Shown: one piece after another, positions 1 through 64,000 of the stretch
Layout of the letters: each line of letters starts with the position of its first letter
Numbering within the stretch: the stretch's first letter is position 1
Origin: Polytrichum commune
Taxonomy: Eukaryota > Streptophyta > Polytrichopsida > Polytrichales > Polytrichaceae
Reading direction: 5' to 3'
Assembly: GCA_950295325.1 (NCBI GenBank)
Contig: OX485809.1
Span: 36,089,081 to 36,153,080, forward strand
DNA length: 64,000 nucleotides
Position numbers and translations under genes: made by a program
Notes under the pieces: model-generated
Databases searched by the model: none
Told to the model about the DNA's origin: nothing
The model's input: only the letters and a program-made list of their open reading frames with translations

Positions 1-1031
1 TCTTCCCTCACTCATCCTCTCTTTCCTTTGTGCTCCAAGGCACCCCACGAGTTATAAGTGTGGGTGTGGGAAGCCATATTGGAGCACATGTGTGTGCTTA
101 GTTTTTAGTTTGAGAGCCAAGGCTTGTTAGCCTTGAAGAGGGCTTGACCTCTTGGTAGAATTAGTGTTGACGTGAAGGATTTTAAAGTTAATTCATGATT
201 CCAATTTGTGGTACTTAAAGTTCATGTTTTGAATACACGTGGTTGCAAGTTCCATGTTTAAGAGTTGAGCACTTGATGTTGTGATGAGTGCAAAAATATA
301 CTTGTGTGGATTAGTTAGTCTTAGTGAAGTTAGGAAATTCTCTCTCCCCCTCTCCTCTAGGATTTTAGGATTTTAGGATTAGAGAAGAATTGTGTGATTA
401 GAAAGGGGTTGTTAGTAGAATTAGGGAAATTAGGTAGGAAGATTAGTTAAGGGCTTGAATAATTAGTGAGGTAGTTGGGGATTACAACTACAAAGTTGTG
501 GGTTCATGAAGGAGCTGGGTTTGTTTAGTTAGAAAGTAAAGAGCTGGGTTTATGAAGGAGCTGGGTTTGTTTAGTTAGAAGCTAAGAAGCTGGGTTTATG
601 AAGGAGCTGGGTTTATGAAGGAGCTAGGTTTATGTAATTAGAAAGTAAAGAGATGGGTTCATGAAGGAGCTTAGTAGATAGCCTACCTAATTAGCTCATA
701 GACAAGTAGTTAGTTACATTATGCTAGTTAGTGTTATGTGTGGCTTTCACAAGTAAATGTATTTGAGATTGACTATAGAGAATAGTGTTTTTTTAACACT
801 TGCATCCTCTCTTTAAAAATAAACCACGTGCACAACTTAATGGAGAATGTGGAGCACTCTCGCGATGGCAAGACAAAGGAAGCAAAGACCAAAGTTAAAT
901 CCAAGACCACTTGAAGGGTGAACCTTGCACTATGGACTCATCCAAGTCCAAATCCAATACCGCGGAGGAATGTGAGCCCAAACCCACTACTCGGACTACG
1001 GACGCTTAAGGGTGGGGGGTTTGGCCTCACA
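1..1031 (+). repeat. 5' LTR of Gypsy-A, 3' portion
   Basis: It matches 8958-9988 of the 3' LTR and ends in GGCCTCACA at 1031. The window starts just downstream of where the TATA box lies in the 3' copy (8943-8949), so this part should correspond to the transcribed R-U5 portion. It contains a cluster of imperfect GAAGGAGCTGGGTTT-type repeats at about 505-670. Confidence 0.93.
505..670 (+). repeat. Short direct repeats inside the LTR
   Basis: About six imperfect copies of GAAGGAGCTGGGTTT are separated by variable GTTTAGTTAGAA-like spacers. The identical cluster recurs at about 9462-9627. Such LTR repeats are often transcription-factor sites, but nothing here identifies a factor. Confidence 0.7.
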
Positions 1032-1940
1032 TAATTGGTGCGTCCGCCGGGAGCGAAGCGGAAGGTAGTTACAAGACTTGGAGGCGACTAGGAGACTTGG
1101 AGGCAACTAGGAAAAATTGGAGACACAAACTTGAGAGAAGGGAAGGAGCACCCGAAACTCGGTAAGTATTCTCTCTTTGGGTTACATTTGAATTCATTGT
1201 ATTTCAACTATTCCTTGGAATGAATTGCATTGTCAATTACGCAAATTCATTTTTGAGGAAGGAGCGCGGCGAAGGTACGTCCTCAACCTTTTTGGGGATT
1301 TGCTAAGAACTTAAAAGGAACCTATAACCGAGTAGCTCATTAAAACATTAGAGGGTAAATTCACCTTAGGACATTGAACTTTGACACTCACCTCGGGGTG
1401 AGTCTCAAAGTTTTGGGAGTTGTCATTTCATGCTCTAGATTAAATTAATATTTCACAAAGTTTATGGTGTTGTTACATTGAGTCACGATTGAGGGGAGTG
1501 CTAACTCACAGGGGGATGCGATTGCTCAAGGTATGTTTATTTCTTCAAAGTGAACTCATTAACTAATTAAGGAATGCCTTTTGTACTCGTGATTGTTGTT
1601 ATCCGTTGTAGAGGGTAATTTCCGAATTGTGGATGGTGTGAGAAGTTGAAGGGTGAAGCCTCGACTTTTAACATAATCTACTCGGAAGGTCACCCCCTCA
1701 CAATCGGTATTGTGGTGAGTGTTAATTTGCGGGAAGGTGCGGAGGTGATGCTCCGACTTAACCAAAAAATTAACATGAACATGCCTATCCCCTATTGGGA
1801 TTCTTTCACCTAAGTGGGCTTGCAGGTTCTTTTCCTCACCTCCTAAAAAAATTATAACCACACCAAGACAAGTGAAAATATTAAGAGGAGAATTGCTAGG
1901 ATTATGTGTGGTCAAGTGAGGGTCGATCGATTCTTATGGA
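1032..1940 (+). other. Untranslated leader of Gypsy-A
   Basis: About 900 bases between the LTR and the Gag-Pol start, with the primer-binding site at its left end. I see no coding region of its own. Leaders of this length are common in plant Gypsy elements and usually hold packaging signals; none can be pinpointed here. Confidence 0.6.
1036..1053 (+). promoter_or_regulatory. Candidate primer-binding site of Gypsy-A
   Basis: TTGGTGCGTCCGCCGGGA begins four bases after the LTR end. It resembles, imperfectly, the TGGCGCC...GCCGGGG complement of the tRNA-Asp 3' end used by many plant Gypsy elements. The position is right; the tRNA identity is tentative. Confidence 0.55.
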
Positions 1941-4900
1941 ATGCAAGGTAGGACTCGCTCACAAAAACCAAGTTTGATAGTAGGACTAGAGAAATCTACT
2001 CGAAAGAGGCGGTCCTCTAAAATCAGTGATAGATTAGAACAAGATAATGTTAGAATAGAGAGTTGTTTGAACGTCGAACCTAGGACTAGGTCAATTCTAG
2101 ACACCTTAGAACTTGGAGCTCAACTTGAAGAGGAGATCACTCCCTCCAAATTGAGTGGTGAAACTTCTTCGGAAAATTACACACTTAGAGAAGAATTCCC
2201 GGTAGAAGTTGATAGGGGATTGTTGAATAGTTCACCGGTCACCATGGCCGAGGAACGGGGGATGGATCCACCACCCATACCCCCAATTCCGCCCATACCT
2301 CCTATACCTCCAATAGACCCATTGGTTAGGCCAAGAGGCCTACCAATTGTGGTTCCACAAAATTTAGCGGCGATGGATATGCCATCTCATCTCCCTAAAT
2401 TTTATGGGACCAAGGATGAGGACCCCTCTCGGCACATGGAACGGTATATCGAACGGTTGGCTAGCTTCCTCATAACCGACCCGGGTTATTGGTTAGTGTG
2501 GTTTCCTACCACTCTAGAGGGGGAAGCCTATGAATGGTATCGGGATCATGCCGAGGGACATTTTAGGGGATGGGAACAATTACAAAGGGAGTTTCTTAAC
2601 GAATTTAGGCCGGAAGTGGGTCAAAGTACCGCATTAAGGGCATTGTCGTCATTGAAGCAAGGAAGGGAGGAAGAAATTTCGGCTTACATTAGGAGGTTTG
2701 ATTTAGTGTGCACTAGATTTGTGGGTACCATGCTCAACGACGACACGCTAAAGCAATTTTTCATTCAAGGGTTTTTTAAGTCCGGAACTATTAGGGGTGT
2801 TCTAGAAAGGAATCCCTTGACCTTGGCGGATGCCAAGCGTGCGGCTAGAGATATTGAAAACTTGGATAAAGATCACGAAAGGCTATGGAGAAGGGAGGAT
2901 GAATTGATCCCACAATTCATCCCCATACGCCCTAGGGTGGTAGCGGTAGAACCCGCTAAGTATGAGAACCAAATTCCATATGCCATTGTGGACACCGGTC
3001 CCCGACCTTTAGCGGTTAGGGAACCGGCACCTCTTTTGGCACTACCGGCCCCTAGAACGGATCCACACTTGGAGGAGGTTGAGAGAAGACTAGGTGCTAG
3101 CCAACTAGGATTCCAAGAGGCTATGATAAAACAAATGCAAAGCCTCACGGATCAAATGTCATTAATGATCCGGAGTCAACAACCGGGGCCTCCACCCCCG
3201 GTTGAGTCGGGTAGGCATTCTTCCGGATTATGGTGTGTCCAATGTGGCCAACCGGGCCACACGCGTCAATTTTGTAGAAGTGGACAAAACCGTGACCAAA
3301 GAGGAAACGGTAACCCACCTCAACAAAATCAACGAGGTCAAGCGCCACCTCACTATGGAAATGGAAGCAATAGAGGACCACAACCTAGAGGGCAAGGTGG
3401 CCAAAATTTAGAGAAGAAGGAATTTCATCCCTTTTGTGGAAGGTGGCACGCTCAAGGACAATGTTGGTCCGAAGGTCAAGAGTTTAATTGTAGCAATTGT
3501 GGAGGAAGTCATCCCTCGGATACGTGTCGCCAACCGGACAAAATAATTAATGCCCCTTATCCGGTGGCTAATCCACAACAACAAGCAAGGGATAATATGC
3601 GAGGTGCTAGGCCACAAGGAGTACCGGCCAATGAACTTAGGCCACCTAACTTATACTATGACCATAGTAATGCTAGGCAAACTTTTCATCCACCGGCGGG
3701 CTTGCAAACTACAACCGGTTACATTCCAATACAAAATAGACAAGGAGTTCCACCTAATGGTAGTAACGGGAGACAAGCGCCTCCAACGGATCCGGGACCA
3801 TCTAACTCCCAAGATGTTAGGTTCATGGATGGAGTGTTGGAGGCCACATGTGATGACATGCTTCCTCTCCCAACGAGAATTGGAGAGGAGCAAAGTCAAT
3901 GGCCTCCTCACACCAATGCTATTACATATGAGTTAGTGAAGGGTAAGGGTGTGGTTGAAGAAGCACCTGCACTAGCGGTAACTACTAGGGCTAGGAGAGG
4001 GGATGCCCCGTTGGAGGTAGGAATAGGAGAGCAAGGAAATTACTCTTCGGATGAAGAGATTAATCTCTCCGAGTTGGATAGGGTAGCTAGAAGAGCTACT
4101 AAGGATGTGGAGAGGGAAAATATAATTTTACAAGATAGGGAGAGGACTAATGCGGTACATGACTTGAATAATAGCGATGTGGGTGAATGGGAAGGACCGG
4201 GGGTTCCCGTAGACGAATTCGACGTAGTGGGTAATTCTAAGGTGGAAAGATCTACCGGGTACGACTTGTGGGCGGACCTTAGTACACTCAAGGCGGATAT
4301 TACTTTCGGCCAACTATTGGAAATTTCACCCACGGCAAGGAAAACATTAAAGGAGGGAATGCCGGTACACAAGAGGATGAGGAAGGTGAAAGCTAAAATA
4401 GCCGCTAGGATCCAATCACAAGGTGGAAGAGACGTGAAAGCTATAGAAATAGAAGTTGTTATAGTAGATAAGGTGGTTCCTAATGTGCTAGTCGACGGAG
4501 GGAGTAGTCTAAATATACTACCGGAGGATACTATGAAAAAATTGGGACTTGGACTCACGGGGCCTTCACCTTTGGTCATAAATATGGCAAATCAAAGTTC
4601 GACTACGCCTTTGGGGATGATCAAGGATTGTAGAATGACTACGGGAGGTGAGGAGTACTTGGTCACCTTCCATGTCATTAAAATGCACTCCAACAAGGAC
4701 ACCTTCCCCATTTTGCTAGGTAGGCCTTGGTTGCGGATGGCGAATGCTATGGTCAATTGGGGTGGACCTAAACCATCCATCACTTATGGTCCGGAGGGTA
4801 ATAGGGTCATAGTGTCCATTGGTTCATTAGAAGGATGGATGAAGAAGGAGATGTATTTGCCATTGGAGAAGGAAATTGATGACTTAAACGAGAATGAGAT

Positions 4901-7900
4901 TGGCAAGGCATTGGTGGGAGTCGTCCATCCCGAAGTTCAAAGGGTTGTTATAGATTCGGGCTCGGGAAGTCTAGGTCCTAATTTTTACAATTATGGGGAT
5001 AATGGGGATTATGCCCAATGGCTAAGGGAGTACCCCGAGTCCGAGGTTGATGTAATGGTTACATTTCACCAAGTAGGCTTAGGGAGTGAATTTCCTAGTG
5101 TTAGTTTAGGAGAGGGCTCATTGTTGGAGCCATGTGAGGTGCTCACCGAGGAAGAGTGGGTTAGCGGTGGGTTAACACCTTGGGTAGATGACGTGGAAGA
5201 GGGTGAGGTTAGTTTAATTCATGTAGATGGGACTCAAGAGGAGGATGTGATTATTGAGTCATCGAAATTGGAGGAGCCTTTACATTTCAAGACCACGTCT
5301 ACGGGGATAGTTGTAGGTCAAGATGTGAAAGATTATCCCAATGTGCCTTCCGATTGGTATCGGAACAAAGAGGAACAAGCACATGTGTCGGAAGCGGATT
5401 GGCGGTACGTGGATGTGAAATTAAAGAATGGAAAAACCCGACAAATGAAGATGGGCTCCAAATTGGGGGAGAAAGAGGTTAGGGAATATAGCAATTTGGT
5501 GGATGAGTTTAGTGATACTTTTGCATGGTCCTACGATGAGCTTAAGGGAATTCCTAGGGAAATGGTAGAGCACCGGATTCCTTTAATTCCGGGGGCGAGG
5601 CCAATTAGACAAAAGGAGAGGAGGATGAATCCTCAATTGCAATTGTTGGTGAAAGTGGAATTGGAAAGGTTATTGAAGGCCGGGTTTATCAAGCCGGTGG
5701 AAATCACGGATTGGGTTTCTCCTATGGTCTTAGTAAAGAAAAAAAATGGGAAATTAAGGGTTTGTGTCGACTATAGGAAATTGAATTCGTGCACACAAAA
5801 GGATCACTTCCCCTTACCTTTTATCACCTTGTTGCTTGAGGAGGTTGGAGGTCATTCGCGATATACCTTTATGGATGGGTATGCGGGTTATAATCAAATT
5901 TCCATAGCCCTCCAAGATATCCATAAAACGGCTTTTACTACACCTTGGGGTACTTTTGTGTGGGTAGTGATGCCATTTGGGTTATGTAATGCCCCGGCTA
6001 CTTTCCAACGATTAGTAATGTATATCTTCACCAACTTGTTGTTCAAATCCATGACCGTCTTTGTGGACGATTTTAGCACACAAAGTAATGTGGATGATCA
6101 CCTACATTGTGTTAGGGAGGCATTGGTTAGGTGTAGGAAGATGAGGTTAGCATTGAACCCGGATAAGACATTTTTGGGAGTGAATAAGGGAGTGTTGTTG
6201 GGTTATGTTGTTAGTGAGAAAGGTAGAGAACCCGATCCGGATAAGATTGCGGCCATAAGCGACTTGGCAACTCCAACCAATTCCAAGGGGATCTCTAAGT
6301 TGTTAGGACATGTGGGATGGTACCGGGAACTTATTCCTAATTTTTCAAAGATAGCGGTGCCCATTACCCATTTGCTCAAAAAGGATGTCAAATTCGAGTG
6401 GACGGATGCTTGTCAAAAAGCCTTTGAGGAATTGCGGGATAGGTTGAGCACCTATCCGGTGTTGATACCACCCAATTGGGGTAAACCTTTTCACGTCTAT
6501 TGTGATGCTAGTAATGTGGCAATAGGGAGTGCGCTTTGTCAAGCAACGGGAGAAAAAGAGAAGGATCAACCTATAGCTTATGCGAGTAAGCAATTGACCC
6601 CCGCCGAAAGAAACTACTCTACAACGGAGAGGGAGTGCCTAGCCATGGTGTTTTCCGTTAAAAAGTTTAGGCATTACCTCATGTGCAACCCGGTTGTATT
6701 TTTTGTTGACCACATGGTTATCAAGTATCTAATTAACAAGGCGGAGTTAAGTGGTAGGTTAGCTAGGTGGGTTTTGTTATTAGAAGAATTCGACTACACG
6801 GTGGAATATAAACCGGGTCGTATGCATTTACAAGCGGACCACTTGTCTAGGTTGTCGGAGGAGATAGGAAAAAATCCGGTAAATGATATGTTAGTAGATG
6901 ATAGCCTCTTTGTGGTCACTTCTACACCGGAGTGGTATGCGGGCATAGTGGAATTTCTAACAACCCACAAGTTGCCCAAAGAGTGGACAAAAGAAGAGAG
7001 AAGGAAGGTGAGGGTAAATAGTAGGCAATTTGTTGTAGTGGGCCATAGGTTGTTTAGAAGGGGGTCCGATGGTATTTTACGACGATGCGTGTCAAAAACG
7101 GAGGTTGAAGCGATTTTAATCGCTTGCCACGATAGCGCTTGCGGCGGTCACTTCTCGGGTCAACTCACTGGGCAAAAAATACTTAGAGCGGGCTACTTTT
7201 GGCCTACACTATTTAAGGACGCCCATGACTATGTAAGGAAATGCGACGCTTGCCAACGGTATGCCCGAAACGACCTTAGAATGGAGATGCCTTTACATGT
7301 ATCATTACCCTTAATTCCTTTCGAAAAATGGGGCATCGACTATGTGGGTGAGGTCCATCCCCAATCTTCAAAAGGAATGAAATATATTGTGGTGGCAACC
7401 GAGTACCTCACCAAGTGGGCGGAAGCCAAAGCGGTGAAGACCGACACGGCGGAACACGCGGCAACATTTATGTACGAAAACATAATTTCGCGGTTCGGGG
7501 TGCCGAAGATCCTAGTAAGCGATAGGGGTACTCACTTTTTGAATGACTTGATTCGAGAGATGACAGAGAAATTTAAAATTGATCACCGGAAGACTACTCC
7601 CTACCACCCACAAACCAATGGACAAACGGAAAGGGTTAACGGAATTTTGGTGAGTATACTACGCAAGACGGTTATAGACTCGAAGCGGGATTGGGATACG
7701 AAACTAACGGCGGCACTTTGGGCATACCGTACAACCTATAAGGTAACTACGCGTGCTACACCATTTTCCTTAGTCTATGGTCTTGAAGCGACACTACCAA
7801 TCGAATATGAAGTCGAGTCACTTAGGGTGGCCGTGAGTACGAGACTTACCGAAAGTCAATCCTTACGAAATCGACTAACCGATTTGGAAGCACTTGACGA

Positions 7901-8180
7901 AGGGAGGAGAATGGCGGCTCCACATATTGAGGCAACCCAAAGAAGGAGAAAGATTACTTTCGACAAACGACATAAGAGAAGGGCCCTAACACCGGGAATG
8001 ATGGTCATGATTCAAGACGCACGAAAGCTTGAATTTCCGGCGAAATTCAATGCGGTATGGTTAGGACCTTACCTTGTCTATGAGGTCTTTCCTAATAATT
8101 CAATTCAATTGGAAACGTTGAATGGTGAGCTCTTTCCTACCCGTACATCGGGAAGTAGATGTAAGGAGTACCGAGCTTGA
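1941..8180 (+). CDS. Gag-Pol polyprotein of Gypsy-A
   Basis: An uninterrupted 2079-residue polyprotein that would build the retrotransposon particle, copy its RNA and insert the cDNA. In order: a basic N-terminus; a PPI repeat near residues 110-125; a Gag capsid-like region around 150-330; a CCHC zinc knuckle near 431 (CVQCGQPGHTRQFC) and a variant one near 516 (CSNCGGSHPSDTC); an aspartic protease near 850 with DGGSS in place of the usual DSG or DTG; RT around 1250-1420 with active-site FVDDF; RNase H from about 1515; integrase zinc-binding HHCC near 1730; the D-D-E core with GIDYVG, VSDRGTHF and QTERVN; and a WLGPY module near 2041. The ATG at 1941 opens the frame. A second in-frame ATG at 2244 sits in ACCATGG and could be the real start. 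All catalytic motifs are present. Confidence 0.95.
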   Translation: MQGRTRSQKPSLIVGLEKSTRKRRSSKISDRLEQDNVRIESCLNVEPRTRSILDTLELGAQLEEEITPSKLSGETSSENYTLREEFPVEVDRGLLNSSPVTMAEERGMDPPPIPPIPPIPPIPPIDPLVRPRGLPIVVPQNLAAMDMPSHLPKFYGTKDEDPSRHMERYIERLASFLITDPGYWLVWFPTTLEGEAYEWYRDHAEGHFRGWEQLQREFLNEFRPEVGQSTALRALSSLKQGREEEISAYIRRFDLVCTRFVGTMLNDDTLKQFFIQGFFKSGTIRGVLERNPLTLADAKRAARDIENLDKDHERLWRREDELIPQFIPIRPRVVAVEPAKYENQIPYAIVDTGPRPLAVREPAPLLALPAPRTDPHLEEVERRLGASQLGFQEAMIKQMQSLTDQMSLMIRSQQPGPPPPVESGRHSSGLWCVQCGQPGHTRQFCRSGQNRDQRGNGNPPQQNQRGQAPPHYGNGSNRGPQPRGQGGQNLEKKEFHPFCGRWHAQGQCWSEGQEFNCSNCGGSHPSDTCRQPDKIINAPYPVANPQQQARDNMRGARPQGVPANELRPPNLYYDHSNARQTFHPPAGLQTTTGYIPIQNRQGVPPNGSNGRQAPPTDPGPSNSQDVRFMDGVLEATCDDMLPLPTRIGEEQSQWPPHTNAITYELVKGKGVVEEAPALAVTTRARRGDAPLEVGIGEQGNYSSDEEINLSELDRVARRATKDVERENIILQDRERTNAVHDLNNSDVGEWEGPGVPVDEFDVVGNSKVERSTGYDLWADLSTLKADITFGQLLEISPTARKTLKEGMPVHKRMRKVKAKIAARIQSQGGRDVKAIEIEVVIVDKVVPNVLVDGGSSLNILPEDTMKKLGLGLTGPSPLVINMANQSSTTPLGMIKDCRMTTGGEEYLVTFHVIKMHSNKDTFPILLGRPWLRMANAMVNWGGPKPSITYGPEGNRVIVSIGSLEGWMKKEMYLPLEKEIDDLNENEIGKALVGVVHPEVQRVVIDSGSGSLGPNFYNYGDNGDYAQWLREYPESEVDVMVTFHQVGLGSEFPSVSLGEGSLLEPCEVLTEEEWVSGGLTPWVDDVEEGEVSLIHVDGTQEEDVIIESSKLEEPLHFKTTSTGIVVGQDVKDYPNVPSDWYRNKEEQAHVSEADWRYVDVKLKNGKTRQMKMGSKLGEKEVREYSNLVDEFSDTFAWSYDELKGIPREMVEHRIPLIPGARPIRQKERRMNPQLQLLVKVELERLLKAGFIKPVEITDWVSPMVLVKKKNGKLRVCVDYRKLNSCTQKDHFPLPFITLLLEEVGGHSRYTFMDGYAGYNQISIALQDIHKTAFTTPWGTFVWVVMPFGLCNAPATFQRLVMYIFTNLLFKSMTVFVDDFSTQSNVDDHLHCVREALVRCRKMRLALNPDKTFLGVNKGVLLGYVVSEKGREPDPDKIAAISDLATPTNSKGISKLLGHVGWYRELIPNFSKIAVPITHLLKKDVKFEWTDACQKAFEELRDRLSTYPVLIPPNWGKPFHVYCDASNVAIGSALCQATGEKEKDQPIAYASKQLTPAERNYSTTERECLAMVFSVKKFRHYLMCNPVVFFVDHMVIKYLINKAELSGRLARWVLLLEEFDYTVEYKPGRMHLQADHLSRLSEEIGKNPVNDMLVDDSLFVVTSTPEWYAGIVEFLTTHKLPKEWTKEERRKVRVNSRQFVVVGHRLFRRGSDGILRRCVSKTEVEAILIACHDSACGGHFSGQLTGQKILRAGYFWPTLFKDAHDYVRKCDACQRYARNDLRMEMPLHVSLPLIPFEKWGIDYVGEVHPQSSKGMKYIVVATEYLTKWAEAKAVKTDTAEHAATFMYENIISRFGVPKILVSDRGTHFLNDLIREMTEKFKIDHRKTTPYHPQTNGQTERVNGILVSILRKTVIDSKRDWDTKLTAALWAYRTTYKVTTRATPFSLVYGLEATLPIEYEVESLRVAVSTRLTESQSLRNRLTDLEALDEGRRMAAPHIEATQRRRKITFDKRHKRRALTPGMMVMIQDARKLEFPAKFNAVWLGPYLVYEVFPNNSIQLETLNGELFPTRTSGSRCKEYRA

Positions 8181-8241
8181 CTAGGCAACTTACCCTTGGA
8201 GCAAGAGATGTTTGGATTCATCCCCCGATGGTCGCCAATTA
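8181..8241 (+). other. Short 3' segment between Gag-Pol stop and 3' LTR
   Basis: Sixty-one bases where the polypurine tract should lie. No clear purine run touches the TGTGAG start; the sequence there is GATGGTCGCCAATTA. The nearest purine-rich stretch is GGAGCAAGAGATG, about 30 bases upstream. Confidence 0.5.
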
Positions 8242-8942
8242 TGTGAGCCCAAAAGGGTGCCCACATTTAGTCTTAGACCCTTGAAACGTTAGTTGATGCA
8301 CTTTGAAGTAGCATGTTACTTCACAAAAATATAAAAAGAGTGAAATGTTAGTCTTAGAAGTACCATGTTGTAAGAGGCTAGGATGTGAGTTGTTATTGTG
8401 TTTTTACCTTCGGAAGGATTTGAGTGAATGAGGATAGGTAAGGAGAACTTGGATTGAGTAGTTAGTGAGTAGGCTAGTACAAATGGATGGAGACAACCAA
8501 AGTGACTCAAGAGGCAAGTGCATTCGAATTGGGATGAATGGAGGATCACATGGAGCGCACAAGTGGACCACCTCATCATGGCCACTTAATGGGGAAGGCC
8601 CAAGGAAGAATGCAAGGTGGAGGATAAGCAAATTCTCAAAGCACCAATCAAATCACGAGTTAAGCATCGTGGTTTGAATTAAGTGGTGAGCGACGATTTG
8701 GGAAAGTAAGGGGAGAAAGTTATGGCGGCGGAAAGCGAAGGAGGCTAAGTTTGGGTTGAAGCATCCCAAGTTTGGTAAAGTGTGGTAGGTAGAAAGCCAA
8801 GGCTAGTTAAATGTTCGAATTAGGATCCTTGTTGATCATTTGAGGGAGGAAGGCTTAGAAGATAGGATTGGCGCCTACTAAGTAGGAGGAAATCTCAAGG
8901 GCTTATCGTGAGCCTTGAGGGTGCTCACCCCCTCAAGCTTAC

Positions 8943-8949
8943 TATATAA
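8943..8949 (+). promoter_or_regulatory. TATA box of the Gypsy-A LTR promoter
   Basis: TATATAA sits about 700 bases into the LTR, where U3 should meet R. Transcription would be expected to start about 30 bases downstream. Confidence 0.6.
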
Positions 8950-9774
8950 TCCCTCATTCTTCCCTCACTCATCCTCTCTTTCCTTTGTGCTCCAAGGCAC
9001 CCCACGAGTTATAAGTGTGGGTGTGGGAAGCCATATTGGAGCACATGTGTGTGCTTAGTTTTTAGTTTGAGAGCCAAGGCTTGTTAGCCTTGAAGAGGGC
9101 TTGACCTCTTGGTAGAATTAGTGTTGACGTGAAGGATTTTAAAGTTAATTCATGATTCCAATTTGTGGTACTTAAAGTTCATGTTTTGAATACACGTGGT
9201 TGCAAGTTCCATGTTTAAGAGTTGAGCACTTGATGTTGTGATGAGTGCAAAAATATACTTGTGTGGATTAGTTAGTCTTAGTGAAGTTAGGAAATTCTCT
9301 CTCCCCCTCTCCTCTAGGATTTTAGGATTTTAGGATTAGAGAAGAATTGTGTGATTAGAAAGGGGTTGTTAGTAGAATTAGGGAAATTAGGTAGGAAGAT
9401 TAGTTAAGGGCTTGAATAATTAGTGAGGTAGTTGGGGATTACAACTACAAAGTTGTGGGTTCATGAAGGAGCTGGGTTTGTTTAGTTAGAAAGTAAAGAG
9501 CTGGGTTTATGAAGGAGCTGGGTTTGTTTAGTTAGAAGCTAAGAAGCTGGGTTTATGAAGGAGCTGGGTTTATGAAGGAGCTAGGTTTATGTAATTAGAA
9601 AGTAAAGAGATGGGTTCATGAAGGAGCTTAGTAGATAGCCTACCTAATTAGCTCATAGACAAGTAGTTAGTTACATTATGCTAGTTAGTGTTATGTGTGG
9701 CTTTCACAAGTAAATGTATTTGAGATTGACTATAGAGAATAGTGTTTTTTTAACACTTGCATCCTCTCTTTAAA

Positions 9775-9780
9775 AATAAA
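9775..9780 (+). terminator. Candidate polyadenylation signal in the LTR
   Basis: AATAAA (in TAAAAATAAACC) lies downstream of the predicted start site, as required for R-region polyadenylation. The same hexamer is at 818-823 in the 5' copy. It is one short motif in AT-rich DNA. Confidence 0.35.
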
Positions 9781-9988
9781 CCACGTGCACAACTTAATGG
9801 AGAATGTGGAGCACTCTCGCGATGGCAAGACAAAGGAAGCAAAGACCAAAGTTAAATCCAAGACCACTTGAAGGGTGAACCTTGCACTATGGACTCATCC
9901 AAGTCCAAATCCAATACCGCGGAGGAATGTGAGCCCAAACCCACTACTCGGACTACGGACGCTTAAGGGTGGGGGGTTTGGCCTCACA

Positions 9989-10297
9989 CAAGGTAAAGAA
10001 TGTTGGCCTTGACATGTGCCTAACTTCGAGGAGTTGGGTTGCAAGGTTAGTCCCTTTTTTATTGGTTAGAACTATTCATTTTCAACTCTGGTAAAAAAAA
10101 ATGGAGGTTTTGGCTCAAAACCTTTGTTTTTTTTTTAAAAAATCGGAGTTAAAGACAAACAATTTTAACCAATAAAACCTCCATTTTTTTTTCTAGAGTT
10201 GAAAACGGATAGTTTTAACCAACAAAAGAGGGACTGGCCTCGAAACCCAGTTCCTCGAAGTCAGGCACATGTCGAGGCCAACTTTCTTTCACCTTGG
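9989..10297. repeat. Fold-back repeat abutting Gypsy-A
   Basis: Two arms of about 145 bases (about 9989-10135 and 10150-10297) are imperfect reverse complements. Matching blocks include GACATGTGCCTAACTTCGAGG, TTTTCAACTCT and AAAATGGAGGTTTT. Gypsy-A ends exactly at the outer edge of the left arm, so it probably inserted in the fold-back and the rest of that arm lies left of the window. I cannot assign a superfamily. Confidence 0.7.
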
Positions 10298-10389
10298 CCT
10301 ACCAAACTTCATTCCAAAACTGGCGTTTTCGAACATGTGTGGCCTCCCTCGAGCCATAAACATGTAGCTAGTAGGTCTTTACAAGACCC

Positions 10390-10625
10390 CTAGATCAATG
10401 ATCGGGAATAACCACCAGTTCGTTACAAATGAACCCGGTTGAGTTTGAAAAATAACCGGTTGAAGCTCAAAACCTCAGGAAAATTACCAATCCTTTTCGA
10501 GGAATCTATAGAATATACCCCATATTAACATAGAAAAACCGAAGGATGTCATCAACATGTAACCGGTTGGACTTGCAAACACTTGGAATCTCAACCCATT
10601 AGTATGCCCAAAAACCTCCCCGATC
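10390..10625. repeat. Dispersed repeat, copy 1 (copy 2 at 61840-62050)
   Basis: This stretch aligns by eye to 61840-62050 in the same orientation through ordered blocks: GAATATACC, AGAAAAACC, ACATGTAACC, TTGGACTTG and TATGCCCAAAA. It is an old, diverged family with no coding content visible. Confidence 0.6.
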
Positions 10626-11488
10626 ACGGCCCTAGCCTACATGACCACTACAAAAGTGCACACAACATTTTGACATTCTTCAATCGGTGTCAATCTAAAT
10701 GACATTCGAACATGTCAGATTTGCTGTAAACTTCCTCCACGTCGATTAAAAAAAACGTGCAATTAATTATCTCACAAATTTCGTCGCACAGGCATTGATT
10801 TGTACGAGAGGGAGGGCGGGCGGGGGTGGATTGTAAGTTAAGTTTAAGTTTAAGTATAACTTACATGTGAGTACCTTCATTCATATCACACATGAGATCG
10901 CACGTGTGTGATGCTCGCATCACGTGATATATGTTAAGGCAGCCTATAACTAGCCTGACGACCTATAGCCGAATATAGATGACGGTAGCCGCCTTCCAGA
11001 CAACTTCGAATCTGTGTCCAGGGAGTAAGATCATTGTATTCGGTAACCGGAGATTTTTTCATGATTTTGAGACTATATAAGGACGTTGTTTTTCAAATAA
11101 GCAACAAGAAAAACACAAAAAATATATATATATATTCAGTGTGACTTAATAAATTGATTTGCATGGGCGGCACTAACCAATTTTGCACAAACACATGTCA
11201 TCACAACAAGAAATTGAACTAGATATTAAACCATTTGCATTTATTTTGAGGCTTTCCAAAGTCTCTAATTAACGAATATAATGATTTGAGTTATTTTTGG
11301 GCATAATCGCTTGAGATCCTAGTAGTTCCAAGCTCAATTGCTTCCACGTTGACGTACGTCTGTCGATTTTCTTTCTTAATTTGCGGCGAATTCTCCAAGT
11401 TCGTCGACGAGGACGGGTAGTTTTTGGAAGTCTTTTGACTTCGACCAGTTTGTTTTTCCAAGCTCAACCGACTTCACCAAACGTGGTA
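10626..11488. other. Intergenic, no gene recognised
   Basis: AT-rich DNA with a short AT microsatellite near 11126 and a CACTACAAAAGTG motif near 10650. I find no convincing reading frame. Confidence 0.5.
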
Positions 11489-11676
11489 TTTAGTGTGACT
11501 TACTATTTGGATTTACACGGTGCTATATCTTTCTACTATTGAAATTTTTTTGACCAAGTAAGGTTGTCAATGTTCTACAATGTCCAAACTACCAATTTAA
11601 CATTTGTTGGTAAAATATGAGATGTACAGTAAATAGATATAGCATTGCGTAATTCCAAATAGTAAGTCACACTAAG
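11489..11676. mobile_element. MITE with TA flanks, copy 1
   Basis: A 188-bp element with ~55-bp terminal inverted repeats. The left end reads TTTAGTGTGACTTACTATTT and the right end is the reverse complement of CTTAGTGTGACTTACTATTT. TA dinucleotides flank both ends (11487-11488, 11677-11678), as in Tc1/mariner-type insertion. A second member of nearly the same length lies at 14688-14876. Confidence 0.7.
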
Positions 11677-12082
11677 TATCATAGCGGCCGGTTCTCGCTG
11701 CTTGTTGCTTGGATTTGCGGTCATCAAAGTTTGTGGAGCCAGACTGAGCCCAACCAAGCCATTTTGCAGCACACTATCACTTAGGTATATATCTTAGAAC
11801 AAAATTCAAACAGAGTCAGTCAGGTGAATGTGATATTTATGGTTCGGGTCAAGAATGTTCAGTCTATTTAAGGATCGTATTCAACTTTGCATAGAGTATT
11901 GAGGCTCCCGGGATCGTCACACCCATTTTTTACACACGAGTCCTTGGAATCATAAAGCAAATGCGGATCCACAGGAATCCGCCCTCTGATGCTCATAGAA
12001 CCATACGTGAGTGTACACAAAAGGGATTTTTATAGGGACTTTGATGTATAAAATTTACTTGGTCTATGGATATTATGAGGTG

Positions 12083-12126
12083 TAGATATATATATATATA
12101 TAGATAGATAGATAGATAGATAGATA
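12083..12126. repeat. Microsatellite (TA)n(TAGA)n
   Basis: A run of TA units passes directly into six or so TAGA units. It is a compound simple repeat. Confidence 0.9.
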
Positions 12127-14687
12127 TGGGAAGGCTCAATATGCTCATGCTAATATACATAATGGTATGGTAGGGCTTAACCACCTTCACTACAAATCTT
12201 TGTAAGTGGACCAAAAAATAGACATGAAAATTTGAAGATAACAAGACATGAATTCACCAAATGATTGTCCATGACGTGCATACAAGGAGGGGGCCATTAG
12301 ATTTAGGGTTGGAGGGGTTAAAAAATCTCATATGATGTAAGGACTAACCTCCTTGTGACTACATCAAATAATTGGGCATTCCTTCAAAGCTTGCTCCACT
12401 GCCAACCCTTGCCTTGGGTCCTCCCAAAGCTTGTTATTCAAGGGGTCCTCACCGAGCTGAACCTTGGAAGACTTTGAAGATTTTTATTTATTTGAAGATG
12501 CATTTTGGTGTATGTAAGTGCATCCTTTGTGAGGGTTTGTTTCTAAGTGTTCTAAGGGCTTGTATGCATGTTTCTAGGTTGTTTGAGGTGTCCGAACCCT
12601 AGTGAGAGTTGATTTGTGGACTTTCAAAATTTGTAAGCATGAAATTAAAAATAAATTCAGGACCGCTTTATTTTCAATAATTTTTTTCACAAACCTAAAA
12701 CTGAAATTAAACATATAAATATGAATTTCATCATTGCACATTAAATAGGAAAAAATTGGATTTCCTCAATGAATAATATAAGCAATATTGTCGATGCGAC
12801 AACCTTACCTTAGACCCCCTAGAAACAAATTTTGACATTAAAGTTTAACAAACATGGGGTCAACACACATTGAACATTTGGGGCATGTCCCAAGCTTTCA
12901 TTTTTATTCCTTCTCAAGGTTCCTTTTAGATATGTTTACTAATAATTGTATAAAAACCCTATAACCACTATGAAACTCAAGTGGCTTGCCCTAGGATCCC
13001 TACATTCAAATAAAAATCTATAATTTAGTTTCTAATATCCAATTTGCCTGTAGACATAAGTTGTTTTTCATTGAATTTGTGTTTTTTGATCCTTACATGT
13101 TATGGCTTTTGAAGTATTAAGCTTTAAAGAAAATTATGTACATTAACATTTCACTATAATTCATTAGGAGTCATCAAATCCCATGCGTTATAAAATGGGA
13201 ATTACCACTTCCACCCGGGATGGAACTCTGAATCCTATTGTGGGCCCATCCTATGTGCGTTCTACATGGCACTAACAACTGACGGTCAATGACAACTAGT
13301 TGTGCAAGCATTACTGGCGAAGGCTTGATTGTGAGATGTGCCAATGTAGGCATCAATAGTGCCACTTTGTTGGTCATTCACGAGGCGAGCATATTGCCAC
13401 AATTCGTCCAAGGTGTTGGATTGGGTGAATTCTTTTCTAGTCATACACGATAATCCATGTCATGTTTATTCACTATGAGATCAAATTTCTTATTAGGGAT
13501 AGATCAAAAAATAATTGTAGTGGAAAACAAAGGTATACATATATATTTGCATAATAGGCTCACATGCACATGTGTGTATTATGAAAAATTAAAATCATTT
13601 TTCTTTTTTAACAACTCAAAATATATTTCATTATAATAAATTCTTGTGATTTTGCAAATTTTATTGGTCTATCCAACTTTTATGGTACATGCTGCATGTG
13701 TAGAATTATAGCTAATTTGAAAATTGCAATAGGTAGCCTACTTATATTTATGCACTTAGTGAGTACAATAACCCCCACCTTATGTACATTATAGACAACA
13801 ATTGCTCAAAACACCCCTTTTATACTCCCACATGGTTTGATATGTCCAAGAATGTGAAAATGGATGTGATGTTGCCTTTGGAGTACTACAACTAGGACAT
13901 TAGAAATTTTCCAAAGTTTTTGGTCAACTGTTGTAGTCAATTTCTATTAATAGTCAACTTGGAGGGAGGGGGTTTCACTTAACCATCAAATCCTTTAGCC
14001 AACTAATCTTAACATCCTTGTTTTTTTTGTGTGAAGTCGATTGCTAAGTAACAATTGATCTCAAAAATAATGAAAATTGATCTTTTTAAAATCTTGTTGG
14101 CTACAAGGTCTAGCAATAGTCAGGTTTTAGTTTTTCTTTTTTGGGGAAGTCGATTGCTAGGTGGCAATTAACTTTGCTAGTTGATCAAGGGATTGACTAT
14201 GCCATTTCATTCTTGGGTGTGACTATCAACCCATTCCCCTAATCGACGTGATGTGTCTCAATCTACTATCACAAGACGTAATGGACTCCCACATGCAATC
14301 CTTGGATACGTCTACCTTGAGTGATCAAACCCCTTATAGGCCCAAGCAAAATCCCTTCAAAATCGTCTCAAGAAGTTCATCCCTTTCAACATCTTATTAA
14401 AAAAAAATGTATGCCTCCGATGTTGCAGTTGGCTCTATCGATGACATCTTTGTGAAATTAAGATTGTTCACACCAATATTTTCATTCACTAACTAAGCGG
14501 ACGGGTTACTTTTCCAAATTCGTATTGTAGATTATCATAGTTCAAAGATAGATAAACAATTAATTCCATGGGCAAAACATTCAATGAACCATTGCACATT
14601 TATAGATGGAGTACATTATGAAGGCATTTTTGTGTATTCATTGGACATATTGTACTCAATATTGGAAGAACTACATTGATTATCCTA
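12127..14687. other. Intergenic, no gene recognised
   Basis: Low-complexity AT-rich DNA. The longest open frames are under 80 codons and look like chance. On the minus strand near 13380-13440, a frame reading EFTQSNTLDELWQYARL could be a Gag scrap, but it breaks quickly and cannot be assigned. Confidence 0.45.
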
Positions 14688-14876
14688 ATTAGTGGGTGTT
14701 ACTATTCGAAGTTACGCAATGCTAAAACTATTTAACGAGAATGTAATATTTCACCAAACAAAGTCTTCTTTGTTCTATGATGTGTAAACAACTTATTAAA
14801 CTTTTGTTAATGAAATTTGAACTCCTGAGAAAGACGTTATTGCATTGTGTAACTTTGAATAGTAACATGCACTAAT
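14688..14876. mobile_element. MITE, copy 2 of the TA-flanked family
   Basis: It has inverted ends (ATTAGTG..GTTACTATTCGAAG and the reverse complement of ATTAGTGCATGTTACTATTC) and an internal ACGCAATGCTA shared with the copy at 11489-11676. Its length of about 189 bp agrees with copy 1. It is more diverged. Confidence 0.6.
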
Positions 14877-17800
14877 TGAGATAATTAGTGTAGGTAATCC
14901 TTTGCACGGAAATAGGGTTTTGATTGAAGCCTTGTGCAACATTGGGGAGAAAACCACTAATGATAGGATCCAACTCGATGATAAAGTAGTAGGGTTATTG
15001 TCAGAAAATAGGGTTCTATTTTTATAAGTTACGTGAACCTTGTAGAGTCCATGAAGACATTTAGAACTTCGTAAATACGCTCACATTGAAATGCATAAGG
15101 TAGATGGGTCTTAAATGGTTACTACTTCCGACTAGGTCCACTTCACCTAGGATATGAAACACATAATTAGTACCATATGGTTCTCAAATCCAAATTGAGG
15201 TCATAGCCACTTTCTTGAAAAAAAAATTGACCTCATATGGAAATCTTGATTATTATCAAAGTGAAGATTCTCGTGCTCGTAATATGGTCGTCATATAGGT
15301 CCTCCACTATTGCCAATTGGAGCCTAGAATGGCTATCATATTTTGAACTCGCAGTTGCATCTCTTTTCAATACATGTCTTTTTGATATCCAGTTTTTGGG
15401 AGCCACACCAAACTACATACCACTCAAATTTAAGTGTCATGATAAGAAAAGTAAATGAAGAAGGATTGTCTACCTTTATGCGCATGGGGTTGTCCATTGT
15501 CGTGATATAAAGTTAAGGTGGCAAGTGACATAGTGTTAACCATCTCTAATCTACTAACATATGTCATGTCCTCATTGGACGTGAATACGCCGATCACATA
15601 CTATAACACGCTACCCTCACAACATGATCGTCGTTATGTCCAACATCATACATGTGTCACCTTGCTACATGTTGTAATGAGACTCCTCACATACAATATC
15701 TACTTCATAATCAACCGATGTATGCTAATGGCTCTCAATATGTCCACCACATTGGCTTCATACTTTAAGCAACCATTGGCACCAACACAATCCAAGATCA
15801 TTGTTGCTTACCACACCTAGAATCATAGACTTGCCATCAAAACTAGAGGGTGGTCTAGTGTTCCTATCTTCATGAGTTTTGTCACTTTTGTTCTTTGTCA
15901 CAATGTAGTTGAAAACAAGGCACAATTTGTATTGGAGTGTGCTCTATAGAACTTCATTAGAGAAGAGTTTCCATCATTATTTAAGAATTTAGTATCAAGG
16001 TGCCTCAAGTCTTTCTTTCAATTGGACAGCAAATTGAGATTAACCTCTATCTCGTGGAGGCTACCAAATTTTGTGACCATAGGGAATTAGCTATTTTGAA
16101 ACCATGTTGATGTACTTTCAATCCAATTAGCATGTTGACTTTAGGGACTTTAAGATCATTTCATTTTCATTAGAATGTAAAAATGATTCATATCTTCCCT
16201 CAAGAGTGTAAGCTTGATGATTCCCTACACTTGGAAATGGTACCATTAATTGGTGAAGCCATGACCTCCACTTATGTTAGAGCCTTCACGCACTTGTTTA
16301 TGTGACCATAGGATGAACCTACCGTGTGTGCACAAATCATATTGAAAATTGGACCTCTCCTTTTTTTAGTTATGGTTATCAGATTTACATGCTTGTTGAT
16401 TTTGTACCTTCATACATAGGTCCTCCCAATTGTGTTCATTATTGAGTGTAGAGTAGTTATTCATATTTGAAGACATAGTCCAATGTCTTTTCAACATGCG
16501 TCTTTATGGTGCTTGCTCTTTGATCCTCACCAAATCAAATACCAATCAAACCTAGGGGTCCAATTAAGAAAACAAGCCAATTAAGACCTATCTGCCTTAA
16601 AGGATCCGGGGTCTCAATATACAACCATAGACACAATTTATATGGGCTTCACCGAGTTCATAAATCATACTATCTATATCTATGTGTTTGACACTTGATT
16701 ATATACATTGTCTTATGTCATGAAGAAAATGTCGAAGTGCACCCAAGCTACATACTTGAAGTTAAAAATCTTCAATAACATCAAAGGGTTTAACATGTTC
16801 AAATAGTGCACTTGAAGGGTAAGTAGATTCTAGATGGGGTCAGTTTGGAGTTTTGACACAATGAGCTAAAAATGAAGTTATGTATCTCAAATACATTGTA
16901 TTTTTTTTAAAAAATTGCTTGGAGAGGCCAAGTTTGGGTCTCTTAGATGCTCAGGGGTTAACTTTGAAGATCACCTAGGTGTAAAAAAACCTCATACCTA
17001 CAGTGAGGTAGACATGCCTAATTAAGTTACTTATCTTAATCAGAAGGAATCATGTATTCGAATGGTATTTGGTTAGGTGTGGCTCCAAGGATGGACACCT
17101 AATGGACATTTGTTAAAAAGAGAGATTGGACTACATGCTCATGATATGATAATCATTACAATAGTCAACATAATTTATTTATTTGGGGGGGGGGGGAGAT
17201 CTAATGAACATTTATTATGAGAATCTTCACTTTGATAATGAATAAAACATTCAGATGAGATCCATAAATTATGAGGACAATGGCTATGGAGTTGATTTTA
17301 GATTTAACAACCATCTCGAACTAAGGTTTGAAAAAAAGGCAAACAATGAGAATATGTTCATCAGGCGAGAAGAGTGGCTTGAAATTTGTGCAATGTTTTC
17401 CGTAGACAGAGTAGAGAAAACGACGAGGATTGCAAGTTCTTCGTACTTTATTTGTTTGTAAATAATTTGTTACATTTTCTCCCAAAGAGGAAAGTAAGTC
17501 GAAACCCCTGCTTGTACAATAGAGTCTCCTTCATTTGAGCATCAAACTATCCCACTGTGCATACAAATGCACATAGATCGGTTAATTAACGCAATGGCAC
17601 CCAAAAGCGATCCCTAATGGTGTGAAATGTGACATATTCAGCCAACCACTGCACCCGCCCCATCCCTGCATCCTTTTTGGGCCATCACTTTTACAATTAA
17701 CCATTTTGAATCCACACACGTATCCTTTTACTCCCAGTCTAATGCACCAGCAACAATCATCCACCATTTTGCCGTTTTTCCTACCTTCATCACATGTGTG

Positions 17801-18379
17801 TTCTTCACCGCATGGGCTAGTTGGATAAAAGGAACCATCGAAGGACCCGGCTCCCTTATATACATATTATTGATGAGGGGACATGAGAATGCGGTCTCTT
17901 GAAGAAGGCAACACGAGGGCCAAGAAGAGGATAGAGATGCACCAACTTAAATTATTGATGCCACATGGCGCCCGTGGGTTGGCCGGACAGTTTTGCTTCG
18001 GAGACAATCAAGTGCCAGCTTGTCGCCCATTCCAGCTGGACCAAGGTGGGATATCAACATTCACCCTCCCGGTGGTGCTTATGTGGTCCTTCATTACAAT
18101 GCTTGTCTACATAGCTCCAGCTGCCAACAATCATTGGAGGGATGAAACCACATGTGGATGAGATTTTCAAGTTTCATTCATCCACGTATGAGCACATTCA
18201 TCTCATCTTTGACCTAATTCATCCAACTCCGATGCTTTGTTTGGTAGAGTTTTTGGGTGAATCTAGCCATGGGAAAGAGAATAGTTTGTTCTCTTTTCTT
18301 TCTTTTTTTCTTTTTTTTTGACAGAAGGCTGGCAGACGAATGTCAAAGCACACGAGGCGATTGACCACATGACAAGTTT
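14877..18379. other. Intergenic, no gene recognised
   Basis: Decayed DNA with a 13-base G run near 17186. Frames of 60-100 codons at 15237, 15518, 17255 and 17883 were read through; none shows a domain, a conserved motif or supporting splice sites. Confidence 0.45.
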
Positions 18380-18500
18380 TTCGTCAAGTAAAGAGATTTT
18401 ACAGTTGGGAATTGAACCGCCAACCTTTTCCTTGAGATTTGGGTATCTCTCCATCATCATCTAGTAGTTTAGGGTCGTCTCGGACCATGTCCTCAGTTTT
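18380..18500 (-). repeat. tRNA-like SINE fragment, copy 1
   Basis: Read on the minus strand, the segment contains GGTTGGCGGTTCAATTCCC, close to a Pol III B box, preceded by GGAGAGATACCC. The same block recurs in the same orientation at 63860-64000, with flanks that also align. This suggests a tRNA-derived SINE; the A box is weak. Confidence 0.5.
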
Positions 18501-19109
18501 GAGAATAACATATACCTACATGTTCATAAATGAATAATAATTGGTGGTCACTCAAATAGATAGTTCAATCTGGTTGCAATCGTCAAGAGGGAAAAAGAAA
18601 ATAAAAAAACAAAACAAAACAAAACAATGTATAGTGACATTATTTATGGAAATGTAGTTCCAACATTTTAGGAGGATGTTATGTTTTCATCAAAACACTA
18701 CACTAAATGGTCTTATTAGTGTGGGTCACAACACTTCTTTGGAGCTTCCATTATTAAATTTTAACCCATGTCAAATCTCTGGTGTTAAGAATTGTTGGCC
18801 TTCTTATTCATTATTTATCAAGGACATCGATGTGGTGAATGTTCGTCTATGCTACTTTTGATGCAAGGTGACTATTTTATGTTATGTAAGGTGTTGGTCG
18901 AAAGTCTCAAGGAAGACTAAGTAGAAGACCGGGGGTCTTGGAGCCACATTATTTCCACCCCAACCACACAATACAAGTGGCCCATGCTAAATAGCTCCAA
19001 TTTAGTTATGCTAAGTTTTCCATGCTAATTTTTTCCACCCATACTATAGGAATATTTACTATACATCTAGTCGAAGTTGATTTAGGGTTTCTTGTGGCCC
19101 TAGGTCGTG

Positions 19110-19510
19110 TGTGTAAAATGGCCCTTCGTGAACTAAACATTCTATTTAGTGTCATGTGGTATTTTATGTCATTGTGGTAGCTTTTTTCAATGACACTTCC
19201 TACGAATAAGTTTACAATTACTGTCATCCCAAACTTACATTTTTGAAATGAAATGCTCACAAAGTTTGGTACATTTTGCATCCTAACAATGTCGTAATGA
19301 AATACTGCCATGGATGCTTTAAATTTGGAGCAAAATCCACTTAAAGATTGACAATAATTGCGACATTGCAAATCTATGATGCCCACATTATTTTTTACAA
19401 GGAATCATGAATGATGTTAGGGTTCACATTTAGTGTTGGTGACACTACACGGGCGGTCTACAAATAAAGTTTAGCAAGACAAATAGGGACTAATGCCACT
19501 AAATATAGTA
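19110..19510 (+). repeat. Dispersed repeat family X, copy 1
   Basis: It aligns in order with 30136-30490: TGGTATTTTATGTCATT, TGAATAAGT, GATGAAATA, GACAGTAATTGC-like, ACAAGGAAT and TTTAGTGTTGGTGACACTA. The family has no coding content. In copy 2 a MITE splits its left end. Confidence 0.65.
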
Positions 19511-19531
19511 GTTAGTTTAAGTATGCATATA

Positions 19532-20377
19532 CAGTCCACCCTCTATAAGTGTTACCTCTATAAGTGTTAACATTTTTTCTACTCCCTACTTGGGGAGACT
19601 GCAATAACGTTAAGTGTTAACTGATTGGCTACTCCCCTCTTTGTAATTTTGCCCTCTATATCTGTTAACTTATTATTATACTATATAATACCATACAATA
19701 TACTGTAACATAGCACATGTAATATACTGTAACATACCCCCCATTTAGAAATTATTAGGGTTTAGGATATTGACTGCAAGTCCCTCCCTCGTCAACTCAG
19801 TTTACCCTAGCAGGTTGAGCTAGTCTACCAGCGTTCGAATTTCTGAGAATGTTGTTTTTGAATTTCAGACTTGTAGGGCAAATCACATACCATTAGAAAG
19901 CTATTGAGGAGACGATTCCAATGGTAGTAGTTTTGTCGAATTCCGACTTCTAACGAGTGAGTTATGGTTGGCCGAAATCTGCCTTCCAAGTCTCCCGCGG
20001 CAGCGGCGGCGAGTTTTGTCTGATTAATTTTGAGGGTGCTGTATTATTTTTTGTGGATAGGGTTTGTGTCCTTGTGGTTTAGAGTCAGTTTGCATTTGTC
20101 TTTCAATTTAATCTAGGACAGTAGAGATGGGGAAGGCTTAAGAGTTCAGACCTCTATAGATGCCTTCTTCCATCCTAGAAGGGTGGAAATGGAGGAGTGA
20201 GACTCCTCAATTGTATTTTGGAACTTCATTTGGTATTATAACAATATTTTACTTGTGTTACATTTATACGTGTTATGTTTTGATTTGTTAAACTCTATAT
20301 TTCTATAAGTGTTAACACTCTATAAGTGTTAACAATATTACCACTCCCAATTGTTAACACTTATAGAGGGTGGACTG
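19532..20377. mobile_element. Pogo/Tc1-mariner-like non-autonomous element, 846 bp
   Basis: The left end CAGTCCACCCTCTATAAGTG is matched by the reverse complement at the right end, with TA on both outer sides (19530-19531, 20378-20379). CAGT...CCTCTATAA termini with TA duplication are typical of pogo-like elements. The CTCTATAAGTGTTAAC motif is repeated inside both ends. There is no transposase. The middle starts with TGTAACATACC near 19730 and may include older inserted DNA. Confidence 0.75.
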
Positions 20378-20519
20378 TAGTGGACACTTACATGCAAGTG
20401 AATGACCATGTCAGTAATTATGGGGCACTCTGGAGCTTGGATGGAAGGAATCATCATACACAAACATGCTCTCATCCATCCAACATTAAAAAAACATTGA
20501 CCCCCTATACGTTTGTTCC

Positions 20520-22010
20520 CGATTGCCCTGGGGGTTGGACTCTTCATACCGTGTATAAACTAATGCAAGTGTAAGAAGGGGTAATACTTGAGGCATCAGT
20601 GTACATAGTATACACAAGGGGGGCATATTATATGTCTCTAGTGTGTACATTTAAAAAGAATGTTGAAGTAAAAGTAGATGACAAAAAGGGGCTTAGGGTA
20701 AAGAGAAAAATGACAATAGATGTGTTGGTTTCATTCAATTCATGTTCTCATCCATTTTTTGTCATATGTTAATAATCCTCAATGACAACCTTGTCCATTC
20801 TTGTCAGGGTTTGCATTTGGATTTTAGGTTTCTACAAATTGAAGGCTCGTGGGCTCCCTTGAGTTTCGCTCTTTGGGTTGTGGCTAAGTCATTGTGCTCT
20901 TGTCTTTGTTTGCTTCATGCAATGTTTGAGTTACACGATATGGATGAAAAAATGTCCAACGACTTTCTCACTGCCGGCGCCGGGGGGGGGGGGGGGGTTG
21001 TGGACTCTTCATTGAATACCTAAATGATGTGCATGGGTCGCTATGAAATGAAAACCCTATATACTGGAATTTCATGGAGAAAAACAAATGTATACGTACT
21101 AATGGTGTCCTAGAAAATGGAGTCATGTATTTATACTAATATTTTAATTGAATGTGATAAATGCCTCCACTACATATATAAAATAAAATATACAAATTAA
21201 ATAGGCCTTTATTACTTATAGAATCCACTTGTACTTTTCAATGAGAAAGCCCAACCAACCCAATAGCAGATACCGCAACTGCCACCGTTAAAACAAATAA
21301 AGCAAATAATTGACCCATCTTGAACAATTTTTCATTCACAGCATGTAACTCAACAATTGCACCAAGCAAACAAAGTTTAGAGCACAATAACTTAGCCAAG
21401 ATGTGGAGAGCGACACTCGAGGAAGCATATATTGTCCAAGAGCCTCCAATTTGTGTAAACCTAGAATCCAAATGCAAACCCTGACAACAATGGACATGGT
21501 AGTCATGAGGACTATAACCATATGACAACAATGGATGAAAACATGAATTATTTGAAATAAACACATCTCTTGTCAAATTTTCCTTTGAATCTTAGGGGCC
21601 CCTTATGTACATCTACCTTTACTTCAAAAAAATTAATAGCCTTTTTAAATATACACACTGGAAAAAAACAAATACTTCTCCCTTACACACATTATGTATG
21701 TTAATGCCTCAAATAACACCCCTACTTACACTCATGTTAGTTCGTACATGGTATGAAGAGTCCCCCCCCCTCCCCCTGGCAACATGTTTTCTCATTGGAA
21801 AGTGAAATTCTTATTTTTATTTGAGATTTTTATTTTGTATGTGAAGTGGAGGCATTTATTACATTACATTGAAAAAGCATAGTACAAATACATCTATCCA
21901 TTTTCTAGCATGATGTTAGTACATATTCATTTGTTTTACTATATAAACTTCTCGTATATCAGGGTTCCATTCATAGCCACCCACACATGTCATTTGTAGT
22001 AGAGGTGCCT
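20520..22010. repeat. Complex inverted repeat
   Basis: Block A (about 20520-20960) has an inverted counterpart at about 21330-21770, sharing GTCAGGGTTTGCATTTGGAT and GGACTCTTCATACC. Block B (about 21020-21200) has an inverted counterpart at about 21800-22010, sharing TAAATGCCTCCACT and CTAGAAAATGGA. The order is A, B, A-inverted, B-inverted, which is not a simple hairpin. G/C homopolymers (20983, 21762) sit in matching places. The open frames in the arms are by-products. Confidence 0.65.
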
Positions 22011-23829
22011 ATTCCCAACAAGGACCCCATGGGCAATTTATAGGGTGTTAGAATTTCGATAAGGTTGGGAGTGAATTTCAATTAGGCCAGAACCAATAGT
22101 GCCATAACACATGTCCTAGTATTGAGTATTAAAGTGAGGAGGAACGGGCATTTAAAATGAGCAGTTATGATAGACTCTAGACATTGGTAATACCTTTAGG
22201 CCAACTTATTTTTGGCTCCAAAAATTCACAAATTTTCAATTTAAGGAATAAACTTTACCAAGTTTTTGTAGTCCTCCTAATTTCTATCTTCCTACAAGGG
22301 AAAAAAAACTCACATTGCCTTATACTTCTCCAGATTTGGTGCAAATTCTCTTAAGTGTTTGGTTATGGGCGCATGTCCTCTAGGTTTCCAATGAAGAATC
22401 CACCCCTGCGCCGTTTCCTCTCACATGACCTAAACCCTAAAACCCTAAACCCGACCCCTTAGTAGACTAATTTTGGGACTTTCAAGCTAATTCTGGTGTC
22501 AAATCTACTAAAAAGGTAACTCTGACCCGCATTCTATTCTAGGGCTTTTACATCGGATGAATGAAAGGTATGCTTGTATAAGTTATGTTTTTCCGGGCCT
22601 AAATTCATATCACTAGGCCCCATATGGGTCGGTCCCAGGGCCTCGGCTTTGGCATCGGAAGTAAATATTGGACTTCAAATTCAACAAATACTATATTTGT
22701 TCATTTGATATTTTTGGGTCATTTTGAGACATTTACATATATAAGAGACATTAAAAGATTCCATAGATAATGGGGGATGAAGAGTGAAATTCAAAGTAAG
22801 ATGGTTTTGGTACGACAACCCGGACCGGAGACAATATTGGAGGAGAGATGAGATATTCATATACGGGGAAATAGATAATACAAGACTTCGTTGACAAAAT
22901 TAAGTAGCGAGCAGGTGCCACTTAACCCTTATTGGACAAATTAACCCAAATTATGCATGCTTATGTACAATGTCTATGCTAATGTTGGCATTTATGGGTT
23001 TGGCCACCACTTTTGTTGCTCGCATCACCTCCACATTCTGGAAATCTTTGTTGCGTAGTTGTAGCCTTGGTCGGGATTAGTGCCCACCATGATACCTTAG
23101 GAGGCTGGCGGGAGCCCGAATTTTTAGGAGGACGAGTTCAAACAAGATGTCAATAGGGAAGAAGATTGCCTTTCACTTCTATGTAGGGTGTATGAAAGTT
23201 CAAATTCGATGTCTATGGTGCCCTTGGAACTGGTGTGTTTTGGATTGGACTCAATCTAGAAGGTGACAGAACAAGGGGGTTTAGTTTGAGGAAGACTAAA
23301 ACCTATGATGGACGAAAGGAATGGAGGAACAAGGGAAGGGAAGTGCAACTTGGCATAGGCTTTAGCATACCTTGAGACATGGGACGATCGGGGCATAGCC
23401 AGTACGTGCAGGCAATGCATCACATAGAAGAACGGGGACTAAGAAGGGAAGTCTCCGCCACAATCACATGCATAAGTGACCCCTTTGAGTGGTGATGGGG
23501 ATAGGGATGGTAAGGGATGGAAAATTTGCTTGGGTGGGGGGGTGTCCACAACATTGGTGTCCAACACTGGGCGTCCACAACACTGGAATATCAATTGTGG
23601 ATGGCACATTGTAGGTTGCTTCATGGAAAAGGCTTTGCAAGTTAGAGTACTTGACACTTGGATTGAGTCCTCAAAGAACTGATGGATAAGAAAGAAACCA
23701 AAACACAAGCAAGAGGGGGAGAAGAAGGGGGGGGGGGGGGATATGTGAACCAATATACAATTTGAGCATAGTTACACACAACCATACAAGTTATCTCGAA
23801 TAAGTTTTATAATATTTTGTGTGGCTGTA
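22011..23829. other. Intergenic, no gene recognised
   Basis: It contains a degenerate CCCTAAA cluster near 22430 (three to four telomere-like units) and a G run near 23728. I recognise no protein on either strand. Confidence 0.45.
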
Positions 23830-24790
23830 CAAGGGTGCAAGCACGGTAGAGTGGATAGCTCTTGATCCTTGTACATGTCTACTTAATAGCTTTAGAATTA
23901 TATACTACCTTTGAATTTTGTGAGAAAATATTCGTAAACAATCCATAATCACATTGATATTCAAAGCCACGAATTTATGTTGAAGAAACAATCTAGAAAT
24001 TGTCTACACATGTTAGAAAATGGTGCAAGTAGATGTGCAATTGATGATATTGAAGAAGTGGGTATAAGCACGGTAAAGTGGATAGCTCATGATCCCTACC
24101 TAGCGTCAAGTGAAAGTGATTCAAAACTGTACATTAACTTTGAATTTTGTGAAGAAAATTCTACATATTTTAGAAAACAATGCAAGTGGTGTGCCAGTAG
24201 GTGATATTGACAAGTAACTACCTAAAAATTGTTTAAAATACGATAAAATTACATTAAATTGATGGGTATTTACAATTTTATGTGATGATGCCCTTAAGAA
24301 GATAATTAATTCAAGGAATATGAAAAGAAAATCCAATTTCAAAATATTTAAGGTCATGAAATCTACTTCCAGAATCAAATTCAACCATTTGCTTTTGAGG
24401 ATCACTTTCAATATTAAATCTTGAAGATCTAAAATTGATTTCTATATTTGAGTATTTAACACAAAAATAAAGGTCATCATGAAATAATTCCAATTTAAAC
24501 AACACTTTGCTACTACTTTTAAGCATTTGACAAAAAAAACCATTATGGATTTAGTATATTGGAGCATTTTTTGGGTCCACTTTCCATGCTTTCACGTAAG
24601 TAATTTTCAAAAACAAATTGTTTGAAATATGATAAAATTACATGGAATCAATGATTTTCAAGAAAAATAGTTGATGACGATGTCAAATGTATAAGGAATT
24701 CAAAATATATGAAAAAAAAATCAAGTTCAAAATAGTTAAGGTCATGAAATTTACGTCCAAAACTAGATCTAGCCATTGTTGAGGTCACTT
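23830..24790 (+). repeat. Diverged direct repeats
   Basis: Two nested pairs. 23830-23970 aligns with 24060-24190 (AGCACGGTA.AGTGGATAGCTC, TTTGAATTTTGTGA.GAAAAT). 24230-24410 aligns with 24610-24790 (GATAAAATTACAT, AAGGTCATGAAAT, GAGG.TCACTTTCAA). A further relative of 24415-24600 is at 27240-27420. No coding function is visible. Confidence 0.6.
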
Positions 24791-26355
24791 TCAACCCTCA
24801 GCCTTAACTTAACCCATTATTGACCGGTTACATGAACTTCATTCCTATATGAATTAGACCTTAAAACTATCCTAAGGGCCTAGGTGATGTGAAGGTGAAA
24901 ATCGATATGTTAGTATCATAACCTAATTTCCCTCTGATTCTAGGGGTGAGGAGAAGTATCCTCTTCCAAATATACTTTGAACTCCTCCAAACTCAACTAT
25001 CCTCTAATTGGAACACTCAATTTCCCAAACTAATTATTTCTCCTTGATTAATCAAATTAGTTCTTGGAACCTCCTTAATATCTTGGATAAATTGCAAGAT
25101 ATAAGTTGTCCTCTTAGTTAATTGATTTCCGAGACTCTTAAATATGCCCTAGGATTCGGTGTCCAAGATTTTGCAAACTTATGTTCTCCCAAGACTAATG
25201 TCAAGGTTAGGTGTCTTTAGGATAAAACTAGGATTATGCCTTCCAATATTATTTTAAGGTTAAGTGATTCTTCACCCTCTTTGCAAGTTGCATGGAAAGA
25301 TCCTCTTACTTTACTTACCAATAAATTTATCCAAGGATTCATTTAAATTTCCTTCACAAGTTACCAAGTATAATTGTGGGTTTCTACTTTTATTTATTAA
25401 TTCTTGACTCAATTTGATTGATTGAGGACTTTCATAATGTGAAATCTTAGTTTAGAACTCGAGGATGAGATGATGGTTGATTTGGCCTACTTCACAACCT
25501 TACATGAATCACCCTCAACTCTCGAATTCTCTTTCCAAGTGATGGTTTTTGCTTGCTCCGATTAGATCTCCTATGTCATTCTCTAAGTACACTTTGTTGA
25601 TGAGGTCTAAGACATGCCACATCTCCTCAAGATATATATTTTTAGTAAGTGGCTTGTTTGAGCCCTTTTATCTTCAATTTTTGAAGTACTTATAATTTCT
25701 TCTAAGTCCGAACTTCCTTATTATTTTATATAGTTTGTTTGACCACAACTTGAGCCGAATTCTTGTGTAAATCTTTAATTTAATGACCTCGTGTCCTTGG
25801 TGAATTTTAATGTGACCTCATCCTTCTTGATTCTAAAGGATGAGCATGTGCCTTGAACTCCTTTGTCACTACCAACTTTATACACCTCGGGTGCTAAATA
25901 AAGTTGGTGCACCCACATATGCCAATTAAATGTTAGTGCACTGTGGGCGCCAATTTCCAAGGTAGCAAGGTAACATTTCCGAGGTAACAAGGTAGTAATC
26001 CCAAAGTAGCAATTGATACTCATGTAAAAACATTGGGGCAAATGAAGTGTATTAGGACCCTTAACTTGGCCTTCTTATATGTTGTTTGATATCTAGGTAT
26101 TTATCAGACATTTAAAAATGTAAACGTGGCTAAAAAATCAATGTATCTAATTATAGACTTGATTAAAAAGTTTGATTCTAAATACCTGAATCTAAATTAC
26201 TCAAAATATTCTTCCTATCTACATACCTTTTGGGTATCAAAATTCATCTAGTGGCTGGATTCCCATTTAAGGCTCATTCATCCATTGTTCCATCTAATCA
26301 TATGTTCCTATAAATAAAAGTTCTCAATCCTTATTTACATGTCTCTTGGATTTCG
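24791..26355. other. Intergenic, no gene recognised
   Basis: AT-rich DNA without a usable open frame. A small cluster of GGTAGCAAGGTAACA-like units lies near 25960-26000. Confidence 0.45.
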
Positions 26356-26359
26356 AGCC

Positions 26360-26465
26360 TTGTGCTTCGTTCCCATGGTCTCACAGGCGTTTCCGATGCC
26401 TAGCTGCATTCCCATGGTCTTACGGGTGTTCCCAATGGCTAGTTGCGTTCCCATGGTCTTCACAT
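26360..26465 (+). repeat. Minisatellite, ~39-bp unit
   Basis: Two and a half diverged units, each beginning TTCCCATGGTCT and containing TTCC.ATG.CTAG. Two overlapping short open frames here only reflect the repeat. Confidence 0.6.
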
Positions 26466-27239
26466 TCCCGAATCGTGGCTCTGTTCCCGAGCAAGTTCCA
26501 TCTTTCCGAGCTTCTCCCTCTCTCTCTTTTGGCGGCGGCTACCTACCATGAGGTTTCTTCTATGGCCGCAGTTGTCTCATTGTTCCACAATTGTCTTCTC
26601 TTCAATTCTCGTCCTTGGATGGCTCTATAGCACGGGTAGGTCACTCTAAGGCATTTTTGTGCACCACGTGCGGCTGGGGTTTTTTTTGTTTTGGGGCTAT
26701 TTACCTTCAAGGGTTGAATTAAAGCCTCCCTATAATTACTTAAATTTCAAAAATGGCCCATTTGTTTGCACCCTTCCATTACTTATATTGTCCAAGTCAC
26801 TCCAATTTTTTGTACTCTATATTCCTTTTAAGTAATAAAAGCTAATCTACTTCCTAACGCATTGACGAGTGTTAAGGGAAACCATGGAAACAAAGAAGGG
26901 TGCAAACAGTAATATCATTGCAAACAAAGTTATGAAGAAAACACATAGGAGACCATAGCAAACATACTAAACATACCTTCTAGGATCCTTATCTTCAGCC
27001 CCTATATTAATTTTACAAAAAAATAATGGCCCACATTTTATGTCCATCTAACTTACTTATAATGGGATTGTCTATATTTAATGGCCCCTTCATTATTTGG
27101 AATTCCTTTATAATTTTTATTTCAAATGATTTTAATCCTCTCTATATTTTGCCGCACGTCGTTTTTAAAATGCACTAAGTGACCTACCCATGCTCTACAG
27201 CCATATGCTTTTGAGTATTATTTTTCATGATAAGTCTTA

Positions 27240-27420
27240 AGGATCTCATCTTGGTATTCTACATTTGAGCACTTAACACAACATCGAGGTTGCAGCTGAC
27301 CATGAAATAATATTTAATTAAGACAACAATTTGCTACTACTTTTAAGCAATTGACCAAAAAAACTATGTTTTTGAGATATCGTAGCATTTTTTTGTCCAA
27401 TTTTCTATGCTTGCACCCAC
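27240..27420 (+). repeat. Relative of the 24415-24600 repeat
   Basis: It shares ATTTGAGCACTTAACACAA, ACCATGAAATAAT, TTTGCTACTACTTTTAAGCA and TAGCATTTTTTT in the same order and orientation as 24415-24600. Confidence 0.6.
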
Positions 27421-27499
27421 AACTCTCTATACATGTAGACCTTCGGATTCATGTATCTATCTCCAATCCGATTATTCCATACGTAGTGGGAGATGGGGA

Positions 27500-28112
27500 A
27501 CTTGCTCCCAACGAGCGCCTAACAATATTTGACAAGGTCCATCAAAAATCGAACCTGGACCTTCTGACCATCCCTGTAGAGCACACTATGTTGTTGGAGA
27601 TGAGGTTCAAAATGTCCTTGGAGGGGTTGTTGTCCACCATGAGGGTGTTCTCACAGGTAGGCCGCAAATCGTAGGGACACCCTATCATGATAGGGCGTTG
27701 GTCCTAGAATATGGGTTTCAACACCTTCAAGTATTGGTTGATGGCGAGGTTTTTGGGCTCCTTAACATGTCTCCCATCCAGGGTCAACAACATCCTACAC
27801 GACTCTTGCCCTAGGGCCATGCAAAGGGGGTCAGTTCCCTTGAAGATGAACTCTATGACGACATGGGTGTTCTTCGAATTCATGGAGCTCCATATGGTTA
27901 CCCACCATTTGGATTGGGCAATTTGAAAGGAATGGTAAAGTCTGGGCTGCATGTAGATGAGCTTGTTCTTTATGTATATTGGGAGCTTGTTGTAGTCCAT
28001 GTTATTGGGCAGAGAGAAGGGAACTATTGGGGCCAAGGGACAATGCACACATTGGACCAAGATCCCGTTGAGGTCTAGAATCAAGAACCATCGTTTGACA
28101 TCAACGCTAAGG
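27500..28112 (-). pseudogene. FCP1/HAD-phosphatase-like gene fragment
   Basis: On the minus strand a frame reads FLILDLNGILVQCVH, close to the first motif of FCP1-type HAD phosphatases (hhhhDxDxT/V). The second Asp is Asn here and the Thr is Ile. It continues through KLPIYIKNKLIYMQPRLYH, WWVTIWSSMNSKN (FCP1-like WTS) and NQYLKVLKPIF, where a stop occurs. After a frame change, ENTLMVDNNPSKDIL matches the third HAD motif (DD.p). FCP1 enzymes dephosphorylate the RNA polymerase II tail; the changed nucleophile motif argues against simple phosphatase activity. No start, promoter or flanking exons are clear, so this is a decayed copy, possibly of a mobile family. Confidence 0.5.
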
Positions 28113-28280
28113 GTATGCTAAATTAGGGGAGCAACCACGCCATGCTCAATGTGCTAGGGAGACAGTCAAAGGGACAATTGTGTCATGCAATGTCCATTTC
28201 ACACATTATTCAAGGAATAAAAAACCAAAATCGTGCCACAAATTGAGAGAAAATTGTTCATGAATGGAAAACAAACGCAT

Positions 28281-29225
28281 ACCGTAGTTTACTAGCAGGT
28301 TAGGCAACTTGCTGCCTAATATTTAATTAAAGTTCAAAAAGTAGGTTCGGCACCTAAAAATAGTATACTCATATTTTCGGCAATTTTCTCTTTTAATTTT
28401 TAAAAATTCGGCTTACATTCATTTTTAATTTTCTATTTCAACTTATATCTTGTACATCTCTCTTGCATTGAATGACAAGTAAGATGTGAGTGAAGAGTTG
28501 AGAATGCCCTATGCTTTATGCAAGTAGAGTGGAGTTGTGTTCAACAATGCATATGGGATATGTAAACTTTGAGGTGAAGCACCTAGTTAGACGTCATTTT
28601 TATAACACGCATAACTTTTGCATAGAGTCTTCAAATGACATAAAATTTGTTGGAGGTGAAATATTACTTGATTTCTAAACTTTTCTTAGACCAACAAAAT
28701 TCCAAAAAAGTTGATCTTCTATGCACAAATGAGCTCCAAAAAACTGTTATGAACGCATTTTAATTTTTTGATCTTTACACGGCTGCAATGTTTTGTCCAT
28801 ATCTTTTGCATAAAGACTTATTTTGACACAAAACTTGTTGGAGGTGGAAGAAGGATTGATTTCTCAACTTTTGTTAGTTGGACAAAATTCTATAAAACTT
28901 CATCTTCTATGCTCAATTGGACTCCAAAAATTTGTGTACAACACATTTGAAAAGCCTCGCCTAGAGTCTTGCTACTTCTTAACCCATATTCTTTGTGGAC
29001 TAATGTACGTGAGCTTGATTACAAAAGGAGCACCTTCTCTCCTTCAAAATTCACATATGCTTCCACTGTAAGTAAAGCTCTAGTGAGAAGTAAAAATTTC
29101 TTACTTTTAGGCAATTTTGAAAAATAATTAATTTTATATTGGGCAAAAAATGCCAATAATATTCCAAAATTTTAGGCATCTATTTTTAGAATTATTTTGT
29201 GCCGAATCAGCTATTAAACTACGGT
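28281..29225. mobile_element. Element with short inverted ends and an internal duplication
   Basis: The left end ACCGTAGTTTACTAGCAGGT is matched by the right end read backwards (ACCGTAGTTTAATAGCTGAT), followed on both sides by a GGCA-containing block. Inside, 28610-28780 and 28780-28960 are a diverged tandem duplication (CTTTTGCATA.AG, TTGTTGGAGGTG, CTTCTATGC). I find no convincing target duplication and no transposase. Confidence 0.5.
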
Positions 29226-29304
29226 ATTGGAAACCATTCAAGGGAGGAAAGAAGCCAAGTTTCATAAATGGCATTTGAAAACATGCAATCTAAATAACTG
29301 TATT

Positions 29305-29350
29305 TATATTTGCGCGCACACCCACACACATACACGCACACACATATAAG
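29305..29350. repeat. CA-rich microsatellite
   Basis: GCGCGCACACCCACACACA passes into ACACGCACACACATATA. An imperfect CA repeat. Confidence 0.8.
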
Positions 29351-29758
29351 AGAAGGAAAAATGAAAATTTATTTAATTTATCATTATTATCTATACTTAG
29401 TCCAAAATCCATTTTGAACAAGCAATTCAAAAGCTCCTAAGTCGGGTCCTACAAAATTGATTTCTTTTGGCAAAGGTAACTTGAGCCTAGCCTCACGGAG
29501 GAGAATCTTAGCAGTGGACGTTGGGGGGTTGAGGTGAGAGAAAATATTTTACAACCATACACTGACTAGACATGACCAAAGAGGTTTCGGGCAACCAACC
29601 GAAATTATGAGTACCCATGGAATTACCTTGTCATGGTCATGTCCAACAACTGCAGCGGCATGGGTACACAAATATATGATATGCTAATTTGGTAAGACGA
29701 CGTCACAGATGTGCAAACTCAATTTCATGAAGGTTCCAAGCTACACTAAATATGATAT
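29351..29758. other. Intergenic, no gene recognised
   Basis: No reading frame or repeat that I can assign, apart from the last 20 bases, which continue repeat family X across the MITE. Confidence 0.4.
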
Positions 29759-29761
29759 TTA

Positions 29762-30135
29762 GGGCCGGTTTACACTACGGTGGAGAAGTCCACCGGTCAT
29801 GAAAAAAAGGGCGTTTCTCAATTGTGATTGGTCGAAAATGCAACTCTTGACCGGTGGGTGTTTACACTAGGTGAAGAAAACAATGGTGGTGAACTTTTCT
29901 CATGGATGATAAAATGACATGGCCGCCTACATGGCGGCACTTTTTGGAGTTGGGCTTCTCTGGAGGAGGAGTTTCTTGTCCAGCCTCAAGAGGCCGGAGA
30001 AGCCCAACTCAATAAAAATATTTTATTGCCTTTAATTCTTCTCTGGCACATCCACCATTTGCCTCATATAACCATGTCTTGGCCAAGCATTCTTGACCGA
30101 CCGGAGGCCTTCTCCACCGTAGTGTAAACCGACCC
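29762..30135. mobile_element. Harbinger/Tourist-like MITE, 374 bp
   Basis: The ends are GGGCCGGTTTACACTACGG and the reverse complement of GGGTCGGTTTACACTACGG, and the inverted match continues through TGGAGAAG. TTA flanks both ends (29759-29761, 30136-30138), the target preference of PIF/Harbinger elements. It contains no transposase. Removing it and one TTA restores ACACTAAATATGATATTTAG.CTCATATGG, continuous with repeat family X. Confidence 0.85.
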
Positions 30136-30490
30136 TTAGTCTCATATGGTATTTTATGTCATTACGGTAACTTTTTGGATAACGCTTCTTATGAATAAGT
30201 GAACTTAATTGTCATGAATGATAAGTGAGTTCATCCATTGGCCAAAACTCTACTTTCTCTTGTCAACAACCTGTGATGAAATATTGTCATGGATGATTGA
30301 AATTTGGATAAAAAAATCACTTGGTGACCATTTGGTAAGTGACAGTAATTGCAACACTGAAATTCTACAATCCCCCCAAAAAGTTACAAGGAATGACAAA
30401 TAATGATGGGTTAACGTTTAGTGTTGGTGACACTAGACTGTGGTTTACAATTATTATTAAGCAACACAATTAGAATTGGTGACACTAAAT
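30136..30490 (+). repeat. Dispersed repeat family X, copy 2
   Basis: It aligns with 19110-19510 (TGGTATTTTATGTCATTACGG, ATGAATAAGTG, GTGATGAAATA, TTTAGTGTTGGTGACACTAGA). Its left end is separated by the MITE at 29762-30135. Confidence 0.65.
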
Positions 30491-30840
30491 AATAATGTTT
30501 AGTGTAGTTCATGAACCTTCCAACCAATGTTATTAGAGTGTTCTACCAATTTCATCAACCTTCTAAATAAGTTCATGATTCTTCTAAACCAACGTGACAT
30601 GTTGCACACATCAATTTCATGATAGTGGACCTTTACCTCAAACAATTTCATGAAACTTCCCAACCAATTTCTTAAACTCTTTTCATACTCTATGATTTTG
30701 TATTCTCAACTTCTCGCCTCCTCATTTCATAATCTTTGCCTTCTCGTTGTTCATTGCCTCCTCTTTGTATTGTGTTTACTTGGAAGCCTCTAGCCCTTAC
30801 GTTGATTTTTCTTTGGTCTTCAATACCTCAAAGTTGGACC

Positions 30841-31023
30841 TGTTGTGCGGAATGCAAAGCTACAAGAAGTTGAAGATGTGTGTCATATTAATAATGATAT
30901 GTGTACAAGAGAGAAGCCTTCTTATGAAGGAGAGAGACACCGTTTGGTATAACTAATAGGTGTGACTGTTCGAACACCGAACGGTGTGAGTCTAAGACTC
31001 TAAGCTAACTGATTGGTCTAACA
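30841..31023 (-). repeat. 3' LTR of the Copia element
   Basis: 183 bp, TGTTGTGCGG to GTCTAACA in plus-strand reading, preceded by the GGACC target repeat. Downstream in minus-strand sense because the element is reversed. Confidence 0.95.
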
Positions 31024-31034
31024 CGCCCCCTTCA
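31024..31034 (-). promoter_or_regulatory. Polypurine tract of the Copia element
   Basis: The minus strand reads TGAAGGGGGCG directly against the 3' LTR, the standard place for plus-strand DNA priming. Confidence 0.8.
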
Positions 31035-31147
31035 GCTGCATAGCTGAAACAATGTAATTCCTAACTTAACTTAAGTTGTAAAAATCGCCTCCTCTTCCCG
31101 TGAAGCTGCTGAAGAAGAAGTAATATGTGGTTGGTCGCCCCCTTTCT

Positions 31148-34129
31148 TCACAGCGAAGGAAGCGGCTTGGTAAGAGCTTGAATGCAGGTATGATGTTTAT
31201 CTTTTGGAAGAGACTTGGTCAAGATGTTGGCCCACATAGTGGAAGTTGAAGTAAATTGTAGTTTCAAAATCTTGGCCTGAACTTTCTCACGGAGAAAATG
31301 GAATCGCAGGTCAATATGTTTAGATCGATCATGATACTTTGGATTCGCACTTAAGGTAATACATGACTGATTGTCACAGTAAATGATGCCGGGGAAAGTC
31401 AGAGAGTAACCAAGTTCTTGTAGAAGAGCTTGCAACCAAAGTAGTTCTTTGGTGGCAGTGGCGGTGGCAATATATTCAGCTTCCGTGGACGAGAGAGCGA
31501 CGATAGTTTGCTTGCGGCTTTGCCAGGATAGAAGACATGATGAGTCAAGTTGAAAAATATAACCCGAAGTAGACCGACGGGTGTCAATATCACCTGCCCA
31601 ATCAACGTCACTCCAACCAGTTAACTGGTGGAGAGAAGGGGGAGCTGAAAGAGAACTAGAATAGACAAGTCCTTGTTTCGAAGTGCCACGTAGATAGCGA
31701 AAGATGCGTTTGACTCCAAGCCAATGAGCTGGAGTTGGGTCCTGCATGAATTGAGCAAGATGATTGACGGAGAAAGCTAGATCCCAACGTGTGCACGTAA
31801 CAAGATATTGAAGACTCCCGATAGCTTGTTTGTACGGGACCTTGTCCATTAGGTGTTGTTCGGAAGATGGAGGATTATCAGGTTGGTGGCGTGAGTATCG
31901 AATACCAGCTTCGAGAGGCGTTGCAACTGAATGAGAAGTGGCCATATTAAATTTAGTTAAGAGATCATTGATGTATTTTTCTTGTGACAATAATAATGTC
32001 TTATGAAAACGATCCCGTTGGATTTGGATGCCAAGAATATAGCCAATCTCGTTGTTATCTGTCATGGAAAAACGTTGATTGAATATGGCTTTTGTAACAG
32101 TTAAAAACTGAAAGTTGTCGGAGATGAGAACTAGATCATCGATATAAAGACCCAAGAGTAGAATGGAATTGTGTGATCGCTTAATGTAAACGTTTGGATC
32201 TGAGGCACATTTAAGAAAGCCCTGACTTAATAAGAATGTGTCAAAAGTTTCGTACTAGACTCGGGATGCCTGTTTGAGACCATAGAGGGATTTTAAGAGG
32301 CGGCATACTTGATGTGCAGTGCCAGGTTTGATATAACCCTCAGGTTGCGTTATGTAAATTTCCTCATGTAAGGTTCCGTTTAAAAAGGCTGTGATCACAT
32401 CCATTTGATGGATGTGATAGTTGTAAATAGTGGCCAAGGCTAAAAGAAGTCGCAATGATGTCATTCGAATAACAGGAGAAAAAGTTTCAGTAAAATCAAT
32501 TCATTCTTGTTGAGAGAAACCACGAGCGACAAATCTTGCCTTAAAACGCGATAAAGAACCATCAGAGTTGTATTTTCGTCGAAAAATCCATTTGGTGCTG
32601 ATGATAGATCGATTTGGCAGCGGATCAACAAGATCCCAAGTGCGATTGTTAATGAGAGAATTATATTCCTTGTCCATAGCGTCTTTCCAATCTTGAGAGT
32701 GAGCACTGGAAAGTGCTTCATGGACGGTGAGAGGTTCAGCGAGCTCAGCTAAGAAGCCAAAGCTGTAGAGGTTAGTGTCATGAAATCGCGGAGTATATCG
32801 TTGTCCTTTAGTGGAACGTGTGGATCTCCGAAGGTGAGGAGGAGAACTAGATTGGGCTTGACGGAGATGAGAACGCTGATGTGCGGAAGTTGGAGGTAAA
32901 GTGATTGGATCGTCATCATCAGGAGGGGGTGGGGTCTTGGGTGGGTCCTGGTTTGGTGGTTCCGGTGGAGTATGGGTAGAGTTGTCCGTTTTGAAGTTTG
33001 ATGGCTGATTCAGTGGTAGTGAGTGGGTAGGTCCTGGTTGAGGAGAAGAGGACGCAGGTTCAGGGAAATAAAATTCACCAGGATCAAGAGGGGGTGAATG
33101 AAATTTTCCAGTTGAAGAAGTTGAAGAAGAACTGCCATCAGATAATAACATATTTTCTGAAAAAATAACATCACGATTTGTAAAAGCAAGTCGGGATTCT
33201 GGATTATACAAGTGATAGCCCTTTGTACTTGATGAATAGCCGATAAAAATACATTTCATGGCCTTGGAGTCTAATTTCTTGCGGCGTTCTTTTACAATGT
33301 GAGAGTAAGCCGGACAACCAAAAATTCGCAAATCAGTAAGATCAGGTCGTAACCCTGTCCAAAGTTCGTATGGGGTTATGTTGTTTAAAGAGGTAGTATA
33401 AGAACGATTTTGCAAATAGCAGGCAGTGGCCACAGCTTCGGCCCAGAAATGTTTGCTCAGATGAGCAACTTGAAGCATACTTCGTGCAGCTTCAATCAGG
33501 GTACGGTTCTTCCTTTCGGCAACCCCATTTTGAGCAGGATGGTATGGATTGGTAAGGTGATGTTGAATTCCATGATCTTGACAAAATTTTGTAAAATTGT
33601 TGGATGTATATTCGCCACCGTTATCCGAGCGGAGAATAAGTATTTTGTGTTTGTCATGGTGATTTTCTACTAATGTCTTATAAGTTTGGAAATAAGACAA
33701 AGTAGAAGATTTCTTCTTTAAGAAATATACATGGGTAAAACGAGAGTAATCATTAATGAATGAGAGGAAATAAAGAGCACCACCTAATGAAGGTGTACTC
33801 ATAGGGCCACACAAATCTGTGTGGATTAAAGCCAATGGGGCAAGGGCTCTTGTAGAAGGAGATGTTGGGTAAGAATTTTGGGTTTGTTTACCAAACACAC
33901 AACCCTCACATAGAGAGAGAGTGTTTTTTAATGTAGGAAGTCCATTAACCATGTTGTGTTTTTGCATAAGGTTAATGGAACGTACATTAAGGTGACCTAA
34001 GCGGTAGTGCCACTTAAGTGTTTCTGAGGCAGATTTAGGCAAAGTTGTAGAGATATAGTTGGATTCTGATGGGAGAATACCAATGCCAAAAGAGAATAAA
34101 TTACCTTCTTTTGGAATTCGAAATATCAT
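31148..34129 (-). pseudogene. Copia Pol: integrase, RT and RNase H, interrupted
   Basis: The frame starts next to the Gag-protease stop, in ATGA overlap, so one base change separates the two frames. Integrase shows the zinc-binding H..H..C..C (LWHYRLGHLN, LCEGCVFGK) and the D-D-E core (HTDLCGP, RSDNGGEY, NGVAERKNRT). A proline-rich linker follows. RT begins WIFRRKYNSDGSLSRFKARFVARG and meets a TGA at 32501-32503. It resumes in the same frame and meets a TAG at 32255-32257, where the family has Trp (SRVWYETF). It then runs to the end with the active site YIDD (LYIDDLVLIS). RNase H shows SDVDWAGD and STEAEYIA. Apart from the two stops the frame is continuous. This copy could move only with help from an intact relative. 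Confidence 0.92.
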
Positions 34130-35418
34130 TGTTTAGTTGAGTCTGGTGACTTGGTTTTAATGAGACATTGAGTCTGAGTAAATGTAATGATTGTGTTGCC
34201 TGTGGTCATAATTTGACTTACAGACAATAAGTTCTTGGCAAGGCCAGGGACATGTAACACATCAGGAATCAATAAACATTCTCCAGTGGGTACTTTTAAC
34301 ATGATAGAACCATAGCCAAGAGCATTATGCGAGCGATTATCGCCGAGAATTATCTTTCTCGGGGTTTCGAGAAGTTGGTAATCTCGAAAGAGTTCCTTTT
34401 GAGGAGACATATGTTGGCTAGCACCCGAATCTAGATACCATGACGAGGAAGGGCCAGAATTATCACATATTGTCGAAAAAAGATAATCTGGTGTGTCAGT
34501 AGTAAGGATACGACTAGTTTGAGTAATAAGAACATTATTAGCTTGGTTGTGCTCATTCTTAGCTTGGTCGCGCTTTTTCTTACGACACTCAGGAGATTTA
34601 TGCCCTGGGATCCCACAATAATGATAAACAATAGTCCTTCGAGTAGATGAGTTAGTATGTTGATCAGTTGGTTTTTGTCTAGACCAATTCTTTTCATTGT
34701 TCCGAAATTGTGAGCGGTAGCTTTGCTTGTTGTTCTTAGGAAATTGTCTAGAGAAATTGAACTGATTTGAAGATGGCTTGATAAATTTGCCCTTAACATA
34801 GAAAGCACTGGATTTTGATGTCTCAGGCTTAGAAATATTGATGGAATTTTGTTGGAGTATATTGGAGAGTAGAGTCGAAAATGTCAGATTGGCAATACCA
34901 CCTTGCGTGGTTATAAATGCACTCCAAGAATCCGGTAAAGCAGCGAGTAGCAAATTAACTTGCTGGTCTTCTGTGAAAACACATCCGGCAATTGCAGCTT
35001 CGTTAAGAAGCGACTGCCATGTTTCCAAGAAGGACATAATGTCGTCAGAATCTGACATAGTCAAGCGGCAGAGTTGCTTATGCAAATTTACCTGCGACGC
35101 TTTGTTAGATTTCTCGTAGATTTGTTTCAAACGATCCCAAACCTGCTTAGAGGTTGTGAGAGAACGTAAAGAAAGGAGCTGCTTCTCATTACAATGGAGC
35201 AAAAGCTCTGATCGAGCCTTGACATCACGTAATCTCCAGGCTGCCAAGCCTACTATGTCACTTGCAGCAGGGGCTACATCGCTACCATCCACGACGCCCC
35301 ATATTTCAGAGCGAATCAATAATAACTCAAGTTTCATACTCCAAGTCGCATAATTGTCTGCGCTTAGGATTGGAATTACGTAAGCTCAGTTTGCTGAAGT
35401 TAATCCAACATTGGCCAT
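34126..35418 (-). pseudogene. Copia Gag and aspartic protease, with one early stop
   Basis: The likely start is the ATG at 35418 (MANVGLTSAN), followed by a TGA at 35386-35388 and, in frame, AYVIPILSADNYATWSMKLELLL, the usual Copia Gag N-terminus. A downstream ATG at 35337 opens the 403-codon remainder. A UBN2-like Gag follows. The zinc knuckle reads YHYCGIPGHKSPEC: the first Cys of CX2CX4HX4C is Tyr here, a one-base change that should abolish zinc binding. The protease motif is LDSGASQHM. The frame ends at a TGA overlapping the Pol ATG, whereas an intact element would read through. Confidence 0.88.
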
Positions 35419-35472
35419 TCTGCTATTGCTTAAATTTATACTTCCTAAGGAGTGAATGGGAAGTATTGAAGT

Positions 35473-35733
35473 TTAAAGTTCTTGGTGTAGATGAGAAGGT
35501 ACAATGTCATCGGAATCGTTCTCGAAGAACTGTGGATTTCTCTCATCAAATTGTAAGAATCCGTCTTGGATGTGATGTTGTTGAAAGAATCCATCTTGGA
35601 TGTGATGTTGTTGAAAGAATCCTTCTTGGATTTGATGTTGATTTTCATTTTCAACTCTTTCTTCCTCTCGGACTAGTGTGTTGAAAGCATTTTCGTTGGA
35701 ACACTCTTGTGGAGGATTTGGAGCGACACACAT
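35473..35733 (-). CDS. Small leader reading frame of the Copia element with 10-residue repeats
   Basis: This is the first ATG after the primer-binding site, starting 18 bases downstream. It encodes 86 residues (MCVAPNPPQECSNE...) with three tandem 10-residue units of FFQQHHIQDG, from a 30-bp DNA repeat at about 35553-35640. Its frame closes before Gag. I know no function; it may be a translated upstream frame or simply a repeat-bearing leader. Confidence 0.35.
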   Translation of the reverse strand: MCVAPNPPQECSNENAFNTLVREEERVENENQHQIQEGFFQQHHIQDGFFQQHHIQDGFLQFDERNPQFFENDSDDIVPSHLHQEL

Positions 35734-35750
35734 GGTGAAGTTTTAAGTTT

Positions 35751-35765
35751 TCTGCTCTGATACCA
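35751..35765 (-). promoter_or_regulatory. Primer-binding site, initiator-Met tRNA type
   Basis: The minus strand reads TGGTATCAGAGCAGA immediately after the 5' LTR, the canonical plant Copia match to the 3' end of initiator tRNA-Met. Confidence 0.95.
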
Positions 35766-35948
35766 TGTTGTGCGGAATGCAAAGCTACAAGAAGTTGAAG
35801 ATGTGTGTCATATTAATAATGATATGTGTACAAGAGAGAAGCCTTCTTATGAAGGAGAGAGACACCGTTTGGTATAACTAATAGGTGTGACTGTTCGAAC
35901 ACCGAACGGTGTGAGTCTAAGACTCTAAGCTAATTGATTGGTCTAACA
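35766..35948 (-). repeat. 5' LTR of the Copia element
   Basis: 183 bp, same termini as 30841-31023 and one visible base difference. Followed on the plus strand by the GGACC target repeat. It contains an inverted pair TTCGAACACCGAA near the middle. Confidence 0.95.
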
Positions 35949-36773
35949 GGACCAAGCAACTATGGTTCGTCTCTAGTCTTTGGATATTTGTACATCAAAG
36001 CAAGCAACACAAACTCAATGGTCAGAGTGTAGTGTGGTTGTAAATTTGATCGTGGGAAGAGTGTTGGCCATGTGAGCAAAGCGCAAACCACGTTTGGAGT
36101 GTAATCACTGCAAACATGGTCCAATGTTGGATAAGAGAGGCCAATCGAAATTATGGCCGAGCTAGTCGTGGAGAGCAATCAATCATATGTATAATGTACC
36201 ATTCTTTCTGAAATAAAGTTATATAGTTCATGGCATTGAATTTGTGAAGTTGTGAATATGGGTACCAAATCATGAAATTGCTCACAACATGTAGTGAAAT
36301 CAGTTGAAAGTTCAAGTTAAATTGGTTTGTCTATATAGTGCATTAGGTTCATGATTCCAATGAATTTGGTAGAACCTATTGCTAAATTGGTTTGTAAAAT
36401 CATGATATTTAGTTTGCACGTCTGTGAAATCATCTTACCAAAGGTGTGATTGTAAGGGGAATTTCTCAAAAGCATCTTGGAAACAAACTTTATTCACCAA
36501 AACCCTATCCATGAAGCATCCAGTGAGGACACATAGCTGACACTCCCCAAAAAATTAGAAACTACGTATGGCCAAAGATAGTGTGTTTGTTATGACGGTA
36601 TCAAAAAAAATTGAATTGGTTTGAAAATAAATTAGGCCCCACACAATATGTGATTGTGAGTTCAAAATAATGTGGGGTGTTATAAACTCCATGAAATTAG
36701 GTTTATTTTAATTCTAAGATATCATGGTGTAAAAAACTACAAATGGGTCATACCATATACATTCTCATGTCGT
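35949..36773. other. Intergenic, no gene recognised
   Basis: AT-rich DNA. The longest frame (72 codons, minus strand) has no recognisable motif. Confidence 0.4.
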
Positions 36774-36781
36774 GCTCATAG

Positions 36782-37128
36782 CCTCGCGGGGGGGGGGGGG
36801 GTAGTCATTGGTTGGAGTAGCAATATACGTGCGAACAAATGATAGGGTATTTTAAAAACATGGGGGCTAAAAATTATAAATGGACTTAAGAGTAATATAG
36901 GGTATGAAAAATGGCACTGGACATCTTTAAAGTACTATAGGGTATGGAATAATAGGTACTTTGGAATTATAAGTAATGCAAGCCATTTTTCTATTAACCC
37001 AAAGTAGAAATTTACATAATGATAGCATGTGAAAAAAATAAAAGAATTGAAAGTAATACCCCCCTATAAAATAGTGGTTGTTCGCACCTATATCCTTAAC
37101 TTTTTAACACACTGCCCCCCCCCCCCGA
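36782..37128. mobile_element. hAT-like MITE with poly-G ends, 347 bp
   Basis: The 8-bp sequence GCTCATAG lies in direct orientation on both sides (36774-36781, 37129-37136), the target length of hAT elements. The element starts CCTCGC followed by a run of 14 G and ends with 12 C followed by GA. Inverted homology continues inward (ATATACGTGCGAACAA against ATATAGGTGCGAACAA reversed). There is no transposase. Confidence 0.7.
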
Positions 37129-37136
37129 GCTCATAG

Positions 37137-38035
37137 TGGATGAAAATTTCTCAATGAATAAAAAAATTGGTTGAAGAACATTGGATGACGGGTTTAGGTA
37201 AGCAACATGAAAGACATTGGTTTAGGTCATGGCATTGCATTATGAGAGTCTGGTGTTTTGTTGGCATGTACAACCTATATACCTTCTAGTAGTTTGGTGT
37301 TGGCACATTTATTTCTTGTTTTTTCACATGAATAAAAATGTAGTAGAATTTCCATCACTTTGCTTGGGGATGTCATCAGTCATGCTTCCATAATAAATGT
37401 ATTTCTTGTTGCTCTTAAGTGTGTAACAATATTGTGTATGTATGTTTTGTATTGTGGCTTTATGAAATTACTTTGAGGCTAAACCGCATTGCAATGAATT
37501 ATTGGCTTTACTTTTGAGATGATTTTTGAAATGAGCCAATGTTTGGCCTTAGTCAGACAACCAAATAGAATTGGTTGTGTGTGAGAAATAATCATAGGAC
37601 ATAGCACTCTTCTGATCAAGCACTTGTTGATTTATAATAAACTTATGGTACATGAAAATGACTAACCCCATCCTTTCAAAGTAATTGAAAGGTACTACAA
37701 GATGCGCATTATTAGAAAACTACCTAATTGAATGGGTCATTTAATTGCTCGTGAGCAAGATAATACCCACAAAACAATTATACCCTTGCCGCACATGGTT
37801 CATGTAAATCGTACTAAGTGTCAACCATGTGAATGAGGAAGCCAAGGAATCCTAAGGATGCTAGAGACTCCTCGGAGCAACATAAATGGTTGCCTCCCCC
37901 AAAAAATTGGCCATTTTTGGTTTTCTCCTCTTTGAGCTCTTGGAGCATCTTCTCACCGAGAGGTGTAAACACAGGTGCATGTACACTCTGTGTTCACGCC
38001 CTTCTATTTTGCCGTATATTCCACTAGAATATATG
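37137..38035. other. Intergenic, no gene recognised
   Basis: No supportable feature. Overlapping short frames at 37833-38116 on both strands look random. Confidence 0.4.
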
Positions 38036-38410
38036 GAGGGTTTTGGTCGATTGACCAAAACTCTAAATCAAAGTACTAGGTATGTAGGTTTTCAGTCGAC
38101 CCGACCATTACTCTAAACCAAAGTATTTGGTATGCAAGTTTTAGTTGGTGAATTGAAACTCTGAACCCAAATAATTTGTATGTAGGATTCGGTTGGTGGA
38201 CTAAATCCTTAGCCCCTAATACTTGGTGTGCATGTTTCGATTAGTCAATTAAAACCCTAAACCCAAAAACTTGGTTTGTTGGCTTCAATTGGTTGACCGG
38301 AACCATGGTCCATAATTTAGGTTTAGTAGGTTTTGGTTAGTTGACTGAAACATCACAGGTCGGTTTTTGGGTACTAAGTTTCGGTCAATTAACTGTCATC
38401 CTTCACTATT
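38036..38410 (+). repeat. Diverged tandem repeat, ~58-bp unit
   Basis: About six units share the pattern GTTTTGGTYRRTTGACYRAAACYCTAAACCCAAAxTACTTGGTATGYAG with heavy divergence. The repeat has an internal near-palindrome (TTGGTCGATTGACCAAAA). Confidence 0.65.
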
Positions 38411-39532
38411 GTTCATGTCAACCGACCCAAAGTAATACTCATAAACGAGTTTAGATGATGACATTGATGGTTCATTCTCTTCATGTGTGAATGGTCCAAA
38501 ACCTTTCATATGTATTTGGATTAATTGCATATCATGGAAATTTTATTTTCTAAGTATCTTAATCAAATTTGAATTCAACATTACACCTAGAGGAATAGCT
38601 TGAAGTAAAGATCTTTTATACTCGATTCAATAAGCACCAACAATTGTGTTGTCTATATCTATGAGGTTGATGTATGCCCATGCATTTGGGTCACTTCACT
38701 AGATATACTTCTTTGTTTTGGTCAATTGCCCCAAATACTCCGTGCTTGTATTTTTAAGTTTAAATTTCTTCGTGCTAGTTGTGTGTGGTCATTCCATTGA
38801 TTGAGGGAGCCCATGGGAGTGTATATTGGTCCTCAAGGGAAATGGGGACATGTTCACTTATTTTGAGGATGAATTTGACATTGTTGGGGAGGGAGAGATT
38901 AACAATGTTGAAGAGGAGCCGCATTTGGGGACTCATTTTCCTCCTATACATGTGGAGCCCATTGCCGATTGTTCTAGGCTTTCAATATCGGAATGGGTGA
39001 ATTTAGAAGTGGTCTTCCTTAGTGAGAGTTGAGTTCTCATTGTGGAGGGTGTTTGTTGTAATGCCCACCCGCATAATTGTGTTGACCAATATCCACTTGG
39101 CGATGAGCACAGTCCGGGGAGTTTTATACAAAAATCAATACATTTCCAATCTTTTATAAAGACATTCGGATTTTTATTTTTTTTGCTCGGAAGCTACCTA
39201 AATCCAATTTTTATTCTCGGTTAAAAACCGATATTTAACTTTACCATTCGGTAATTTTCCAACTTTCTGAATTTCATTTCGGTATGTTTTCGAAGATTTG
39301 TATTGTATGTCGGATTTGTTTTTTTTAAATATTGTAAAAAAAAATTGGTGTTATGCTTTTAAAGGGGTGAATTTGTGTTGATAGAAAATCCAAGTATCCT
39401 TGGAAGGATTTGAACCTTGCCAAGCCCCCACCAACTTGGGGCCAAGGATTTAGCCTTTAAAAATATAAATAAATCCAAAAAGGGTTCATACATTTATTAT
39501 GAGGCTAGTTAGTACAACAATACATGCAACTT
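38411..39532. other. Intergenic, no gene recognised
   Basis: A frame near 38826-39032 reads YFEDEFDIVGEGEINNVEEE and looks coding-like but carries no motif I know. The remainder is AT-rich. Confidence 0.35.
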
Positions 39533-39775
39533 TTAAACATCCGTATCCTCATAATTAGAAAACATAGTTGAACTTACTGAACAAGATGCATCACTTGCAG
39601 AAGACACATAACGTGAAGGATTAGCATATAAAAACCGGTATTTGGTTCCAGTTTTCCACAAAGGAATTGCCTCTTCAATAATATTATAAAAGTTTTCATC
39701 TGATCCCTCTAAAGCAATTCTAAGCATAGCTTCCAAAATTTTACTTCCAAGTATGTTTCTCACTCGTGTTTTCAT
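39533..39775 (-). pseudogene. C-terminal transposase-like fragment (hAT type suspected)
   Basis: Eighty codons reading MKTRVRNILGSKILEAMLRI and ALEGSDENFYNIIEEAIPLW. The pattern of a basic R.R..L followed by LE..LRI.LEG is reminiscent of the C-terminal end of hAT or zinc-finger transposase-like proteins. There is no upstream dimerisation motif or catalytic part in this window. It may be a fragment of a larger lost element. Confidence 0.35.
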
Positions 39776-39987
39776 CCCATGCTCTGTACTTCACGGCGCC
39801 ATGCACAAGACGGAGAAGAGAAGCTCTGAACTTCATGGCGCCATGCACAAAACTGCAATGTGATGTCACGGTGAAGTCTCAAAATCGCTGTGAGAGATTC
39901 AAGAGATCCAGGAGACAAGCATTGGTTCCGCACAAGTTTGTTTCCTACTCTTCAAGACTTATCTACATGATTTCAAGAGATTCATGA

Positions 39988-40310
39988 CCTCCGAAACAGA
40001 TGTCTCCGACTAGATTGCAGTGGATCGCCGCACCAAATTGGACCTCCGAACTAGACCTTCACCCTGGACCTCCGAAACAGATGTCACCAACTAGATCGCA
40101 GTGGATCGCCGCACCGAACTAGACCTTCACCCTGGACCTCCGAAACAAATGTCACCAACTAGATCGCAGTGGATCGCCGCACCGAACTAGACCTTCACCC
40201 TGGACCTCCGAAACAAATGTCACCAACTGGATTGCAGGTGGATCGCCGCACCGAACTAGACCTCCGAAACAAATGTCTCCAACTAGATCGCAGGTGGATG
40301 CAGAAACAAA
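39988..40310 (+). repeat. Minisatellite, ~70-bp unit
   Basis: Four to five units contain GACCTCCGAAACARATGTC, CCAACTAGATCGCAGTGGAT, CGCCGCACCGAACTAGACC and TTCACCCTG. The last unit is shortened. Open frames across it are repeat artefacts. Confidence 0.85.
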
Positions 40311-40654
40311 CATAAGCAGAAGAGCACATAGAGAAATCCCAGTAGAGGAGTGAGAGGAGTGAAATACTTTGCACAAGGGACTCAAACTCATACTCGTGAG
40401 AGAGGGTCCTTGGGTGCTTAGAGCCTCAAAACCCTAATCGGCCCAGTGAACGGAACCAACCCTAAATTAATTAACCTCCATGGTTCTTGACCTTATGAGT
40501 CATGACTCTAGTATTACCCTAGTAGAAATTTCCGCCCTATCCCTAGTCCCTTCGGCTACTTGCCTAAAATTTAAAAATTGGCTCGGTAAATATCCTAAAA
40601 TATGATGCCTCAACCGGCCATATTGCCGATCTTTTCTCATTTGAAACGGTCAAT

Positions 40655-40841
40655 TTCCGACCTTAACAATTTTAAGTCGGTACCTCGTCTGAATCATTGC
40701 GAACTCATTTGGAAATCTCCAAAAAAATTCGGCTAGCTCGTAACTAAAGTTCGGTACTCCCCGTTCATTGGCGATGAGGATGTTGCGGTTGTCATCTTTG
40801 AGTCGCTTGGACATTGCGAAGAGAATCTCACTCAAAGGTTT
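40655..40841 (-). other. Coding-like fragment next to Gypsy-B
   Basis: The minus strand holds a frame with balanced composition (KPLSEILFAMSKRLKDDNRN, then ILIANERGVPNFSYELAEFF) that stops abruptly at the Gypsy-B border. I do not recognise the family. It may be an exon cut by the insertion, but the sequence right of Gypsy-B does not obviously continue it. Confidence 0.3.
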
Positions 40842-41285
40842 TGTCACGTGAGGTGACATCGGGGGCTAAGTTACGTCAATTTAGGAGTAAATGGACTCCA
40901 TTAGGAGTCCATGTGTGTTGGGATGAGTAACGGACTCCATTGGGAGTCCTAGTTAGTTGTTCATCCACTCCATAGATGAACTCCACATAGGATTGGGGTT
41001 GTATGGAGAGGAAGGCCTCTTGACTTGCCATTGTTGTCAAGTCAAGTCTTGTGAGTGTGTTTTGAGAGAGAGAGAGAGAGCTTGTTGTTGCTTTCTCATG
41101 GCTATCGTGTAGTAGATTATGAGTAAAGCCTTTGCATTCTTTCTCCACCACTTGCACTCTTGGATTCTCCCTTCGTGGAGTGAGAGATAGCTTGACTCTT
41201 GTGTGTGAATTTCAGAGTTTCTTAAGCTTTGTAAGAAGACATTTTAGTTTCTTAAGCTTGGAGAGAGAAACCCTCATACTTGACA
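40842..41285 (+). repeat. 5' LTR of Gypsy-B
   Basis: It starts TGTCACGTGAGG and can be ended at TGACA (41281-41285), giving perfect 5-bp inverted termini. It matches 50019-50460 through ACCCTCATACTTGA. No standard primer-binding site follows directly. A 93-codon minus-strand frame here recurs in the other LTR and is not a gene. Confidence 0.8.
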
Positions 41286-41613
41286 ACAATTGTGACTCAA
41301 ATTTTTCATTTTTGGTTGTATTTCTGAGCTAGAATGGCCCAGTTATGAGAGCAAATGAGTGATACAAGTGTTTGAAAGCTTAGTTTGTCATTTCTTGCAA
41401 CCCTCAAGAAGATTTTGAGAGAAATCTTCCCATTTTTCTTTTGTTGTCTCTTTGTGTTTTCTTCAATTGTTGATGCTTGAATCTTGAGATTCCATTTGGT
41501 CTCAAGATTCTCAAGTCATATTTTTCTTGCTTGAAAATTGTGGAAGCAAAGTTTAATTTTTTAAACACAAACACAAACCAAATTCAAAATCCGATTTAGT
41601 TTTTTATTTTTTT

Positions 41614-41835
41614 TTGAGCTCCGGACGGATCCGGAGCTCACCGGACCCTCCTGGAGCTCCGGTTTTGGACACTGCGGCAGAAACCCGGGCCGGGGCGGGC
41701 GTGCGCAGGCCGGGCCGGGGGCGGGCGGGCGCAGGCCGGGCCCAGGCGGCAATGGAGCGGGCCAGGCGAGCGGGCGTCGGCCGGGCCCCACCGGCGGGCG
41801 GACGCCAGCCAAGCCTGGCTGGCTTGGCATTAAGG
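41614..41835 (+). other. GC-rich island in the Gypsy-B leader
   Basis: About 220 bases rich in GGGCGGGC and GCCGGGCC units inside otherwise AT-rich DNA, bordered by poly-T and T-rich runs. It begins with a GAGCTCCGG-type inverted repeat (CTCCGGACGGATCCGGAG). The composition differs sharply from the rest of the element. It may be a structured leader or foreign DNA picked up by the family. Confidence 0.6.
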
Positions 41836-42004
41836 TAAGCTTAGCTTACCTTTGTTTTTTTATTTTTTATTTTTTTATTTTTTTATTTAAACAAAAAAAT
41901 AAAACACTTATTTTTACTTTTTACTTTTACTTTTTTTACTTTTTAATATTTTTTTCACATTTTTACTTTCACCTTTCAAACTTGGCATCCAATTCTCACA
42001 AACT

Positions 42005-42290
42005 TTGAGGGTGAAATTTGGGGGCATACTAACTCCGAACGGAGTGAAATTTGAGCCTATCTTGTGTGAAATTTGCCAAGGAATCCAATGGTGTAATTGG
42101 ATTGTTGATTGGAATTCAAAATCATTGCTGAAATTATTAATTTCAACGCTGATTTTTGTTTTTGGGAGCAAATTAACTCCGAATGGAGTGAAATTTGAGC
42201 CTAATTTGTGTGAAATCTTCCTAGGAGTCCATTGGTGCACTTAGTTTGTTGATTGGAGTCCATAATCACCTTGGAAATGAGCCTTTTCAA
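42005..42290 (+). repeat. Duplicated ~165-bp unit in the Gypsy-B leader
   Basis: Two copies share GGGGGCATACTAACTCCGAA, CGGAGTGAAATTTGAGCCTA, TGTGTGAAAT and GATTGGA.TCCAAAATCA, the second starting near 42168. It lies just upstream of the Gag start. Confidence 0.65.
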
Positions 42291-42456
42291 CGCTGATTTT
42301 TCATTTTAATTACCAATCTCAAACCTTTGCACAATTTTGGAATTCTGGGGGCATAAACACTTGGCATTTGGCAAGGGATTGCCATTTAGATAGCCCGCAA
42401 CAGGTGCAGATTGCCATTACCTTGTAGATAGTTGCAGGTACTCAAGTGATTATTTT

Positions 42457-44676
42457 ATGGTGCAAACTAGGAGCCGATATTATCGATCTCCATCACCAGA
42501 TTACTTGGAGGACGTGCATACCACAAATCTTGAGCCAGAGGTAGATACCAACGAGGCTTTTGAGCCTATTTCGGCGTTGGACACTACTAGTAGGCTTCGG
42601 ATTTGGAGTGTCGGCACGTTCGACGAAATGGAGGACGATCGCCACAATTCAGTACGTGATCGGTTTTCAGGTCGAGCTGGGGGCATTTCCTTGCCCGATT
42701 GGAAACTCCGGTTTCGTACCTGGATTAAGGAGAAACGCCAAAGGTCTTCCAATTTCAATGATTGGTATGCCTTTGAACTTCTGCCTCAACATTTGGAGTA
42801 TGAGGGACTCCAAACTTATGAACGCTGGACAGAGGGTCATCAGCGACAACTTCGGGAGGTGGAGCAGTATTGGGAGGCTCGGGTTGAGCTCATTTCAGCC
42901 CTTAAGGATGGGGCGGTTGCTACCTTAGCTCCACCCACCTTAAAGGAGGAGGAATCGCCGGCGGAGTCTAAGGACACGGAACTGGCACTTGGGCCAATGG
43001 TGGCTAGCAGTAGCACGGCAACCCTTTCACGGGTGGCACGTGCTACACAGGCAGCATTGACGGTTGTTGGTCCACCACCTCCGTTTAATCCCCTTACTGA
43101 ATTTGTCGCACATTTGGAAGTGGAGTATGGTGGGTTTCGGCGAGACCAGATGCAGCGCATCCAGGATTTCCACCGAGAGAAGGATGATACTCCACGGACC
43201 ATGTATACGCGACTCGCGCGATTTGCTGTGGAGTCGGGAGGTGTTTTTGCTGAGAGTCAGCTTGTTAAAATCTTTTTGTCTAAGATTGACAAGCGGCTAC
43301 TTGAGTTGGCATCACCTCGGATTATCCTCGACTACGAGGGCCGAGCTACGCTTGCACAAGCGTTTGCCGTGGTTGAGAGATGTGATCGGGCTTTTTGCCA
43401 ACATGATGCCACGGATATGGTATCTTGGATGACAGAGAGTCCGAAACCAAGAAGAATTGTCACAGCTACTAGTAGTTTAGCTGAGACTCAACCCGTCAAG
43501 GAGCAAAAGATTTTGCATTGTTGGGGTTGTGGAGAAGCTGGTCATTCGAAGAATGATCCTTATTGTCCTAAGAAGAAGAAAACTCAGCCTTTGGGAAAAT
43601 TAAAACAAAAGATGGAACCAGTAAAGGCAGGGGACCATTCTAAGAAGAGACAATTGAAATGTAACCATTGTGGTGGCACTAATCACGATGTGGATCATTG
43701 TTTCCAACTTCATCCTGAGATGCGGCCTGCCAGTTATGTCACTGGAAAGTCTCCAAGGGAGCAAAGTCTTGAGGCTAAGGTGGCAGAGCTTGAGCAAAAG
43801 CTCAAATCTTCTGCATCTTTTGCTCAAATTTCTGAGCCGCATGTGGGTGGTGGCACCTCGGGTTCGGACATGTATATGTTTGGAGCAGCTGGAGAGGTGG
43901 TGGCGGCGGCGGCTTCTACTCGCTCACAAACATTGGCAGATGCGGTAGCTTCCACGAGTGGTGGTAGCAACGAGGTGCTACATCCTCGCCATGCCGGACC
44001 AGCTGATCAAATTGGTCAAGCACGTTTACCTCTTTTATTTGGATTGGTAGACACCACTGTTGTTGGGGCTAAAAACCCTGTACCTTTGAGAGATGGGGAT
44101 TCCATCTCGAAGGATGTTACGCAGGCATTGGCATATAAAATTCTCCATATGCCAATTTTCTCGGGTTCGGAGTTTATGGCTTCGGATTTCAAGCCTGCTG
44201 CAGTTTTTCATTTAGCTGGGAGAATGTTAGAAGGTAAGGCGGATTTGCCATCCCTTCAAGTATCCCAAGCTGTGGTTGACGTACCTGTGGCTGAGGAGGT
44301 GGAGGACTTAGCCAATTTGCGAGTGAGTCTTGCGGATGCGGCGATCATTGCTTTTGGTAAGCAAACTGATATTCCTCCAGCATCAATTTCAGCAGTGGAT
44401 ACGTCATTTTCGAATTATGCGTTGGAAGCGGCATATCTTGCAGATATTTTTGCAAGGCCTGCTCGCGAACGGCATAATTTGCAACCTGGAGTTGTACGGC
44501 TGATGAACGACAAATCTTTGTTTGTCATTTCACGCACGGATATGCCCACTATCCGTGCTACACCACTGAGAGTTATGATGGATTCCGGTGCTCAACCGGT
44601 TATGATTGGCAAAGGACTTGCTAACAATCTTGGATCCTTGTCCATTCACTATTGTGACTTCAGTAGGGGGCACTGA
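42457..44676 (+). pseudogene. Gypsy-B Gag and start of protease
   Basis: A 739-codon frame from the ATG at 42457. The capsid region lies around residues 60-310 (FNPLTEFVAHLEVEYGGFRR, MYTRLARFAVESGGVF). Two zinc knuckles follow, near residue 352 (CWGCGEAGHSKNDPYC, a longer H-to-C spacing) and near 401 (CNHCGGTNHDVDHC, typical CCHC). A short coiled-coil-like stretch (EAKVAELEQKLKS) follows. The protease motif MMDSGAQPVMIG starts near residue 705. The frame then shifts: the rest of the protease (YDILVGQQALYPLGF) is in another frame at 44606-44845. Gag alone looks intact; the protease does not. Confidence 0.88.
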
Positions 44677-44845
44677 ACGTGCAACAGGTTATACCAAGGC
44701 ACCTTTACGTTTGATTTTTCATGTGGGGGCAGGGCCTACTTACACTCATTTGTCAATGAAGTGTGTTGTTACTAATGCTACCAACTATGATATACTTGTT
44801 GGTCAGCAAGCTCTTTACCCACTTGGCTTTGGTTTGGATAATTGA
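44606..44845 (+). pseudogene. Gypsy-B protease, C-terminal part in a shifted frame
   Basis: This frame continues the protease begun at 44574 (DSGA) and carries the hydrophobic ILVGQQ motif equivalent to the second conserved retropepsin block. It ends at a TGA at 44843-44845; beyond it the same frame continues with coding character (TEEAWIRPGW), so this stop is a mutation rather than a natural end. Confidence 0.75.
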
Positions 44846-46279
44846 ACGGAAGAGGCATGGATTAGACCGGGATGGTCCACTGGAGATGGCAGGAAGGTAT
44901 TTATTCCCGTCACATTTGCAGCCACTGCTATGACTATGGTTGCGGAGGCAATGTTTGGTTGCAGCGGTTCAGTTGCAGATTTGCCTTGTGCTCCAGTTTT
45001 ATTGGAGGAAACAATGGACTACACTTGTAATGCGGCAGAACAACAATTTTTACCATCTTTTCAAATTCCTGCTTGACATTTCAAGGATCCACCTCCACCA
45101 TGGCGAACTCCTAAGGAGTTATCCGACCATTGTCAACACATTGTAGCGGATTTGGAGCTTGGAGAGGCACCTCCTACTTCATCCTCATTTTCTTTTGCTC
45201 AACCCATTCGTTGGCAACCATCACCTGAAGGTATTGTCCTTGTGGAGATCTTTGGAGGCATTGGCACAGGTTTGGCGGCAGTGTTGGAAGTTGGAATTAC
45301 AGTTTGGCGATATATTCATGTGGACAATGGGTATGCAGCCAACAGAGCCGTCTGACACCACATCCAACAATTGTTGTTGAGATACCCCACACAATTGTCA
45401 GCCTCTGCCATTCATGGATGTTGTGATCAACTTCCTCAAGATGTCACTATGATTAGTGATGAGGATTTGAGAAGGTTGGGCCACGTGGATTTGATTATTG
45501 CAGGATGGCCTTGTCAAGGCCATTCGCGGGCAAGAACTGGCCAGGGATTGGATGATCATAGGTCTAGTTTGTTTGCGGATTTGATGCGATTGACGCAATG
45601 GTGGTTTACCCACCAATCAACTCCGCCATGGTACATTTTCGAAAATGTACCATTATTGGGTGATACCCGGCACAAAGTGGTAAAGGATGGTGAGTACATT
45701 AACCAAATTCTGGGTACTCCAACATTTCTGGATGCTGCATCTTTGGGATCCTTTGCTCATCGGCCTCGTTGGTTTTGGACCAACTTGGTATCACCTCGGG
45801 TGCTTTCAGCGGCGATTGCCCGCATTCCCCGCCTTATGGATCGCAAGGTGGATGACATTTTAGACGATCATCGTGTTTCCTTGGCAGTTACCAATGATGA
45901 CACCTTGCCATTTGCATTAATTAACAAGGTGGGCATTCCGAGAGGTGTACTACCTACTTTTGTGACATATCCACAGTCTTTTGCATTTCGATCTCGTGGA
46001 CTTGGCATGGTTTGGGATTCAAAATCCCAAACTTATGAGGAGCCTACTGCAGATGAGCGGGAACGCGCCATGGGTTTTCTTACAGGTACCACGGCTGCTC
46101 ACGGGCTTCAGGAAGGTCAGAGACGTTTCCTATTGGTGCAACCTATGGATCTTAATAGCATTGTGTGGATAATTGGAATTTGTCTTGCTGCTCAACAACG
46201 TATGGATGACCAATTGCTTACTCTGAGGGCAGAGAACAATGGTCAGGGGGCAATGGAGCCGCATCCAAGGATCACATGA
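44846..46279 (+). pseudogene. C5 cytosine DNA methyltransferase domain carried by Gypsy-B
   Basis: The domain that transfers methyl groups from AdoMet to cytosine C5, here placed between protease and RT. Motif I is VEIFGGIGTG at 45242-45271. The catalytic motif IV is GWPCQGHS with Cys codon 45512-45514. Motif VI is FENV near 45640. HRPRWFWTNL near 45760 corresponds to motif VIII and resembles DNMT3/DRM proteins (HR.R.FWGN). The C-terminal ERERAMGF and EGQRRFLL are motifs IX-X. All key motifs survive, but TGA codons interrupt at 45074 and 45353-45355; the latter stands where CGA (Arg) would fit, and the frame is otherwise continuous from 45152 to 46279. The target-recognition part is short. 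Capture of C5 methyltransferases by LTR retrotransposons has been reported in charophyte algae and dinoflagellates; I assume a related event. DNMT3-like placement is by motif resemblance only. Confidence 0.88.
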
Positions 46280-46600
46280 GGGATTATTTCCTTTGAAACT
46301 TCATGTTGCGGAAGAGCTTTGAGCCCAACGTGTTTTTTCGGCTTTGGCCCAAGAGTTTGGGAAGTTGGAAGCCCATAAAATGTTTCCACTTCTATTTCTT
46401 GGTGATACTTCATATGTGGGTAGCTATTTAGCTACACAAACCGATTGTAGTGGAGAGGATACGCATTTGGATTCAAGTGCAGATGATGGGGGCAAAGGTG
46501 TTGCCCTCTCCACGGACTAGCAATCACAGGCTGTGCTGGCACCAAGTGGCAATCCTTCTATGAAGAAGGAAACCACGGAGTTGACGATTGGCCAATTGAA
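46280..46600 (+). other. Linker between methyltransferase and RT of Gypsy-B
   Basis: A shifted frame retains coding character (GLFPLKLHVAEEL, then a TGA, then AQRVFSALAQEFGKLEAHKM and SYVGSYLATQTDC). It breaks at TAG near 46518. This is probably the original connection to RT. Confidence 0.5.
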
Positions 46601-49057
46601 GTGGGGCCAAAGCTTACTGGTGCCGAAGCACGAAAGGTACGGGCATTTATTCGCTCTTACCGTAATTGTTTTGCCTTTAGTCTTCATGATCTTGAAGGAT
46701 ATAAAGGTAAACATGTTCGTATTCAACTCGAGGACGACCACCCTATTTTCAGACGGCCGTACAGACTTAGTACCTCTGAAAGGTTGGGTGTTCAAACTCG
46801 ATGTCAAGAGTTATTGGCAGCGGAATTGATTGAACTCTCCAATGGAGAATATGTTTGTGCCACGGTTATGCCGTCAAAGAAGGATATCTTTGGCAACTGG
46901 ACGGAAAAACGGATGTATGGTGATTATCGTCCAGTCAACCGCAAGACCAAGTCGGATTGATATCCAATGCCGATGCCGGAGGAGTTGTTTGATGCACTGG
47001 GATTTTCTAGAATCTTTAGCACTCTGGATTTGAGGTCTGGTTATCACCAATTACCTTTGTTGTTGGGTAATCGGGTGAAGACTGTATTTTGGGGAAATGA
47101 TAAAGATGGCAAGGATCAACTTTATCATTGGAAATTTCTGCCATTTGGTCTCAAGAATGCACCAGCTGAATTTCAGCGGGTGATGGATCAATTATTGGTT
47201 GGTTTGCCGTTTGTTAGATGTTACATTGATGATGTTATCATCTTTAGTAATAGTCCACATGATCATGTGAGACATTTGCAAGCGGTATTTGAACGACTTC
47301 AACGGTGGGGACTCCGTTTACATCATGGAAAATGTAAGTTTTTCCATGATGAATTGCCCTATTTAGGCCACATGATTGTTCATGGCGGTCTTGGTGTGCA
47401 ACAGGCGAAGGTGGATGTTTTGCACAAAATTCCTGCACCTAGTGATGTACCACGTCTTCGTGCATTTCTAAGATTGGCAAATTATTATATGAGGTTTGTC
47501 AAAAACTTTAGTTTGATTTCCAAACCTCTTACCATTCTCACGGGGAAAGACCAACCATGGATTTGGAGTCGGGAACAACAACATGCATTTGATACATTGA
47601 AGCAGAGGCTCGGTTCAGCGCCAGTGCTTCGACGCCCGGATGTGTCTAGAGCTTTTAAATTGCACACGGATTGGAGTGCAGTGGGATTGGGAGCGGTATT
47701 GACACAGAAAGATGAAGAGGGAAAGGAATATGTGGTGACTTATGCACATTTTCGACCTTATTTGTATGGGCAAAAGTTTACTTTGGTGACTGATCATCAG
47801 CCTTTAAAATGGCTTATGGAATCAGATAAGCTCACCGGGAAACTTGCTAGGTGGGCATTGTTACTTCAGGAATATGATTTTGAAGTTGTTCACCGAGCAG
47901 GAATTGCCAACTTGGATGCAGACGGATTGTCTCGCAATCCAAGTCCTTCGGATGAGGATTTAACTGGAGCCATGTGGCATGGAGATTGTGATCGTGAGGC
48001 AGTGTCGGGTTGGCATGCTGCCACATATCTCACAATGATGTCGGGATTGGCTGCTGAGATTCTTGTAGAGGAACAAGATGAGGAGGTTGATAAATCTCTC
48101 GTTGTTAGTGATGTGTGGGAAGACCAGGCGGTCTTGTACAAACTTCAACAAGGGATATTTCCTCTTGGATTATCTGCTATGGAGCGAGATAGAGTTAGTC
48201 ACCGGATAACAAGGTTTCGTTGGGCAAACAGCTTGTTATTTCGTGTGTGGCCGAACGGAACGAGGCGCATCGTTCCAAGGCCAGATCAAAGAGCTTCTTT
48301 GGTGCGGCAAGTGCACGAGGAGCTTGGACATTTTGGAGTGCGAAGGACGCACTCTATGTTGCGCAACCAATATTGGTGGACTGGTATGTATCAACAGGTT
48401 GCCACTTATGTTTCTCAGTGTGAAGTATGTGACCGGGTCAGGTCAAGTTTTAATACTTTGTCACCTCAACTTCAGCCTTTACCTATTATGGGCTTGGGAT
48501 ATCGTTGGTCTTTGGATTTTGCCGGACCGCTTACTATCACTCCACGTGGTTCCAAGTATGTGTTTGTGATGGTGGAGCATTTTAGTAAGTGGATTGAACT
48601 CGTGGCTCTTCCCCAAAATTCCTCAGAATTGGCGGCTATGGCATTTCTTGATCGAGTTTTGGCACGGTTTGGAGCACCTGCAGAGGTGTTGACGGATCAA
48701 GGAAGAGAATTCCTTCGATCTTTCGAGGCTTTATGTACCAAGGCTTTGATTGATCATCGGACAACTTCCAGAGATCACCCTGAGGCAGATGGCTTAGCTG
48801 AACGAGTTGTTCAGACGGTTAAGCGCGGTTTGCATAAGTATGGATTGCTTCATGGCAACCATCGCGATTGGGACTTGATGTTACCATGGATAGCAATGAG
48901 TTATCGTTTCAGCAGGCAAGCATCTTTGGCATTCTATAGTCCTTACCAACTCTTGTATGGACGGGAACCAATTTTACCTAGCTTGGTGCGAGAGAAATTG
49001 GCTCCCGTAGTAAACTTGGATGATCCAGATGTTTGGGCTCAATGTCTTCATGACTGA
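46601..49057 (+). pseudogene. Gypsy-B RT, RNase H and integrase, interrupted
   Basis: RT starts around GAEARKVRAFIRSYRNCFAF. A TGA at 46958-46960 replaces a likely CGA (KTKSD-R-YPMPMPEELF); the frame then continues unbroken to 49057. The RT active site is YIDD at 47222-47233. RNase H starts near 47656 (LHTDWSAVGLGAVL) with TDHQPLKWLM. Integrase has the HHCC zinc site (HEELGHFGVRRTH..CEVCDRVR) and the core WSLDFAGP, LTDQGREF and EADGLAERV, so D, D and E are present. The final TGA (HD-stop-AAFFQKAM) again fits CGA to TGA decay because the frame goes on. These would copy and insert the element if repaired. Confidence 0.92.
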
Positions 49058-49616
49058 GCAGCGTTCTTCCAAAAGGCCATGCCTATGGCTATGGAGAACT
49101 TAAATATTGCTCAACATTGTGATACATTACGGTATGCCCGGATCCGCAGTGGAGCTTATCGACCTCAGGTTCGTAGATTTTCCAAGGGGAATTATGTTTA
49201 CTTGCAACGGGAGGCGCCTACGACATTGGATGTCAAGGCTGGGCGCACGATTTTACGGGTAAAAGATTGTCTTGCCAAGTGGTATATTATTGCTTGAAGG
49301 CAAGGATGGACGGGAATGTCGTGAGCATTCAAAGAATTGTGCTCCATGTCACCTTCCCATCGACGGCTCTGTGCATCCCGAGTTGGCGGTTGTACCACAG
49401 GGTCTGCCTTGTTATGTTTGTGGAGAGAAGAAAGGAGCTGCAACAATGTTATTGTGCGACCAATGTCAACGTGGATGGCACATGGCATGTTTGACACCTC
49501 CCCTTTTATTCTTCCTTCTGGCAATTGGGTTTGTCCTCGTTGTCGGAAAGCCTCTAATTCCGTGGCCGTTAATGGTCATGATTGAGAATTTTGTGGATGT
49601 TTACCACATGTTTTAG
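49058..49616 (+). pseudogene. Gypsy-B C-terminal tail with PHD finger
   Basis: The frame continues after the stop (MPMAMENLNIAQHCDTLRYA), includes a GPY-like core (RRFSKGNYVYLQREAP) and shifts near 49265. A PHD-type C4HC3 finger follows: CYVCGEKKGAATMLLCDQCQ, RGWHMAC, and after one more frame shift GNWVCPRCRKAS (about 49410-49560). PHD fingers usually read histone H3 tails. In chromoviruses a chromodomain sits in this position, so the finger may play an equivalent targeting role; this is inference. Confidence 0.8.
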
Positions 49617-49908
49617 TGGTGAAGTTGTTATTTAGTTGGTTGGAAATTTTATGGAATTAAGACCACATTGAAAGAGTTATCCAAGAATTCAACATTAATT
49701 GTTGAAGGCGATTAAGGATGGGGCTCACATTGCACCCAGCCTACAGTTCTTGGATTACTTTGTCAATCACGAGTTTAATTCCTTCGATTACTACTACCCA
49801 ATTAAATATGTATAGATGTAGCAACAACTTCATCATGTTCAACAACTCTACCGATGAGTGTGTTTGTTCCTAGCCGATTGGAGGGGCTCCTTATCTGCTA
49901 GTGGGGGC

Positions 49909-50017
49909 ACTTGAAGAGGTGGTTGTTTAGCATTTTAGTTTGCTATTTTATTTTGCTAATTGATGTTGACAACGACACTCAATCTGTTGTGTTTAACGAT
50001 CTTAGTTTACACGACAG
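49909..50017 (+). repeat. 109-bp direct repeat, copy 1, before the 3' LTR
   Basis: ACTTGAAGAGGTGG to ACACGACAG, preceded by GTGGGGGC, the best polypurine-tract candidate of the element. It recurs exactly at 50455-50563. The 5' LTR has no counterpart. Confidence 0.9.
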
Positions 50018-50018
50018 C

Positions 50019-50460
50019 TGTCACGTGAGGTGACATCGGGGGCTAAGTTACGTCAATTTAGGAGTAAATGGACTCCATTAGGAGTCCATGTGTGTTGGGA
50101 TGAGTAACGGACTCCATTGGGAGTCCTAGTTAGTTGTTCATCCACTCCATAGATGAACTCCACATAGGATTGGGGTTGTATGGAGAGGAAGGCCTCTTGA
50201 CTTGCCATTGTTGTCAAGTCAAGTCTTGTGAGTGTGTTTTGAGAGAGAGAGAGAGAGCTTGTTGTTGCTTTCTCATGGCTATCGTGTAGTAGATTATGAG
50301 TAAAGCCTTTGCATTCTTTCTCCACCACTTGCACTCTTGGATTCTCCCTTCGTGGAGTGAGAGATAGCTTGACTCTTGTGTGTGAATTTCAGAGTTTCTT
50401 AAGCTTTGTAAGAAGACATTTTAGTTTCTTAAGCTTGAAGAGAGAAACCCTCATACTTGA
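50019..50460 (+). repeat. 3' LTR copy of Gypsy-B
   Basis: It matches 40842-41283 with one visible difference (AAGCTTGAAGAG against AAGCTTGGAGAG). Instead of the TGACA end it runs through a shared ACTTGA into the second 109-bp repeat. If the LTR is taken to include that repeat, it ends CGACA at 50562. Confidence 0.85.
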
Positions 50461-50563
50461 AGAGGTGGTTGTTTAGCATTTTAGTTTGCTATTTTATTTT
50501 GCTAATTGATGTTGACAACGACACTCAATCTGTTGTGTTTAACGATCTTAGTTTACACGACAG
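50455..50563 (+). repeat. 109-bp direct repeat, copy 2, after the 3' LTR
   Basis: An exact repeat of 49909-50017 that ends one base short of where copy 1 meets the LTR start. The overlap with the LTR is the 6-bp ACTTGA. Flanking DNA begins right after. Confidence 0.9.
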
Positions 50564-50599
50564 TTTTTACTTTGTAGGTGACTACTCCGGAATGTTATG

Positions 50600-52840
50600 A
50601 TTGAGGGAGTTAGCTCGCGTGATCATGAGCGACACCATATGTAGCTTCAGGAGGAACTCCAAGCCAATAAGTGACCATGCAAAGGCTTGTGGAAGCATGA
50701 TTCATTGTGTGTTCCTTGCATTGGGAATGAGTGCAAGCATCAAAACTTGCTTACAAAAAAGTTTATTAGAGAAGTGGCCACAAAGGATTGTTGAATTCAT
50801 TGTTATTGGCAATTGGTGTTATAAAAGAAGATAAAAGTATTGAGAAGAAATGTGGCTTGGAGATTTCCACCTTAGATTCTCAAAAAAACTTGATGTTTAC
50901 CAGGAAATACATGTGAATGAGACGGGACGAAATGTGATCACGCTTGAGAGCATAGATGTGTGATGTACGGCCTAGTACATTATCCATAGTGTGTCTAAAG
51001 TGGAATTTTATAGACAAGCAACTTATGTTAAGAAAAGCCACCGGTGCCATAACCAAGAGAATTTGGGTTCAAAAAAACCTAGAAAACCATCATGACAAGC
51101 GATTGCTATTCTAGCAACCATCATTGTGCCTCTTGTTGATGCAATACCGTACAAAACATGTACACTCCAAACAAGGGAGAAGATCATTGAAAGGTTTTTC
51201 TCACGAGAACGAAATAACAATATTCTTGAAAGGTTCTTGTTGGATGTAAATGCGATTGGTGAAAGGTCGGTTTGGAGCCAAATTTTGTTGTTCAAATTGA
51301 ACACAATTAGGAAAGCAAACTTCAACAACTATATTATAGAAAGACATAGTGACAAGTTTGCTTGGTGTTCCAGATGCGAGACGTTAAAGCGCCCTCGAGA
51401 CGCACTTACAATTGGGACCAAGACTTACACTTCACATCAATTGAACTTTCAAAAGATGTGAACATGCAAGAGGTGCATTGTAATGATTATTACACAAATA
51501 GACCATTGTCCATCTCTAGGGTGTTGGAGGTCCTCACAATCATTCATGATGCCAAAATGGACCATGCCAAAACAACCTCATCATGTTTTGCACATCAAAT
51601 CAAGGCTACATATGGTTTCTTTAAGCTATTTGACTTTGTTACATGTGATATGATTCTCTCCAACATCTTCTAGCTAGTTTTTTGTTTTGTGGGGTTCCAC
51701 ACCTCTATTTCTTTGATTTAGTACTTAGGAGCATAGGCATGATTGATTTGGATTTCCTACTCAACAATAAGTCTTTGGGTTGTTCTTGTAGGGATGATTG
51801 TTCATGGCCATAGTAATGTCAAGTTTGCCCATTATGCTCTTGATTTATATCCAGTGGATTCAAACCACACCATTGGGTCATTTGCAAAGCTTTGTTAGAT
51901 CTTGAGAAAATGTCTATATACTCTTCAAAGTATTATGACGAACGACGGGTCAACACCTCTATATGAAGCGGTGTTGGATGGAAAAGATGTATGCTTGGAT
52001 TTATTGCCAAAATCTCCCAATGAGCCTTTATTTGTTAAAGAATTGTCTGTACTATGCAAGTCCAACTGGACAACTACACCTTGGACAATAAAAAGATTTG
52101 TGTTCGCCTATTTGTGTTTGTTGGTTGTGATGCAGGCATTTTCAAGGATGTGTTTATAATATTTCTTCTAGTAGGCCGCATGCACAATGATATTGACGCA
52201 TCTTTTTGGCAGGGGAGCATGAAGTTACATGAGGAGGATTTCCCACCAATCCCATTCTAAATGAAGTCATACATGGATTTGGACAATGTTCCCGCCATCC
52301 TAGATGTGATTAAGGAAGTGTTTGACTTCAAAACATTTATAGAACCATATCTTCAGAGTGGAGCTCATTGTTTGATTGGACATACAAAGGCTCAAACAAT
52401 TTTGATTTTATATGCGTGTTGATGGTATTCTAGCCATGCAATACAAGCTTTTGTGTGCGACGCAAGATTGGAACCTGCTAGAAGGTGTTCTTGTTTGGCA
52501 CGTTCACAACAAGGGTCAGACGATGATACTAGATGGGGAACCTAAACCCTGCAAACCAATACCTATGAAGAATGTGTAAGATATTATAAGCGTTATCAAT
52601 CTTTATACAATATTGGGGATATTTGCGGGTTGCAAATGTTGTTGGATCGTTTTGCCACCAATATGGAACTTGGGTAGGCTATTGGACTCATGCACGTTCT
52701 GCTTTGACGGCCTTCATCAAGATAGTCCCCTACTTTGAGACATGGTTTTTGGCCACAAAGTTATATGGATGTTTTTGCTTTTGAGGCTAGGCTTTTGGAT
52801 AATGGGGAGTTCGACAAGGATGACCATTACATTGGGCATG
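50600..52840 (+). pseudogene. DUF7869-like gene, 5' part, broken
   Basis: Several frames chain into one protein: FRRNSKPISDHAKACG, ERFLLDVNAIGERSVWSQIL, SDKFAWCSRCETLKRPRDAL, HDAKMDHAKTTSSCFAHQIK, GHSNVKFAHYALDLYPVDSN, VQLDNYTLDNKK, FLLVGRMHNDIDASF and DLDNVPAILDVIKEVFDFKT. The D..LDN and H.DIDASF motifs fit the RNase H-like fold of DUF7869 proteins, often suspected to be transposase-derived. A probable GT-AG intron spans 51645-51791 (donor ATGTGATA, acceptor CTTGTAG). At least four frame changes or stops are present. It ends at GEFDKDDHYIGHE, where the 8-kb transposon inserts; the tail resumes at 60868. The family name is from memory of its motifs. Confidence 0.6.
52830..52840. repeat. Target-site duplication, left copy
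   Basis: CATTGGGCATG, identical to 60868-60878 across the transposon. Confidence 0.85.
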
Positions 52841-52950
52841 AGGGAAGCTATCTTATGAGCGATGAGCAATGAGCGGTGAGCGGTGAGCAGTAACACATGA
52901 GCAATGAGCAGTAACACATGAGCAATGAGCAGTAACATATGAGCAATGAT
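52841..52950 (+). repeat. Left terminal inverted repeat and subterminal repeats
   Basis: GCTATCTTATGAGCGATGAG is followed by GAGCRRTGAGCGGTGAGC-type units matched in inverted form at 60805-60867. Three tandem 21-bp units (GAGCAATGAGCAGTAACACAT) follow at about 52889-52950. Confidence 0.88.
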
Positions 52951-53084
52951 TCCAAATTTAGTAAAGACATACGGGTTTAGGGTACACAACCAAAATTTTG
53001 ACAAATTAATTGCATATTTTCAATTGTAAATTGCCAATATTTTAAATGAAGCACAAGTGAAAGGGCCCTATTTCCATAGATCAT

Positions 53085-53330
53085 TTAAAACACTTTCAAT
53101 TCATTGCTGATTTTTATTATAATAATCCAAACCAATACATGTCATTTATTGACATCCTTATACATGTAGTTACAACCAACACTTGCACAACTACTCACAT
53201 TCCACAACACCATCAAGCTCAAGTAGGTGCATAACCTCATTATACGTACATGTAGGTGCCATAATTGTGAGCCACTCAAACTGCTCACGGGTTGAATTAA
53301 GGCCCAGAATCTACAAATGAAAGGAAATTA
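53085..53330 (-). pseudogene. Duplicated last segment of the SWIM-type gene
   Basis: The minus strand encodes APTYTYNEVMHLLELDGVVE followed by CE and a stop, nearly the same as the end of the main gene at 53767 (APTYTYNEVMRLLELAGIVE). The 3'-flanking sequence is also duplicated (TTGCTGATTTTTATTATAA). It is probably an old tandem duplication of the 3' end. Confidence 0.75.
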
Positions 53331-53384
53331 GATATTAGAAATAGTCAATACGTAGGTAACTACTAGGTTTTGAGACATCCGCCT

Positions 53385-53465
53385 GTGGATGCGAGTTGTG
53401 TAAGAGACTGGTATTACATCTGTATCAACCCGGGTTCGAATCCGGTTGGTTACATTGACTGGTGC
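53385..53465 (+). other. tRNA-like segment with a perfect B box
   Basis: GGGTTCGAATCCGG inside a ~75-bp stretch resembles the 3' half of a tRNA, but the T-stem pairs poorly and no acceptor stem or A box is clear. It is likely a tRNA-derived SINE fragment lying between the two copies of the gene end. Not a functional tRNA. Confidence 0.35.
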
Positions 53466-53766
53466 TATCCCAAATTGAGCTAATGATAAAGCAGGAATAA
53501 TTTATAGGCGGATACCAAGAAGACATTACTACGCGGATGTGCGTAGAATCTTCTCAATTATTTTTTATTTTTAGAAACTTGTTATTATTTATCCATGTCA
53601 ATCAATCAAACCGCTCACGGTTGGGTCGTAGTCTAAATAGAAATGAAGTTACTGAATCATTTGAAATACTTCCAGCCCATTGCTGATTTTTATTATAAAA
53701 ATCCAAACAAAAACATGTCATATTTTGACATTCAAATATATGGTACTTAATAAACCATTTGCAATA

Positions 53767-55131
53767 CTACTCACACTCTACAATACCAGCAAGTTCAAGT
53801 AGTCGCATGACCTCGTTATAGGTATATGTAGGTGCATGAATGAACTTGTCACTCTCGTAATCCACCTTGCACAAAAATCTAAATACATAATAAAGATGTC
53901 TACAATACACCCATTTTCCTTTCTTTCCCAATGCATGAGAGGACATTTTCGTGAAATCCGGGCATGTCCAATGCGGGATGTCGCCAATTGTGACATGGTA
54001 GGTGATATCCTGCTTGGAGACAATGTTGATTATCACTCCAAAGCCCGGATATGGAATGGCAGTGACTCCAACCACATAGTAACCCTCTATGAGTCCGGCG
54101 CTCTCCCATTTGTTTTTGTGAACCGCTAGCGGTGCTGTTGGATTACGACGCACTGTCTTCTCAAACCTGAATGTAGGGTGGGCGTCCGGGTTTGGTGGCA
54201 TAGAAAAATGCGAGCGAAGGATGGGGAGAGTTGCGATTGTTGAAAGCCTACGACGAAGGGACAATGCCTCCCTCTGCTGTAGTTGAAATCCAACATCTTC
54301 AAGTGCCAAAACCTCCTCTCGCAATAGATTGGTACCTATCTTCACCGGCCACGTGTTGGGTACTATAGGCCAGTCCAACACATATTTCTTCTTACTGCCA
54401 CTCACACAACGTTTCATGTCGTCAGGGCAAAACCAAAATTCATACTCCACATTGTTGGGAGAGCGAAATTCCTTCCTGAGCCCTTTGTATGTTGGAGCAG
54501 GTGTGCCATGTTTCCCAGTCCCGACTTTGGCATTGCACATAGTCCATGTGATGGCCTGCAGTGCCCAACATCGTTTGGCTGAGTTGGGTGGTAATCTTAC
54601 AATGTGCCAGTTAGAAGCAAGACAATCTGTCTCTAACACGGATGTAGTATGAGCCACACCATGAATTGCAGAATTCAACGATTCCTCTATGCGTTGACGA
54701 GTTGCTCGGGTGTTGGGATGAGGAATGGAATAGTTCACTTTGTCGGGTCGATGAGAATCACAATCAGCACCCGGTGGTAGGTTGAGTTTGCGTTTGGTGG
54801 AACTAAAGAGCTCTGACCCTTCCAATGCACAATCTCTAGTGTTGACGTCTTCTGGCCCTGGATAAGACTTCATGGCATCGGCCAACATTTTTGGATCTCC
54901 ACACATGGCAGCCGCTTTGAGTTTCAAGTATGCCGAATCAGGACCTTTACCATCAGACCCCCCTTTCAACCATGTCCGGTAATTTGCAATTTGCATGAAG
55001 GCACGGATCATGTCGTCCACTGTAGCTTCATATAAACAAGTCATCTTGTTGCCGGACTGTTGGAGCCATTTGTTGTGTACAGTCTCTGCAAGATTGCATG
55101 TTGGCATTTCCGCACGCTCTTCTATTGTCAT
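53767..55131 (-). CDS. SWIM-type zinc-finger protein of the 8-kb transposon
   Basis: A continuous 454-codon frame. Near the N-terminus, EMPTCNLAETVHNKWLQQSG resembles the region around the last acidic residue of DDE transposases, where an E is followed by an H/N helix. The C-terminus has a SWIM-like pattern, TCPDFTKMSSHALGKKGKW followed by VYCRHLYYVF. SWIM is CxC...CxH; here the first Cys is Trp (HWTC), so zinc binding may be lost. A TATA-like TTATATAT lies about 50 bases upstream of the ATG, arguing that the gene is complete as it stands. Alternatively, TTCATAG just before the ATG is an intron end and upstream transposase exons are missing. It is divergent from the methyltransferase-like gene. 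Likely role: DNA binding or transposition accessory; inferred. Confidence 0.7.
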   Translation of the reverse strand: MTIEERAEMPTCNLAETVHNKWLQQSGNKMTCLYEATVDDMIRAFMQIANYRTWLKGGSDGKGPDSAYLKLKAAAMCGDPKMLADAMKSYPGPEDVNTRDCALEGSELFSSTKRKLNLPPGADCDSHRPDKVNYSIPHPNTRATRQRIEESLNSAIHGVAHTTSVLETDCLASNWHIVRLPPNSAKRCWALQAITWTMCNAKVGTGKHGTPAPTYKGLRKEFRSPNNVEYEFWFCPDDMKRCVSGSKKKYVLDWPIVPNTWPVKIGTNLLREEVLALEDVGFQLQQREALSLRRRLSTIATLPILRSHFSMPPNPDAHPTFRFEKTVRRNPTAPLAVHKNKWESAGLIEGYYVVGVTAIPYPGFGVIINIVSKQDITYHVTIGDIPHWTCPDFTKMSSHALGKKGKWVYCRHLYYVFRFLCKVDYESDKFIHAPTYTYNEVMRLLELAGIVECE

Positions 55132-55176
55132 ATCCTATGAACAACACACAAATACAAGGATAAGACAAACATAAGA

Positions 55177-55189
55177 TAGATTATATATC
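55177..55189 (-). promoter_or_regulatory. TATA-like box of the SWIM-type gene
   Basis: GATTATATATCTA lies about 50 bases upstream of the ATG and just inside the first GGGTCG palindrome pair. Confidence 0.45.
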
Positions 55190-55193
55190 TAGG

Positions 55194-55244
55194 TTTGGGT
55201 CGTTCAACCCAAAATGGCTCCACGTTTGGGTCGAACGACCCAAA
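55194..55244. repeat. GGGTCG palindrome pair (array A1)
   Basis: Two palindromes of type TTTGGGTCGAACGACCCAAA at 55194-55213 (one mismatch) and 55225-55244 (perfect), centre spacing about 31 bp. The same palindrome forms array A2 at 56531-56680. Confidence 0.9.
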
Positions 55245-55256
55245 CTGCCTACTTGG

Positions 55257-55735
55257 GAGGCGAGAAGTTGGGAGGTAAAACCCTGTACGTTAACGCACAG
55301 GGTTTATAAGAACAACTTAGGAGGCAAAAAGTTGGAAGGCGAAACCCTGTGCGTTAACGCACAGGGTTTGTAAGAACAACTTAGGAAGGCCAAAGTTGGG
55401 AGGAGAAACCCTGTGCGTTAACGCATAGGGTTTGTAAGCGCAACTTAGTAAGGCCAAAAGTTGGGAGGAGAAACCCTGTGCGTTAACGCACAGGGTTTAT
55501 AAACGCAACTTAGGAAGGCCAAAGTTGGGAGGCGAAACCATGTGCGTTAACGCACAGGGTTGGTAAGCGCAACTTAGGAAGCCCAAAGTTGGGAGGAGAA
55601 ACCCTGTGCGTTAACGCACAGGCTTTGTAAGCGCAACTTAGGAAGGCCAAAGTTGGGAGGTAAAACCCTGTGCGTTAACGCACAGGGTTTGTAAGAGCAA
55701 TTTAGGAAGGCCAAAATTTGGGAAGTAAAATGACT
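55257..55735. repeat. GTTAAC palindrome array (B1), seven units
   Basis: Seven palindromes around TGTGCGTTAACGCACA begin at 55281, 55345, 55409, 55474, 55538, 55602 and 55666, a nearly exact 64-bp period. The sequence between them is also conserved (AACTTAGGAAGGCCAAAGTT). Each core contains two CpGs. Mismatches are few and mostly single-base. Confidence 0.95.
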
Positions 55736-56165
55736 AGGAGAGCCTAAAATTAAAACAAATATCTATTGTATAAATTTAAATCGATGTTCAGAACATAGGA
55801 GCAAAAAAACTATTGAAAACGAGGTTAGAATGCAAGAAATGAGAAATATGACTACTCAAGTATTCATGCAATACGTTATAGGAGCTAGAAAATGACACAA
55901 AATAGCATAAATTTTTTTTTGCCCCGAAACCCAAAATCTACGAGGTGGCCCAAAACAAGGAAATAGATAGAAGAATGAGAAAAGAAAATCATTTCAAACC
56001 AAAACAAAATATGAGAAGAATTTGTAGCTACGGAGATTTAGATAATATAGCATATTTTTGTTTTGTTTTTAGACCCCATTAGCATTTTGTCCAGATTTTA
56101 CAAGTTTTGGCAAATCTACAAATTCCAGACAAAAAAAAAAGTTTTTTTTCAAATTCACGTCTTGG
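55736..56165. other. Spacer between the palindrome arrays
   Basis: About 430 bases of AT-rich DNA with homopolymer A and T runs and no palindromes. I see no gene. Confidence 0.6.
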
Positions 56166-56330
56166 CCCTATGCGTTAACGCACAGGGCCTATGCGCTAAC
56201 GCACAGGCCTTATGCGCTAACGCACAGGGTCTATGCGCTAACGCATAGTGGCTAGAAAGTTGCCAGCGCAAACCCTGTGCGTTAACGCACAAGGTCTGCA
56301 CTGGCAACTTTCTAGCCACTATGCGGGGCC
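56166..56330. repeat. GTTAAC/GCTAAC palindrome cluster (B2) with a hairpin
   Basis: Five sites of type TATGCGYTAACGCACAGG lie close together at 56168-56290. The fifth sits in the loop of a perfect 25-bp inverted repeat (56242-56266 and 56301-56325, arms starting CGCATAGTGGCTAG). The site type is shared with array B1. Confidence 0.9.
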
Positions 56331-56530
56331 ACGAAGAGCCACGCTAAATATGGTTGCAGGGACAAGTAATATAAATTGCCACAACCCCAAAGCATTCAGT
56401 CTTTTTTCTCTCCTCCGTCGGATCTGAGCTCATCGCTGCAAGCTCTCTCATTTACAGGTGTAGTACAAGGTTTGTTTGCACTTTCGTGATGACTGGGTAA
56501 TTGCGCATAATCAGGCGTAAATTGCGGACA

Positions 56531-56680
56531 GTTTGGGTCGTTCGACCCAAACTGTGAGCATGGTTTGGGTCGAACGACCCAAACTGTGTGCATGGTTTGG
56601 GTCGACCGACCCAAACTGTGTGCCTGGTTTGGCTCGAACGACCCAAACTGTGTGCATGGTTTGGGTCGTTCGAGCCAAAC
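56531..56680. repeat. GGGTCG palindrome array (A2), five units
   Basis: Five palindromes around GGGTCGAACGACCC or GGGTCGTTCGACCC at 56531, 56563, 56595, 56627 and 56659, an exact 32-bp period with TGTGTGCATG between. Two units have one arm altered to GGCTCG or CGAGCC. Confidence 0.95.
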
Positions 56681-56767
56681 GTCGCGTCCAACTTTGTTAG
56701 ACCTGTAGTTGGACGCACAGGGTCTGGCCTTGTAATTTTGGGGTGAGCGGCCACCCTAATCGTACAC

Positions 56768-56774
56768 TATTTAA
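56768..56774 (+). promoter_or_regulatory. TATA-like box of the methyltransferase-like gene
   Basis: TATTTAA lies about 90 bases downstream of array A2 and 180 bases upstream of the first candidate ATG. A probable 5'-leader intron follows (donor near 56830, acceptor TTTTAG ending 56936). Confidence 0.4.
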
Positions 56775-56945
56775 AGGTGCAAATGGCTGTGTCTAGAATA
56801 AATTTTGTCATTCTTCCCTGTGTTCGTGGTATTCTGTTGTTTTTGTTGTTGCTATTGCTGTTGTTTTTGTAATGTTATTGCTAATGTGTTGCTACTTATT
56901 TTGAAATATTTATGAAACTTATTTCATTTGTTTTAGGACCAATCA

Positions 56946-59900
56946 ATGGATTTGGAAAGAACGACTCCTATTTCTACTGATAATGATTCTACAATGCATT
57001 AACTTAAGTTTGTCCATCTCAACAAGTTCATCATCATCATGACATATTGTCAAATCTTCATAATAAGAAAAAGAAAAAAATAAATGAATCCCTTGATGAT
57101 TTTGACTCGGATGAAAATAATGATGGTGACAATAAAAACTTATCAAGAGAAAGTGTGGGAGCTTACGAACAAACGAAAGGTCAATTCCACTTTCACAATT
57201 TCTTCAATCCGTGCTGGACCTAATGCTCGCTTGCGTGTACCTTTATGTCGCATGGTTCCTATGCCGATTGTGCGTCCTGCTTTGAATGGTGACATTACTA
57301 AATTGGAGGCTGGTTTTTTCAATGGTTATCGTGATGGTGACCGTGTGTTTTATATATCGGCTACCGATTCTAAGGGAAACTTTCAATTCGTGGATGATGA
57401 GGTTCGCGCATCTTGGAGCCCAAACTGGGCTCAAGCCAATGCCCTGTTTGAATTTCAATTGGATACAGATTTGTCATTGACGTCATACAGAAACAAGATG
57501 TTTTTTATATGGGATGGAAATCACAGATTTCTTGCTTGGGAAAATTATATTGACCGCGTATATACCGAAGATTATGAACGTCATGTCTTTGTGGATTCTA
57601 TCATTTTGGCGCCCGAGCCTGACGACATTCCAAGTTTGTTGACTGCTATGCATGACATCAACAAGTAATGTTCTTACCTATTTTTTTACACTTATTTCTA
57701 ATTTATATTTGTTTTCCAAATTATATCATCATGAATCTAATTAATTTAATATTTCTTTTAGGTCAACCGAAAATTCTCACGTATCCACCAATTTGGTGCA
57801 TACTTTATATCGGATGCAAAGTATTGGCACCAAGCCTTTGACTTCCTTCAGAAAGCAACTGGATCCAAAGAGTTATAAACGATGTGAGGAGAAGTCCGTC
57901 GAAACTTGGTATTCTTTGACACGACCAATTTTTTTGGATTACATGTACAGTGTAGGTTTTTCTACGATTGCTAATATGTGCCTTATGTTTATTCACCTCT
58001 ATTTTACATTACACTTATATGAACTTATAAATATTGACTTTTGTTTGATTTTTCAGCAAGAACTTGCTGAGGCTAGCGATATTGCTCTCAACCAATATAA
58101 TGAAACTCATCCTCTTGAACGGACATCAAACGGAGTTTCAAAAGCAATGTCCGCAGCTGTCAACAAAAAACGTGCAATGTTATCTTCTAGTTTTACGAAA
58201 CAACTAGCGATTGCCGATATCAACCTTACCTCTGTTTTCCTTGAAGAAGTTAAGCACCATTGGGGTTCATTTTCGGTGCCTGAAATGCTACAAGAGAAAC
58301 TTCATCGTGTTGCTGTCAATAATGTGGATGCAGAAGTCAAAGTTGGATGGCTCAAGCTTTGGAATGGCAATAGATTTGACAAAGATGCATTGCATTTCCC
58401 GAAATCGCCCCTCTTTGATTCTGCACTTGATGATTGGTTATCAAAGTCTACATATTGGGCACAGTTGGAAAAAAAGACTATCGAAGAGCTTCAAAATATT
58501 CTTTCATCTCCTCTTCAGTTGCCTGCAGATGTGCTTACTCTCTCCGAGTATATCCAAACCTGGAAGTTTGCGGCTTTCAATTCAATATTCTATCGTGAAT
58601 TCCAAAGCGGAAAACTTAAAAAACACAACGGTTGGGATGAGCAACCTAATATTGATCTTGCTATGAAACGTGTATTATACAGGTATTACCTAATCTTATT
58701 ATTTTTTTGATTTTTTTGATTCTATTTGTCAAATTGTCATGGAATATTTGACTTACAATATTTTTGTGTGTAGGTATTTTCGATATGTTTTGATTCCACA
58801 TAAATGCGTTATAGGGGAACCTCGTTTTTTCCCAAATTGGCGTGACACTGGTGCAGGAGATTCATGCATGTTCACTACTGAGATTTGTTTGGATTGGTCA
58901 CTCCCACACTATGAGGATTGTGGTTGGTATTTTGATTGTCCTAAGGATGCATGTCCGTCAAGTGAGAAGATAATATGTCAGATAAATGATGCTAAAAATG
59001 TGGATCCTCGTGATACTGCAATTTTGCAAGCATAAATTGTGCAGCTTAAACTTAGAGAGCCAGAACCAAAAGAGAGAAAACGTCGTAAGAGGAAACATGT
59101 TCCTGAAACCAAAATACAAGATCAATCTTGCGCCAACGAATGAATCACCTATGACGCTATTCATCGTGCGCCAACGAATGTTTTAAGAAAATAGTTATTC
59201 ATACTGAATAACTTTCTCACGCTCTCTTTTGCTCGATCTACTGCTGTCAAGAACAAGTCTGAAGGGGTTGAAGTAGGCCCTCCTGAGTGGATCCAATGGC
59301 TGACATTTCTTGAAAACGTAAGTATTATTGTGTTTGGTATTTTCTGTAATGTTCTTACTTTCATTTGGATTTTATTTTGTGTCTTATATTGTGATATGTT
59401 GTGGTATTTCAGTTCAAAGACAATCGCGAATTTCATGTCATGGGAAGTCCGACTCCATTTGCCGTTGACTTGGTTTTTTTGCAATTTCCCGACGGTCTTG
59501 ACTTCAACCTCTCCAATAGACCTGCTGAAATTCCTCTTTGGAATAAATATGACAAGAACTGGATGGTTGCAACAATGTCCTTGTGCAAGTCCATCTTGTC
59601 TGATGATGGCGTCCTCATAGTATTTTGTGTTATCGATATGCAAACCAAGAAGGTTTTGAATTCAACCTTACACAACGGTAACATGAAAGGTCTTAGGACT
59701 TTTATTTGCCTCAATTCGTACATGGTGTTCAAGGATCCAGAGTCTCCAACCTACACCGTAAGTATAACACATCACAATTGTTTCTATTTAATTATTTTGG
59801 TGTTATTTGCATTGTATATAGTTTTAATACAATTTATATTTTTTTGTAGACTCCGGCATTTATGGCTCATGTCTTGGTAAGGGATTTTACTACCACAAAA

Positions 59901-60670
59901 TCTACGAGACAACCAAACTCCACTTTTTTTGGCACTGGATTGAAAAGCAAAAATTTGCTTTTCAATTTTGTGGATGAAAAAACCATGCTTCTTCAAAAAT
60001 CGGGAAGACCTTAGAGGGGGCCATATAAAAAATCGCCGCGTTTTTTTTTCAAGATCTTATTGAATTGTTTATACCATCGAATGGACGCGTTGTTGATTTG
60101 ACATGTTCCACTGGAGCTTCTATCCTAGCAACATGCGCATGTGGCAGACATCTTCTTGCATTTGAGGGTGATAATGACATGTTTGAGCACATATTGAAAC
60201 CGCTTTTGGAAAACGTTTTGAAAGAGGGGTCATCTAAGGAGAATATACAAGATCTCACAAAAGAAGATGATAATCTCTCAGATGAGGAGATGCTTGAATT
60301 TGAGTGTGAGTAAGTTTTAATACAATAAATTTTTATTCAATTCATTCGTTTCATTCAATTCATTGGTTCATTTTGATTTCTTCACATTATTTACATGTTT
60401 CATCGATTTGATTTCAGGAATACGATTGGAAAGAGGACATGTCTCCCGTTTTGGGCACATAGACAATTCCTACGAAGTCCAAGCCGTAGCCCGCGTCTCC
60501 CATCATATGCCGAGAATGTTGCAATTGCAATGTTGAATCTTGAAGATTCGGATCCAAATGAAGAATCTTGCTATATTTCCAAAATCAATTCGCAATGCAA
60601 AGGTGCTCGAATATATATAGATGACGAGGCAAAAGATAGTTTCATGTCTAGTGCTACTACTGATGAATAA
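56946..60670 (+). pseudogene. Spliced gene resembling a beta-class N4/N6 DNA methyltransferase
   Basis: Exon ends fit GT-AG rules: ...57664, 57762-57951, 58057-58682, 58774-(after 59035), ...59317, 59413-59757, 59850-60309, 60418-60670. The N-terminal half has an acidic start and unrecognised domains (LEAGFFNGYRDGDRVFYISA). The C-terminal half reads AVDLVFLQFPDGLDF, resembling motif IV (DPPY) in context but with QFPD; then ILSDDGVLIVFC; then LIELFIPSNGRVVDLTCSTG, SILATCACGRHLLAFEGD, resembling motif X and motif I (DPF.GSG). Motif IV before motif I is the beta-class order of N6-adenine or N4-cytosine DNA methyltransferases. Damage: TAA at 57000 after the first ATG, a frame change near 57175, TAA at 59033, TAG at 60012, and a frame shift at a nine-T run (60041-60049). 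The altered motif IV makes catalysis doubtful even in an intact relative. Confidence 0.6.
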
Positions 60671-60804
60671 ATTTTTGGACTTCATGTTGTTTATCCTTCT
60701 CAACCCTCTTATTACTAAACCCTAAAATCATCATTTTTAAGGCCACAATTCCACGGTTATAGGATATTGGTGGCCCTATTACCAAAATTTTCATCTTCCT
60801 CACT

Positions 60805-60867
60805 GCTCATAAGTTACCGCTCATCGCTCACCGCTCATTGCTCACCGCTCATAAGATAGCACTCCCC
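60805..60867 (-). repeat. Right terminal inverted repeat
   Basis: Read on the minus strand: GGGGAGTGCTATCTTATGAG, then GGTGAGCAATGAGC and GGTGAGCGATGAGCGGTAAC. It is the inverted partner of 52841-52905. Confidence 0.88.
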
Positions 60868-60878
60868 CATTGGGCATG
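60868..60878. repeat. Target-site duplication, right copy
   Basis: CATTGGGCATG, identical to 52830-52840. Confidence 0.85.
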
Positions 60879-61210
60879 CTAGTTTTTGTCCCTTGTATTC
60901 TTTTGTGTTGGAGTGGATTGTCATGAAGGTTATATGATCATTTTGAGATTCAAAGATGAGACATATGCTAAACTAGTTTGGGTGGCAAGAGCTTTGTCTC
61001 AACCAATTTTTTTTTTAACTTCTAGTCCTCATTACGACAAATTCAAGTGAATACTACCGACCAACGACACAGGATGAAGATGTGATTTGTCATTACATAT
61101 GTTGGGATACAAATCATAAATTTTGTTGGAGGGTGGATTATGAGCATGGTTCAAGTTAGATAGACACAGTTTCCATATTTATAGCCATAGGATCCACTGA
61201 AAAATCGTAG
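60879..61210 (+). pseudogene. DUF7869-like gene, 3' part, after the transposon
   Basis: Coding character resumes right of the insertion: GYMIILRFKDETYAKLVWVA, then EYYRPTTQDEDVICHYICWD, TNHKFCWRVDYEHGSS, a TAG stop, and IDTVSIFIAIGSTEKS in frame. This fits the C-terminal end of the gene begun at 50600, so the 8-kb element split one gene. At least one frame change lies near 61010. Confidence 0.55.
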
Positions 61211-61839
61211 TGGGTCACTATCCATCTCTCAAATGTACATAACATTTGCAAAAGACAACCTTGCTCTCCTCACAGGTGAATTAGGCCAATGAGAACTTGG
61301 TAGAAGTTAAGTTGTTTGGATGTGAATAACCACTAAAAATATCCAACATTTCTATGTTTAATATAATTATATTATATTAAGAAATTTATATTGTAGCAGA
61401 CTATTAGGAAATCTATAGGCATTATGGGTTCAATACAATTGGGCTAGATTATGAGTTACTTAGGAATCCTATTATGTTTGGGTTTGGATGAATATCAATA
61501 TATAATATCCAATATATGTACTATCATTTTATTTGGTAGAATTTCCTATGTTGGAATCAATATGCATTTATTACACAATGGTTTTGTAGATTGAGGGATG
61601 TAGGGTTTATTCTATATGATATAAATAGACATATTCCTTTGATTTTTATGTTGAAGTAGGTTTTAAGTGCTTTACCCAATGTGCTTATATTGGCCAATCA
61701 TTAACTTTGGGATTGAGCTATATATTTCTTGTTGATATATCATAGCCTATGTTTAGGGTGACTCCATGTTGTTGTCATGCATATATTAATTTGAGAGATT
61801 GAAAAGTCTCAAATTACTTAATATAGTGTTGGAAGTACA
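61211..61839. other. Intergenic, no gene recognised
   Basis: Very AT-rich DNA without usable frames. Confidence 0.45.
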
Positions 61840-62050
61840 AATTAGTGGATGGAGAGAACCAATTGCTAGTTACAGATGAATTGGTCGAACCAGTTAAAGT
61901 TCAAAACTTTAGGAGAACTACCGATCACATTAGATGAATTTATGGAATATACCTCTTATTAATCAAGAAAAACCAAAAGATCATGACATGTAACCAATTG
62001 GACTTGGAAACACCAGAATTTAGAGTAATTATGCCCAAAATCTCTCTGGA
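61840..62050. repeat. Dispersed repeat, copy 2 (copy 1 at 10390-10625)
   Basis: Same orientation and block order as copy 1 (GGAATATACC, AGAAAAACC, ACATGTAACCAATTGGACTT, TATGCCCAAAA). Confidence 0.6.
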
Positions 62051-62093
62051 GATGAGTACAAATTAGAATAAGCACCTAACGGCGGTTGGGAAG

Positions 62094-62458
62094 TACACTA
62101 GATGGTCCTCGTACTATGGGCCACACTAATTTTCTAGAGCCCGCACTAATTCTCACATTGAGAATTAATGTGGGCCACATGACTTTCCAACCCACGCTAA
62201 ATTTCTAGTAGACAATCAACATGGACTATAATAGTTGCTTTACTAAAATGGTAATGTGAGTGATTATTTGATTTTGTGCTACTTTTGTCCTATAACTAAC
62301 ATTCAATGTGTTATTCAAAAATCTTTATGAAGACGCAGGGGAAGATGCAGGGCGTTGGACCCACGTTAGTTCCATCTTAACTAGAAAATTTTGGTGGCCC
62401 ACACTAATTATTTCCATGCAAAATTTCCACCCATGTACTAATAGACCTATTTAGTGTA
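62094..62458. mobile_element. Short element with TACACTA ends, tentative
   Basis: The left TACACTAGATGGTCC and the right end read backwards TACACTAAATAGGTC share inward blocks (GTAC..GGG, CCACACTAAT). No target duplication is evident. Similar ends occur at 18694 (CACTACACTAAATGGTC). It could be a CACTA-type MITE. Confidence 0.35.
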
Positions 62459-63859
62459 GTGGACTTGGAATCACTCAAAATCATATACAATTTTTTGGGT
62501 GAAGGAGATTAGGCTATAATGCCACTTTCTGGGTGGATGATAACACTCATTTTATCTTCCCAATTTTGGAAGGTCACTCGTGGCTCTTTGGATGAAAAAC
62601 ATTTTTTAATCTTTATTTATCATCCTTCATCCAATAATATGGATATAAATAGCTTCTTCTCTGCTGAGAAGATTGCTTTCTGCACTCCCTATCTATAAAA
62701 AGGAAAATTCCCATGCTTGGAATTACACCGGTGTGTTTAACTAGTGTGGGTTATCATTTGGTGTTAGATGTTGCTATAAATGTATGCTAAGAATATCATT
62801 TCTCACCCATGTAACATAACTAGCTACAATGAATATTTGATTTAGTGTGTCATGTAAGTTAAGTGAGAGTTCAATGGTCTTCGTGATTTGTCATGTAGTA
62901 TCAAGTGTTATGTGACACCTTTTTTAGTTAATGCAAACCACATAGTGGGGATTTGGGGGGGGGGGGGGGGGCAACGTTGACCTACTTGTAGTTTAAGTGG
63001 TCACATGCGATAGATTGGGTATTTTTACATGGGCTATGAGGTAATGCGCACATTCATGAGACGTTCTGTATATTTGGTGAACATTCTTGAAATATACTTA
63101 TTGTATTTTCAAAATGTATATCTAATACGGTACCCTAAATTTTTACATTTTTAGTTTTATAATTGCCACTTTGAAACTATTTCTTAACACCACGTTGTCT
63201 ACTAGGATGTCAGTTAACTCCCCTCAATGCAACCAAGCTTCTATGAGCTTGTTGTCAAAATTGCAAGTCGTGGGGACTTAGGGGTTACCGTCCAACTTGG
63301 ATTTACAATGGATGACTAATCCCAGTGCACCAAACTAAGAGTAGAATGATTCTTGTGTGGACCCAAAATGGCTAATTGTAAAAGTGGTGGCCAAAATTGG
63401 CTGGATAGATCATGTTTCACACCACTTGGGACCACTTTTGAGTTCAGTGAGTCAATTGTTTTGTGTGCATTCATATGAATAGTAGGATATTTTGATGCTC
63501 AGATTATGGAAACATTATTGTACAAGTAATAGGCTTACTTGCCTCTTTGAAAGAACGTAACTAATTATTCACGTGGAATCAAAATTACAAAACAACTCGC
63601 ATTCCTTGTCATTTCTCTACTCCACCACTAAAAAATATTGCACAAATTTCAAGCCACTATTTCTAGCCAAATCAACTTATTTTCACCATTCTCCGAAATT
63701 CTAACCTTAGGTGTCCACTCTGCACTTACAATAATAATAATAATACACGACGTCGGGCAATTCAACGTGAATTTGAGCCCGTTGGCCCTAGCTTACTCAA
63801 GGTTCCCCTTGGTGAAAGGTGGGGTTTACTACCCACCTTACTGTGGGTGGGCTCTTGGT
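62459..63859. other. Intergenic, no gene recognised
   Basis: Includes an 18-base G run near 62957 and a short ATA microsatellite near 63732. A 78-codon frame at 63638 ends within the SINE-like repeat and has no motif. Confidence 0.45.
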
Positions 63860-64000
63860 TTTTCCATCAAGTAGAGAGAAGATTTCATAGTTGGGAATCG
63901 AACCGCCAACCCCTTCATTTGGATCCGGGTACCTCTCCATTGTCATATGATAGTTTAGGATCATCTCAGACTACACTTATAAAAAGGACATGGGTCGTCT
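63860..64000 (-). repeat. tRNA-like SINE fragment, copy 2
   Basis: Minus strand: GGAGAGGTACCCGGATCC followed by GGGGTTGGCGGTTCGATTCC, a better B box than copy 1 at 18380-18500. Shared flanks include ATCAAGTAGAGAGA and GATAGTTTAGGATCATCTC. It runs off the window edge. Confidence 0.55.

Follow-up and report, generated by a model that had tools for sequence, protein, structure and literature searches.

A transposon family of MULE-like appearance in Polytrichum commune with a DDE-like/SWIM transposase and a divergent methyltransferase-like gene

The window analyzed here, i.e., the whole 64,000-nucleotide stretch of Polytrichum commune DNA, contains at positions 52840-60867 an 8-kb sequence, GAGGGAAG...CACTCCCC, which derives by internal deletion from an inverted-repeat transposon of about 11.7 kb (Table 1). 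About 3.3 kb found in other copies, corresponding to transposase exon 1 and a small basic ORF, is absent from it. An earlier note on this DNA had proposed inverted termini of about 60 bp around two divergent genes, and both features were found: the 62-nt terminal arms (52847-52908 and 60799-60860) were 90% complementary, with an alignment score of 94, whereas 1000 shuffles reached no more than 33 and random window pairs (2000 at most) no more than 36; the minus ORF was open, and the plus gene (56946-60670) was broken in this copy and open in others. The exact 11-bp match between the flanks (52830 and 60868) reported in that note is present, but 12 other insertions put the true duplication at 10 bp, the additional 11th base matching the first G of the element by chance. 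The host reading frame thought to be interrupted on both sides did not hold up, as the joined flanks gave just a 57-aa open stretch between stops.

Table 1. Features of the element copy in the window.
Feature	Positions	Strand	Basis
Left target-site duplication CATTGGGCAT (10 bp)	52830..52839	.	
Left terminal inverted repeat plus the 21-bp tandem units next to it, which contain TGAGCNN heptamers	52840..52949	+	
Transposase exon 2 (455 aa, open), from near the putative Glu helix through the SWIM region	53767..55134	-	
SWIM finger; CTC...CKH in most copies, WTC...CRH in the window copy	53896..53970	-	
Putative catalytic Glu helix CNLAETVHN	55072..55098	-	Motif reading
Palindrome B sites (GTTTGGGTCG-NN-CGACCCAAAC); in full copies, array in transposase intron 1	55193..55245	.	
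Approximate internal deletion point	55247..55251	.	
Palindrome A array (CCCTGTGCGTTAACGCACAGGG), 64-bp period	55285..55690	.	
Second palindrome A array, 21-bp period and one site	56167..56298	.	
Palindrome B array with a 32-bp period, 5' of the start codon of the plus gene	56531..56680	.	
Plus gene exon 1 (ParB-like motifs; frame broken in the window copy)	56946..57664	+	
Plus gene exon 2	57762..57951	+	
Plus gene exon 3	58057..58682	+	
Plus gene exon 4 (frame broken in the window copy)	58774..59317	+	
Plus gene exon 5 (motif IV region, QFPDG)	59413..59757	+	
Plus gene exon 6 (methyltransferase motifs X-I-II; frame broken in the window copy)	59850..60309	+	
Plus gene exon 7	60418..60670	+	
Right terminal inverted repeat	60799..60867	-	
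Right target-site duplication CATTGGGCAT (10 bp)	60868..60877	.	

We scored 93 copies of the 455-aa exon and fetched 20 of them, picked from the stop-free, top-scoring matches to transposase exon 2; therefore, the omega and the intactness of this exon are biased, and the plus gene played no part in the choice. The left terminus was present within 3 mismatches in all 20 copies, and a homologue of the plus gene lay on the same side in every one of them, that of L119 being only distant. All 13 copies with both ends located, including the window copy, were flanked by duplications, 10 bp long in 12 and 9 bp in one. The right terminus was missing from the fetched stretch in the extended copies L104, L106, and L112, and five further copies were unextended. 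Both genes were unbroken in three of the seven extended copies. Nothing was found in favor of a chance nesting of two unrelated elements, to which we assign a negligible probability, and it was ruled out by the termini, plus-gene side, and duplications shared across the copies.

The minus gene of full copies encodes, in two exons, a 1167-aa transposase in which DDE-like residues and a SWIM finger were read by motif, in L103 as D532, D598, CLFH at 627, E729, and the finger at 1101. The earlier note had named a copy with a full DDE transposase as support; the DDE-like exon of full copies is the one lost from the window copy. The splicing of both genes was predicted from sequence, and the acceptor of transposase intron 1 is a putative one, since the beginning of exon 2 is duplicated within the intron. 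The SWIM assignment holds for the family, where all four ligand positions of the pattern CTC-x20-CKH were kept in 19 of 21 copies; the window copy has lost the first Cys, and this is why the pattern search was blank on it. In the Pfam search, PF04434 matched a piece of the transposase with E=0.005 and 16.7 bits, below the cut-off of 19.6. No pattern match was obtained with either transposase exon against viral contigs.

MULEs have target duplications of 8-11 bp, often 9, usually though not universally with terminal inverted repeats, and their DDE transposase carries C(2)H between the second D and the E, a SWIM finger being common and not universal. The element shares the inverted termini, the 10-bp or 9-bp duplications, and the SWIM finger; the DDE and C(2)H residues of this type were read by motif alone, with no MULE model among the Pfam matches of the transposase. 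On this basis, the element looks MULE-like. Membership in KDZ, defined by 7-8-bp duplications and a KDZ profile, was rejected given the 10-bp duplication and the lack of a KDZ model in the same search. According to PMC12730594, Kyakuja duplications are 7 bp and those of Zisupton and Dileera 8 bp, versus 10 bp here, and the word SWIM was not found in the main text of that paper.

The plus gene, divergent from the transposase gene, encodes 1076 aa in seven exons, all seven being present in L103, and was open in three of five spliced copies. Comparison of L103 with L111 gave an omega of 0.14 for exons 1-6 (p=2.5e-37), indicating strong purifying selection, and exons 5-6 gave 0.26 (p=3.3e-3). As host gene fragments are often carried by MULEs, according to PMC6446971, the gene might be a captured passenger of the Pack-MULE type with no function for the element; this is very improbable given the low omega, the open copies, and the divergent homologues that adjoin related termini. 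We thus have a multicopy element family with inverted repeats, 10-bp duplications, a DDE-like/SWIM transposase, and a divergent, selectively maintained accessory gene.

The C-terminus of the plus protein is a permuted N4/N6 DNA-methyltransferase-like domain, with motif IV followed by X-I-II, preceded by about 700 residues. The methyltransferase likeness proposed earlier was borne out by a profile scan of 1509 window frames, in which this frame ranked first both with an 80-member phage profile (E=1.8e-5, next 0.072), which is partly circular, its seed having come from a tblastn match of the query, and with a 12-member profile built from homologues of that seed, and thus less, yet not fully, independent (E=9.3e-4, next 0.83). 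The intact protein scored 26.1 and 24.2 bits, versus maxima of 4.7 and 8.8 in 5000 shuffles of the window read-through. In addition, a PHROG DNA-methyltransferase match was obtained (E=1.3e-5), and tblastn of the methyltransferase read-through against phages gave six records with E values of 2-8, five of them (three phages) annotated as methylases and one unannotated. PF01555 matched the intact protein over positions 30-218 of 221 (E=0.02, 15.3 bits) and a divergent family, X, with E=5.2e-5 and 23.7 bits, both below the curated cut-off of 26.7; the profile score of family X was 23.6 bits, versus at most 7.6 in 5000 shuffles. Searches with phmmer against PDB returned weak unrelated matches or none.

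The N-terminus showed ParB-like (D/N)GNHR and VRP motifs; this assignment is by motifs alone, as no ParB/sulfiredoxin-like profile matched the plus protein in Pfam. The predicted fold of this region alone was uninformative (mean pLDDT 32), tblastn of the ParB-like piece against plasmids gave one irrelevant match, and plus exon 1 had 50 pattern matches in genome contigs, with no relative among them.

The residues DPP[YFW] and those of motif I are important for methyltransferase activity. The catalytic (D/N/S)PP(Y/F/W) was absent from three families, where QFPD, DIPD, and DLPE stand for DPPY: motif IV was QFPDG in 12 of 13 alignable copies of the main family and QFPNG in the other, DIPDG in family X, and DLPEG in family Y. 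As none of the families read has a canonical motif IV, the term 'DNA-modification-like' may refer to binding and not to catalysis. A methyltransferase with an altered motif IV may remain active, and the accessory protein could be an unusual N4/N6 DNA methyltransferase marking its own element with 4mC or 6mA, for permissive reading or protection from 5mC silencing. The profile matches, the selection on plus exons 5-6, and the motif IV Asp and motif I GTG retained in family X are in agreement with this, as is the association of 6mA with permissive chromatin in eukaryotes made in a 2025 study (PMC12695648). Nevertheless, we consider it unlikely, since the aromatic residue is replaced by an acidic one (Asn in one copy) in the three families read, and in the main family the Asp and the usual glycine pattern of motif I are missing as well. 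Of the proposal that a transposon acquired a DNA-modification-like partner, the association itself is supported by the copies; the copy that inspired it is a deletion derivative, MULE-like rather than KDZ, with a non-canonical motif IV.

Two palindromes, A and B, form noncoding arrays in the main family, located in intron, leader, and intergenic DNA and not at the element ends. Conservation was measured on pattern-found sites with up to 4 mismatches: B arms were 96-97% conserved versus 61-65% for their flanks, and two separate B arrays had all 20 consensus arm positions in common; for A sites, the flanks were mostly shared too (16 of 20 positions). The list of A-site spacings omits one weak site. 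Helical phasing was discarded as a general rule, as other copies have spacings of 34, 44, and 56 bp too, and so was a single symmetrical divergent promoter made of both arrays, because the minus-side B array lies within intron 1 of the transposase and the symmetry arose through the deletion. The arrays could be targets of host factors or of the transposase instead of the accessory protein.

At five of nine more distant loci, plus genes matching at 22-43% lay beside transposase exons 89-91% identical to that of the window. The right termini at which families X and Y end are related, and we infer from position that these families are single elements, their left end and transposase-to-plus DNA being read in part; no arrays were present in the DNA so read. 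These comparisons suggest fast divergence, or exchange, of accessory modules among elements whose transposase exon is about 90% identical. Such divergence, far greater than that of transposase exon 2, is not what a tightly co-fitted partner would show, and together with the placement of the arrays away from the ends it makes it rather improbable that the protein is a transposition cofactor with a role like mudrB or MutB, aiding transposase assembly or integration rather than countering silencing. The presence of the gene beside the transposase exon in every fetched copy, one distant, would fit such a role, and MULEs with second ORFs are known, mudrB being apparently needed for integration and MutB being DNA-binding (PMC6446971).

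On the reading that we prefer from sequence, the accessory protein would be a fast-diverging, probably non-catalytic partner of a MULE-like element, with a methyltransferase fold and DNA-binding. By analogy, we favor, with a confidence somewhat short of even, a factor that recognises its own element and counters host silencing. The transposase would cut and paste the element, and the accessory protein would bind noncoding sites within the element that encodes it, which in the main family would be palindrome arrays A and B; the methyltransferase fold would serve DNA or SAM binding, not methylation, and the protein would keep the element promoters active in the face of host silencing, in the way VANC acts on VANDAL elements, with quick divergence or exchange of modules leading to lineage-specific self-recognition. 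More tentatively, this could be a new class of self-recognition factor, a pseudo-methyltransferase with a ParB-like region; it would pass as a cassette from one MULE-like element to another and co-diverge with palindromic arrays in introns, leaders, and intergenic DNA, serving sequence-specific anti-silencing or non-5mC self-marking.

A second gene under selection, with relatives among bacterial DNA methyltransferases, suggests that the element makes its own means of handling DNA marks or silencing. Known transposon cargo includes TET/JBP, C5-DNMT, SET, and VANC-type genes, and a selected N4/N6-methyltransferase-like partner in a DNA transposon, accompanied by candidate cognate arrays and diverging like a cassette, would add a new source; among the titles and abstract openings of the open-licence literature, no recognisable description of such a gene in a MULE was found. 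Has a methyltransferase fold been turned into a sequence-specific anti-silencing factor, or is there transposon-made 4mC or 6mA in the genome? Both questions are testable, thanks to the three extended copies, of seven, in which neither gene is broken.

To our knowledge, VANC has no methyltransferase fold. The element is like the VANDAL MULEs of Arabidopsis in its SWIM-type transposase, accessory protein, noncoding tandem-repeat targets (candidates here), and rapid divergence, according to PMC10398659, where the repeats targeted by VANC diverge rapidly, and PMC6446971; it differs in its clear inverted termini, 10-bp duplication, and palindromic sites. Other MULEs have second ORFs as well (mudrB, MutB, and SET in Phytophthora; PMC6446971 and PMC12730594), from families other than that of the present accessory protein. 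KDZ and other fungal TET/JBP-carrying transposons also pair a DNA transposon with a DNA-modification-family partner (PMC12730594), which is a dioxygenase there and methyltransferase-like here. Retrotransposons with captured C5 DNMTs in Symbiodinium and Klebsormidium likewise join a mobile element to a DNA-methyltransferase-family gene (PMC5890265), whereas the present domain is of the permuted N4/N6 type and sits in a DNA transposon. Finally, the profile matches and the C-terminal motif order, IV then X-I-II, liken the plus protein to the phage permuted (beta-class) N4/N6 methyltransferases, from which it is set apart by altered motifs IV and I, the long preceding region, introns, and its location on a transposon.

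The genome (407.8 Mb, 64 contigs) was searched with the 455-aa minus-strand ORF of the window element, which is exon 2 of its transposase. From 3354 first-look candidates, 93 matches were scored, with identities of 89-100%; 92 of them covered residues 1-455, and 59 of the 93 were stop-free when counted from the match table. The window element is a member of a multicopy family. Copies were drawn from seven contigs totalling about 406 Mb, and 20 were fetched: seven were extended to full length, eight others at the right end only, and five were left unextended. All 20 had the same left terminus, with at most three mismatches. The right terminus was not found in the fetched stretch of three further extended copies (L104, L106, and L112), the match in L106 ending about 92 bp before it. 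The inverted termini described in the earlier note are real and far above chance expectation. An exact 11-bp flanking match is also present, but the target duplication is 10 bp and the eleventh base a chance match, because 12 non-window insertions showed perfect 10-bp duplications in 11 cases and a 9-bp one in the other. The interrupted host frame proposed around the element was not borne out. Collectively, termini and duplications constitute a mobility signature.

Full copies contain about 3.3 kb, transposase exon 1 included, that is absent from the window element. The predicted transposase of one full copy, L103, has 1167 aa, and motif reading placed the putative DDE residues at Asp 532, Asp 598, and Glu 729, with CLFH at 627. 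Most copies kept the motifs of the second Asp, CLFH, and Glu; a few had changes or a stop there. Near the C-terminus is a SWIM finger, with all four ligand positions kept in 19 of 21 copies; Pfam matched it weakly (E = 0.005 for the piece, 0.1 for the whole protein), and neither a MULE nor a KDZ model was matched in this search. Set beside the features tabulated in PMC6446971, the long termini, the duplication of 10 bp, the C(2)H motif, and the C-terminal SWIM finger make the element MULE-like in features rather than by profile.

Next to the transposase, the divergently transcribed plus gene of L103 has seven predicted exons with GT-AG junctions, encoding 1076 aa. In the window copy, exons 1, 4, and 6 each contain a break in the frame. 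Among five copies spliced in silico, the gene was open in L103, L106, and L111, whose transposase exons were unbroken too, and broken in L105 and L107; this count excludes L104 and L112, for which splicing could not be completed. Mean omega among copies was 0.18 (n = 18), 0.07 (n = 16), and 0.20 (n = 8) for plus exons 1-3, 0.29 (n = 7), 0.30 (n = 7), and 0.38 (n = 6) for exons 4-6, and 0.40 (n = 20) and 0.16 (n = 21) for transposase exons 1 and 2. When L103 was compared with L111, plus exons 1-6 together gave 0.14 (p = 2.5e-37), with 0.11 in exons 1-2 and 0.26 (p = 3.3e-3) in the exons of the methyltransferase part; the two transposase exons, in order, gave 0.37 and 0.09. The accessory gene has thus been maintained. 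Departing from this uniform picture, L103 and L112 gave 0.72 (p = 0.37) for plus exons 3-4 and 0.73 (p = 0.27) for transposase exon 1, consistent with decay of L112, since that copy carries stops and frame breaks. Along the plus gene, synonymous divergence between L103 and L111 dropped from 0.39 to 0.06, suggesting recombination between copies.

Coordinates of the element and of other features observed
Feature	Location	Remarks
Transposon	window 52840-60867	first bases GAGGGAAG, last bases CACTCCCC
tRNA-like B-box stretch	window ~53370-53570, inside the element	GGTTCGAATCC; flanked by two tandem copies (about 80-83%) of the transposase gene 3' end; possibly a SINE
Methyltransferase-like frame	window 60029-60310	top of 1509 frames with both profiles
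Gypsy-like LTR element	window 40842-50460	LTRs 442 bp, 99.8% identical
ORF in gypsy-like element	window 45356-46279	matches PF00145 (C5 cytosine DNA methylases), E = 4.4e-12
Young-looking LTR element	window 1-9988	
Young-looking LTR element	window 30838-35948	
Third small ORF, between transposase and plus gene in full copies	L103 6301-6591	97 codons, basic; unbroken in 18/19 copies, mean omega 0.46
B-like palindrome matches	L122 ~3050-3443	six, at 78-79-bp spacing; located past the L103 copy's right end, outside the copy; may belong to another element that has a similar motif
ORF upstream of the family X plus gene	L147 3-530	motif HCDLSFTNILF, kinase-like; RIO domain match below cut-off (E = 0.039); perhaps another cargo gene

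The window frames and the intact accessory protein were scanned for a METHYLTRANSFERASE domain with two profiles, built from 80 phage N4/N6 methyltransferases and from 12 diverse ones. The best window frame scored E = 1.8e-5 with the former (next frame, 0.072) and 9.3e-4 with the latter (next, 0.83), and the intact protein reached 26.1 bits with the latter and 24.2 bits with the former; 5000 shuffles of the window read-through gave maxima of 4.7 and 8.8 bits. Exon 6 matched PHROG DNA-methyltransferase models (E = 1.3e-5), and PF01555 aligned with residues 774-953 of the intact protein (model 30-218 of 221) at E = 0.02, below cut-off. The methyltransferase-like domain is permuted, the catalytic half coming first. 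Motif I was DLTCSTGAS in 6/6 copies compared. Of the 13 copies alignable at the motif IV position, catalytic DPPY in these enzymes, 12 have the altered sequence QFPDG and one has QFPNG. One rival explanation of the accessory protein is that it is an active methyltransferase. The N-terminal region contains RVPLCRMVPMPIVRP and WDGNHRF, motifs in which it resembles ParB-like proteins.

In nine copies whose transposase exon 2 was 89-91% identical to that of the window, about 2.3 kb was read at the expected place of the plus gene. One (L139) had a close plus gene, five (L138, L140, L141, L142, and L145) gave matches at 22-43%, and in L143 the methyltransferase part matched at 33-40%; no plus-gene match was found within the stretch read in L137 and L144. 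Family X (L147, L142, and L146) has a colinear homologue with GNHR and DIPDG at motif IV, matching a methyltransferase profile at 23.6 bits and PF01555 at E = 5.2e-5. In family Y (L143 and L148), motif IV is DLPEG, the profiles match less well (9.0 and 8.3 bits), and one matched stretch contains an in-frame stop. Both families lead into a right terminus that resembles the main family's, the DNA from transposase exon to plus gene having been read in part. Very different plus genes thus adjoin a transposase exon that is about 90% identical, which points either to an exchange of modules or to very rapid divergence. At another locus, L119, the transposase exons are 94% and 96% identical to those of L103 at the DNA level, and the first two plus exons match at just 42% and 64%, making it another candidate for module exchange.

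In the main family, two palindromes, A and B, form arrays in the DNA that separates the genes, in intron 1 of the transposase, and in the leader of the plus gene; their chance expectation in the window is near zero. Spacings in the window are mainly 21, 31-32, and 64-65 bp, near whole helical turns, and spacings of 34, 44, and 56 bp are present in other copies. The arms of B are 96-97% conserved, against 61-65% for the flanks, and both B arrays agree at 20/20 consensus arm positions and 9/16 flank positions. The A sites have in common a 22-bp core and also much of the flanks (16/20), which makes A a weaker case than B. In the DNA fetched from X (7.3 kb) and Y (4.8 kb), both motifs were absent. 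We propose that the accessory protein would bind its own element and oppose its silencing. As a rival explanation it may be a transposition cofactor.

The gypsy-like element is a second methyltransferase-bearing mobile element within the window; DNMT-carrying retrotransposons were reported from Klebsormidium and Symbiodinium (PMC5890265). One of the two young-looking LTR elements has identical 1031-bp repeats flanking a 2086-aa ORF, and the other is copia-like, with ~187-bp repeats 98.9% identical.

Searches of open-licence papers listed none that describes a MULE-like element with an N4/N6-methyltransferase-like partner. Retrotransposons with C5-DNMTs (PMC5890265) and DNA transposons with TET/JBP, SET, or VANC-type genes (PMC12730594, PMC6446971) are already known. 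For the proposed anti-silencing role, the model is VANC of the VANDAL elements, whose targets are described as rapidly diverging, noncoding tandem repeats (PMC10398659).
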